DNA from: Whitmania pigra
Lineage: Eukaryota; Annelida; Clitellata; Hirudinida; Haemopidae
Reading direction: 5' to 3'
DNA: 64,000 nucleotides
NCBI GenBank assembly: GCA_021613335.1
Contig: JAJTWR010000269.1
Coordinates: 1,222,501 to 1,286,500, forward strand
This document shows, in pieces, positions 1 through 64,000 of this stretch (positions are counted from its first letter, which is position 1; the number at the start of each line of letters is the position of its first letter). Made by a program: the position numbers and the translations under genes. The notes under the pieces are model-generated. The model made no database searches. It saw nothing but the letters and a program-made list of their open reading frames with translations, and was not told the DNA's origin.

Positions 1-399
1 TGTTAATATTTTCGCGGTTTAAAGAAAGTATAAAACCGAATTTTACAATCTCTTCAAATTTTATTTTAATAATACAATAAATAATATTTAATTTAGATAA
101 TCTCAAAAGACATTTTTTTTTTTAGAATTCTTTTCATCATTCACATCCACAAGCAGTGACATTTCTCTGGTGCGCTCTCGAGTTGCCAGATGTGTCTCCA
201 CTGAACTACCTCGTCGAGAGCAGACTGCAGATGGGTTTGGGATGAAGCTGGGAAGCCACAGAGCTTAACCTCAACAGCAAGTAATAGATTGCAAACAACA
301 CCTATATCTTTGAATATGTTAGGAAGATCATTGATGTATAATGAAAGGAGTTTTCAGAAATTAAGTGCTTTTAATCATAATTTATTTATGCTTAGGTTA

Positions 400-400
<1 letters not shown>

Positions 401-462
<62 letters not shown>
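401..462. repeat. (TAA)n microsatellite
   Basis: About 20 uninterrupted AAT/TAA trinucleotides. Confidence 0.95.
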
Positions 463-463
<1 letters not shown>

Positions 464-1262
464 CAAATATTATTGAAAAAATATTATTTGAAAATATTGT
501 AATCGATAAAATCATGGAAACCTTTTTTGAAATAAAAAAACAAAAAAAAAACAAACCAAAACTAAAAATAAACTTCAGAAATGTTGAAGAACAATGATGG
601 ATGGACTCAATGTTTTAAATTTTTTAGATAAAAACTATCAAAATAGGTTTATAATTTAAAGTAAGTGCATCTCAGCTGTTTTTATTCCTCACAGATTTAT
701 TACAATTTATAATATTTGTTGTTATTAACGTTTTTAGTAATATATTACATATCACAAGCAATTCATTGAAATACATTTATGATTGTTTGCACGATGATAA
801 AAAGTAAAAAAAATGTAAAACTGAATTAGAAAAACGTAAAATAATTAAATATTAAAAGAGTTTAAATAAATTACAAAAAAAACTTAGGCAATTGATATTT
901 AAACTTATAAAATGAATTTACTTAAAATTTCATAATTCTGACTAATCTGCCTAAATATGATATAAGTCATCGAAACATTACAGCCTGCAACTTAAACATT
1001 GTTTTTGATGATAGCGAAAAAAACTGAAATGGCACGATAATTTTGTGATTGGCAAACATGCTTTAAATTATTAATAATAATAACAATAATAATTCAAGCT
1101 GAGAACAAAATGATGTGACAAATTTGAAGGATTTCGTGTTTTCACATCTCCAAGTTGATCTTTTAAATGCATAAACTAGGATCGTATTAATTTCTCTCAA
1201 ACATAATTTTAGCTTATAATTTCCATGACAACCGATAAGAATGCTTTCCTTAAAGTATTTAT

Positions 1263-1366
1263 ACAACATATATTAATGCAATATATATTCATACAATATG
1301 TATTCATACAATATATATTCACGCAGTATGTATTCATACAATATATATTCATGCAATATGTAATCA
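1263..1366. repeat. Imperfect AT-rich minisatellite
   Basis: About five to six imperfect copies of an 18-19 bp unit resembling caatatatattcataca, with point changes between copies. Confidence 0.8.
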
Positions 1367-2068
1367 TAATATACGACAAGCGATAAGAGTGTCTCCTTAA
1401 AACCTAAATAAATTATGTTTTAATCATATTATTTTATTATAAATTCTTTTAAAATTTGCTTTCAATTTGTTTTTATCTTTTAAATACTTTTCTAATGTTT
1501 TCATCTTTTAAATACATTTTTAATGTTTTTATCTCTTAAATACTTTTTTATTATCGCATTTTTCTTTTCTTTCAAAAATTCATTCCACATCCCCATTCCT
1601 TTCCTCTTTCAATCAAAACAAATCCTTCTTTTGATTCCATGTTTTTGTCCTTTTTATGAAACCAACCCTGACAATGGCAGAGTTATTGAATGTTTTGAGG
1701 AGATTTTAATCTTTAATATCTTTTTAAATGACCAATCAATCTTCAAAGAACTTTGTGTTTTTCATTTTACGAAGCGCAATCAATGATGGGCTCAAAGAAT
1801 ATTTTTAAATTAATTTTTTTTATCTGCTCGTCTATGATTTGCTTGAAATCAGGTGAAATTTAAAATTCCGTAAAAGCGTTTAGTTTATAATATTTCGCAA
1901 CATTTTTAGAAATAAATTAATTCCAACTCTTAACAGATTTTTGAATATTAAATGTTAATTGTAATTATTAATGAAGTAACATTTACTGATATTAGCAATA
2001 GTAGTAGTAATCATTTGATTGCAGGTAATCATTAAAAGGTAAAAGTGTAATAATGATAAAAATAAAAA

Positions 2069-2100
2069 TAATAATGATAATTAAAATAATAATAATAATA

Positions 2101-2138
<38 letters not shown>

Positions 2139-2140
2139 GA
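2069..2140. repeat. (TAA)n microsatellite, interrupted
   Basis: Trinucleotide AAT run with a few interruptions. The poly-Leu/poly-Tyr reading frame over it is a repeat artefact. Confidence 0.9.
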
Positions 2141-3320
2141 ATACTGACAATAATAATCGCAATAAAGACGGTAATGACGAACAATATCTTGGCAGATGCC
2201 AACCGAGAAACTCTTATCAAGGAGTCTCATCGTCTTCATCAAATTGTATCCAAGATGATGATAAAACCTGGATCAGGATGACAGGAATATCATCTCCATT
2301 CGTAAACCTGGATGGAGATGATAATACGATTACGATTATTATATAAAGATGATTGTGCAGAGCGTGGACAAACTTGGTGTTAAAACAGAATCATGATCAC
2401 TGAAACGTGGTGGATTCAGAAGGGAGTTTGTAATTTGAACAACTTTTTTGCTGATAATCCTCAGGAAATGTTGAAAAAAAAATGTTTGAGTTTGTTGTAC
2501 TTGTCTTCAAGGTTTCTGCTGCTGGTGCTGGTTTTAAGCTTTCTCTTGAGGTTTGAGGCTCAAATTCGAAATCTCTTTAAGAGCTTCTCAAAGATTGAGA
2601 AATATTCTGTTGATGCATTTTAAAAATAATATTTGTTTTTTAAATTATTTCGATTTGCAACTGTCTGTTATAGTTGTCGTTTGTAAAAGTTTCAGTCGGT
2701 TCATTTTTTTCCCGAGTTGCATTCAATTCTCGACACGAGCTAATTTATCAAAACACCTGTCATTAATTAACATCCCGGTAATAAATCACGGATTAATGGA
2801 TCGTGGACTTGCAATGAAATTCCAAAATCAATAAAAATTTCATCAACAGATTTTACCCAACTTTCATAAGCTTTGGAGTCGTAGGTTCCGAAATAAAAAT
2901 GTGTAATACTTCAAAATATAATCGATTAAACTAGATTTTTAAACATTTAAATTTAATTATTTGTTGCTATTTATCTTTGCATTTTCAAATAAGTCAACGA
3001 AGATTAATGCCTTGAAAAGTTGGTAACTGATGAAGCATTTCATTTGCCGCCAATTGCATTGCAATGGTTTTTCTTCATCAAGCGTTGGTAACGTTCATAC
3101 TTATGCTCCTGATTTTGGATGTAACATTTTAGAAAATAGAAAAATACAAAATAAATTAATAGAAATGCAATTAATTAATTAAATAAATGAAAGTAAAAAT
3201 GACTTCTGAAAAAAATTATGGTGCTTCCATCTCAGCAACATGCTGCTACGAAATGGATCTTCCAGCGCAAGGTCTCACGTGACAAAGGATCTCGCTTCAA
3301 ACGTGGAATGAAACTGTTGA

Positions 3321-3515
3321 TGTTCGCATAAACATTAAATTCTGCATTTAATTAGCAACAACATTAACAACCGCAACAACAGAAACATTATAATAGCTTC
3401 TCAGCAACAACATTACAATGTTCGCATAAACATTAAATTATGCATTTAATTTGCAACAACATTAACAACCGCAACAACAGAAACATTATAATAGCTTCTC
3501 AGCAACAACATTGCA
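3321..3515. repeat. 99-bp tandem duplication
   Basis: Two nearly identical copies (3321-3419 and 3420-3515), each starting tgttcgcataaacatt and ending cttctcagcaacaacatt. There are only a few base differences, so the duplication is recent. It sits in an AAC-rich, non-coding setting. Confidence 0.9.
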
Positions 3516-3929
3516 GTTGCAGCAACAACTTTATTGATTCGCATTTCAAAGTAAAATATCATAAATTCAACAAAATATTTTAAATACCTTGAAATTCCAT
3601 CACTTTAGACCTTGAGAACAAACGCAAAACATACAATTATTAATTATCAAAACATGTTTTTTTTAAATAATAGTTGAAAGTGATATTTTATGACAATCTA
3701 GAAAATAAGAATTTAAATTTTGAAATCCAAAAGTTTAAAAGTGGAAATAGACGCCCCTATAATTGATGTTTTGCAATTATTACTATCACTACATCTTTAT
3801 ATCACATCACGATGTCATTAAATATAAACTAAATAAATAATAATAATAATTTTAATTTCTCATGCACATGTCATGCAAAGGATTATATTATGTTTAAAGA
3901 ATAGTAGCATCAATATAAAGGTCAATATC

Positions 3930-4037
3930 GCCATCATCATCATCATGAACATTATAATCATCATTACCATCATTGTTAATATCATCATCATCATCATCAT
4001 CATCGTCGTCGTCGTCGTCGTCGTCATCATCATCATC

Positions 4038-4091
<54 letters not shown>
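3930..4091. repeat. (ATC)n microsatellite, compound
   Basis: Imperfect ATC/GTC trinucleotides merging into a pure TCA run. Poly-Ile/Val/Ser frames over it are artefacts. Confidence 0.95.
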
Positions 4092-4094
<3 letters not shown>

Positions 4095-4182
4095 ACTACA
4101 AGGGAAACAACAAAAGCAACAATAAACTTAATCTGCCTCCATTAAGGCCGTGCATTAGGAAGAGACATATTTACGCATTCAC

Positions 4183-4403
4183 TGGGATTACAATTCAGAG
4201 GGATTACAATTCAGAGGGATTACAATTTACAGGGATTACAATTCAGAAGGATTACAATTCAGAGGGATTACAATTCACAGGGATTACAATTCAGAGGGAT
4301 TACAATTCACGGGGATTACAATTCAGAGGGATTACAACTCAGAGGGATTACAACTCAGAGGGATTACAACTCAGAGGGATTACAATTCAGAGGGATTACA
4401 ATC
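4183..4403. repeat. 16-bp minisatellite
   Basis: About 14 copies of the 16-bp unit cagagggattacaatt with scattered substitutions. The conserved ggattacaa core runs through every copy. Confidence 0.95.
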
Positions 4404-4548
4404 ATCCACACATTTTTATTTCATTTGAGACGAAAAAAATATAAGAAAAAAACTTAATTTTGAGACAATTTTACGAGTCCCAAGCACATTGAGTTCCTTG
4501 CTGTCGCTTTATGTCGAAGATAGGTTTTACTTTCGACAAGATACAAGG

Positions 4549-4703
<155 letters not shown>

Positions 4704-5779
4704 TTTAAGTACAATTTAAGTTTAATGTTATGCATTGTTAAAGTTGATAAAATTAAGTAAGTTTAATAGAGTATATATTTATTTATTTTTAAAAGTGGAC
4801 CTGTGGTATTTAATTATCACTGTGTTATTTTTTATGAATACTTCAAAAAAATCATCTGTAGAAAATCTTGCAGTGTAGGAATGTCTGTTATTTAATTGGA
4901 AAGATCCGACATCAATGTAACTAATCACACAAAATCTTGGAAAATCATTTAATTTTAGTATTAAAAATGATTTAATTGAAAAAATTCATTGTCGTTATTT
5001 TTTTAAATCATGTTCGTCAACATATATTGTTCTAAATAAAGTATTTTTATTAAAGAATAAAATATCAAAAACATTGCTAAGAAGGACTTTATAATTATAA
5101 TAATAATAATAATAAAAATTGTTAAGAACTTTATAATTGCAAATAATTCCTTCAACGTGAATGTCATCGTTTCCAGAACGACTGTGGCCAGTTTATTTTC
5201 TTCTGAAATATTCTTATTATTGAATTATTACTGAATTATGACTGTTCTTCCGATTCACGTGACCTGCTTCTATTAATAAATAGAAAGACGTTTTCTAAAT
5301 TTCTTAATAGTATGAATAAATTATTATTATATCGATAAATTGGAAATTATTTATTGCACTGAATTTAATTTTTAATTTAAAAATTACTTGATTCTATAAT
5401 AATATTATTATCCTAATCAGGGTTACATCATAACCAAATTGACATAAAGTCCAATATGGCGTTGCATTGGTTAAGCAGTAATATCATGTTTCAAACTGAT
5501 TTGAAGTTGAAGAAAACGGTGCGTGGAAAACTTGAATTAAAAAATAATTAATAATTTATAGAATTTAATAAAATTATTTTTACTATATCGATATTATTCA
5601 AGAAAAATGAGTGGTTATCTTTATCCGTAAGATGAATCATTTGTAATTATAATATCAATATTTGCATCGTTCACAGGAGAACACCGACTTCCACGGACGA
5701 GAAATAAGCTTGTAGAACAATCTCGGGCTTGCAATTACGTTTGCAGTTTTGGTGATCATCATAAAGAATCACCAATAAC

Positions 5780-6115
<336 letters not shown>

Positions 6116-6182
6116 ATCTTCTCGACCATCTCTGAAGATAGGATGTCATTAGCGGAGTTGGCATAGTTACAAACGTCTCCAC

Positions 6183-6310
6183 TGTTGTTGTTGTTGTTGT
6201 AATTGTGCAGTTGTCGTAGTAGCATACAAAAATTTTTGCTCGCTAATTTTGTCGTACTGTTGTTGTTGTTGTTACATTAGTATTAGTTGTCGTTGTCGTC
6301 GTTGTTATCG
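6183..6310. repeat. Interrupted (GTT)n tracts
   Basis: Several short GTT runs separated by unrelated sequence. Confidence 0.8.
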
Positions 6311-6324
6311 TTGTTCTATTCATC

Positions 6325-6505
6325 CATGCTGTTTCCTGCAGGACCAATGATGAATGGCTTCAATTGCTGCTTCCCTCTCTTCCGATTCATAATTCAAGAC
6401 TCCAACTCTAAGTACGACCAACCATTGGAGCAGTCTTTCCTGCATCTTCCGCTGCCGTGAATCAATCTTTAGTTCTTTTAGTGTTGAGTTGGCTGTTTTG
6501 AGATT
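6325..6505 (-). other. Open minus-strand segment, possible exon
   Basis: A GC-richer patch in otherwise AT-rich DNA has an open minus-strand frame of about 57 codons, strongly helical and rich in Glu, Lys, Gln and Leu. A conserved-looking ERLLQWLVVLRVGVL core is visible. I do not recognise the family. It could be an exon of the putative secreted-protein gene that begins near 11.8 kb. No strong donor site is visible, so it may equally be a chance open frame. Confidence 0.25.
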
Positions 6506-7512
6506 GTCATGATTTGTTTATGTTATTTATCTTGATTAAATGTTTTCTGTTTAAATTGTTTATTCATTATTATTATTATTATTTTGTTTAAATTGTTTGT
6601 TCATTATTATTATTATTTGCTTTCTTTTCTAGTTTAAATTGTTTTATTTTGTTGGTAAATGAAGAAGTATTATTATTAATATTAATTTTCTGAATAATTT
6701 AAAGAAATAATTTAACATTTAAAGCTGCCTTTATTATCAATATAAAATAATTCGTTTGATTTCATTACGAAAATATTTCAACGCAATTGTGCAACAAAGA
6801 GATAAAAACGGAACAATAAAACGATTATAAAGATGAAAATTCCAAAAACAAAATTATTGAAAAATTTCAGCAAGAAATTCATTATTAACATTGAAACAAC
6901 TTTATTTTAATTTATATTTTAAATATCAAATTCTATTTATCTTACAATTACTCAACGGAAACCTTATTTAAGCAATAATTGAGTTAAATTATTGAAAAAT
7001 TATTGCAGAATTCAGGAGCATCACTCAAGAATCAGTGTCTCATCTCTAAGGAAATAAAAATTGGAAACTTTCCAAAGTCATTTGTCATTTATTTTCAAAA
7101 TTGAGAAAGAAATAAATAAAGAAGGATTAAATTCTTTCTCTTAAACGATTTAATGTTATTATTTACTGATAAATACTTTATATAAATTAATTAATGTTAT
7201 TATTTACTGATGAATATTTTACATGAATTCAGCGATTAAGACATTCGTGATGATGAGAAATTAAATGTTGAAAATACCCCCTCGTTGAAAATGAAACTCA
7301 TTATATTAAATTCTAAAATTTATTTTAAAAACTTTTTAATAATGGTTATAATAAGACAACAATAAATCATTAATACGGATTATTAGTAGTATTATTATTA
7401 CTATTAAAAATTTATATATTTCGAAATAAATACAAAAATAAATAATTAAATTCAAGAACTAATTTAATTGCAAGGCGAAGCCAGAAGAGCGTCGAAGATA
7501 AGAGAGACTGAC

Positions 7513-7623
7513 GTGTCGTTTTCTCCTCGTGGGCATGGAAGCCAACATTGGTGCCAAAATGTTGAACGAATTTTAACGACTCTGAGAGAAACATCAGGAC
7601 AATTTCATTCCCAACAGATGACA
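7513..7623 (-). CDS. Candidate exon with the C-terminal half of a CUB-like domain
   Basis: On the minus strand an acceptor-like AG near 7624 and a GTCAGT donor-like site at 7512 bracket an open frame. The pattern is Ser-x-x-Asn-x-hydrophobic-x-hydrophobic-x-Phe-x-Ser-Glu, followed about a dozen residues later by Gly-Phe-x-Ala. This is how CUB domains typically end (S-x-N-x-l-x-v-x-F-x-S-D then G-F-x-A). The patch is clearly GC-richer than its flanks. No other half of the domain could be placed with confidence. If real, it belongs to a secreted or extracellular protein on the minus strand, possibly sharing a transcript with the signal-peptide exon at 11647-11791. Confidence 0.35.
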
Positions 7624-7656
7624 CTTTCGCAGTCGGATTCACAGGAGAGATGAATT

Positions 7657-7828
7657 TGGATGCATGAAGTGATGATAGATGCATGAAAAGTGAATTTGGA
7701 GAACGTGACAGATGCATGATAGATGTATCAGATGCACGTGACAGATGCATGATAGATGTATCAGATGCACGTGACAGATGCATGATAGATGCACCAGATG
7801 CACGTGACAGATGCATGATAAATGCACA
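7657..7828. repeat. 33-bp minisatellite
   Basis: About four full copies of a 33-bp unit with the core cgtgacagatgcatgata, preceded by degenerate gatgcatga repeats. The MHLSRASD- and CICHVHL-type peptides read from it on the minus strand are artefacts. Confidence 0.9.
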
Positions 7829-8129
7829 TTAAAAGCAGGTTGGTTGCATGACAGATTGCTGGAAAATGTTGATCAGGCTCGCAATAGTTGTAGTAAGACG
7901 ACAGGAGACATCTTCCAAAAGCAGTCTTAAGGAAGTGTGACGGGAAGCCATAATAAGGCAAAGAATGCATGAACATCCGGAAATGTTTGGATTTTTATTT
8001 TTTTATTTTTTTTCTTTTCCATGGAAATGTTTCAAGAAATGTTGGAAGGTTTTTCATCGCCCTCGAGCAGTATTTTTGCCATCTTGAAACGGTTTTGAAT
8101 GCTTTTATCGATGCTTGAGGTGCCGCTAG

Positions 8130-10680
8130 AAATGCTTGAAAAAAAAACTGTTTTTAATCCATTTAGTTTTCAAATACGACAATGTAAGATTTTAAGGCGC
8201 TGACTTTTTGTTTTCGATTATTTGGATTATTATTTTTTTTTTTTACATTTTCTTTAGAATTTCTATATTCTGGTCTTCATTTTTTAGATATTAAAATGGT
8301 GCATATCTAAGCGATAATAAGATCTTAATAAGATGATTGAGCATTGAAAGTTAATGATATTTAAAATTTTACAACCTTAAAATGCTGATTACATGATGAT
8401 TAACATTGCAAGTTAAGATTACAACAGTTTATTCAATTTTTAAAAGTTGATAACAAAATGAATTTTGATAAACAATGGCAATTAAATCTGTGATTTAAAT
8501 TATTGTGACTTGACCAAATGCTCATTGTAGAATTGGATGACGTTTCTAGAATCCAAGTTTGTCCTTGTTAATGACGTTGTCAATTATTTTGCATTTGTGT
8601 AGCTTAATCATGCAATTAAAAACAGATTGCAATATCAACCAGACATACTATCGTAAGTTTATGATACATGTTTATGAAATATGACACAATTAATATAATT
8701 AATGAATAAAACATTAAACACAAATTTTTAATAAATGATAACATCATCCTCATCATCATCCTCATCCTCATCATCATCGTAATGAAATCATCAAATGACC
8801 TCGTTTCGAATATCGATTAGGAACGAGCAGACGATGATGATGATGATGCAAGAAGCAATTCTAGAGACTTAAAGGAAGCGTACATCATGCCCGCTATTCC
8901 TGCTTACTAAACGTAATCATGTCTTTCAAACCCTTTGAACAAAAGATGGCCATAATTCAATGCGACATAAATAAATAAATGACGATGAAGATGATGATGA
9001 TGATGATAATAATAATAATAATATTCTTTTTCATATTATTTAATACGCATAAATAATTTTATATAATGATTTACAGAGTAAATAAGAATATATGAATGCG
9101 AATTATTATTATTTTCAATATTATGTTTAATTATCTAATCAGTCTTGTTAGGCCAGCTTTTAGGTATTATATTTATAATTATAATTAATTAACAACTTAA
9201 AATTAGAAATTTGATTTTGAAAATTGACTGTTCAATTATTTTTATTATTATGATAATGGTGCCATTTTTCAAACAACATGTTAGTATATTATTGTTATAT
9301 TAATATTGTTAGTTTATTTAATTACAAAATAATTAATTTAATCACTTTTATAATATGATTTGATTCGAAGAAATAATTCTGCAGTCTAAGATCATTTTCT
9401 TGTCAGAACGTTATGTCTAATCAACCAAACAATCATTTTCATAGCATTAACGAGGTAAGACTAATAATAATACTGTTAACAATAATGACTAATTAATTAA
9501 AACATCAATATTAACAAGTTTTTTTTTAATTATTTACACATGTGAATTATTAATCACAAGTCGAACTAACCAATGGTAATTGAAATATGAAACAAGTTAG
9601 TACAGAACAACTCTGTCACAACTCTGTATGCATTTTAAGTTCACTTTATTACATTCCGCTCGTAGGCTTTTGTTGACATGCTCCAATCTTTATTTGCCAC
9701 TCTGAGCTTCCATCAAGCAGGAAATTGCAAGAATAAATCTTCCACTTTTGCACTTATTTTAAATAGTAACTTGTTGAAAGGAATACTTTATTTATTTATC
9801 AATTAAGGTGGGAATAAAAGATTCGATAAAAAACGATGTAATTTAATTTGTTTCAATGTTGAAATTGTGGCTGAATTAGTTTAATTATCAAGATTTTATT
9901 AGAACACAACTGAAGCTTAGGTTATTATTGTTAAAATTGTACAGTAAATTCATTGTTGAACATGAACTGAAATTACCAGTGTTGCGCTGTAGTTATCAAC
10001 AACTTTTATGCTTTTACTTTTTAATATGAATTACTCATTTCCACGTCATTTTCAGTGCATACGCAACCCAATCGGAAGGTTAATGCTGTTTCAATTTGCG
10101 CAGAAAATAATTCGATATTCTAATCGAGTTTCCGCATGAAATCCGTAAGAATGATGCGACAGTCTCAAGATGCTCTTCGGAAAGAAGGATGTTGTCGCTT
10201 AAAAGATTCTCAGAAGCAACTCTGGTGACCGTGAAAGATTATTTAACAATCTCCTGCCATCATTTTTGTTCTGATCAGATTCAAAGTACTCCCGGTGGAT
10301 TAAAGGTTTTAAGGGCATCGTGAAAAATGCTTTGAATTACTTTAAGCCAGAATCATTTAACGGAGAGTGTAAAAGAGTTCAAAATAAACTTTTAATATCA
10401 GAGTATAAAATAAATTCCGACTAAAATCTATTAATCAATAATAAATTATAACATTTAACTTGACGGACATTAACGACAGGATGAATTTAATTGCAACTTC
10501 CTTTCCCGCGAAAAATAAGTTCACAGACGTGAGAGGATCTTAATGAGGCTTTAAGAATCTCCGTGATTCTTGAAAGGAACTTCACTTCACACTAACCTGA
10601 TGACGAACAACACACTGACACGAAAGTTAATTCATTCGCTAAGGTATGGAAAAGTATGTCCTTAAGTAATTTAATGGAGC
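8130..10680. other. Non-coding AT-rich region
   Basis: Short ATC and GAT tracts lie near 8,735-8,780, 8,835 and 8,985. Another GC-richer minus-strand open patch lies at about 10,130-10,245 with an acceptor-like site at its upstream edge. No domain was recognised and nothing else is supported. Confidence 0.4.
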
Positions 10681-10685
10681 CATAA

Positions 10686-11152
10686 ATTTTTGGATACATT
10701 GTTGGATAAATTGTTGGATAAATTGTTGGATAAATTGTGGGATAAATTGTCGGATTAATTGTTGGATAAATTGTTGGATAAATTGTTGGATAAATTATTG
10801 GATAAATTGTTGGATAAATTGTCGGATTAATTGTTGGATAAACTGTGGGATAAATTGTCGGATTAATTATTGGATAAATTTTCGGATTAATTGTCGGATT
10901 AATTGTGGGATAAATTGTTGGATAAATTGTGGGATAAATTGTCGGATAAATTGTCGGATAAATTGTCGGATTAATTGTTGGATAAATTGTGGGATAAATT
11001 GTTAGATTAATTGTGAGGTGAATTGTCGAATAAATTGTTGGATAAATTGTTGGATAAATTGTTGGATAAATTGTTGGATAAATTGTTGGATAAATTGTTG
11101 GATAAATTGTTGGATAAATTGCTAGATAAATTGTTGGGTAAATTGTTGGGTA
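10686..11152. repeat. 12-bp minisatellite, about 39 copies
   Basis: The unit ttggataaattg is repeated about 39 times with limited variants (gtcggattaatt, gtgggataaatt). Because 12 is a multiple of 3, both strands stay open: LLDK repeats on plus and IYPT repeats on minus. The long minus-strand frame across it (10592-11179) shows no signal peptide or flanking coding character, so I treat it as a repeat. Confidence 0.93.
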
Positions 11153-11646
11153 CACGTACGAAAAGGCCTCATCTTTCAAACACTTTTTGGTATGTTGTGC
11201 ATTGTTGTGTGGTTCTGATGTCGGTTACCAGGACAACAATGTGCTGGTTGGAATCTGCAGCGATGTATGTAACAAACGTAACATGGTGTAAATGATGATG
11301 GATTTGTGATGGATAAAACCGTGGTCTCTTGAAATCATGTCTTTCTGACTTTTGTATGATTTTCAATCCGGTGTGGATGGTAGCGAAAATTTACAAGAAT
11401 TTTTTTTCATTTCAAGTTAAACATTAGGTAGCCATAAATATTTTCTATCAATTAACTTTGTTATAGAATTTGTCACAACCTTTTTAAATATATTAAATTC
11501 ATTTATTTAATCGTAGTTTCTAGATTACAAATCTAGATTAGGCTTTTTGATAATTTTTAAGTTCGAGTTTATAACAAAAGAAACAAAATGTAAAAAGTAA
11601 ATGCTCAAATACTTATTTTGTAAATAAATAAATAAATACACCTTAC

Positions 11647-11791
11647 CTATTGGTATTCTCTTGGAATGTATCTGACTTGCCGCAGACCAGCCAAAGTTGA
11701 CGACAAATTGAACAAACACTGCCAGAAGAAGCATGGGCAGATTGTTCGACCAGGTGCTTCCAGTGCTTTGGACGTGTCTGAGGTTCTTCAT
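11647..11791 (-). CDS. Putative first coding exon with signal peptide
   Basis: Starting at the ATG whose complement is 11789-11791, the minus strand encodes about 48 residues: a polar stretch, a hydrophobic core LPMLLLAVFVQFVV and then a polar region. It ends at a perfect GTAAGG donor (G|GTAAGG) immediately below 11647. This is what a first coding exon of a secreted or type I membrane protein looks like. The rest of the gene must lie at lower coordinates behind long, repeat-filled introns. The CUB-like exon near 7.6 kb is the best candidate partner. The GC-rich stretch at 12,190-12,340 could be its promoter. No product can be named. Confidence 0.45.
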
Positions 11792-12189
11792 GGTTCTTCC
11801 TGGGTTCAAAGGTGAAGACCTTTCACCTCGTGGAAATTAATAGATCTGTTTCAAGAAGTTGAAGAATACTTTCTGATGTTCTGCATCCAGCATTACTTCA
11901 TCTGAGATTTAAATGATGTGAGTATGTAATTCACAAGTCAGATTTCCCGCTAACAAACAGCAGACGATTTTTTATTATTTTACAAAACAGCTTACTAAAC
12001 GGCTTTTAGAATTTCTTTCTCTAGTTGATTAACGATTAACGATCAAAATTCACATCGGCTTACAATGTTCCAGTCTTGCAAAACAAAAAGCCTTCCACTT
12101 GTTCTTAAATTACTTTGAATAAACTGATTCTTCCAGCTGTAAAAGTAACCAGTACTTAAGCGCAAACACAGCTTCCCTTATCCACACCT

Positions 12190-12345
12190 AGAGACAGTAT
12201 TAGCTAGGAGCATCAGCGTCTTTGTCGGCGGTGACGACAATCTAGGCGTTGCGCTGGCAAGCCTATAACTGCAGCCTTTGCGCGCCATACGACAGCGCAC
12301 GCGCGGGACAATGTATGAGGAGGGTCCGTGTTTGTTGATTTCAAT
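12190..12345 (-). promoter_or_regulatory. GC-rich, CpG-containing candidate promoter
   Basis: An isolated GC-rich patch with many CpGs (for example gcgcacgcgcggg near 12,293) in a window that is otherwise strongly AT-rich. It lies about 400-550 bp upstream of the signal-peptide exon on the minus strand. The promoter role is inferred from composition and position only. Confidence 0.3.
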
Positions 12346-12636
12346 GAGATTTCCGAAGATACACTTTAATGAATGAGCGCACAGCTGCCACGGCTAGGTG
12401 GATTTGGTTTTAGTTTTTAAATTTCTTTACTTTAGATCAGTCTAAAAATCGTGTTGTTGAATAAAATTGTAAATAAGTTAATTACTTGTTAAGATAAAAA
12501 TGATTCTTTCGATTGTAATTTATCAAAGTATTTGTTCACTTTAAAATTATCATTTAATACGTGGTTAGCGTGCCTCGTGGTTATGTCGGACTGGTGACAA
12601 TAAGAAAAATAAGAACAACCTGTTTTGCCTCGCGCA

Positions 12637-12745
12637 TCATCACCATCATCATCATCATCATCATCATCATAATCGGTATCGCAATCGTCATCATCATCAC
12701 CATAATCGGTATCGTCATCATCGGCATCATCATCATCATCACCAA
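12637..12745. repeat. (ATC)n microsatellite, compound
   Basis: ATC units interrupted by repeated atcggtatcg motifs. Confidence 0.9.
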
Positions 12746-12849
12746 CATACATGATGCGTGAGAAACTTTTAAAGAGCGAAACATTGAGGTGAAAAAAGCA
12801 GAAAGGCAGTTAGTTAGTTGACTGTGAAAACAACTCGTCAGAGGCAAAA

Positions 12850-13996
12850 ACGTGTCCTGAACGGCTGACGAGTACTTTCATGATGACCTCCCTTCAAGTG
12901 CATTTGCACTCATCCTGTAAAAATGTAGGGTGGCGTTTATCCAACCCCTTCACTACGATGGTGAGCGATGGACCAACACCGTATCGCTATAATTAGCTTT
13001 TGGATGGTGATGACGATGGCGATAAGATTCTGATTACTAATTTATCTGGGATGATGAATTCACGTCTAACTCAAGAGGATTGATGATAATGATGATGATG
13101 ACGATGATGATGATGACGTTGATGATGATGACGATGACGATGATGGTGATGATGATGATGGAGACGACAGTGACGATGAAAAAGATGACTGATGATCGAT
13201 GCTAAATTCTGAAATTGCAGTTCAAGATTGGAAGAGGTAAACAAGACAATTTGAAATGACGAAATGACGTGATGGAGGATAATGACTCAAAAATAGAAGG
13301 AATTCTTTCTTTAATTTAGCTTTAAATTCTGTCCTTGACTGAGACAAATGTATATTTTACAATTCTGAGCTTTATTATTAATATTATTTTTTTATTATTT
13401 CCGTGACAAGTGAAATGATGAGTTGGCGGCAATTTAAGTTCTAAAAGAATTTTTTATATCTTTTTAAAACTTATTTATTATTTATTATTTATTTTTATTT
13501 ATTTATTATTTAATTCAGTTCAATTAATATTATTAACCTCGATTAGTAAACCGAGTGCCAATCAACTCTATCAATTACAGATCTGGAGACAGGTACGAAG
13601 ATACAATTAAGATAATAACAAGCTGACAAACAGACACTGAATTAACACGTTAAGTAATAAATGTATAAGATTATAAAATACTTTAAAAAATTAATAAAAC
13701 ATTTAATTAAAGTCTGACATCTATGGACCAAAGAATAATTACCGCATACAAGTAGACTCCGGGAGCACCATTGTTTTTGTTAAATTAAATATTTTTGAAT
13801 TACTGAATTTAAAATATTGATGGAATGTACTTTTGAAGTTTATGATTATATCTTTTTAATTTTCGGCTTCTAATAAATTTCATTTCAACTTTCGTCAAAT
13901 TAATAAAATGATAAGAAAAATAAATAATTTTTAAAGATATTTTAAGGATAATATTTAAATAATGTTAAAATTATATATAAAATGTTAAAAAAATAA

Positions 13997-14028
<32 letters not shown>

Positions 14029-15329
14029 ATAATGATGATGATAATAAAAATAATAATAATAATCATCATCATCATCACCATCATCAAAATAACGCATAAA
14101 AACTTTAACAATTTTTAATTCTTTTTTAGCAGCAAGGCATGTCCAAAATTTAGAAATGGATTCAGATTTTATTAATTTATAATCGGCAGGTGTTGCAACG
14201 AGGTTGAAATCTTTGACATTCTCCATATGTTGCAAAGGTCCACTCTTGTTCTCCTCTCTGCCGTCGTCCCTTGTTTCTCTAAACAGTTCCTCACTATTTA
14301 AATCCCATCTTAAAAAACACATTCTATCCACCTGTTGAACCTGTTATCCACATTTCCACCTTATCATTCATTTTATTATCCTGGTTTTTTCCTCGTTGAT
14401 TACATCGCTTATTCATTATTCCGATTATTCATCGTCTCTCAGTTGTTGCCATTAATTTTCACCTGTCGTTACCATTAGAAATTTATATATATGCAAAGAC
14501 CCTTTCAAACGCCCCTTTAAATTTGTCAAATTGAAACAACCTATCCCCTAGACGGGAATTAATTCCCTTGGGATAGTTCATTAATGAATTTGTGAATCTT
14601 TTTTTGGTGTGATTTTTTTTTTGGCTATTTGAATATAGTTTTTTGAAAATAAACGAATTCAAACCTGAAAAAAAAAATTTAATTTTTCAAATCATTTCCT
14701 CAAACATATTTTCATCTTTTATTATCCCACAGTAAATTATCTCGTCAAAAAGTTATATTTTAAATTATTTGGGAATATTCATGTGACAATATAATATTGA
14801 AATATTGTGCATGGTAAAATTGCTTTTGAATTCAATAATTGTCTGCTCTGATAGAAATTTTAGCTTCCTTATTGGTCGCCTCTTGTAATTACGTAATTAT
14901 TATCTCGCATGCTCAACTTAATTATGATATCTCCAAAAAGCTGTGCTTAAAATACCATTTTAAAAAATAAATGAATAAATTAGTAAACATGCGCTAAAAA
15001 AAACCCCGGTATTTTTCGAACAAAATAAATACATCTTTATTAAAAGTTCAACAACCATTAAGAAAACAGTAGCAGGAAATGTGAGCGTAGAAAAATTACT
15101 TGAAGTCTTTAAAAGTGGATTCTCAGAAACAGTGTAAACGATTCAGTTTGCTAAATGTTAAAGGAACAGCAATTAAATAAAAATATTTAATTATTTTGTT
15201 TGACTCATTTCGTCAGTTTGAACACTTAGCTTTGTCATAAGAACGTGTTTCACAATCCTTCATCTGTAATTGTTCTAGCATGAAGCAATTAATTTTAATA
15301 CAGAAATTCACAGCAGTTGAAAAGGCTTT
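12850..15329. other. Intergenic region with microsatellites
   Basis: GAT-type repeats lie at about 13,083-13,175 and AAT/ATC repeats at 14,005-14,088. An open minus-strand frame at 13942-14331 is mostly repeat. Nothing else is supported. The 3' end of the RPTP-A transcript probably reaches into the top of this region (AATAAA on the minus strand at 15036-15041). Confidence 0.6.
15036..15041 (-). terminator. Possible polyadenylation signal of RPTP-A
   Basis: AATAAA on the minus strand, about 290 bp past the RPTP-A stop codon. It is the nearest canonical hexamer I found. Confidence 0.35.
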
Positions 15330-16708
15330 CTAGCTATGACTTCCTTGTCTATAATCTCGAACAGTTTCTTGTATTGCGCCTGTCATTTTGAAAATAATTA
15401 CTTCAAAACTACCCCAAGTGATTGATGGAAAATAAGTTGTCATGACGGCAATTACCAGTGTGAAAATTGGTCCACGCGCTGCTTTGTGCAAGTCGAACAC
15501 TGTGTTGTAGATGCTCACTTCCTTGTATGACTCCATTTGTTCAAATAACTTGCAACAGGCAACATAAAATGATGCCAGTTTCATGTTGTCTCTATTGGTG
15601 AAACGAATTAATAAAAATAAATACATTTTATTACAAATGCATCAATGTAGTGCAAAAATTAATTGTCTTAATTAGAAGTTTATGCTTGCATTGATTTCAA
15701 TTACGTAATTAAACTCCCTTTAAACCAACCTGCTCACAGCAAACACCGATGGCATTGATCCATCAGTTGGATTATTATTTGGCACAAGATCAGCTTGAGC
15801 TTTAATTGCTTGAAATAACTCTTTGTTTAGAAAGTCCTTGCTGTTCACACACACTCTAATAACTCTGAACTGTCTTGATTGATTCTTTAGTCGAAAATAC
15901 AAAATAAAAAAGAAGATTAAAACAAAAAAGTAAATAAAAATAAGAGTTATTTGTATGTTTATTTGTTGCGCATTTCGGAGAACATGTGAAATTTATTAAG
16001 CAGTTAATTTTAAAATTGCATAATTACATTTAATAATTAAAGAGAAGCTTACATCAGTGCTGTTCTCGTAGATCAAATCTTGCGAAGTCGCTGTGACCGT
16101 ATCTACGCTGAGAATGCCCATCGGTAGGGTGCTTGCAAAATCCAACATGAACCTTTTGCATACGAGCGATTTGATGTTGTTTGGTAAGAAAGGCAGTTTG
16201 AAATCCTGATCAATTAATTGATTGTCTTAAGAGTAAAACATTGGATCTGGTTGTGACTTTCAATTAAGTTGATGAGTTTTGGGACAATTACATAATGAGG
16301 AAAAATTTATTTTAACTTTTATTATTATTATTAGCAAAGATGATGAAACAATACTTTGATGTGATCGAGTAATACGATGACATTTGTACATTGCTCCAAG
16401 CACATTTCCCAGAATTGTTCAACGTCAGACTCTGAAGGAAATCTTGAAAATATGTATTTGTTTGGAGGGATGACACTCTGGAAAAAGTCAACATCATTAT
16501 TCACATTACAATGTCTCATTGTGGTGAACGAATGTAATTTCAACTCACATCAGCAGAGCAAACCACCCATTTATCAGATTGCGTTGTTAATTCCTTTGAT
16601 GTCGAAATATCTGATAGATATTATTTTAATAATAAATTATCGTTATGTTAATTGTTAGTAACTTCGGATCTCACTTTTAATCTCTTCAGAAGTGGCTTTA
16701 ATAAGATT
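15330..16708 (-). other. Degenerate D2 phosphatase domain of RPTP-A
   Basis: Exons 16675-16708, 16549-16610, 16355-16477, 16053-16205, 15730-15884 and 15330-15591 match the D2 layout (for example [18 protein letters not shown] in place of the FW-M-x-x-x-x-x-IVML block). In the phosphate-binding loop region the catalytic Cys position reads Val and the Arg position reads Lys, by my alignment of the [12 protein letters not shown] segment. D2 is therefore predicted to be catalytically dead, which is common for D2 domains of this family and usually means a regulatory or scaffolding role. Confidence 0.7.
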
Positions 16709-18863
16709 CTAGATAAAAATATCACTTGTTTAATTAAGTACACAAATGCATAACTGTACAATGAGATCGCAGCATGATTTAGCTATTGTCTATTACTAAA
16801 TGACCTGGTGATGCAAACTGGGCAAAGTATTTTATTTGAAACCAAATATGGAATTACATATTAATAAAATCTAATATTGCATTAGGTTAAGTTATTATTC
16901 AGAAAAATTCATTACTTCAAATTCTTGGACGATTTTTGACTTTCCATCCTTGTTGATCTTGTACATTTCCAAATATCTTTTATGAAAAGTTGGAATTGGA
17001 ATGTAAACAGTTCCCTCTTCAAACGCCAATTTCAATGCGAAGTAAATGAAATCATATTGAACCTGAGTAATAATTGAGTTGTCCGATTATTAGCAGTGTT
17101 AATACATGTGGCTAATTGTTCAACCAGGCCAAAAATTAAGAAACAATTTAACAATACTGTGCAATAATACGATTACGAAATAAATGGTTTTTAATAATTT
17201 AATAACTATTGGCAATGAAAGTATTACAAATAAACAAGTGCAGTAAGTAGCAAAGTCAATAAAGATTGCTACGATTAAATAAATGTTTGTTATTGGTATT
17301 GAGGTTTCACCCATAAGTAACAGAAAATCAAAAGTTATTTTGAGTAGAATAATAATAACAGTTCTTAGAAGTAACAATAATTCTTAGCAAATTAAATTCT
17401 CGTAAGTTAAAGACATCATTTGGTTTCAATGATATTTATAATTAACAAAATTAAGATCACTTACTGCTGTTTGAACCATGTGTGGCCTTTGCCTTCTCAG
17501 TTGACTGACACACAACACAACATCAACGCTTCCTCTTGTTGCTGCTTCTTCCAACAAAACATCGATTGCTATGAAACAACCAGTTCTTCCTACTCCGGCA
17601 CTGTAAATTTCATTGTTTTTGATATTACTCTTCAACCAGATTTCGATGAATAATGATAAAATGTAATCTATTCAATCTAAAAGTAATTTAATAAAGCTAA
17701 ATACTAAAAGTTTATTTATAAACCTGCAGTGGACGAGAGTTTTCCTACTTTTATCCATCCATGCGCGGACATTGTTCCTGAACCTCAGAAATGATTGGAC
17801 GTCTGTCGGTACTCCATGGTCAGGCCAACCCAAGAACTGCCACTGCGTCACAATCCTTGTGGAGTTGTCATCCTAAAATTTTTTATTCTTTATTGTATTA
17901 ATAATTAATTATTAATTATGCAAATTAATTTTGGTTAATAATTTTGATTGATGTATTTCATAGGGTGTGATTTAACCTTTTTGACAACTTTGAGATCTCT
18001 TCTCACAAATTTCTCCCAAATAACGAGCGACGAATGTGTAACTGAAATGTTACCAAATTCTATGGTGCTTCCTTCTGACTCTGGCCAGTACAAGAAACAT
18101 TTATCCTGTTAAAATTAATTTATCATTTAAAGATTAAAATTTTCTTGGCGTTCTTTCAACCTCCTAACTTTATCAAATTCATAACAAATCTTAAATACTA
18201 GCAAAAAGTTAACTTTATTTTATATTTTAATTCAAATTGTTGTCAATAAAAATCATTCTAAGAGAATCCAACCTTATTGTTTTCAACTAATTGCGTCAAC
18301 ATGACGATATTGTTGACATTCTCTCCAGTTATCATCCTCCAAAAGTCGTTCACAGTTTGGTCTGTGGGACCTGAGAATAAAAGAGGTATAATTCAAAATA
18401 ACAAAATAATTTGTTTTTTTATTTATTTAAGAAGTTAATTCAAAACTCCGTAAGATAACGTCATATTAAAAAACATTTATATCCTAAAATGAAATCAAAA
18501 TTGCAAATGTCTTAGTTACCTTGGGCTGCGATGATAGGTACGGTATTTTCGAAATCCTGATAAAATTATGACTAATAAGAAATCATTTTAAAATAATAAC
18601 TTTTTATACTGTAATAATTACTCTCCATTATGAAATATGAAAAGGGTGTATTCATTTTACCAAGTTGTTTAATAAATATTACAAAAATAACGCAATACAT
18701 AGTATAACAAATAGAATTATGGAAATACCATTTAAGGCATGGTAAACTTGCCGTAATATGGCTGGCATTAATGTAATCTGAAAACTTTTCTCCTGTATTT
18801 GATAAAATGACTCTCGTGTGATCATCTGTAATTCAGTATGAATAATAATTTAATAATTAACAT

Positions 18864-18900
<37 letters not shown>

Positions 18901-21900
18901 ATTATTATTATTATTATTAATATTATTATTATTATTATTAATATTATTATTATTATTTCAGGCCGAATAGACATGACCTTACAACTATAGCAACGCATTC
19001 AGTGATTGCCCATTTACAGCAGTAAACAAACAACTTCAAAATAAATTCAGCTGTAGACCCTTAGTACTTAGTACATACTGTTTCTGTACAAAAAATCTGT
19101 AAGGTTTTTAAGAGTACTGCATATTTATTATATTATAATGTTGTACACTAGTTGTTGTAGAAGTTGTAATTTGTAGAAATTGTAATTTGTAAGTTGTAAT
19201 TTGTACCAACATGGAAAAATGTTCTGGAAGCGATTCAAGGGTTTCAATTCTGGTTGCTGTGCGTAGGACGTTGACATTTCCATAACTTTCGGGATGGTCT
19301 GAAGTTTGATTTTAGAAGTCATTAGTTTTTAGATGCCATGCAATTTAAAAATAATGACGGCGCTGACTTATATGAGGAATAATTTTATGAACAATAGCGA
19401 TAGAGTGCTACAATTTAAAAAATTAATTGTTTCTATTTGAGGGGATGTTCAATTGACAAGGAAGTTTGATAAAGATAATTGGAACATTTGTTTGTTCTGA
19501 AGAAAATTAAATAACTTAATAATTTATACTACTTATGTAATTATATTACTTTTATGATTTAATATTTAGTTTTCATGAAATTCATATTTGACTTAATTGT
19601 TTTACTATACGAATACATTAATTATTTAGTAAATATAAAATATATGAACATTTAAAATTTAGTAACCTAGTAATTTTAGTAATCCCTAGTAATTATTATA
19701 ATCATACAGTGCCGCAATATTTAAAGTGACTAAAATAATGCCAAATAAATGTCGTCTGAGGATAAATTCTAATTATTCATAATAATAATCATAACAATAA
19801 CAATAATAAACATATTAGTAATTCCAAGCAACATTGATTTGAATGCATGCAGTTATATAGAATGCAAACAATTAAGCAATGTTTTATCGTGGATCAAAAG
19901 TAGAAAATAAAAATCAGTGAAAACATTTACAAACTTTGAATTCGATTTCAAATCCACTGCTGTCCTTCTCTGAAACTGTCCTTATGTGGGCACTTAAATC
20001 TTCTGTCTTGATTCTTGTTGCGCTCTGTTTTGGATCCACGTTGTTGTAAATCACTTCTATTGATAATAATAACTTTTTAATTTTATAAGAAATAATAACT
20101 TTTTGTATCAATAATAATAATTGTTTTCATTAAAATTTGATTCTTATTAATAGAAAGAGTAAGGCAACAATTACCAGGAGTTGTGGGAGTTGGTTTTGTG
20201 GTATTGCTCAATTCGAGGACTTTAGGGTTCACATTTTCTTTACATTTTCTGCTTTGCCTTCTTTAGAATAATAATTTTAAAATAAAAAATTGTAAATTAA
20301 CAAAGAAAAATTTTAATACCTTTTCCATAGCAAAACAAACAGAGTTCCAAGCAGTATCAATAATAACGTTACAAAAAACCCTGCCACTATTTTGCCAGCA
20401 TTTGAATGAGCTAAGTTGAAGTTTATGTTTGGTATTTAATTGATTAATTTTAAAATATTAATATTTATAGAAAAGTTTATACATTGTTAAACGATGAAAA
20501 ATTATTTATTAATTAAAGTAGACATTAAGTTAACCTTTGCATAAAAGCACATCATCTTCTTCAACTAAATAATATCCATCGGCACATAGAAATTTTACAC
20601 TTCCTATTGAATTGATGCAAATTAAATTTTCGGTAAAATTTCGAATTTCGCATTCATTTACATCTGAAAAAGTTAAATTTAATGTGAAATAAGTATGATC
20701 ATCTTTTATTTTTATTCAAAAATTTTATGTCAAATTTAGTCAAAAAAATATAAATTGTAAATTAGACTTTCAATTGAGTTTTTGTGTTCTAATCGCTTCC
20801 ATTAAACGGTAAGATCAACAGCTACTTATATCCGGTGTGTGCATTCAACCTATTCAGCAATCAGGTTGGTGCAGGAGTGATAGGTTCCTAAAGGAACTAC
20901 TCAAAGTGTTTCTTTGACACAAATCGTGTCGTAGAAGTATGTGATTCATTATTCTATGAAATCGTGAACTCTACCACCTATACTTGCTTAAATGAATAAT
21001 TGTTTAGGTTGACTTTGAAATAAAAAAAAAATAACGTTATAACGCACTTCAAATGGTATTTATAGGTTTTTTCCAGACAGTAGTAACTACAATAACACTA
21101 CTTACTACACATAAATAAAGTTTCCCATTTGCTACATCTACTTTTCAAACTCTTTTCTATTCTGTGGTCCAAGATTATATTCTTTAATTCCTTTATCAAT
21201 AAAAGATCAATCTTTATCCGTTTCCTAAAGGCCTACCCTTGAGTTATTTTATTTTAAGTTGTCTTATCCTATTAGTTGTGGCTTATTGTTCTACTTAGTT
21301 AAATACAATTTTTTGTAATCAAAAAAAAACGTTGTTAAAAAGTTAACCTTCACAAACACCACTTTTAATTGCAAATCCTTCCCGGCATCGAAGTTCGTAT
21401 GATCCATATGTATTAATACATTCCGTTGACGTTTTATTGAAAACAACTCTTTCACATTCATTTATATCTGTTCAGTTGTAATTTTTTTCAAGTTAATGGA
21501 AAATTAGCAATCATTCATTATGCAATATTCCGTACCATAAATACCATCGCCTTAAGCCTAGAATTAATTTTTATTCAATAAAACTGAACTAAAATAATGC
21601 CACATTAAAGCTTTTATTAGTAACCTGAAATAAATAAGTATACTTACGCTTGTGGCACTACACATATTCATTTATTATTATTATTTATTATTATTAATTA
21701 TTATTATTATTATTGACCTTTTTTAAGAAAAAGGGAAAAAAACATTCAATTACATGTTATATATTTAATCACTCAATATAATTTAATAAATTTAAATTAT
21801 AAACATATTTAAAATAATTTTCATTAATATTTATAAATACAAATTTAATAAAACTAACCTCTGCAGCTTTTATTATTCACAGGTATGCTTTCGTAACCAT

Positions 21901-24900
21901 CGAGACAATGACATACAAAACCCCCATCGATGTTTTCACATGTTGTGGTTTGTTTGTCACAATCATGTTTATTCATTGAGCACTCATCAAAGTCTGGGTA
22001 CAATTTTCAATTCTTATTTGTAATGATGTAAGGAATAATTACATATGATCAAATATGGTTAAAATAACCACGCTAACCTGAGCATTTGGATTCACTTAAT
22101 CTTGAATATCCATCTTTGCAGTGACACAAATAACTCCCCTGGTTATTTTGACAGTTTGTTGATTTTTTATCACAACTATTTTTTGAACATTCGTCGATGT
22201 CTTTGAATTAAATGAATATTCTTATTAACATGTTAAGATGAATATTAACGTTCTAAAAATGTACCTTTGCAGGATGTATTGTTGGAGCTGATTTTCTCAA
22301 ATCCAGCTTTGCAATCACAACGAAAGTTTCTTTTAACATTTGTGCATATTGTTGTTGAAAGATCACAGTTGTGAGAGTTTAGTAAGCATTCGTCAACATC
22401 TGTGATATCAATATTGTATTGTATAATTGATAAATAATTATTTCTAGTTATTAATTATTTGAAATTATTAACTGAATATTGCTGTGTAATTGCTACTTAG
22501 CATTGATTAACAATAAATATTAATCTATGAAATTAATGTATGACAAAATCTACACTGACATTAACAAAGATAAAATAAAATTTTGAATATATTAGTAATT
22601 AAACAGTAAAAATAAACTTAATGTTTAATTATAACAGAACCTACAGAATGTTATTTGATTTTTTACTTAAATAACATTAAATTACCTGAACAGCTGGTGT
22701 GATTAAATGGTTTAAAACCAGGTTTACAATTGCATTTAAAACTGCCAACCATATTTTCACAGGTTGTCGACGAAGCATCACATTGATTTTGAAAACATTC
22801 ATCGATGTCTGTATATTACAAATTAATTAAATGATATCATTTTTATTCATTTATTTTAAATACCACTTCTACAATAAAATTAAATATTCATAAATATTAA
22901 CAATCATGAAATATTGAATTATTAAAATTAAAAGAAACAAAAAAGCACTTTAAATTTATCCTTAATTCCTTTATGAATTATAATGACACTATTAACAATA
23001 ATAACGTTGCTTAATGATTATAATTATAACTTAACATTATTATATTAATATAATGCAATACACATTAGGTCATGATGAAGCTTCTTAAATACACTACCAT
23101 TTCAATAGCACCCCAAAGTCGCTTCCCGATGGTGCAGGGTGGGTTTCGAATTATTCGCTAATTTATTTTCAAATTTATGTAAAACATTAACTGCATTAAC
23201 ATTAATTATATTTTTAAATGCTATTTTTTTAATATTATAATGGTGAAAATGTTTTTTAAAAATACTTTAAAATATATTTGTTTAATTAAATTAAATTAAA
23301 GGAATATTTAAATAAAACAAAATGTAATCAATTTATATCACTACTTGATATGCTTACCCACACATCCGAGGAAATATGAATAATGTCTTTGATATCCAAC
23401 ATTACAATCACAGACGTAAGAACCATCTGTGTTACGACAAGTTGAAGTTCCTGAGTCACATAAACTTGTGTCTTTGCATTCATCAATGTCTGAAGTAATT
23501 AGAGCATAATGAAATTTTCACAAAACTTTAAAGTACATAGACTAAGACTGCAATTTTTTTGTAAATGGTAATTCAAACCATTATTACAAAATTTATAACT
23601 AAAAAATGCAATTAATATTTATAATCTACAAACCTTTGCATTTATATGGATCACTGTGATCCTGTTGATATCCTTTCTTACATTGACAATTGTAAGAACC
23701 ATCAGTGTTAAAACAAGTAGTACTGGTGATATTACATTTATGTTTGTTATTTCTGCACTCGTCGTAATCTGAAATATGATAGCAGACAAAATATAAATGC
23801 GTCGCAATTGCATTAATATCAATTAAAGAGCTCTTACCAACACATTTAACATTATAATGAGAATTCACATATCCTTCTCTGCACGAACAAGTGTAACTTC
23901 CAACATTGTTAATACATGAAGATGTCGTTGTATTGCAGGAATGGCTTGTTATGCATTCATCAATGTCTGCAAACATAAGAAATGTCGCAACAAAAGTAAA
24001 TATTGCATTTTTATTGCAATTAAACTAAATTTAATTCAATTTAATACATATATATATATACATATATATATATAACATACACATACATATAATATTACAA
24101 ATGACTTAACATATAATCACATTAACGAGGCTAACATCTAAAGGAATAATAGAGGTGTTATTAGTAATTACTCAAAATATTACAAATTTATTGAAATTAT
24201 TTAACATTAGCAAAATATTAGATATTCTATTTACCGCAAGTACTTACAATAACTTACCAATGCATTTAACAGCACTTTCATGTTGATATCCAGTTTTGCA
24301 ATTACAAACATAAGAACCAACATTGTTGCTGCAAATTGTGCTGCTCAAATCACATTGGTGTTTGTTACTATTGCACTCATCGACATCTGAATTAAAGTTA
24401 TTTTCAACAAATTTTGAAATAAAAGGATATCAAAAACATTAGATTTGAAATGAAAATTATATTTCATTCAAATAATTCAAATATAATCGTATTATTATTT
24501 AATTCGTCAAAATACTTATAAACAGACAACTAATTTTTATTTTTAAATATCTAATTAGAATTAATTTAAATTTCTAAATATAATACGCAATTATAACTAC
24601 GAACCATAGCAGTTAAAATACTGGTTTCCCCTGTGTTCGTAACCCTCATTGCACATGCAAGAATAACTACCGTCGAGGTTAGAACATGTTGAAATTGTTG
24701 TGTTGCAGGAATGATTGTTATTACGACATTCATCAATATCTGAAATATTTTGAACATTTAATCTTCTTTACTTTTTAAATAAATTGTGCAGATGTGAATA
24801 TATTTAGGAATAATTACATATATTTAGGAATAATTACATATATTTAGGAATAATTACATATATTTAGGAATAATTACATATATTTAGGAATAATTACATA

Positions 24901-27062
24901 TATTAATGAATAATTACATATATTAATGAATAAATCCTAATAGTTATATTAAATAACTCATTAGAATTGGTCATATAATTTATAGGTTGCCGCATAATAT
25001 AATAAAACATAAAATATTACAATTAACTGTTAAATAATTAGTTATATAAAGTACATATGACAAAGTAATATATTTAGAGAGGTGCTTGCATTTTGAAGTG
25101 AGGTTTGTTGTATTAATCGGATCATCTTTTAATTTATCAATGCAAGCCATGAGATTTTGGTGACGACTATGGATATTATGATATCATGATTATCCTTTAA
25201 TCTACTTTTTAAATAAAATGTAAGATGTGAATATATTTAGGACTAATTACATAAATTAATGAAGAAATCGCATTATTTAAAAGTTGTATATAAATTTCAT
25301 TTAATATTTTAAGACGAATAGAGCATAAAGCAAGAAGAACATCAAAATATAAATTATTACTTATATCTATAAATGAAGTTCATCATTAATAATGCAAAAA
25401 AACACAATTTATTCTTTTAGTTTATTTTTTTTTATAAAGAAGTATTTTAATTTCAAACATTACCAACCAGAGCAATTAGAATAAATATCCTCTTTAAAAA
25501 ATCCAACGTTACATTGACAACGTTTGTGCCAGACATTATTGACCAAAGCATGAGCACAAATCTCGTTAATTTCACAACCTTTGCAATCTGTTGAAATTGA
25601 ATGTTGCTAAAATATATATAATGATGATTTTTGAAATATTATTCATGAAATAACCATCAATGTAGGCTTCAACTTCGCAAATCGTTAGATGTTCTTTCGT
25701 TGGAAGTATTACAGCAAGATATCGATATCTGTCATGCGATTGACATGTTATCTCAATATTTTGAAGTCTTGCAACAGTTCCACATAACTGAAAATCCATC
25801 TCATCCGTTGGAAGCTTTTTGTTAGATAAATAAACACGAGCTTGCATAAGTCTTTCGGCTGTTAAAAAGTTGTAAATAAACTTAAACTTTCGGGAAATTG
25901 TGTTATTAATTCGCTTTAAAGAAGTTGTCTTTTCAAACCAGTTGCAATGTTGTTAATGTCTTCCCGATTTGTGATGATGACTTTGTTAATGTGTCTTTCT
26001 ACTTCAAGGTCAACATAAAACCATGGTTTCTCATCCATATTGGTGTGACTGCATGAACGACCATCGTTTACATTTGTATCGTTGTTTCCATCCACAGCAA
26101 GTGAAGCGTGTAATTCTTTGTAAGTTGAACTTTGCTTAGCCGGACGATTAAAGGCGACATTGACACCGTTCAAAAAGCGAGCTGTTATCAATTGTGATAA
26201 TTTATGTGAAGGATTGAAACCATATAACCTCTTTAAAAATGTTTTCCAACCAATGTCACATGTGTTCGTTGATCCTTTACGACATTTTGATAAGTAACAT
26301 TCGCCATTGCTTCTCATGCAAGGAACAGAGCTTTGACAATTGATACATGGTTTATTACAATTTTGACCATGTAATCCAACTGCGCAAACTGAGTTTTGCA
26401 ATATGTACATTTTATTTTTATTGAATTATTAAGAATCTTTTAAAATATCTACATCGTCAATCAAATGCGGTTATTTTATTTAAGAAATGTAAAAGCTTAA
26501 AAATAGTCCAAGATAATGAAAAATGCAAACCTGAATAAACACTGTAATGTTGTTCTCCTCCACAAAATTCATTTGTTGAGTCCTTGCAACGCTTCTGACA
26601 ATTACTTTCTTGAGTTGATATGCGAAAATTGTTTCCGCAATAACATTCATTGCCATTCTTTTGAAATATTATTAAATAAATAAATGCTATTAAAATAAAT
26701 TTAAATATGCATTAAATCTGACTTTTAAAGCTGCAAACGTGATTTGTCTATCTGTTTTACATTCCTCAATACACGATGTCACTGACGACTTATCCTTTTG
26801 AATAACATTTTGATAAAAATCTCCGTAGCAACCCAAGTAATGCCTAATTAGTTGACTATAACCTGGAAACAAAATGATATGAAATTATTGAAATAGTATC
26901 TAATTTGTAATTAATTGTAAATAGCTAATATGTTAATATAAGAATCCATATTTATAATACGACTATTAATTGCTAAAATAAATTAATTATTACGTGAAAC
27001 TCACCGTTTTTATTAAAATTAATTATTACGAAACAAGCAATATAGAAATGAAACTTCACCAT
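15330..27062 (-). CDS. Receptor protein tyrosine phosphatase with WSC, F5/8C and EGF ectodomain (RPTP-A)
   Basis: I can chain 35 coding exons with matching phases into about 1,466 residues. They run from ATG 27060-27062 to a TAG stop at 15330-15332. Signal peptide exon: 27005-27062. WSC domain: 26723-26862 and 26531-26657. Cysteine-rich module: 26251-26388. F5/8C (fucolectin-like): 25939-26181 and 25655-25858. EGF-like: 25468-25587, then 11 EGF exons between 24739 and 20535, each 120-135 bp in phase 1-1, mostly starting D-[IVF]-[DN]-E-C. Transmembrane helix: 20320-20410. Juxtamembrane: 20175-20260 and 19935-20056. Phosphatase D1: 19211-17465 plus 16916-17062, with WPDHGVP and [10 protein letters not shown], so catalytic Cys, Arg and the WPD Asp are present. 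D2: 16675-15330. It is a type I membrane phosphatase predicted to remove phosphotyrosine in response to an extracellular ligand, probably glycan or matrix. Small splice shifts are possible; the family assignment is secure. Confidence 0.9.
18752..18825 (-). other. RPTP-A exon ending in a GC splice donor
   Basis: This D1 exon (Y-D-H-T-R-V to A-S-H-I-T) must end at ACG followed by GCAAGT to keep the frame and match the paralogous exon of RPTP-C, which ends at ACG|GTACGT (59053). The intron is therefore of the GC-AG class. Confidence 0.75.
18855..18957. repeat. (ATT)n microsatellite in an RPTP-A intron
   Basis: Interrupted ATT trinucleotide run with periodic TTAATATT breaks. Confidence 0.9.
20820..21000. 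repeat. Possible interspersed repeat in an RPTP-A intron
   Basis: A GC-richer, non-coding block with a short palindrome (gttcctaaaggaac) inside a long intron between two EGF exons. Composition suggests an inserted element, but no termini or target duplication were found. Confidence 0.25.
23068..23155 (-). mobile_element. Diverged SINE fragment
   Basis: On the minus strand it matches the window's tRNA-derived SINE from the B-box-like ttcgaaaccca through ccctgcacc and on to the gtgct-nnn-aaatggt segment. It has many substitutions. It lies in the long intron between the fifth and sixth EGF exons of RPTP-A. Confidence 0.6.
24795..24930. repeat. 20-bp minisatellite in an RPTP-A intron
   Basis: Six to seven copies of the unit tatttaggaataattacata; a single diverged copy recurs near 25,230. 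Confidence 0.93.
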
Positions 27063-27073
27063 ATTGAGCAACT
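27063..27073 (-). promoter_or_regulatory. Splice-acceptor-like site just upstream of the RPTP-A start
   Basis: The minus strand reads tttttaattgcacag followed by 9 nt and then the ATG. It implies either a non-coding 5' exon or a trans-splice acceptor. Confidence 0.45.
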
Positions 27074-27547
27074 GTGCAATTAAAAACATGTGCTCATCTT
27101 TTAAATGCTTGAATCGAGGAAGTTAATTATAATTTCCCTTCGTTGGTAATGATAATAATAATGATGATGATAATGGTAGTGAATGTGGGAGTAATAATAA
27201 TAACAATAATTATAATAATAATATCAATTATCTTCATAATTTATAGTTTTTAAATATTTATTTATTAATTACGATAATAACTGTTGAGACAGCTGTCGTA
27301 ATGTTAAAATTGAAGCTGTAGACAATTATTACCGGTTTCAAAATGTTGCTTAAGTTTGCTTAATTTATACTATTACAATATTTTATTATCATATTTTCAT
27401 GAGACAAAAAAAGGTTTTATGAAATTAAAATGGATAAATTAGTTATTCAAATATGAGCAAACAACTCAAGCTTGGCTCAACCATTTTTTCATTATAAAGA
27501 CCTTGTAATGAATTGTTTCAGATTTTCCATAGTATTTTTCAAAATAA

Positions 27548-27665
27548 TTTGTTTTATTGTAAATTCATTTATATAGCGCCATATGAATAGAGTCAGAGGC
27601 GCTTCTTGTAACCATTTATATACCGCTCCATCCCAATGGCGCTGGCAGAACATTACAGCAAATGA
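27548..27665 (-). mobile_element. SINE copy (3' body)
   Basis: On the minus strand it carries the body shared with the copies near 47.0 and 57.6 kb: ccagcgcc-attggga, then agcggtatataaatggtt, acaagaagcgcctctgac and a closing gcgctatataaat. The tRNA-like head is missing or too decayed to see. Confidence 0.8.
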
Positions 27666-27719
27666 ATTCATGGACGCCATTTCTCACGTAACAATATAAA
27701 ACAACTTCGTATATTCGTC

Positions 27720-28090
27720 CTGATTGAATTAAATGAATATTAACATGTTCAGATGAATATCAATATAACGTTCTTAAAATTTCGATGAAACAAATAACTC
27801 CCCTGGTTATTTTGACAGTTTGTTGATTTTGCACCACTAATATTTCTTGAACATTCGTCGATGACTTTGAATTAAATGAATATTCTTGTTAGCATATTAT
27901 GATGAATATTAACATGATGTTCAAAAAATCACCTTTGCTGATTTTATCATATCCATTATGACTTTACAATTACAACGAAAATTTCCCTGTCATAATGTTG
28001 TTGAAAAATCACAGTTGTGATAGTTTACTGACCATACGTCAACATCTTTGATATCATATAATTGATATATAATTATGTTTAGTTACCATA
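27720..28090 (-). pseudogene. Decayed duplicate of two RPTP-A EGF exons
   Basis: The block 27,790-28,090 aligns with RPTP-A positions of about 22,128-22,450, including part of one EGF exon (ataactcccctggttattt in both), the intervening intron and the following EGF exon (cacagttgtga in both). Internal deletions and substitutions destroy the frame. A further copy of the intron sequence precedes it (27,720-27,780). It lies upstream of the RPTP-A start, so it is a non-functional segmental duplication. It directly abuts the ELOF1 array. Confidence 0.85.
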
Positions 28091-28120
28091 AACATATTTT
28101 TCACGATATTCATAATCCAA

Positions 28121-28405
28121 AACTTAATAGAAGAGGTCTGCCAAGAAGCTTAAGAAGTATTTGATGTTTTCCATCATGTTGTAAATACATGCTTTTCTTA
28201 AATAAACAGTTTTACGAAAAACAAACAAACGTTTTCTAGTTCAAATTTCTAATTTTAGCGTGTTAACTCAAAAATATATCTTACATAAAAATACAAAACA
28301 CCGATCGCTTAACCATACAATCCGGACCGTTACCGATAAAAGCTATAAAACTAACAAATAAGAATATGTCCGAAGATATTTGGGCAATTAAGTACCTTTT
28401 TAAAT
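28121..28405 (+). pseudogene. Truncated left-edge ELOF1 unit
   Basis: Only the last codons of the ELOF1-like gene plus its 3' flank are present. Compared with internal units, the stop-proximal sequence has a 1-nt deletion and several substitutions. The first AATAAA is changed to AATACA, and the A-run reads gaaaaacaaacaaacg. Beyond about 28,220 it matches the other units. Confidence 0.9.
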
Positions 28406-28666
28406 AAAGAGACACTTATAAAACGAAACATTATAATGGCAAAGTCATTGTTATTATCGAAAAATCCTATCATCCTACCAATTATTTTCTTTAATTAATT
28501 TTGGGTGTAATATTCAGAATCTTTTTCTCCTACTTCGATTAGTTATTAACGTGTCGATTAGCATATACGAACTCGCATAGTGATTCTGCTGAGCGAATAG
28601 TTACGACAATTCTTGAGGCTTTAATCTAAAACCTAAGAATCTCGACTAGACCTTTTCAACAAAGCG

Positions 28667-28957
28667 ATGGGTAAACGCAAAACGGCGAAAAAGGCCGAAC
28701 CTAAACGCAAGCTCAGTCAGAAAATAGAAAATTGCTTTCCGTGCCCTTTTTGTAACATGTCAGGCTGCCAGGTTACGATCGACAAGAAGAGCAAAACGGC
28801 TGCAATATTTTGCGTTAAATGTCTCGAGAGCTTCCAGATGAAATCGAATTTACTTACTGAACCAATTGACGTGTATTGCGAATGGTTCGATTCATCCCAA
28901 CAGCCCAAGAAGCCAACCGAAGAACCTTTAACAGAAGAGGTCTGCCAAGAAGCTTAA
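28667..28957 (+). CDS. ELOF1-like transcription elongation factor, copy 1
   Basis: The 96-residue product matches the Elf1/ELOF1 family: a basic N-terminus (MGKRKTAKKAEPKRK), a zinc-ribbon fold with CPFC (26-29) and CVKC (49-52), and the family's closing block EPIDVYCEWFD (65-75). ELOF1 rides with elongating RNA polymerase II and aids passage through chromatin and transcription-coupled repair. Unusual points: no introns, a first zinc knuckle one residue shorter than in the human protein as I recall it, and an acidic tail of about 20 residues ending EEVCQEA where the human protein stops soon after the Trp-x-Asp block. AATAAA hexamers follow the stop at 28989 and 29006, then an encoded A-run (gaaaaaaaaacaaacg). 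TATAAA motifs at 28344 and 28417 are possible promoter elements. Confidence 0.93.
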   Translation: MGKRKTAKKAEPKRKLSQKIENCFPCPFCNMSGCQVTIDKKSKTAAIFCVKCLESFQMKSNLLTEPIDVYCEWFDSSQQPKKPTEEPLTEEVCQEA

Positions 28958-29471
28958 AGAAGTATTTGATGCCTTCCATCGAGTTGTAAATAAATGCTTT
29001 TCTTAAATAAACAGTTTTACGAAAAAAAAACAAACGTTTTCTAGTTCAAATTTCTAATTTTAGCGTGTTAACTCAAAAATATATCTTACATAAAAATACA
29101 AAACACCGATCGCTTAACCATACAATCCGGACCGTTACCGATAAAAGCTATAAAACTAACAAATAAGAATATGTCCGAAGATATTTGGGCAATTAAGTAC
29201 CTTTTTAAATAAAGAGACACTTATAAAACGAAACATTATAATGGCAAAGTCATTGTTATTATCGAAAAATCCTATCATCCTACCAATTATTTTCTTTAAT
29301 TAATTTTGGGTGTAATATTCAGAATCTTTTTCTCCTACTTCGATTAGTTATTAACGTGTCGATTAGCATATACGAACTCGCATAGTGATTCTGCTGAGCG
29401 AATAGTTACGACAATTCTTGAGGCTTTAATCTAAAACCTAAGAATCTCGACTAGACCTTTTCAACAAAGCG

Positions 29472-29762
29472 ATGGGTAAACGCAAAACGGCGAAAAAGGC
29501 CGAACCTAAACGCAAGCTCAGTCAGAAAATAGAAAATTGCTTTCCGTGCCCTTTTTGTAACATGTCAGGCTGCCAGGTTACGATCGACAAGAAGAGCAAA
29601 ACGGCTGCAATATTTTGCGTTAAATGTCTCGAGAGCTTCCAGATGAAATCGAATTTACTTACTGAACCAATTGACGTGTATTGCGAATGGTTCGATTCAT
29701 CCCAACAGCCCAAGAAGCCAACCGAAGAACCTTTAACAGAAGAGGTCTGCCAAGAAGCTTAA
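29472..29762 (+). CDS. ELOF1-like gene, copy 2
   Basis: Encodes the same 96 residues as copy 1. This unit matches the array consensus throughout. Confidence 0.92.
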   Translation: MGKRKTAKKAEPKRKLSQKIENCFPCPFCNMSGCQVTIDKKSKTAAIFCVKCLESFQMKSNLLTEPIDVYCEWFDSSQQPKKPTEEPLTEEVCQEA

Positions 29763-30276
29763 AGAAGTATTTGATGCCTTCCATCGAGTTGTAAATAAAT
29801 GCTTTTCTTAAATAAACAGTTTTACGAAAAAAAAACAAACGTTTTCTAGTTCAAATTTCTAATTTTAGCGTGTTAACTCAAAAATATATCTTACATAAAA
29901 ATACAAAACACCGATCGCTTAACCATACAATCCGGACCGTTACCGATAAAAGCTATAAAACTAACAAATAAGAATATGTCCGAAGATATTTGGGCAATTA
30001 AGTACCTTTTTAAATAAAGAGACACTTATAAAACGAAACATTATAATGGCAAAGTCATTGTTATTATCGAAAAATCCTATCATCCTACCAATTATTTTCT
30101 TTAATTAATTTTGGGTGTAATATTCAGAATCTTTTTCTCCTACTTCGATTAGTTATTAACGTGTCGATTAGCATATACGAACTCGCATAGTGATTCTGCT
30201 GAGCGAATAGTTACGACAATTCTTGAGGCTTTAATCTAAAACCTAAGAATCTCGACTAGACCTTTTCAACAAAGCG

Positions 30277-30567
30277 ATGGGTAAACGCAAAACGGCGAAA
30301 AAGGCCGAACCTAAACGCAAGCTCAGTCAGAAAATAGAAAATTGCTTTCCGTGCCCTTTTTGTAACATGTCAGGCTGCCAGGTTACGATCGACAAGAAGA
30401 GCAAAACGGCTGCAATATTTTGCGTTAAATGTCTCGAGAGCTTCCAGATGAAATCGAATTTACTTACTGAACCAATTGACGTGTATTGCGAATGGTTCGA
30501 TTCATCCCAACAGCCCAAGAAGCCAACCGAAGAACCTTTAACAGAAGAGGTCTGCCAAGAAGCTTAA
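30277..30567 (+). CDS. ELOF1-like gene, copy 3
   Basis: Identical product; consensus unit. Confidence 0.92.
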   Translation: MGKRKTAKKAEPKRKLSQKIENCFPCPFCNMSGCQVTIDKKSKTAAIFCVKCLESFQMKSNLLTEPIDVYCEWFDSSQQPKKPTEEPLTEEVCQEA

Positions 30568-31081
30568 AGAAGTATTTGATGCCTTCCATCGAGTTGTAAA
30601 TAAATGCTTTTCTTAAATAAACAGTTTTACGAAAAAAAAACAAACGTTTTCTAGTTCAAATTTCTAATTTTAGCGTGTTAACTCAAAAATATATCTTACA
30701 TAAAAATACAAAACACCGATCGCTTAACCATACAATCCGGACCGTTACCGATAAAAGCTATAAAACTAACAAATAAGAATATGTCCGAAGATATTTGGGC
30801 AATTAAGTACCTTTTTAAATAAAGAGACACTTATAAAACGAAACATTATAATGGCAAAGTCATTGTTATTATCGAAAAATCCTATCATCCTACCAATTAT
30901 TTTCTTTAATTAATTTTGGGTGTAATATTCAGAATCTTTTTCTCCTACTTCGATTAGTTATTAACGTGTCGATTAGCATATACGAACTCGCATAGTGATT
31001 CTGCTGAGCGAATAGTTACGACAATTCTTGAGGCTTTAATCTAAAACCTAAGAATCTCGACTAGACCTTTTCAACAAAGCG

Positions 31082-31372
31082 ATGGGTAAACGCAAAACGG
31101 CGAAAAAGGCCGAACCTAAACGCAAGCTCAGTCAGAAAATAGAAAATTGCTTTCCGTGCCCTTTTTGTAACATGTCAGGCTGCCAGGTTACGATCGACAA
31201 GAAGAGCAAAACGGCTGCAATATTTTGCGTTAAATGTCTCGAGAGCTTCCAGATGAAATCGAATTTACTTACTGAACCAATTGACGTGTATTGCGAATGG
31301 TTCGATTCATCCCAACAGCCCAAGAAGCCAACCGAAGAACCTTTAACAGAAGAGGTCTGCCAAGAAGCTTAA
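31082..31372 (+). CDS. ELOF1-like gene, copy 4
   Basis: Identical product; consensus unit. Confidence 0.92.
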   Translation: MGKRKTAKKAEPKRKLSQKIENCFPCPFCNMSGCQVTIDKKSKTAAIFCVKCLESFQMKSNLLTEPIDVYCEWFDSSQQPKKPTEEPLTEEVCQEA

Positions 31373-31886
31373 AGAAGTATTTGATGCCTTCCATCGAGTT
31401 GTAAATAAATGCTTTTCTTAAATAAACAGTTTTACGAAAAAAAAACAAACGTTTTCTAGTTCAAATTTCTAATTTTAGCGTGTTAACTCAAAAATATATC
31501 TTACATAAAAATACAAAACACCGATCGCTTAACCATACAATCCGGACCGTTACCGATAAAAGCTATAAAACTAACAAATAAGAATATGTCCGAAGATATT
31601 TGGGCAATTAAGTACCTTTTTAAATAAAGAGACACTTATAAAACGAAACATTATAATGGCAAAGTCATTGTTATTATCGAAAAATCCTATCATCCTACCA
31701 ATTATTTTCTTTAATTAATTTTGGGTGTAATATTCAGAATCTTTTTCTCCTACTTCGATTAGTTATTAACGTGTCGATTAGCATATACGAACTCGCATAG
31801 TGATTCTGCTGAGCGAATAGTTACGACAATTCTTGAGGCTTTAATCTAAAACCTAAGAATCTCGACTAGACCTTTTCAACAAAGCG

Positions 31887-32177
31887 ATGGGTAAACGCAA
31901 AACGGCGAAAAAGGCCGAACCTAAACGCAAGCTCAGTCAGAAAATAGAAAATTGCTTTCCGTGCCCTTTTTGTAACATGTCAGGCTGCCAGGTTACGATC
32001 GACAAGAAGAGCAAAACGGCTGCAATATTTTGCGTTAAATGTCTCGAGAGCTTCCAGATGAAATCGAATTTACTTACTGAACCAATTGACGTGTATTGCG
32101 AATGGTTCGATTCATCCCAACAGCCCAAGAAGCCAACCGAAGAACCTTTAACAGAAGAGGTCTGCCAAGAAGCTTAA
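31887..32177 (+). CDS. ELOF1-like gene, copy 5
   Basis: Identical product; consensus unit. Confidence 0.92.
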   Translation: MGKRKTAKKAEPKRKLSQKIENCFPCPFCNMSGCQVTIDKKSKTAAIFCVKCLESFQMKSNLLTEPIDVYCEWFDSSQQPKKPTEEPLTEEVCQEA

Positions 32178-32691
32178 AGAAGTATTTGATGCCTTCCATC
32201 GAGTTGTAAATAAATGCTTTTCTTAAATAAACAGTTTTACGAAAAAAAAACAAACGTTTTCTAGTTCAAATTTCTAATTTTAGCGTGTTAACTCAAAAAT
32301 ATATCTTACATAAAAATACAAAACACCGATCGCTTAACCATACAATCCGGACCGTTACCGATAAAAGCTATAAAACTAACAAATAAGAATATGTCCGAAG
32401 ATATTTGGGCAATTAAGTACCTTTTTAAATAAAGAGACACTTATAAAACGAAACATTATAATGGCAAAGTCATTGTTATTATCGAAAAATCCTATCATCC
32501 TACCAATTATTTTCTTTAATTAATTTTGGGTGTAATATTCAGAATCTTTTTCTCCTACTTCGATTAGTTATTAACGTGTCGATTAGCATATACGAACTCG
32601 CATAGTGATTCTGCTGAGCGAATAGTTACGACAATTCTTGAGGCTTTAATCTAAAACCTAAGAATCTCGACTAGACCTTTTCAACAAAGCG

Positions 32692-32982
32692 ATGGGTAAA
32701 CGCAAAACGGCGAAAAAGGCCGAACCTAAACGCAAGCTCAGTCAGAAAATAGAAAATTGCTTTCCGTGCCCTTTTTGTAACATGTCAGGCTGCCAGGTTA
32801 CGATCGACAAGAAGAGCAAAACGGCTGCAATATTTTGCGTTAAATGTCTCGAGAGCTTCCAGATGAAATCGAATTTACTTACTGAACCAATTGACGTGTA
32901 TTGCGAATGGTTCGATTCATCCCAACAGCCCAAGAAGCCAACCGAAGAACCTTTAACAGAAGAGGTCTGCCAAGAAGCTTAA
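32692..32982 (+). CDS. ELOF1-like gene, copy 6
   Basis: Identical product; consensus unit. Confidence 0.92.
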   Translation: MGKRKTAKKAEPKRKLSQKIENCFPCPFCNMSGCQVTIDKKSKTAAIFCVKCLESFQMKSNLLTEPIDVYCEWFDSSQQPKKPTEEPLTEEVCQEA

Positions 32983-33496
32983 AGAAGTATTTGATGCCTT
33001 CCATCGAGTTGTAAATAAATGCTTTTCTTAAATAAACAGTTTTACGAAAAAAAAACAAACGTTTTCTAGTTCAAATTTCTAATTTTAGCGTGTTAACTCA
33101 AAAATATATCTTACATAAAAATACAAAACACCGATCGCTTAACCATACAATCCGGACCGTTACCGATAAAAGCTATAAAACTAACAAATAAGAATATGTC
33201 CGAAGATATTTGGGCAATTAAGTACCTTTTTAAATAAAGAGACACTTATAAAACGAAACATTATAATGGCAAAGTCATTGTTATTATCGAAAAATCCTAT
33301 CATCCTACCAATTATTTTCTTTAATTAATTTTGGGTGTAATATTCAGAATCTTTTTCTCCTACTTCGATTAGTTATTAACGTGTCGATTAGCATATACGA
33401 ACTCGCATAGTGATTCTGCTGAGCGAATAGTTACGACAATTCTTGAGGCTTTAATCTAAAACCTAAGAATCTCGACTAGACCTTTTCAACAAAGCG

Positions 33497-33763
33497 ATGG
33501 GTAAACGCAAAACGGCGAAAAAGGCCGAACCTAAACGCAAGCTCAGTCAGAAAATAGAAAATTGCTTTCCGTGCCCTTTTTGTAACATGTCAGGCTGCCA
33601 GGTTACGATCGACAAGAAGAGCAAAACGGCTGCAATATTTTGCGTTAAATGTCTCGAGAGCTTCCAGATGAAATCGAATTTACTTACTGAACAACCATTG
33701 ACGTGTATTGCGAATGGTTCGATTCATCCCAACAGCCCAAGAAGCCAACCGAAGAACCTTTAA
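33497..33763 (+). pseudogene. ELOF1-like copy 7, frameshifted
   Basis: A 2-nt insertion near 33,692 (gaacaaccattg instead of gaaccaattg) shifts the frame after Glu65. The zinc-binding cysteines remain, but the conserved PIDVY-x-x-W block and the acidic tail are replaced by 23 unrelated residues before a stop at 33761-33763. It is the only copy with this change, so it is either a young pseudogene or an assembly error. Confidence 0.8.
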
Positions 33764-34303
33764 CAGAAGAGGTCTGCCAAGAAGCTTAAAGAAGTATTTG
33801 ATGCCTTCCATCGAGTTGTAAATAAATGCTTTTCTTAAATAAACAGTTTTACGAAAAAAAAACAAACGTTTTCTAGTTCAAATTTCTAATTTTAGCGTGT
33901 TAACTCAAAAATATATCTTACATAAAAATACAAAACACCGATCGCTTAACCATACAATCCGGACCGTTACCGATAAAAGCTATAAAACTAACAAATAAGA
34001 ATATGTCCGAAGATATTTGGGCAATTAAGTACCTTTTTAAATAAAGAGACACTTATAAAACGAAACATTATAATGGCAAAGTCATTGTTATTATCGAAAA
34101 ATCCTATCATCCTACCAATTATTTTCTTTAATTAATTTTGGGTGTAATATTCAGAATCTTTTTCTCCTACTTCGATTAGTTATTAACGTGTCGATTAGCA
34201 TATACGAACTCGCATAGTGATTCTGCTGAGCGAATAGTTACGACAATTCTTGAGGCTTTAATCTAAAACCTAAGAATCTCGACTAGACCTTTTCAACAAA
34301 GCG

Positions 34304-34594
34304 ATGGGTAAACGCAAAACGGCGAAAAAGGCCGAACCTAAACGCAAGCTCAGTCAGAAAATAGAAAATTGCTTTCCGTGCCCTTTTTGTAACATGTCAG
34401 GCTGCCAGGTTACGATCGACAAGAAGAGCAAAACGGCTGCAATATTTTGCGTTAAATGTCTCGAGAGCTTCCAGATGAAATCGAATTTACTTACTGAACC
34501 AATTGACGTGTATTGCGAATGGTTCGATTCATCCCAACAGCCCAAGAAGCCAACCGAAGAACCTTTAACAGAAGAGGTCTGCCAAGAAGCTTAA
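34304..34594 (+). CDS. ELOF1-like gene, copy 8
   Basis: Identical product. The coding part and its flanks match the consensus. Confidence 0.92.
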   Translation: MGKRKTAKKAEPKRKLSQKIENCFPCPFCNMSGCQVTIDKKSKTAAIFCVKCLESFQMKSNLLTEPIDVYCEWFDSSQQPKKPTEEPLTEEVCQEA

Positions 34595-35108
34595 AGAAGT
34601 ATTTGATGCCTTCCATCGAGTTGTAAATAAATGCTTTTCTTAAATAAACAGTTTTACGAAAAAAAAACAAACGTTTTCTAGTTCAAATTTCTAATTTTAG
34701 CGTGTTAACTCAAAAATATATCTTACATAAAAATACAAAACACCGATCGCTTAACCATACAATCCGGACCGTTACCGATAAAAGCTATAAAACTAACAAA
34801 TAAGAATATGTCCGAAGATATTTGGGCAATTAAGTACCTTTTTAAATAAAGAGACACTTATAAAACGAAACATTATAATGGCAAAGTCATTGTTATTATC
34901 GAAAAATCCTATCATCCTACCAATTATTTTCTTTAATTAATTTTGGGTGTAATATTCAGAATCTTTTTCTCCTACTTCGATTAGTTATTAACGTGTCGAT
35001 TAGCATATACGAACTCGCATAGTGATTCTGCTGAGCGAATAGTTACGACAATTCTTGAGGCTTTAATCTAAAACCTAAGAATCTCGACTAGACCTTTTCA
35101 ACAAAGCG

Positions 35109-35399
35109 ATGGGTAAACGCAAAACGGCGAAAAAGGCCGAACCTAAACGCAAGCTCAGTCAGAAAATAGAAAATTGCTTTCCGTGCCCTTTTTGTAACAT
35201 GTCAGGCTGCCAGGTTACGATCGACAAGAAGAGCAAAACGGCTGCAATATTTTGCGTTAAATGTCTCGAGAGCTTCCAGATGAAATCGAATTTACTTACT
35301 GAACCAATTGACGTGTATTGCGAATGGTTCGATTCATCCCAACAGCCCAAGAAGCCAACCGAAGAACCTTTAACAGAAGAGGTCTGCCAAGAAGCTTAA
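35109..35399 (+). CDS. ELOF1-like gene, copy 9
   Basis: Identical product. The A-run in its 3' flank (near 35,464) is one A shorter than in the other units. Confidence 0.92.
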   Translation: MGKRKTAKKAEPKRKLSQKIENCFPCPFCNMSGCQVTIDKKSKTAAIFCVKCLESFQMKSNLLTEPIDVYCEWFDSSQQPKKPTEEPLTEEVCQEA

Positions 35400-35912
35400 A
35401 GAAGTATTTGATGCCTTCCATCGAGTTGTAAATAAATGCTTTTCTTAAATAAACAGTTTTACGAAAAAAAACAAACGTTTTCTAGTTCAAATTTCTAATT
35501 TTAGCGTGTTAACTCAAAAATATATCTTACATAAAAATACAAAACACCGATCGCTTAACCATACAATCCGGACCGTTACCGATAAAAGCTATAAAACTAA
35601 CAAATAAGAATATGTCCGAAGATATTTGGGCAATTAAGTACCTTTTTAAATAAAGAGACACTTATAAAACGAAACATTATAATGGCAAAGTCATTGTTAT
35701 TATCGAAAAATCCTATCATCCTACCAATTATTTTCTTTAATTAATTTTGGGTGTAATATTCAGAATCTTTTTCTCCTACTTCGATTAGTTATTAACGTGT
35801 CGATTAGCATATACGAACTCGCATAGTGATTCTGCTGAGCGAATAGTTACGACAATTCTTGAGGCTTTAATCTAAAACCTAAGAATCTCGACTAGACCTT
35901 TTCAACAAAGCG

Positions 35913-36203
35913 ATGGGTAAACGCAAAACGGCGAAAAAGGCCGAACCTAAACGCAAGCTCAGTCAGAAAATAGAAAATTGCTTTCCGTGCCCTTTTTGTA
36001 ACATGTCAGGCTGCCAGGTTACGATCGACAAGAAGAGCAAAACGGCTGCAATATTTTGCGTTAAATGTCTCGAGAGCTTCCAGATGAAATCGAATTTACT
36101 TACTGAACCAATTGACGTGTATTGCGAATGGTTCGATTCATCCCAACAGCCCAAGAAGCCAACCGAAGAACCTTTAACAGAAGAGGTCTGCCAAGAAGCT
36201 TAA
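35913..36203 (+). CDS. ELOF1-like gene, copy 10
   Basis: Identical product; consensus coding sequence. Confidence 0.92.
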   Translation: MGKRKTAKKAEPKRKLSQKIENCFPCPFCNMSGCQVTIDKKSKTAAIFCVKCLESFQMKSNLLTEPIDVYCEWFDSSQQPKKPTEEPLTEEVCQEA

Positions 36204-36719
36204 AGAAGTATTTGATGCCTTCCATCGAGTTGTAAATAAATGCTTTTCTTAAATAAACAGTTTTACGAAAAAAAAACAAACGTTTTCTAGTTCAAATTTC
36301 TAATTTTAGCGTGTTAACTCAAAAATATATCTTACATAAAAATACAAAACACCGATCGCTTAACCATACAATCCGGACCGTTACCGATAAAAGCTATAAA
36401 ACTAACAAATAAGAATATGTCCGAAGATATTTGGGCAATTAAGTACCTTTTTAAATAAAGAGACACTTATAAAACGAAACATTATAATGGCAAAGTCATT
36501 GTTATTATCGAAAAATCCTATCATCCTACCAATTATTTTCTTTAATTAATTTTGGGTGTAATATTCAGAATCTTTTTCTCCTACTTCGATTAGTTATTAA
36601 CGTGTCGATTAGCATATACGAACTCGCATAGTGATTCTGCTGAGCGAATAGTTACGACACAATTCTTGAGGCTTTAATCTAAAACCTAAGAATCTCGACT
36701 AGACCTTTTCAACAAAGCG

Positions 36720-37010
36720 ATGGGTAAACGCAAAACGGCGAAAAAGGCCGAACCTAAACGCAAGCTCAGTCAGAAAATAGAAAATTGCTTTCCGTGCCCT
36801 TTTTGTAACATGTCAGGCTGCCAGGTTACGATCGACAAGAAGAGCAAAACGGCTGCAATATTTTGCGTTAAATGTCTCGAGAGCTTCCAGATGAAATCGA
36901 ATTTACTTACTGAACCAATTGACGTGTATTGCGAATGGTTCGATTCATCCCAACAGCCCAAGAAGCCAACCGAAGAACCTTTAACAGAAGAGGTCTGCCA
37001 AGAAGCTTAA
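36720..37010 (+). CDS. ELOF1-like gene, copy 11
   Basis: Identical product. The upstream flank has a 2-nt insertion (ttacgacacaattc near 36,653). The downstream flank has a 4-nt duplication (gtgttaactaactc near 37,119). Confidence 0.92.
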   Translation: MGKRKTAKKAEPKRKLSQKIENCFPCPFCNMSGCQVTIDKKSKTAAIFCVKCLESFQMKSNLLTEPIDVYCEWFDSSQQPKKPTEEPLTEEVCQEA

Positions 37011-37528
37011 AGAAGTATTTGATGCCTTCCATCGAGTTGTAAATAAATGCTTTTCTTAAATAAACAGTTTTACGAAAAAAAAACAAACGTTTTCTAGTTC
37101 AAATTTCTAATTTTAGCGTGTTAACTAACTCAAAAATATATCTTACATAAAAATACAAAACACCGATCGCTTAACCATACAATCCGGACCGTTACCGATA
37201 AAAGCTATAAAACTAACAAATAAGAATATGTCCGAAGATATTTGGGCAATTAAGTACCTTTTTAAATAAAGAGACACTTATAAAACGAAACATTATAATG
37301 GCAAAGTCATTGTTATTATCGAAAAATCCTATCATCCTACCAATTATTTTCTTTAATTAATTTTGGGTGTAATATTCAGAATCTTTTTCTCCTACTTCGA
37401 TTAGTTATTAACGTGTCGATTAGCATATACGAACTCGCATAGTGATTCTGCTGAGCGAATAGTTACGACAATTCTTGAGGCTTTAATCTAAAACCTAAGA
37501 ATCTCGACTAGACCTTTTCAACAAAGCG

Positions 37529-37819
37529 ATGGGTAAACGCAAAACGGCGAAAAAGGCCGAACCTAAACGCAAGCTCAGTCAGAAAATAGAAAATTGCTTT
37601 CCGTGCCCTTTTTGTAACATGTCAGGCTGCCAGGTTACGATCGACAAGAAGAGCAAAACGGCTGCAATATTTTGCGTTAAATGTCTCGAGAGCTTCCAGA
37701 TGAAATCGAATTTACTTACTGAACCAATTGACGTGTATTGCGAATGGTTCGATTCATCCCAACAGCCCAAGAAGCCAACCGAAGAACCTTTAACAGAAGA
37801 GGTCTGCCAAGAAGCTTAA
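37529..37819 (+). CDS. ELOF1-like gene, copy 12
   Basis: Identical product; consensus coding sequence. Confidence 0.92.
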   Translation: MGKRKTAKKAEPKRKLSQKIENCFPCPFCNMSGCQVTIDKKSKTAAIFCVKCLESFQMKSNLLTEPIDVYCEWFDSSQQPKKPTEEPLTEEVCQEA

Positions 37820-38333
37820 AGAAGTATTTGATGCCTTCCATCGAGTTGTAAATAAATGCTTTTCTTAAATAAACAGTTTTACGAAAAAAAAACAAACGTT
37901 TTCTAGTTCAAATTTCTAATTTTAGCGTGTTAACTCAAAAATATATCTTACATAAAAATACAAAACACCGATCGCTTAACCATACAATCCGGACCGTTAC
38001 CGATAAAAGCTATAAAACTAACAAATAAGAATATGTCCGAAGATATTTGGGCAATTAAGTACCTTTTTAAATAAAGAGACACTTATAAAACGAAACATTA
38101 TAATGGCAAAGTCATTGTTATTATCGAAAAATCCTATCATCCTACCAATTATTTTCTTTAATTAATTTTGGGTGTAATATTCAGAATCTTTTTCTCCTAC
38201 TTCGATTAGTTATTAACGTGTCGATTAGCATATACGAACTCGCATAGTGATTCTGCTGAGCGAATAGTTACGACAATTCTTGAGGCTTTAATCTAAAACC
38301 TAAGAATCTCGACTAGACCTTTTCAACAAAGCG

Positions 38334-38625
38334 ATGGGTAAACGCAAAACGCGCGAAAAAGGCCGAACCTAAACGCAAGCTCAGTCAGAAAATAGAAAAT
38401 TGCTTTCCGTGCCCTTTTTGTAACATGTCAGGCTGCCAGGTTACGATCGACAAGAAGAGCAAAACGGCTGCAATATTTTGCGTTAAATGTCTCGAGAGCT
38501 TCCAGATGAAATCGAATTTACTTACTGAACCAATTGACGTGTATTGCGAATGGTTCGATTCATCCCAACAGCCCAAGAAGCCAACCGAAGAACCTTTAAC
38601 AGAAGAGGTCTGCCAAGAAGCTTAA
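38334..38625 (+). pseudogene. ELOF1-like copy 13, frameshifted near the start
   Basis: A 1-nt insertion near 38,352 (aaaacgcgcgaaaaagg instead of aaaacggcgaaaaagg) shifts the frame after codon 6 and brings a stop at codon 13. An in-frame Met at 38425 could start a 66-residue product, but it would lack the basic N-terminus and the first CPFC zinc pair. It is therefore unlikely to work as an elongation factor. Confidence 0.82.
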
Positions 38626-39139
38626 AGAAGTATTTGATGCCTTCCATCGAGTTGTAAATAAATGCTTTTCTTAAATAAACAGTTTTACGAAAAAAAAACA
38701 AACGTTTTCTAGTTCAAATTTCTAATTTTAGCGTGTTAACTCAAAAATATATCTTACATAAAAATACAAAACACCGATCGCTTAACCATACAATCCGGAC
38801 CGTTACCGATAAAAGCTATAAAACTAACAAATAAGAATATGTCCGAAGATATTTGGGCAATTAAGTACCTTTTTAAATAAAGAGACACTTATAAAACGAA
38901 ACATTATAATGGCAAAGTCATTGTTATTATCGAAAAATCCTATCATCCTACCAATTATTTTCTTTAATTAATTTTGGGTGTAATATTCAGAATCTTTTTC
39001 TCCTACTTCGATTAGTTATTAACGTGTCGATTAGCATATACGAACTCGCATAGTGATTCTGCTGAGCGAATAGTTACGACAATTCTTGAGGCTTTAATCT
39101 AAAACCTAAGAATCTCGACTAGACCTTTTCAACAAAGCG

Positions 39140-39430
39140 ATGGGTAAACGCAAAACGGCGAAAAAGGCCGAACCTAAACGCAAGCTCAGTCAGAAAATAG
39201 AAAATTGCTTTCCGTGCCCTTTTTGTAACATGTCAGGCTGCCAGGTTACGATCGACAAGAAGAGCAAAACGGCTGCAATATTTTGCGTTAAATGTCTCGA
39301 GAGCTTCCAGATGAAATCGAATTTACTTACTGAACCAATTGACGTGTATTGCGAATGGTTCGATTCATCCCAACAGCCCAAGAAGCCAACCGAAGAACCT
39401 TTAACAGAAGAGGTCTGCCAAGAAGCTTAA
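39140..39430 (+). CDS. ELOF1-like gene, copy 14 (right end of the array)
   Basis: Identical product. Its 3' flank keeps the AATAAA motifs but becomes diverged from about 39,600 (a 6-nt deletion at aatccggaccgataaaag, then substitutions) and leaves the repeat at about 39,688. Confidence 0.92.
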   Translation: MGKRKTAKKAEPKRKLSQKIENCFPCPFCNMSGCQVTIDKKSKTAAIFCVKCLESFQMKSNLLTEPIDVYCEWFDSSQQPKKPTEEPLTEEVCQEA

Positions 39431-39688
39431 AGAAGTATTTGATGCCTTCCATCGAGTTGTAAATAAATGCTTTTCTTAAATAAACAGTTTTACGAAAAAA
39501 AAACAAACGTTTTCTAGTTCAAATTTCTAATTTTAGCGTGTTAACTCAAAAATATATCTTACATAAAAATACAAAACACCGATCGCTTAACCATACAATC
39601 CGGACCGATAAAAGCTATAAAACTAACATATAACAGTATGTCCGGAGTTATTTGGGCAATTAAGTACCTTTTTAAATAAAGAGACATA

Positions 39689-41883
39689 ATCCACACTTCA
39701 TCTATTTAATTAAATTTTCTTTATTGATATTAAATTTATCTAAAATGATACTCTCTGATGTGAAACCTATCAACATAATGGGTTATTTATTATATGCATT
39801 ACATTCACAGTTGACCATCACTCATTTGTAATGTTAATAATTTTTCATTTTAATTCTGTTAATCATTTATTAACTTAAATTATTTACTGTACAGAAGCAT
39901 ATCATTATTTTTTTTATAATAACTTCTTTTTCAGCGGCCATTTTAATATTCGCTACTTAGAAGATATTTGAGACAAGGAAGTATCCAGCAAACTTTAATC
40001 CTTGTGAATTTTAGTAATTATAAGGATGTTAAGCTTTGCTTATTTGTGCAATATCAAAATAAGGTATAGTTATTGTTCATTTTATTGCAAGTAAAAATTA
40101 TATTTTTGTACTCCATGTCAACATAAAAATTTTATTTGATGGTTGTCGTAAATCAAATCGGTGATATGTTTATGCTAACATTGACGTACAGTTGCCTTAT
40201 TACTTCTTTTCTTAGAAATACCACACTCCACATTGTCAGGCTTGGTAAGATTATGCATACTAAATGTGCTTGTAAGCAAAAGTTGGTTATTTACAATATG
40301 TTAAATTACTAGCATTAGTTTCCATATTATGACGCAATAAACAATTTTAAAAATCTTTAATGATTTAAAATTTTACCCCTCTCCTTGAATCGCAATGGAG
40401 ACAAATCCTTATATAGCAGATGTTGAGAATGATTATTATTTTTATGTAATGATTGTTGTTAGCAAAATTAATTTATAAAGTTTTAAAAGTACACGTATTT
40501 ATAAAATTTTCTGAAGCAATTATTTGTTAATTCAAACATCACCGGCAAAACGTTCACTAAAATATTATCACGTTATTTTTCAAATATTTTTTTAAAAATT
40601 TACATTATAAATTTATTTTATTTAATTATTTTAAAATAACATACTTTCAAGAACAATTCAAAGGAACTTGCAAGACTCGGCCAGCGCAATTCGTTATAAT
40701 TTGAATGTGTGGTCTGGTTTACGATTCTAATTTGGAGTTAGGGGTCGCTTGAATTTGCAAGTCGTTTTATAGAATGGCGTTGGCTTACAAGTTTTGATCT
40801 ATTGATCGACTAAGTTAGGGTGAATAAATGAATAAATAAAGAGTTGCTTGTGTTTCAGGATTCCTTTTGAAAGTTATCAGCGTTAGAGTTTGTTGAATCG
40901 TGACCAGAATGTTTGTTGGTGTAAGGATCGCTATTTTAACTAAGTGTGTTTTGGTATAAAATCATTTTTTTAATGTAGATGCTGAGCAACGAGTGAGGCC
41001 TGGTCCGAAATCAAAGCGATTTTCTCTGCCTTCTTTGTAACATTTGCAAACCTCCATAAAAATATTTAAGAGGTATTTGAACTACTTTTAAAATCCATGG
41101 ATTGTTACTTTGTTGTTAATTTGGTAATATCTTGTTTCAATGATGAGGAATTATCTGCAAAAAAGTTTCAATTATTTATTCAATGTGTCCTTCTGTCTAG
41201 CTCTCTTCTACAACTTTGTTTTTTTAAGTTGTTAGTTTCTACATGTTGTCTTCTTTCTGATAGAATTTGCAATAAATATTCTTTCTGGCGCATTCTTGAT
41301 TCTGATGCACATTTTAAGTAATTTGACATTGCTGTTCACTAGGTGATATAACAGGCCCTAAGTTTGTTTATTGTCGCTTTTTCTGTTTGAGGCCCATTCA
41401 TTGTCTCATTTTTCAACTTTGGTTGCCTCTTCAGCCGGCATGGCTTTTTCCATAGGTTTGTTGAAAGAGATTTCAATTTAGCCTCACATAAATTGTGCTG
41501 ATATTGCTTCATCATGTCTGCTGGAAAAAAATCACACATTCTGGCTTCTTATCTTATACTAATTGCAAGTTCCTCTGCAAATATACACAGATAATTATAT
41601 GAGTGTGTATTCCTGTTTAGTTTTTTTTTGTAAAATCACTACATAATGTTTTTTTTGTTGCCTCTTGCAATGTTTCGAAGAAAAATAAAACATTTCAAAA
41701 TAAAACCATAAAATATTGCATGGTCACAGTGTGTCAACGCCTTAAAAAAAAAAATCAAAACATTTACTTGCACACAAATTTCTGAAACAATGTCTGACCT
41801 CAAATAAATCCATTAGATATCTTGGATAATAAATAAATTTTTAATAAATTCATCAATCGATAGATCATCGGATGTCCATTTAG
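39689..41883. other. Intergenic region, possibly with non-coding exons
   Basis: No recognisable protein. Two exon-like blocks stand out: 40,860-40,917, after the acceptor gcttgtgtttcag and ending before GTGTAAG, and 40,980-41,039, after an acceptor-like taatgtag. Joined, they could encode a 23-residue peptide ending at 41039, or they may be untranslated exons. The minus-strand frame at 41339-41539 has no family resemblance. Confidence 0.35.
41876..41883 (+). promoter_or_regulatory. Splice-acceptor-like site 7 nt before the VWA gene start
   Basis: tccatttag is followed by gaagaaa and then the ATG at 41891. Confidence 0.45.
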
Positions 41884-41890
41884 GAAGAAA

Positions 41891-44800
41891 ATGTCTTCCA
41901 ATGACCGCATCGACGTCAAGCATTATCGATGGAAGTTGATGGATGCCATTTTGATCACGTACCTGATCTTATCAGGAGTCTTTGGTCAACCACAACTTGC
42001 CAGTGGTCGGCTGTTCAACCAGCACAAGATAAGTGAGTTGGAAGTTTCGTAGTTCGTAGTTATTGGAAGATTAATTCCAATGATTGCTTGTGGAATGAGT
42101 TTTATGAACTATCTGTATACATTTTTTGCAAGTTTTATTCATAGTAAAAATAATACAGATGATCTGTATTTTGCTGCATGTATCAGCTATATCCATAAAA
42201 CAATTATTGGGTTTGATTCATGTTATCTATTGATATTTTGCAGTTGTTATTTACATTTTTGAATTTTTGGACACTTTGTAATATATTAGTCAGCATTAAT
42301 AGTAATAATAAAAATTCTGTGAATCTTAGTTTAAGTTTATCACAACAATAAATGATTAATAAAATAGAGCCGTGGCTAATTCTTATAAAATCAAGAAAAA
42401 TTAATACCTTAGTGATGTGACAATAGAGAATTTGATTTCATTTCAGAGTGCGCCAAACGGGACATTGGTATTTTGTTGGATTCCTCTTCAAGTATCACCA
42501 CCGATCCACAGCTGAGTCCGTTTCAAGCGATGCGAACCTTCGTCAAAAATGTCATCGGTGAACGTTCTGTCAATTGTTTGATTTAAAACTTATTTTTAAT
42601 TATTTATTTTAATTATTTGATTTAAACTTATTTTTTATATTATTTTTCTTTATTTTTCCCTACCAGCACTGAGATAATCATCTAATGATGATGAAGATAC
42701 AACAGTTGGCATAAAAACGTATACAGTAGAGTTACAAATTTATGTATTTAAAAAATTTTTTTTTTAATTTTTGTACACGTAGGTCGTCTGGAGACAGATT
42801 GGGACTCTGTAGCTATGGTGCACTTCAGTGAACAAGTTGAAGTCGTATTCAACTTCAACACCTTCTCCAAAAAAGACGAAATGTATCAAGCTGTCGATGA
42901 CATTCTCAAGTTCAATGAAAAGACCAACATTGGAATTGGATTGAAGTAATATTAATTACAATAATGATTGCAATAATTATTTACTCACTAACATCTTTAT
43001 TGTAAGTTGAGGTTCGGCTTTGACTTTCTTTTTAAAATAGATTCCATAAATTGTTGACAAGTGGTCTGTGATTTTTTGAAAATATTTGTGTTTGCTTTGT
43101 TGCTGTAGTCTGCCCTCTTTGGGCAAGAATCGGGTATAATTATTACAACTAACCAATAACACCCACATTAACTTGTTTTGAAATAAAATCGTTCAACGCC
43201 AGAGCTCTCAGAACGGAAACCTTCGCACCGGGCAAAGGGGAACGACCCGACGTACCGAACATAGCCCTGGTCATAACCGACGGAAAGTCGAACGTCGATG
43301 TCGACTCGGCGCCTAAAGAGGCACAACTTCTCAGAGACGCCGGTGTGACCGTGTACACCGTCGGCGTGACTGAGGAACCCTCATTCTCTGAGCTGACAGC
43401 CATTTCCTCGGGTATTGAATACGTCCTGCCCTTGGTCGATTACCAAATCCTCTTATCCGTCCCATTCTTGGACGGTGTCATGGATCTCCTTTGCACTCCT
43501 GAGAAGCCTGAACGACCAGCCAGTGAGTAATTCAGTTCAATTCAGAATATAACTTCTTGTTGTACTGATTTGAAATTCTATTTTCAATTATTCTGCTTTC
43601 TTTTCTATTTTTATTTATTCATTTATTCATTCATGTATTCATTTATTCATTTATTCATTCATTCATTCATTCATTCATTCATTCATTCATTCATCTCAAT
43701 GAGTCAATCCATTACTTTACAGACTGCCAAAATGCTTTGGATCTCGTCATAATTCTGGATCAGTCTTCAAGTATTATTGCTTCTGGCGACAATTCCTTTT
43801 GGCAACGAGATATTTTGGGCTTCGTCTCTAACTTCATTCTCAACTTCAACGTTTCTATGGATCTGACGAGAGTTGGAATGGTTAAGTTTAGCCATTTTGC
43901 CTATTCACCATTCAATCTGCTCTCATACACCAACATGCCCAAGCTGATACAGGTTGTCAGGTATGCATATTATAATATTTATATATATATATATACATAT
44001 GCCACTATTGTAAGCTTATCAGTTCGTTCAGTGCATTATCTATTTTAGTCACAGTATTTTGTCACGATTAGTGAGAAAGTTATAGAATTACTTTAGGAAA
44101 TGATTAAGATGTTTTTATTGCTTACTATATTCTTATTAACATTGCAATGTCTCATAACTTAGAAAGGCAAGGGGCAATATTAAAAATTATTAGGATGCCC
44201 TATTTGCTTTAAGTGAATTAATTTTAATTTTCAAACTTATGCACTTCACTCTTAATTTCTCAGAAATTTACCAATCGAGGGAGGACAAACAAATATAGCT
44301 TCGGGACTGATGATTGCACGCAAAGACGCATACACCGAGGATCGTGGCGACCGTTCAGACGTAATCAACGTCGCCGTCCTAATAACCGACGGCGAGTCGA
44401 ACGCTGATAGAGGATTGACGGAGGCAGAAGCGAGTCATTTGAGGAGCCTTGGCGTCGAAATCTTTGTGGTCGGGATTGGAAAGGAGGTCAGTTTGGAGGA
44501 ACTTCAATCAGTTGCATCTCAACCGCTCGATAAGCACCTTTTCACAGTGTCGAGCTTCATGAAACTGGATGACATTTGGAAGGAGGTTGGAGCGAGCGTT
44601 TGCAATGCCAAAGGTGAACCTTACACCTACACATCTCCAGCACCGGGTAATTTCGACCTCGTTAAAATGATCGAATTGTAAGCAAACTAATGTGAAATTA
44701 AAATTAAAAAAACAAACAAGAAGTTATTAATATAAAAGTTTTAAAAATGATAATGTAGTTTTATTCCTTCAGTTTGCCATATTCCACACTGCCTCGAATG

Positions 44801-47422
44801 CGAAACACTCAGCACAAATTGTGATAAGTGCAAAACAGGCTACTACCTCGTACGGGGAGTATGCTTTGGTTAGAATTAAATGCGTTCACAGTTAAACATT
44901 TTACTTAGGCCATTTTACGATTTAAATTAAATTAATTGCATTTAATTATAAGAAATGAAATTGCATTCATGGCTAAACATGCTTCACTATACAAGAACAT
45001 TTAACAATTTAAATATAATGCAGTTAATTAAAAAAAAAAATTAATTTATTCATAAATTTTAATCATTACGAAAATTTATTTATTTATTAAAACCATTACG
45101 AAACCTTTTACGAAAATAGGAATGATTTTTTTACTTTACGAAAGCTCCATTCCAGTGTCTCATTGACAATTGCCAGATGTGCTACGCTCCAAACTCGTGT
45201 TCGGTTTGTAGTGATGGCTACATTCTTTGGAACGGCATGTGTACAAGTGAGGAGCATGTGTGATGTTTCGATGTTGATAGTTTTTGTTAGTTATAGTTAG
45301 TTAGTTAGTTACGAATATTTACTGAGCTTAAGTTATAGATCAGAATTGTTTTATAATATCCGAAGCCTCATTAAAAGCTGAAAGACCCTCATCAACGATC
45401 CACAACTCAAGACGATTTCACAGCTCTTCTATTTTAAGTAATGCTTCCAGATGTCTCCACCTGAACTTTCTTCTTAACTCTATGACATTCAAATCAACAT
45501 TTTATTAATTCCTGCTTAGATTCCAATTGTTCCTCAAATCCGACTTCTTCCCAGATTCCTGTTGATCCTGGAACTAACCAGCTATCGAAACTTAGTCGGC
45601 CACTGATCCATCCAGCTTGTTCTGAGATCTAATAACTTATTAAACTTTTGGATCCAACTCGAATAATAATAATAATAATAAGTTCATTGAGCAACTGGTA
45701 GAGCGGAATGGAAATTACTGTTGATTTGTAGAAACTGGTATGTCATTTTTTGGGGTATGGTTTGGAGTTGGGGAATTTTGGAAGCCTTTAACCTTAGTTG
45801 AATGTAATGGGATTTTCTAATGAACATTCTGAATACAACAAGTAATAAACTTAATTAATTAACCTACTTATTTTATCTCAGCTATTGTTACAATAACAAC
45901 AATAATAATAATAATAATAATAGTCATAATAATAATCTTAATAATATAGTGCATTAAAGTGGCGTTATTGATGTGTGTTTTTTATTTTTCTTTTATATAG
46001 CAACTTATCTACTGACATTTTTATTACATAGCTGACGTCCCGAAACCAGGTGAAACAAGACCACCAGACCCAAGAGCAGGTAACTTTTATCTCGATAAAC
46101 TGATCGAATTAAAATCATAGCAGCATAAAATGATTAATGAAAATGCTTAATATGAACGTTAAATTAATGGAAATGTAATTTTTATTTCTTCAGATTGTTA
46201 CGTTCTAAACTGCTTGAAATGTCCAGAAGGAGCGAGCAATTATTGCAAACAGTGCAAAGGAGGCTACAACCTCATTCAGGGAGCTTGCTTAAGTCGGAAT
46301 TAAATGAATTCTTTACTACACTTGATTCATTATACTAGATCACCAGTTCAATTTAAATATAATGCAATTAATTACAAAACGAAAATGAATTTTAATTATT
46401 ACGTCGAACCTTTTACTAATGTGTATGTTCGCTATATCCATGAAACAGCGGAAACACAAGGCACGTCTGACGCCACGCGCTGACAAATTATTCATTATAT
46501 TTTAATACAAGAGTGATTAAAAGGTTAACAATAATAAAAAAAAATAACAAACTTTTCATTCCGTTTGAAAGCTCCATTCCAGTGCGACATCAACGACTGC
46601 CAAGTGTGCTTCGCTCCAAATGCCTGCGCTGAGTGTCTTGGCGGTTTTTACCTTTGGAACAACACTTGCACTTGTAAGGCGCATTTAAGCTGATTTGGTG
46701 TTCAATACTTTGTTAGTTATATTATTTGGTTATAGTTATGAATATTTAGTTTTAGTCGGAACATTTGGTAGTGCAGTAGAAAGTAATAATTATTATTTTG
46801 TTATATATAATGTTAATAGTTGTTAGGTTATTACAACGCAATCTAACCACTAACTCCTGGACAAGCGTATGTTAAATACCATGGGAAGGCTGCTAAATAT
46901 GTTCAATTAAATAGATACAAAATTGTTTTAATAATAATAATTGTAATTGTAGTTGCAATTCTATGGCGTCAGATGTGCTTCTTGTAACCATTTACATGGC
47001 GCTTCTTCCCAAGGATGTTGGCGGCAGTGCAGGCTGGGTTTCGAACACTACTGTTACCATTATCGCCGTAGCGTAACCCATTGGGCTAACCTGCACTCTA
47101 ATAATATTAATAATAATAATAGTAACAGTATTCTAAATGGACGCTATTGATGTATATTTGAATGTATTCAATTAGATAGATATAAAATTGTATTATTAAT
47201 AATAATAGTAATAACATTAATACTAAATGCTTTTTAAATGAGCTATATTAATGTGTGCCCGATTGAAATTATTGTTACATAGCTAGCCACCCCCTGATTC
47301 AACCACAAGCAGTTCTTGGAGGTGCTCAAGCGTCAGGCTTATGTTATACTAGGACTGCTTTTCTTTTAATGCTTATGCTATATGCAAATTTATATTTGTT
47401 TATGTTATTGGCTACGTTGTAG
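41891..47422 (+). CDS. Two-VWA, cysteine-rich surface protein, probably GPI-anchored
   Basis: Twelve exons chain in phase into 647 residues: 41891-42032, 42447-42557, 42783-42945, 43203-43522, 43723-43960, 44264-44646, 44773-44868, 45145-45246, 46032-46079, 46194-46292, 46572-46673 and 47283-47422. Exon 1 holds a signal peptide with a long N-region. Exons 2-4 encode VWA1, with complete MIDAS residues (DSSSS, then the Thr of EKTNIG, then ITDGKSN). Exons 5-6 encode VWA2 (DQSSS, GGQTN, ITDGESN). Both should bind a divalent cation and a protein ligand. Exons 7-8 and 10-11 are two copies of a C-x-x-C rich module pair, joined by a Pro-rich linker (exon 9). Exon 12 ends in a Gly/Ala/Ser-rich stretch and about 22 hydrophobic residues up to the stop, typical of a GPI signal; a plain C-terminal transmembrane anchor is the alternative. 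AATAAA follows 8 nt after the stop. Confidence 0.88.
43615..43695. repeat. (ATTC)n microsatellite in a VWA-gene intron
   Basis: ATTC/ATTT tetranucleotides just upstream of the exon at 43723. Confidence 0.92.
44773..46673 (+). repeat. Internal exon duplication in the VWA gene
   Basis: Exons 44773-44868 + 45145-45246 and 46194-46292 + 46572-46673 are paralogous, with lengths 96+102 and 99+102. Both second exons begin CTCCATTCCAGTG after an identical-phase acceptor. Intron sequence is also shared (for example aatttaaatataatgca near 45,010 and 46,350), so the whole block was duplicated as genomic DNA. Confidence 0.85.
46953..47100 (-). mobile_element. tRNA-derived SINE, full-length-like copy
   Basis: On the minus strand it begins gtgcaggttagcccaatggg, which resembles a tRNA 5' end with an A box. 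It continues to a B-box-like gttcgaaaccc and then cctgcac, which can pair with the initial gtgcagg like an acceptor stem. The SINE body (ccttgggaagaagcgccatg, taaatggttacaag) follows. The 5' side is flanked by AAT-rich sequence. It lies in the last intron of the VWA gene. Confidence 0.82.
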
Positions 47423-47430
47423 TTTTAGTT

Positions 47431-47436
47431 AATAAA
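47431..47436 (+). terminator. Polyadenylation signal of the VWA gene
   Basis: AATAAA, 8 nt past the TAG stop at 47420-47422. Confidence 0.7.
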
Positions 47437-47819
47437 GTTGTTTTAATTGGTCGTTAAACTTTATTTTTTCTGAGCGGAATTTCTATTTTACTCGACGTAA
47501 CAAGCAGCGTAGTTGTTACGAGATTTAAATATAAATTTAAGTTCTACCTGTTGTATATTATCGACGAACTCAAATTCAATTCAAAATGACTGATTAACTT
47601 GGCAACGTGCATGTTAGGAGATTAACGACTAAAGACGAGAAGGAAAACTTCAGAATGTCACGAGTATTGTGGCGTTTATAGGTACAAGCAATTTTCAAAT
47701 TTGGAGCTTTCAAACCTGTCTAGTCTATTCAGCTACGTCTCCTAAATATTGACTTCACATCAACAATTTTCGAATAACTTGCTACCCAAGTTTATTCACG
47801 AGGAAAATAAATCAATCTA

Positions 47820-48665
47820 TTGACTATCTATAGAACTGCTATGCGAACAAAGTTATCTGAACTCTTGAGCAGGTTCGTCATCAACTCCTCAATGTTATTC
47901 ATCACTGGTGAATTCAACAAACATATTGAGCGTCATGATGACACAAACAATGTAATCTTCCTATCTTATCTTCACTGGGTCTGGCTAAACGCTCGATGTT
48001 GTTCTCCAAAAAGAAAACTGCCATCAATGCATTGTTGAGAAGGTGGACTCTGGTCTTTTTGATTATCGGCTTCTCCCCCGGAACACTACTCTTCCAAGCA
48101 CACGTCTCCCGGTGGCCTTTGTCATGTTCGCGGGCGGAGCCACCTGGACATGATCCAACTAATTCGACAACTTACAGGGTCGACTATACAGGAAGTATTT
48201 TTATAGAGTCAACCATAGGGAGTATTATATTTTATGGGGTCGACTACAGTCCTATAGGAAGTATTAAGCCATTAACTCCGCATAACATATTCTTTACCCT
48301 GGTGCTGCAATTCATTCTGACAAAACTTGATTACTGCGACTCTTTGCTTACAAATGTCAGTAAAAGGACGCTCCACTACTATCAAGGCATGTTGAACACG
48401 GCAGCGAGGCTTATCTCTGGATCCAGAACCTCTGAGCACATCCCATCTGTGATTAAAGGTTTACACTTCCTCAAAATATTATATAAAATTTCTTCAGTAA
48501 TATTATTTAATTCTATATTCTTAACATTAATTGTTTTTTTTTTGCTTTTTTTCATTCATTTTTATTTTATTGATTGCCTCTGAATGCTATAGTGCTTTAT
48601 AGTGCCTTAACATCCTAGGACTTATGATCAAAAAGGCACTATAAATATTTGCTAAATGAAATTTG
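47820..48665 (+). mobile_element. Degenerate CR1/L2-like non-LTR retrotransposon fragment
   Basis: The first part (47,884-47,990) translates to a relic resembling the endonuclease block LLITGEFN-x-H-x-E. A later frame (48,296-48,475) carries LTKLDYCDSLL, AARLISGSR and HIPSVIKGLHFL, the familiar C-terminal region of LINE reverse transcriptases. Everything between these domains is deleted. A short repeat of gtcgacta/aggaagtatt blocks at 48,178-48,270 interrupts it. The 3' end (gtgccttaacatcct to ggcactataaata) recurs near 63,330. No active element remains. Confidence 0.75.
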
Positions 48666-48739
48666 AATAAGTTTCACGTCAAATGTTCCCTCACAAAGTG
48701 GATCGAAAACCGAGGTGGTTCTCCGTACTATTGTACTGT

Positions 48740-50085
48740 ATATGTGCTAATTAAAATTATTTATGCATCAATCTCAAACATCAGTCAAGCTTCTAGTCAT
48801 TTACCAACTTGAGATGGAAGAGAGACATTCACAAGAGTGAAGGTTTGGAAAATGTATATAATGATATCTAGCGTTCACCATTGCTATCTTAGCCAAGGGC
48901 TATTTATTATTACTAACAAAGTATAAAGAGAACTTTACTAATAAAAACAAAAACATCATAATGTAAAAATTCAATTAAGCAGCCTTTAAAGCCATTGTAT
49001 TAAACCAACAAAACACATCACAATTACGTTGACTGGCCAATCAGGCCATCCAAAAAAAAAGGTTAAACTGCCGTACACATGCGTGCAGATCGTGTATTCT
49101 CATCTTAAATTTGACTCTATGCGATTACATCAGCAAAGGTGTTTTTGTTGAAACTTTGAGAAAATGTTTTTTATTCAGTTAATTCTTACTTTAGGAATAA
49201 TTATAGAATAATTGCATTCAAGTTAATTAATATCTTCAATTTTAAAATTGTAATTGTTAATTATAAAATTGTTGAAGTTATTATTCGACTCCACCTCCAA
49301 CATTCACTCCTTAGTTCACTCACTCACTCACTCACTTACTCATTTTTTTGGTTGCTTCAAACCAAATGCCATTTACTGCCACATATTCAAAGCTTGTGTG
49401 CCGTAGTTCTTATGACATGTAATGCACAACTAATAAGATTTCATCCATGCACTTCGGAATTACACAAAACTTCCAGCGTCTTTTGACTTTGTGCATTGAG
49501 CGGCACCAGTAAGATCATCGTGTGCAACAACGTGCACGCATTTGCATGTTTTGATTCTTTGCATATTCACGAACAGTTCATGCCGATTATTTACATATCC
49601 ATCTCAAACATCATGGTAATCATTGAACAACTTGAGATGGAAGAAAGACATCGTGAAGTTTTAGAAAAGGTATATAATGTTATCCAGCCTTCACCATTCC
49701 TATATTACCAAAGGGCTATGTACTATTACTAACAAAGTATAACGAGAACTTTTCTAATAAAAACGACATAAATTAAAATTCTTCTCAAATAGCTCTTAGA
49801 GTGATTGTATCAAACAAATCGTGTTTGGCTGGCCGACCAAGACCATCCAAATAAACAGCCTCCAAGATATGGCCATACATTCAGCGGAACATCCGCTCCT
49901 TTTAAGTTTGAATTTATGAGGCTACATTAGTGAAGGTGGTTTTGTTGAAAATTTGAGAATGTATTTTCATCACTTAATTTTTTAGGAATAGTTATCAACA
50001 AATTAAAATAATAAGTTCAATTTTTAAATTATATTTGTTAATAATGACATCATTGAAATTATTCTTCAACTCTCCATCAGTTTGA
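48740..50085. repeat. Diverged direct duplication, two copies of about 500-580 bp
   Basis: Copy 1 (about 48,740-49,320) and copy 2 (about 49,580-50,085) share blocks such as caacttgagatggaaga, agggctat and actaacaaagtataa in the same order and orientation. Copy 2 has an open frame at 49,496-49,732 with a helical EQLEMEERHREVLEKVYNV segment that is broken in copy 1. Neither looks like a functional gene. Confidence 0.8.
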
Positions 50086-50425
50086 CGCCCCTGAGTACTT
50101 TTTTGGTGGCATTCTTTCAATTCCTAAAACAGCCTTGTACATATTTCCTTTATGTGCTCCTAATAACTGCAAAATGTGTATCCAATTTAATAAATTTAAA
50201 TTAAAAATTTAATCATTAATTCTTACCTTTCCAAGCCTTCATATGTACACCGGAACGTTAAAATCGTTACAACGATTGCACATCGAGAAATTGAATCAAT
50301 TAACTTCACATTAAGTGATAATGCCAGTTATTATAATATAAGCTGACCAATAGACCAAATTTAGTACCGATGCCTTACATCCTCATCGCTGTATTTGCTA
50401 GTATACTAGTATTAGTGACTATCAA

Positions 50426-50431
50426 TTTATT
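50426..50431 (-). terminator. Polyadenylation signal of the short WSC/F5-8C gene
   Basis: AATAAA on the minus strand, 62 bp past the stop codon at 50493-50495. It supports a transcript that ends here. Confidence 0.6.
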
Positions 50432-50492
50432 AACATTTGCTTTCCATAATACCGAGTCATTGAGACGGCGAATGCTAAAGGAGGGATCTTCA

Positions 50493-52106
50493 TTATCCCA
50501 ATTTGCAATCATAATGATAAATGCAGTTAGAAAAAATTAAAGTTGAACTGTTAAAAAAATAATTATAAATAATATGACTGTGATACTGGCCTGTGCATTG
50601 CGAATAAATATCTTGTTTAAAAAACCCATCCTTGCAAGTGCAACGGTTGTGGTAATTTCCATGTGCGAATATATTCGAGCAAATCTCATTGTTCTCGCAA
50701 TCGCATTCTGGAGTAAGAATAATTATATAATGTAATGTAATAATAATGTAATGTAACTTAAAATTTAATTATATTTGTAATGTTGTTATGGTAATAAATA
50801 TCCATTCCAACTAATATTGCATATTGTTACCTTTAATATAAGCTTCAATTTCACAAATCGTCAATGATGCTTTATTCGGATGGACAATCACAAGGTATCT
50901 GTATTTGATGGAGGATTGTGGACAGTTGATCGTAATATTTTGAAGGGTGGAAACATGTCCACAAAAATGACCTTTTATTCCTTCATTTGGAGGTTCGTTC
51001 GATAAATAGAAGTTAGCAGTGAATGACTGACTGGCGCCTATGACCAACAAATTAGTATCGTTAATTTTCTGAAAATAATTATCTAAATTGATAATTGGTG
51101 ATAACTACCTTCTTTGTCTCTCCTGTTGGTTATGATAATTTTTTTAATGTTTCTTTTGATTTCAAAGTCAACGTATAGCCAAGAATTCATTTGTTTTTTG
51201 GTTCGGCTGCACGTTTCGACATTAAAGTTTGAGCCACTTTTACCATCCACAGCAAGAGTGGCAGGATGTCTAGGATAAGTTGAACTTTGGAAAGCAGGTC
51301 GATTGTAAGCAACGTTGACATCGTTTAAGAGACGAGCTGTTATCAATTTAGAAGGTTACATCGAAATAAAAGCCTTACAACGCTATTAAACACATTTAAC
51401 CTAAATCGCACTGGTCATCCATTTTGCGGCATTTTGACAAAAAACAGTCACCATCGCGTCTCATGCAGGGAACAGAGTTTTGGCATTTATTGCACATGCC
51501 ATTACATTTTGGACCATGTGATCCAACTGTACAAACTGAATATTTGATTTTATTATCGGGACAAAGTTTTTATGTGAAATTAGACCATTGAATTAATAAC
51601 TTTTAAATATAAAGATTCTTATTACAAACCTGAATAAACGCTGTAATATTTTCCTCCACAATATTCATTTGGTGAGTTCTCACACTTTATCTGACAGTTA
51701 CTTTCTTGAGTTGCTATTCCAAAGTTATTTCCGCAGTAGCATTCAGTACCTTTCTATTAAATCAAATTAAATAAAAAAAAAGTCATACTAAAAAAAAACG
51801 TAATTACATTTTTATTACACTGTCAAACTAACTTTCAAAGCTGTAAATGTGTACAGCTGTACATCTGCTTTGCATTCTTCAATACATGATTTCAGAGATA
51901 TTGTGTCAATGTGTTTAATCGATCCGCTAAATGTTTTGTAACATCCAATGTAATTCCTTATAAATTGAAACTCATAGTTACCTGGAATTTAACATTAAAA
52001 GTAATAACTAGTATTCAGCCTTAATTTAGTCCCATCTGCGCTCAGCATACTAACCTACTCCAAAAGAAATGTTTAGCAAGAAACATAAAATAAATGTGCA
52101 ATACAT
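50493..52106 (-). CDS. Secreted WSC-F5/8C-EGF protein, truncated paralogue of RPTP-A (gene B)
   Basis: Seven exons in matching phase give 369 residues: 52055-52106, 51833-51981, 51630-51753, 51401-51535, 51109-51336, 50831-51037 and 50493-50707. Order and phases equal the first seven exons of RPTP-A. Exon 1 is a signal peptide (MYCTFILCFLLNISFGV). Exons 2-3 encode a WSC domain ([12 protein letters not shown]). Exon 4 is a cysteine-rich module, exons 5-6 an F5/8C fold ending ICEIEAYI, and exon 7 an EGF-like module. Where RPTP-A splices out of exon 7 (TG|GTTGGT), this gene reads acaggccagt and runs on to an in-frame TAA. No EGF array, membrane helix or phosphatase follows. It may be a soluble binding protein, or a broken gene that happens to retain an open frame. 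Confidence 0.82.
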
Positions 52107-52159
52107 TTCAAAGTAGATTTATAACTTCCTTCAATTGAAGACTTTTATTCTAGAATTCT
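52107..52159 (-). promoter_or_regulatory. Splice-acceptor-like site upstream of gene B
   Basis: The minus strand reads cactttttttcag, then 51 nt, then the ATG. It is a strong polypyrimidine acceptor in the 5' leader. Confidence 0.5.
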
Positions 52160-53660
52160 GAAAAAAAGTGAAAGTCGCATATTGTCTTATAAATGAAGCT
52201 ACTATAGAGTGATCTACATGCGTAATTTTAGATAATAGATAAATCATTATTCGTTAAGCATTACATTCGGGCGCAGCATTCAGTGCAATTACTTTCGGAT
52301 TGTCATCTATTCATAGAGAAGATAATAAACAAGTCATGTCTGAAGGAGTTATATCATTTAATCATGTACTGTTAAATGACTGTTTTCAGTAAAATTCAAA
52401 TCCCGAATAAATTGAGAAGAGACAGGAATTATATTGCCTTGGGATATACCCTAAATTTGTTTTAAATTGTATTTCAAAGACATCATTAATTCATCGATTT
52501 TAAATAAGATTATCAATAAGTGTCACATAAGTAAGTTCGCGCTTGCCTTGATCTAATCTAAAGCTGTCATAACATGACAAATACTTGTGAAGTTAAAAAA
52601 ACAAAATAATCAATTTATGAATCTTCAAACCTGCTTCAGCTGATTGTTCAGATTTAGAAGGAAATGATGATTTGGCAAGCAATTTCTAAAGCTGCTATCG
52701 TTAGAAAAAGGCAACATCTCATCGCTGGACCAAATAAATTAGTAACGAATTTTTAACAACTTTAATGTTACCCAATGAACACAATTTCAATTTTCTTGTG
52801 CTTAAAAGACTTAATTAAGAAAGTGAAATTCTTTTTAATAACAAACTAATTAACAGAACACGAAGCACTTCATTTTCACAATTAGCAAGTTAAACTTGAA
52901 CAAAGCATTTTAATCCGTAATTAAATATAAAATTAGAAAGAATTTTCAACCGAACAATGACCAAATAAATTAAGTGTAATACAAATAAAAGTAAAATGTT
53001 TTCTGAAAAATTATTTTGAAATTGATCAGCTTTGCAAAAGGTATAAATTCAAGCAATTAACGTTAACAAGTAAGCGATCTTTTGTTGGCATTATTTATCT
53101 CAAAAGTTAAGGATGGGGTAAGCTCCCGGCTGTCCCTTCTTAGTTTAAAATTTCGAAAAGTTTTGCGTATTCGCCTTCCTACAATTGGAGATATGTGCAC
53201 ATCAGTTAATGAAGCATTTTTTAAGAAGATAAAAATTTAATTAAAAAACGAGAAATTATCTATAGCTATTCAGTACATTCTGAACTTGACAAAGAAAATC
53301 TTCTTCTACAACCTTATTTTTAACACGTTTTTAAACATAATATTTAAACTTCATTTAGATGCATTTATTTTATTTGAAATTTTATGCCTTATAAAAAAAA
53401 AGCAAAAACAACATAAGTACATAATTGCAATTACATAGTCGTCTTTATGCTTCACTAAACAATATTAATAATAAATAATTGCTTGATAAACATTCCGTAA
53501 TCGTGGCTGTCCCTCAATTTCGTGATCGTTAACAGCCTCATGTAACAGGATCTCAAGATACACTCTTCGTCTGCGATAATTATTGCAACGTTTGTAGAGG
53601 ATTGTTTGTGAAAATGTTTTACATTTCTTGATTATTATTTAGGCAACAATATTTTTGATA
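52160..53660. other. Intergenic region between divergent gene B and RPTP-C
   Basis: No open frame or repeat of note. It probably holds the promoters of both divergently oriented genes, but no specific element is identifiable. Confidence 0.5.
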
Positions 53661-53671
53661 TTCTAGTTCAG
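53657..53671 (+). promoter_or_regulatory. Splice-acceptor-like site 10-15 nt before the RPTP-C start
   Basis: gatattctagttcag lies just before ttaaaagca and the ATG at 53681. Confidence 0.45.
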
Positions 53672-53680
53672 TTAAAAGCA

Positions 53681-56600
53681 ATGGCAACTCTATTGATTAT
53701 TTTAACGATTTATTTGGCGACGATTGACATTCTGCCGACAAGTAAGTGTCTTTGTTTATGATAAAATTACTTGAAGCCTACTATTAATTTACGATATAGC
53801 ATCTATAACTGTTAAAAGATGGATATGATAATATGAGCCAACGAAGCCAACAATTGAATTAACAAAAAATGCTTGAATAAATGGTTTTAAAATAAAAAAA
53901 GCATCAACCCATTTTGGAATTTAGCGATTCTTAGCCGTAATAATTGTTAAACTAATACTTTTGTATTAACTAATATGTGCTTGTTATTTATTTAGAGTTC
54001 ATTTTTCTAACACATTTTTTAGTTTCTTCGACAACAAACATTGCTCTGCGAAAGAAGGCCTATATGCCCGAAGCATACCTACAATACACGGCAGATAAAG
54101 CTGTCGATGGAAATGCTGACACCTTTTTTTCAGAACATTGCGTGCATGGACTAAGCACTTCCCATTGGATTGTGATTGATCTTGGTGGATTGTATTGGAT
54201 TGGGGAGGTTCACATCACATCGACCGATTATCTTGGTAGGTCAACTTTCTTAATGAGACAGGTGTATCGTAATAACAAATGGATATGAATATAATTTTGC
54301 AAATTTTTTTTTAAATTATGGTAATTTATTCAACTCAAAAGGCACTAACAAAAGTTATTTTAATTTAATTATTAAAAATTCAAAGAATTGTCCAGCTAAG
54401 TATGATACGGCGGTGACGATTATTAAGATCGACTTTCAGAAGCTAATAAAAGCAAATACTAATTTTTTAGCCAGTACGTTGGACTACATAATAATCGGTT
54501 TATCAAATAATTACGAACCGAGTAAAACTCCTGCAAATGGTTCTTACATCGTGTGTGGTCAGCTTGGATCAGCGTTTCCGTTAAAGAAGAAAGAAATTAT
54601 TACTTGTCCAAACAACACGCCAGCCATGCAGTTTGTTATGCTTCTACAACCTCACGACAGGAAAGCTGGTTATCTCACCTTGAGCGAAGTTGAAGTTTAT
54701 GAACACGCTTCCATCGGTATTATAATTATTTATTTTATAAGTTATGCATGATAAATGCATAGTGATTCATAGTCACGCTTCAAATAATGTCATTGTTTAC
54801 TAAGAAACAGCAGATCAATTATATCAGAGACGATCACTTTATTGATGATGCTGACTTGATCCAACTTTGTTCCAGATTTCAACCCTTTTGTTGGATGCTT
54901 TGAATCATTCGAAGACAAAGTGGAAAACAATTTCCAAGAGCAACAAATCCAGTGTGATGTGGGATGTCGTAACAGCAACAAGACTTACTTTTCAATCCAA
55001 GTAAATGTCATGATGTCAACCACTGGTGACTGAATAGAAAATAAATTAAATAAGTAATAAATAAATTAATTAATAAATAATAAAGTGTAAATGCGAAATC
55101 TTATCTTGAAATAACAATCTTATCTTGAAACCATGCTAAATTATAAATTAATGTTTAATTTTTTTTATTTCAAAGAAAAATACCTGTCTCTGTGGTAACA
55201 AGCCGATTTATTCCGGACATTGTGATGACAAAACAATAGAGGTATTTGCAGGTAATAATATATATTATTAATTATTATTAATATAATATTATTAAAAATT
55301 ATTTTTAAAAAATATTTCTGCATTTAGAGATTTTTTAATTAATTGAGTAATTGATAAAATTAAATATTAAATATTACTTTGTTATCATCAGTATGTCCCA
55401 TAGGATTGCATGGCTCCAATTGTTCTAAAATTTGCAATTGTAAAACCATTGAGTCGTGCAGTGTGGAAAATGGAATGTGTCCAGGTGAAAATCAGTTTGA
55501 GTCTAATATAACAGAAGGTAGCGAACAAGTATTTTAAAAAATAAAATATTATTATGATTTTAATATACAGTTTTTTTTTATTTTATAAATTATGCAGCAA
55601 ATTCCACTATCAAAGATTCATACGCTGGCTGTATACACTATCGGGAACTACTTTATTCTGAAGTTGCACATCAACTTTCCAATCAGGATTGCATTACAGC
55701 ATGCAGATGGCGGCGTTTTGATTTGGCAGGCTGGGTAAGCTCTCATGTTGTTCTAAGTGAAATGTCAATAATTGATTGCAATAATAGATTAATATTTTTG
55801 TAAAATGCATTTTCATTTCAAGGATAAAAGGAGTTGTTGGTGTCTCAGCATTGCGAAGACATTACGAGAAAATTGTGAAGACGACTTCATCGATATTTAT
55901 GCGGGTAAATATTTATTATATTTTTTAATTAGATTTTTGCAAATAATTGCGGTTGTTAATGAGTTACATAATTAATGGCACCCCGTCATAACAGCCCGGC
56001 GACAGAATAGCCCCGACAAAACAGCCCCGTCAAAATAGCCCGGCGTCAAAATAGCTCAAGACAAAACAGCCCCGACAAAACCGCCCCGACAAAACAGCCC
56101 CGTCGAAACAGCCCGGCGTCAAAATAGCCCAGGACGGAAAAATCCCATCTAAATGGCCCCGTCAAAATAGCCCCGACAAAATAGCCCGGCGACAAAATAG
56201 CCCAGGACAAAACAACCCGGCGACAAAATAGCCCCGCGACAAAATAGCCCCGACAAAACAGCCCCGTCAAAACAGCCCTGTCACCAGGGTCGGACTGGCT
56301 TAAAAAACCGGCCCGGGAAATTTTATTTAACTCCTAGTTTGATCAACTTAAACTTGAGAAACACTAGAGTCTAAAATTTCTATTCACTATTAACTATTAT
56401 AACAGCTTTTTCATCGTTTCACTAGTCGATGCTAAAACATCAATGATTTCGTTGTTATTGATTCTTGGAAAAGAGTCTTTCTCACAAGACATCAGCATGA
56501 ATGATCGTAGAATTGACTGGTTCAGAAAATTTCTTAATCTGCTCAAAACCTATTTCAATTTTGAAAACGACCTCTCAAAAAGCAACTAGTGATGAGGATA

Positions 56601-59600
56601 ATGTCAACACAAATTTGTAAGCCAGATACAAATTTGAATAAGCAAGACTATGCAAATTAAACTTCTGGAGAACAATAATAACAACAAACAATACTCAAAA
56701 CGGTCAAAGCATTCAATCCACTAATTTCGAATTAAATTTTGATTCAGTTTCACAACATTTTTTAAAAATACTTTGACATTGAGCTATCATGGGGCTATTT
56801 TGACGGGGCTATTTTGTCGCGGGGCTATTTTGTCGCCGGGTTGTTTTGTCCTGGGCTATTTTGTCGCCGGGCTATTTTGTCGGGGCTATTTTGACAGGGC
56901 CATTTTGACGGGGCTATTTTGTCTTGGGCTATTTTGACGCCGGGCTGTTTCGACGGGGCTGTTTTGTCGGGGCGGTTTTGTCGGGGCTGTTTTGTCTTGA
57001 GCTATTTTGACGCCGGGCTATTTTGACGGGGCTGTTTTGTCGGGGCTATTCTGTCGCCGGGCTGTTATGACGGGTCACCATAATTAATTTGATTTTCAAC
57101 CCTTCTGGCAACTTCATCGTTTTCCAAAAAGAAATTGATAAATCCATGATAGACGTTGATCAATCACTCTAAATTATCAACATTGATCAAAGTATGTAAA
57201 CTCCCAAAGTAATATTAATTAATTAATTAATTAAGACTTAATAACACACAATATATAGACTTTAAAAAAATTAACAAGATAAAGATGTCTCAATATAAAT
57301 TACAGTTTGTCCGATTGGAACTTATGGCTGTAATTGTTCTCTGATTTGTCACTGCAAAGAAGGAAAACCATGTTCCTATTTGAACGGCAAATGCTATGAC
57401 GGATGTCAAGATGGATGGATGGGTTCACAATGTGACGAAAGAGGTTGATGTCATTTTGCATTTACATATTATGTAATTATTTTGATTAATACTTAACTTG
57501 TTCAAATACTTGTTCTGGAACATTTTGTCATTAATGTGTCGTGTTCGAAACCCAGCCTGCACTGCCACCAGCGCCCTTGGGAAGGAGCGCTATATAAATG
57601 GTTACAAGAAGCGCCTCTGACGCTATGCATATGACGCTATATAAATAATGAAGTTACAACTTTGCAATACACTATGATTTATAATGTCTTATTAATTTCT
57701 CAGATTGCTTTTTCGACAACGGATTGTGCGAGCCTAATAGCGAATGTTCGACAGAATACAACAAGACTTTTTGTTTCTGCAACAAAGGATTCACCCGTGC
57801 AACAATCAGTTCGACATGCGAAGGTAACTTTTTAAGTTACGTAATAATATTATCTGTATAACGTAAAGAGTCTTGATATTCATAATCTATTTTTAGCTAT
57901 CCATTAGCTGGACATTAGTAGCCAATAGAATATAGACGCTCATTAAAACTCTCAAACTTATTACATTTAAAAATATTTGATGTTTTAAATTTAAAAATAC
58001 ATTTAATAAGTGCTTTGTTAATGGATTTATTAAAGTGAAATTAATTTACAGCCGAAGATTCCTCTAGTTCGTCTGCTAATGTCGGCATCCCAATTGGGAT
58101 CATGATTGCAGTTCTTCTGATATTGTTCTTATTTGGTCTGTTATTCTATTTCGTGTGAGTTAAATTTAGTAGTATTAGGAATCTTTAATAAACCATTAAA
58201 TACTAATTTTATTATAATTAAAATTTTTCAAAGAAGTAAACGTTCATATGGAAAGTACCTAAAATTAAAAAAATACGAGGCCACTTATTATTCAAGACAA
58301 ATTTACACCGAGCATTGTGAGTTGATATAAAAAAAACATTATAATAATCTTTATTTACTCAATTTCTTTCAATCTTAAATAATTATCACAATTATCACTG
58401 TTTAATTACTCTTTATTATACAAATAAACCATGCAAATTGAGTATTCGTATAACAATTAAAGCTTCGATTTACATTTAAAGCAAGTGAGGTATCAAACGA
58501 TCCACAAGATCAAGGAAAACAGAAACTGGTAAACTTTCCAGATTACGTTGCCGCCAATTCGCAGTCGTTTGCTGATGAATTCAAAGTAAATAATTTGGAA
58601 AAAGCTTTTTTTTCACATTGTTTTGTTATTAATTGGATTGTGTTCTATTAATATCCTCCAATGACAGTCCATACCTTTGCACACGTCATCGCCTTGCACT
58701 TACGGACTTCAGAAGCATCTCAAGAACAAAAATAGATTCAAAAACATCATCCCCTGTGAGTTTGTGTTTGTAAACACTGGGCTCACTAATACTGACATCA
58801 GGCTCACTAATATCAAAGTGATATAAATATAAATATAAAGATATAAATGATTTGATAAAAATATAAGTGGTATAAATGATAACATGCAATTGCAATGTGA
58901 TTATTACTTAACTATTAATATGCAATCAGAAATACTGATAAATAAATAACAATTGCATGTATGACCTCCATTTCAGATGACAACAACAGGGTCATACTAA
59001 AACAGTTGCTTGATAATGAATCTTCAGATTACATCAACGCCAGTTTTATTACGGTACGTAATTTCCATTGATGAAAGTAATAACACTAAATAGATACTAA
59101 TAAATTGTAAGTTATAAGAAAAACAATTTCAAATATATCTAAACTCTGGGCGATTTTTGTTTCATATTGCAAAAATAGAATTTATTAATTAAATGATTTG
59201 AATATTATTATTTCTTAAATAATTGCAGGGCTGCAGCAAAACCATAATGATTGCAAGTCAAGGTAATAAATGTGAAAAAATTGAGGATGAGATTATTTTG
59301 TAAAAATGAAAATATAAAAATATAAAGCGGGTCATTGTCGATTAATTTAATATTGCTGATTGAATGTCTATGAAAAGGATTTCTTTTGATGTGACTCAAT
59401 ATGTTGTTGCGTGATTATTATTGTTATTGTTATTGTTCTTTTTAATTCAGGACCAACTCCTCAAAGTGTCCATGATTTCTGGAGGATGATAGGAGAACAA
59501 GACGTGGGAATTATAATCATGTTGTGTAATTTGGAAGAAAATAATAAGGTTAGTTTCATTTTATTTTATAACAATTAAACATTATTAATAATAAATAATA

Positions 59601-62600
59601 CAATTGCTACTGCATTAAACATAGCACATATTTATTATATTATTATTTTAATATTATAATGTTCTCTTATGAAAATTAAAATTTATAAAACATGTTTTTT
59701 TGTATTTTAAGAAAAAATGCACAAAGTATTGGCCCAACATAGGTGCAGTAAGCTACGGAGGTTACAAAATCCAATTGAAAACCGTTCGAAGGTGGAGAGG
59801 ATTCACTGAAAGAACTTTGGTTTTGGAAACTGTTAGTAATTTAAGATTATAATATAAATATAATATTTAAGATTATAACATAAAGAATGCATTTAATAAA
59901 TTAAGATATAAGCATTGCGCTTAATTAGCGATTAATTATGATTACCACAAAATTTCCAGCCAAAATCTATCCAGAGTCAAATAACTCAACTCCATTACAC
60001 TTCATGGCCTGATCACGGAGTACCGGATGACATTTTGAACTTTTTGAACTTTCGTAAAAGATTCAAGATGTTGCTGGACAAGAAAAGATGCACATCGGTC
60101 GTTCATTGCAGGTAAGGATGGAATTTGTTGTGGTTCATAGAAATTGTTTAACTGCTTAACGATTACGGTATAATAAAGTAATAATGTTTTACAAATTAGA
60201 ATTGTACTAGTAATGTTGCTATATCTAGCATTATAAATTAATTGATTATAAACTTTTTAAACATCTTCTAAATTACGCTTAACGAGGAATTCAGAATGTA
60301 ACGAACCTCGTTCTGTCAATTTGATACAAAAGACTAAATAGAATAATTATTATCAACTATTAACTTTTGCTCATCGTTTTGACGATGAAATACAAATAAT
60401 GTATTCGTAATAAATTATTAATTTATTCCAGTGCTGGAGTTGGAAGGACTGGTTGTTTCCTGGCAATAGAATATTTGTTAGAAAAATCTGCACACGATGA
60501 TTACTTGGATGTTCCAGAATGCGTTGCAAAGCTCAGATCTGAAAGGCCTGACATGGTTCAAACCCTGGTATGGATTGATTTATTTAAATTTGTTTATTAT
60601 TATTATAAATTAATGTGATAGGCATTAAGTTATACATAAGTTTTAAAAAAATGTCAGGAAAATGTAAAGTGATTGCTATTACTAATTTACTTTAAGTTAT
60701 TAATAGAATATTTTTAAATGTTATTCTTAAGTTCTAAGTCATTAAAATATTTATTTGATTTATTTGTAAACAATTTGAAGTAAAATTTAAGCTTTCCATT
60801 TTAATTTGAAAATTATGATTGACAGTATGATATATATATTTCATTTGTTAGTAATTCAATGACTTCAATTCGTTATGAATGGATTATGAACGAATGGGTA
60901 ATCAATAAATTTTTAAAAATGTGTTACTTAATAAAACTCCTAATAAAGATTATTTACAACACAACTAAAACTTAGATGAGGCTTAACAGAAATTAATTAC
61001 TACTTAATAAGAATCCTGTTCTCTAAGCACAAGTTTTTATTTCTGAAACCTTTTTCATATTTTTATGTTAGACAAATTTTAACTATTACTTCATAATATA
61101 ATATTTTTAAAATATATTTCTTATTAAACGCTTAATTTTAATCCTTCAGTCTCAATACGAGTTCATTTATAACGCTTTGGTTGTGAAATCTACAATGGGA
61201 GATACACTGTTCAAAAGGGACGAATATTTAGACTACTGCCGGTTGAAACAAAATGACCCCAAGTACAATAACCAACTCATGAATCAATTTGAGGTAAATT
61301 GTTATTGGTAATTTATTTATTATCCCATAAAATGCATGGTTTAAAACAGACAAGATTTAATGATTAATTTTACAGTTTGTATAACATACTTGTTAATGTT
61401 TCAGATGGTCCTACAAAGCCACAGTTTCTCAGATCACGGTTTGTTCGACTAAATTATTTATTATTTATTATTTATTACTTATTATTTATTACTTATTACT
61501 TATTACTTATAACTTATTATTTATTATTTATTACTTATTATTTATTATTTATTATTTATTACTTATTATTTATTTCTTATTATTTATTATTTATTATTTA
61601 TTATTTATTATTTATTATTTATTATTTATTATTTATTATTTATTACTTATTATTATTTCTTATTATTTATTATTTATTATTTATTATTATTATTTATTAT
61701 TTATTATTTATTACTTATTATTTATTACTTATTATTTATTATTTATTACTTATTATTTATTATTTATTATTTATTGACTTCAAATGTTTGTAAGAACGGA
61801 ACAATCGACTTCAATTTTAGAACGATCTCCAAACAAAAACGACCCGGCACGTGTTATGGTAACTAAACTAAAACATTTTCTTTCGATGCATTTCAATATT
61901 TAGTAATTACAAGTAAACAATAAATTAAAAATAAATTAGTAAACACAGACTTTTATTGGGTGTCATCATGATACTGAATTAATTAGTTAAAATAATTATT
62001 AATTAACGTCAGAGTACCTCGGGACAGCTTAGGTTCGCCATCTCGTCGGCATGTGATCCTTCTGAAGTCATAAAAATGTTGTTCTTCAGATGCAACACAT
62101 TCCTTGCATTTGATCCGTGTCAGGTCTGTTAGTGAAGAGAGCGTATAACATATAACGAGTAACATGTAAACAAATATCACATAACATACAACACACGATG
62201 CGTAACATAAAACACATAATATCTATTACATAATGGATAGTATAAAACATTCGCGTTCAAAACAAAGAATACATAGAAATATAGCAGAAATTAAAGCTTA
62301 CGAAACCTTAAGAAATAATGAAATTACAAATAAATAAATAAAATAATGGATATGTAGAGTTCGTATGCTAGGAATGATTTAAAGTTACTCAAATTGGTTT
62401 ACTTTTGTCTGTTTCACTTCTAAATTACACGCGAGGAAAGATGGATGGGTTTTTTTAGCCTAAGTTTATTTATAAATGTTTTTTTATCGTTAGTATTCAA
62501 ACAAGCGCAATTATATTATTATTTACAAATTTTTTACAATGAAATACGATAATACAAACAAATGCATTTAGCACACAAAAGCAGTTAACCGTCAACGACG

Positions 62601-63825
62601 ACATTTACAAATTCTCTGACGTTAGTTAAGTCACAGTTTCAAATGCAATAATTGCAATCACAACTTACAGATTCTCCTGTCGATATTTACAAGTACCACG
62701 ATAGAAGTGGACGAAGAAAGATCTTTAAAGTTGAAAGAAATCATTGAGACAAACTACGGTACGAAGGTGACAATTGAAAGATTAATTACTTGCAATGACG
62801 ACAGGACTAAACGAAGTTATTACGTAAGTAATGAATCTTTTTTGTTACATGTAATGCAGATGTCATGTAAAACTAGATTTTCAGAGACTATATGCTAGAA
62901 GCGTTAATGCATATTTGTCTATTGCACGATTAAGTGTCAAATACGTGAATGCAGTATTTGCATTCGTATTTTAGCCAATCTTTTGAACGCTTGTGGAAAC
63001 AAATTTTTTCTAGAAATTTCTTAAAAAATATTTCAGGTAAACTCAAGGCAAATAGAAAAACGTGAAGTGGAAGTCCATCTTTTCGAAGAATGTCTCGACG
63101 ACACCTACGTCCAATTCAACAGAATGTTACAAATTTACAACAACGTCATCAAGGTGAATGTGTCCATTGATCAGGAGTTTGGCGTCTTCAATTTGTAAGT
63201 GATTAAATTATTAAATTAATTAAATTATTAATCACATTAACTACATTAAGTAAAGAAATCAATACCAGCCTCCACTACTAGGGCATGCCCTCGGTTAGGG
63301 GCGCTATATAAATGCTGATAAATGGTTCGATTAAAAGTGCCTTCACATCCTCCATGGATTCGTAAGGCACTCAAAAGAATTAGATAAATACAAAATACAA
63401 ATTGAAATACATTCACTTGATTCTATCCAAATACAGTCAAGCTTTCACTTTCGTTGAATGGGAAAATATCAGTTTCGCTAACGTATTCGGCGCTTTTAAA
63501 CTTTTTTAAACGTCGTTTGTAAAAACAGGTCTGAATCTGACAGTGCGGGTGTGTTCGTGATGTTCGCATACATTTGTGACGTCATCGATTCGAGGAACGA
63601 AGTTTCAATTTACGATCAACTTGTTGAACTACACGAGCAGACGAGAACTCTGGCAATCAGGACTTTGGTTTGTTACTGTTGTTGTTGTTGTTGTTGTTGT
63701 TTGACAAGCATTGTTTGTACCCATATTTCGTTACATTGATATTCCAGTCTGGTTTATACAACGTTCGGTTGTTTCTCTTGCTTTGCGATTTTTCCATTCA
63801 AGAGGTGTCGCGACATAGTGATTGA
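53681..63825 (+). CDS. Receptor protein tyrosine phosphatase with F5/8C, WSC and EGF ectodomain (RPTP-C)
   Basis: Twenty-eight exons chain in phase to about 1,057 residues. Signal peptide: 53681-53741. F5/8C: 54023-54235 and 54471-54716. WSC1: 54876-55000 and 55176-55251. EGF-like: 55392-55517. WSC2: 55598-55734 and 55823-55904. EGF-like: 57306-57443 and 57704-57823. Transmembrane helix (IPIGIMIAVLLILFLFGLLF): 58052-58154. Juxtamembrane: 58234-58585. D1: 58668-61293, with YTSWPDHGVP and [18 protein letters not shown], so the catalytic residues are intact. Degenerate D2: 61404-63825, ending with TGA at 63823-63825. The D1/D2 exon lengths and phases closely mirror RPTP-A, so the two are paralogues with rearranged ectodomains. 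The F5/8C exon could start at 54395 instead of 54471, since that longer version is also open. AATAAA lies at 63977. Confidence 0.9.
55968..55976 (+). repeat. Left 9-bp target-site duplication of the foldback element
   Basis: ATAATTAAT, identical to 57080-57088 on the other side of the element. Confidence 0.85.
55977..57079. mobile_element. Foldback DNA transposon (Mutator-like), non-autonomous
   Basis: The two arms (about 55,977-56,285 and 56,785-57,079) are near-perfect inverted copies of each other, each about 300 bp. Each arm is itself built of degenerate 15-17 bp subrepeats such as acaaaatagccccg, and both are far GC-richer than the host intron. The spacer of about 500 bp has no coding capacity. 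Termini are GGCACCCCGTCATAAC on the left and the related GGTGACCCGTCATAAC (reverse strand) on the right. The 9-bp ATAATTAAT flanks both ends directly. Long inverted repeats with a 9-bp duplication fit a Mutator-superfamily foldback element. It sits in an RPTP-C intron between exons 55904 and 57306. Confidence 0.88.
57080..57088 (+). repeat. Right 9-bp target-site duplication of the foldback element
   Basis: ATAATTAAT, directly repeated from 55968-55976. Confidence 0.85.
57536..57655 (+). mobile_element. SINE copy in an RPTP-C intron
   Basis: Contains the B-box-like gttcgaaaccc, cctgcactgcc, then gcgctatataaatggttac, aagaagcgcctctgacgc and a second gacgctatataaataatg. The tRNA 5' half is truncated or unrecognisable. 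It is the same family as the copies at 46,953 and 27,548. Confidence 0.82.
61446..61776. repeat. 7-bp (TTATTTA)n repeat in an RPTP-C intron
   Basis: About 47 copies of the heptamer TTATTTA with TTACTTA variants. The long IYYLLF-type frame over it is an artefact. Confidence 0.95.
63258..63400 (+). mobile_element. SINE/LINE 3' fragment
   Basis: Contains ggggcgctatataaatgct like the SINE tail and then gtgccttcacatcctcc to aaggcactcaaaag, which resembles the LINE 3' end near 48,600. It is a composite or a decayed insertion in an RPTP-C intron. Confidence 0.55.
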
Positions 63826-63976
63826 GGTTAACAACGCGTTGCATCTTAGAAACTGTGAGCATCTCAGAAATTCTGAGTCAGAATGCGAAGTGATATTTCA
63901 ATTAGATTCAATCACCTGCAGTGAAGTCTTGCAAGTGAAATGCATTTAGAATTCTAATTCAGAATTGCTGAATTGT

Positions 63977-63982
63977 AATAAA
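63977..63982 (+). terminator. Polyadenylation signal of RPTP-C
   Basis: AATAAA, about 150 bp after the stop codon. Confidence 0.6.
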
Positions 63983-64000
63983 ATTAATTCTTTTCTCATC

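Follow-up and report, generated by a model that had tools for sequence, protein, structure and literature searches.

A tandem array of a divergent, intronless ELOF1 paralogue in Whitmania pigra

The window, the 64,000-nucleotide stretch of Whitmania pigra DNA analysed here, contains 14 head-to-tail coding sequences (CDS) for an ELOF1-like protein, a copy number given by the assembly alone. The gene present in these many copies is a divergent ELOF1 paralogue and not ELOF1 itself. The favoured reading, held at a probability of roughly 0.5, is of a putative constrained, probably retroposed paralogue whose product binds polymerase II without docking CSA and which has been amplified for dosage in one tissue.

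Array layout and unit structure

When one unit was compared with the window by BLAST, the 14 CDS copies were located in units of about 805 bp spanning 28124–39686 (1250624–1262186 of contig C192), all on the + strand. The array comprised a left partial unit, 13 full units (28667–39139) and a right partial unit, with the following features.

28111..28119, +: direct repeat of 9 bp, CATAATCCA, just beyond the array's left end; a second copy at 39685–39693 overlaps the right edge
28124..28666, +: left partial unit (unit positions 262–805)
28667..33496, +: six full 805-bp units, mutually 100% identical
28667, 29472, 30277, 31082, 31887 and 32692, +: starts of the intact 96-aa CDS in these six units, 291 bp each including the stop
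28955..29030, +: 3' end of the first unit as read from the sequence, with the stop and two AATAAA signals (28989–28994, 29006–29011)
28958..29471, +: spacer of 514 bp, 30% G+C, the expected site of the next copy's promoter
33497..34303, +: unit with a frameshifted CDS; predicted 88-aa product with an altered C-terminus
34304..38333, +: five full units, all with the same intact CDS (starts 34304, 35109, 35913, 36720 and 37529)
38334..39139, +: unit whose frame is lost near the N-terminus, at codon 7, through a 1-bp insertion at 38352
39140..39686, +: right partial unit (unit positions 1–553), holding the 14th CDS (39140–39430), intact

The full units measured 804–809 bp, eight of the 13, including the reference, being identical at 805 bp, and their identity of 99.5–100% excludes chance. 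A single identical 96-aa open reading frame was present in 12 of the 14 CDS copies, the remaining two being frameshifted, and no copy was interrupted by an intron. BLAST and reading of the frames thus bore out what a sequence-only reading had described: 14 head-to-tail intronless copies, 12 with identical intact frames, at a period of 805 bp. The array was absent from the output of Tandem Repeats Finder, whose longest period is 500 bp.

Relative to the first full unit, the 12 others showed five small indel events and one substitution adjoining one of the indels. Small indels outside the CDS (−1, +2 and +4 bp) were seen in three of the five units at 34304–38333. In the copy at 33497, the frame was lost near residue 66, with a 2-bp insertion at 33693 and a substitution at 33696. 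Since the full units differ by so few and such small changes, the two frameshifts could be either recent events or errors in the assembly.

Divergence was found at the two ends of the array. In the left partial unit, all eight differences from the reference (seven substitutions and one deletion) lay within the outermost 99 of 543 bp (28124–28222), the other 444 bp being identical. In the right partial unit, all six (five substitutions and a 6-bp deletion) lay within the outer ~90 of ~550 unit positions (39604–39686), the first 464 positions matching the reference. The edges were therefore 6–7% diverged over the outer ~85–100 bp around essentially identical interior units, which is the pattern of concerted evolution. 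Such edge-only divergence of partial end units is a signature of homogenisation, apparently by DNA exchange.

In the first unit, an A9 run was found 10 bp after the second AATAAA and may be what is left of a retrocopy's poly(A) tail. A DNA search with the spacer listed no match outside the array, at low power, as the array's own copies were also unlisted. A structured RNA in the unit was rejected, the Rfam scan of the window, spacer included, giving no match and the fold of the 3' region a z-score of −0.88. Bacterial-type signals amounted to three promoter-like sites against 2.6 expected and no terminator-like site, the models being bacterial and uninformative for an animal. The two copies of CATAATCCA were the only ones on the + strand of the window and bracket the whole array, not a single unit; they are a possible target-site duplication.

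The upstream flank carried, on the − strand, exons for Y_phosphatase, EGF, F5/8C and WSC domains, and the downstream flank VWA exons on the + strand (family matches in seven of the ten fragments scanned). The domain scan accordingly agreed with the earlier placement of the array between a receptor phosphatase and a VWA gene.

Protein family, docking loop and paralogues

The array protein matched the Elf1 profile PF05129 with 80.6 bits, above the curated cut-off of 29.8, and its two CxxC pairs supply all four zinc-binding cysteines (equivalents of C26, C29, C50 and C53). Its model (mean pLDDT 74.5) consisted of strands at 34–39, 44–49 and 55–59 and a helix at 66–78. The best Foldseek match was ELOF1 (8b3d_M, 0.8 Å over 58 columns), and the best eight PDB matches were all ELOF1/Elf1 chains, seven of them with E ≤ 0.001. 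Profile and fold together confirmed the family assignment first made from the sequence. The array protein retains zinc ribbon, basic tail and the C-terminal helix by which ELOF1 bridges the RPB1 clamp and the RPB2 lobe, and so probably binds elongating polymerase II.

In human ELOF1, according to PMC10948364, the loop N30-H31-E32 docks CSA, and loop mutants spare transcription and block transcription-coupled repair. In the alignment, the array protein and four further paralogues on contig C19 had 19 residues between the CxxC pairs, one short in the loop after CPFC, compared with 20 residues in 164 of the 179 measurable homologues among those listed. The position of the gap within the loop was ambiguous, two alignments placing it differently; N30 was kept, and H31 and E32 were missing wherever it was placed. 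E55 was also kept, and in one alignment E79 was replaced by Q and I75 by F, the array tail being misaligned in another. E55 and E79 of ELOF1 may add to the CSA contact. The array protein, which ends in a 14-residue acidic tail, thus had neither the NHE loop at 20-residue spacing nor the E55 and E79 pair of canonical ELOF1. Among 75 animal homologues picked by name, NHE was present in 52 and E at both 55 and 79 in 66; since E32 is not universal, its loss alone need not abolish repair. The genome encodes a UVSSA N-domain (137 bits in a PF20867 profile search), so some of the repair pathway is present in it.

The sequence-only reading had proposed a search for an intron-containing ELOF1 orthologue elsewhere in the genome, and one was found. 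Contig C325 carried a canonical ELOF1 with an intact NHE loop, split by a 201-bp GT-AG intron after M39, which rules out the array as the genome's only ELOF1. Of the earlier suggestion of dosage or a specialised variant, a divergent paralogue stood, the array protein being 41% identical to the canonical copy; amplification of ELOF1 itself did not, given that copy.

Contig C19 carried four intact intronless paralogues, C19_A, C19_B, C19_C and C19_D. These formed one clade with the array (97/96), the array pairing with C19_C (97/78). In a 41-protein tree, in which bootstrap values are rough by the program's own warning, the clade also took in P0121 (97/93) and the array again paired with C19_C (99/94). 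The array branch was long, at 1.11 and 0.81 changes per column in the two trees. The array protein and C19_C each had one extra cysteine. P0121, from an ENA contig, was identical to C19_B at 74 of 82 residues, which at the protein level shows that the short-loop lineage occurs beyond this genome.

An origin of C19 in another organism was rejected on a shared repeat and compatible composition. A 901-bp repeat from C19 recurred at 94% on the array contig (C192) and also on many other contigs, and the C19 loci (L009, L012–L014) had 33–36% G+C and a tetranucleotide distance to the window of 0.20–0.28, compared with 0.93–1.0 for two bacterial-looking loci. The assembly contained four COX1 matches, all stop-free; of three examined, two lay on stretches of 59–60% G+C and the third at 37%, and at least those two we take as bacterial on composition. 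No mitochondrial gene was recognised. Wnt exons were numerous, with 55 matches, as expected of an animal genome.

A whole-genome protein-family search, in which all 25 candidates were scored, confined array-type copies to the array contig and yielded no second array. A genome DNA search for a second array listed only C19_C, the array itself being missing, and adds little.

Selection, origin and alternative explanations

Between the array and C19_C, dN was 0.231 and dS 1.316, giving an NG86 omega of 0.175 (0.07–0.38 by codon bootstrap in 459 of 500 replicates, the other 41 being saturated or failed). The pair differed by 32 amino acids. None of 5000 neutral simulations gave fewer than 33, and a stop was gained in 97.6% of them. 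YN00 gave a higher omega of 0.414, with dS near saturation, and other pairs were inestimable or higher (for C19_A and C19_B, 0.41 by NG86 and 1.11 by YN00). On these codon comparisons, the CDS has been under purifying selection since its split from its closest paralogue, a result that covers the lineage before amplification and not individual array copies. Since two of the 14 copies are frameshifted, any selection on individual copies is at most weak.

The array CDS lacks the intron of its canonical parent, as a processed retrogene would, and it is mainly on this ground that retroposition is thought probable; outside the CDS, no homology to the parent remained. Under the favoured reading, an ELOF1 mRNA would have been retroposed in a genome carrying a LINE-like repeat family, and the retrocopy would have gained a promoter and duplicated, one descendant landing on C192. 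Unequal crossing-over and gene conversion would there have expanded the 805-bp units and would keep homogenising them, every unit having a promoter and polyadenylation signals of its own. The product, without the N-H-E dock and the E79 contact and with its acidic tail, would compete with or replace canonical ELOF1 on polymerase II and would not recruit CSA. Its candidate role is that of an elongation or pausing factor in one tissue, the germline or early embryo being the obvious candidates. More tentatively, the array may represent a natural separation-of-function ELOF1, in which CSA docking has been shed so that polymerase in one cell type would elongate or pause with no recruitment of transcription-coupled repair, at least 12 copies displacing the canonical protein.

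A neutral, satellite-like expansion is possible, if doubtful. A functional single-copy paralogue would have been caught in an 805-bp tandem duplication, then expanded and homogenised by drift, most copies being dispensable and their identity reflecting recent exchange. The identity of the first six full units over 4830 bp, the restriction of full-unit differences to small indels and one substitution, and the two broken frames among 14 would all be accounted for, and the selection test concerns the lineage before amplification. However, 12 of the 14 frames are intact, the units resemble complete genes (CDS, two AATAAA and spacer), and diverged edges around a uniform interior suggest an older array, unless the edges were different at the outset.

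Inflation of a shorter array, perhaps of one or a few units, by repeat misassembly is unlikely. The inner units are too alike to be ordered independently and their indel-dominated differences resemble residual long-read errors, but unit-specific variants were present in five of the 13 full units, distinct diverged partial units anchor both edges in unique flanks, the array sits inside a 2.57-Mb contig, and no array-type copy was found on any other contig by the protein-family search. Selfish or arms-race amplification, for which the Drosophila Stellate and Su(Ste) repeats provide a precedent, would make the array a multi-copy basal-factor paralogue interfering with the canonical factor in the germline. 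Its multi-copy, homogenised, intronless state and long tree branch would fit; the pairwise test with C19_C, however, indicated purifying and not positive selection, and this account is very unlikely.

Comparison with known systems

The array protein shares with canonical ELOF1/Elf1 (human and C325) the basic N-terminal tail, the C4 zinc ribbon, the EPIDVYxxW block and the fold. It differs in the loop shorter by one residue, the loss of H and E from N-H-E, the changes of E79 to Q and I75 to F, and the acidic tail, and its gene in having no intron and 14 copies. Histone, 5S rRNA and Stellate genes form tandemly repeated, homogenised arrays, which the present array resembles in its head-to-tail units of gene and spacer, uniform interior and diverged edges; unlike them, it is built from a paralogue of a general polymerase II elongation factor. 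No described array appeared in the titles and abstract openings returned by a literature search on ELOF1 and its paralogues. ELOF1 joins elongation to repair through one short loop, known from engineered human mutants. If the favoured reading is correct, an amplified loop-less paralogue would be a ready-made evolutionary experiment on separating the two, would bear on why an animal would require a general elongation factor in high dose, and would provide a clear-cut example of concerted evolution in a retroposed basal-transcription gene.

The earlier statement that ELOF1 is normally single-copy was too strong, as distinct second copies were present in other animals among the homologues listed (Scaptodrosophila P0126, P0132 and P0217; Allacma P0016 and P0147). 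Scaptodrosophila P0126, D. setifemur P0131 and Allacma P0016 resemble the array protein in being divergent beside more canonical copies, with residues 30–32 changed; compared as proteins, genomic context aside, they differ from it in retaining the 20-residue spacing. P0121 and P0125 have the 19-residue spacing and join the array/C19 clade (97/93 and 95/91), but unlike the array they are known as single proteins, and in P0125 tyrosines replace the first two zinc cysteines. The P0125 record is labelled Staphylococcus aureus and is evidently a contaminant.

Layout and family of the tandem array

The array on the + strand of the window consists of copies of an intronless ELOF1 paralogue that is divergent, constrained and subject to concerted evolution. 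The sequence-only reading had described an array of ELOF1-like genes, suggesting either dosage or a specialised variant; the tandem array stood, and amplification of ELOF1 itself did not. To define its layout, the unit at 28667-29471 was used as reference and aligned to the window, and the flanks were scanned.

17429-26711, - strand: receptor tyrosine phosphatase-like exons with WSC, F5/8C and EGF domains (family scan)
28111-28119: 9-bp direct repeat CATAATCCA, left array edge
28124 (start), + strand: left partial unit
28667-39139, + strand: 13 full units of 804-809 bp
39686 (end), + strand: right partial unit
39685-39693: second copy of CATAATCCA, right array edge

Fourteen copies of the coding sequence were present, of which 12 encode one identical 96-aa protein and two are frameshifted. 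The period, head-to-tail orientation and copy number previously read from the sequence were thereby borne out, the coordinates were correct to within 3 bp, and the flank scan agreed with the receptor phosphatase and VWA genes named as neighbours. Similar F5/8C and phosphatase exons were seen by eye at 51086-51355, 53974-54285 and 60400-60615; at 53974-54285, the only one of these scanned, the F5/8C score was below the cut-off.

The assignment to the ELOF1/Elf1 family was confirmed by a match of the protein to PF05129 at 80.6 bits (cut-off 29.8). Its sequence also matched 12 solved chains. All carry ELOF1/Elf1 names except the mouse-cDNA entry 1wii, which is annotated as a hypothetical protein belonging to this family. 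An AlphaFold2 model built from 40 sequences had a mean pLDDT of 74.5 (78-90 in the ten-residue blocks spanning residues 21-80). Superposing it on the ELOF1 chain of 8b3d, a Pol II-repair complex, gave 0.8 A across 58 columns.

Paralogues elsewhere in the genome and selection

The PF05129 profile, run against all 381 contigs of the genome (178 Mb), gave 24 matches: 14 in the array, seven on contig C19, two on C325 and one on C42. The two C325 matches are exons of one gene, which contains CPFCNHEKSC and a 201-bp GT-AG intron; an intron-containing orthologue, which the sequence-only reading had suggested seeking, is thus present. In the trees this gene grouped broadly with other ELOF1 proteins, without a firm position among them, and separately from the paralogue clade. 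The C19 matches comprised four intact intronless copies (C19_A to C19_D) and three truncated or broken ones. Identity to the array protein was 61% for C19_C, 50% for C19_B, 41% for the C325 copy and 38% for C19_A and C19_D. The five intronless copies formed one group in a 31-protein tree (support 97/96). In a 41-protein tree, whose bootstrap values are rough by the program's own warning, they grouped with P0121, a relative from a 1.19-Mb ENA contig (97/93), and P0125 joined at 95/91. Judged by these sequence comparisons, the C325 gene is the canonical ELOF1 and the array is a paralogue of it.

A 901-bp stretch beside C19_A recurred in at least 49 matches (40 of 591 candidates scored), the full-length ones mostly 90-96% identical. 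Since one match lies on C192, the contig carrying the array, C19 and the array belong to one genome. A Pfam scan of this repeat gave no family, and 'LINE-like' is a reading of its translation. Elsewhere, single-ORF BTB-BACK genes (303-1595 and 5072-6286 of locus L012 on C19; also loci L011 and L013) flank a truncated ELOF1-like copy. This stretch is repeated within C19 (inverted) and on C42 at 99.7-100% identity over as much as 8 kb, the full extent retrieved. The genome's many Wnt exons indicate an animal source. On contigs C115 and C360, however, stop-free COX1 genes lie in DNA of 59-60% G+C, compared with 30% for the window outside the array; these contigs seem to be bacterial, perhaps from symbionts.

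The array sequence and C19_C differ at 69/246 bases and 32/82 residues. NG86 gave dN 0.231, dS 1.316 and omega 0.175, and YN00 an omega of 0.414. Of 5000 simulations with an equal number of base changes, 97.6% acquired a stop; amino-acid differences averaged 44 with a minimum of 33, none as low as the 32 observed. It follows that selection has maintained both genes as proteins, a conclusion that concerns the lineage rather than each array copy. Several other pairs were saturated, and C19_A versus C19_B gave 1.11 by YN00.

The altered loop and proposed function

Alignment placed 19 residues between the two CxxC pairs in the array protein and the four intact C19 copies. Among 196 listed homologues, spacing could be measured by pattern in 179, with 20 residues in 164 and 19 in three (P0013, P0121 and P0125). 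The missing residue of the array and C19 copies falls at human ELOF1 N30-H31-E32. According to PMC10948364, this loop docks CSA, its alanine mutants block transcription-coupled repair with transcription unharmed, and E55 and E79 may contribute to the contact. The array protein retains N30 and E55 and has lost H31, E32 and E79, and the canonical copy retains all five; the genome also encodes a UVSSA N-terminal domain. NHE was read in only 52/75 animal homologues (picked by name, second copies included), so E32 varies in presumably working proteins, which counts against a simple loop-loss reading. Polymerase binding was probably kept and CSA docking lost, both as predictions.

By manual count, P0121 differed from C19_B at 8/82 residues; the 41-protein tree nevertheless placed it nearer C19_A and C19_D. 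P0125 is an animal-type short-loop ELOF1 in which tyrosines replace the first two zinc cysteines. The Staphylococcus aureus label on its record must reflect contamination, since bacteria are not known to carry such a gene; perhaps it represents another lineage of the short-loop subfamily. Divergent drosophilid ELOF1s (P0126, P0131, P0157, P0257, P0265, P0267), some occurring beside more canonical sequences, have changed residues 30-32 (e.g. NHK) and may likewise represent natural variation in the loop.

Each unit is most likely a complete small gene (coding sequence, two AATAAA signals and 514-bp spacer), predicted to be transcribed independently. The outcome would most likely be a high dose of a putative polymerase II-binding zinc ribbon unable to dock CSA. 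According to PMC13232147, ELOF1 also reinforces promoter-proximal pausing and makes SPT5 more stable on polymerase II, and the paralogue could therefore act on pausing besides elongation. A parallel was considered with yeast Elf1, whose long C-terminal domain binds TFIIH by means of an aromatic residue with acidic neighbours (PMC11266705); it fails because the acidic tail of the array protein, unlike that domain, has no aromatic residue. Neither an ELOF1 array nor a dock-less ELOF1 paralogue was found described in the largely open-access literature searched.

Homogenisation and origin

Five small indel events and a single substitution separate the first full unit from the 12 others. In the left partial unit, seven substitutions and one deletion all fell inside the outer 99 of 543 bp; in the right, five substitutions and a 6-bp deletion fell inside the last 89 of 553 unit positions. 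Under an even spread, simple powers give chances of about 1e-6 and 2e-5, respectively. Such a uniform interior with diverged edges is the expected product of gene conversion and unequal crossing-over. For one very recent burst to account for the pattern, the edges would have to have been different from the outset.

The 9-bp edge repeat is possibly a target-site duplication around the whole array, though it could be coincidence; the array, or a founder with its spacer, may have inserted as one piece. Origin by retroposition is suggested by the absent intron and by a repeat family as a potential source of the enzyme, and an A9 run 10 bp past the second AATAAA is compatible with it. Elsewhere in the window, two minisatellite arrays of one 14-bp motif, CGACAAAATAGCCC, and its reverse complement (55990-56278 and 56791-57066) face each other in opposite orientation about 0.5 kb apart, and may represent the termini of a mobile element.
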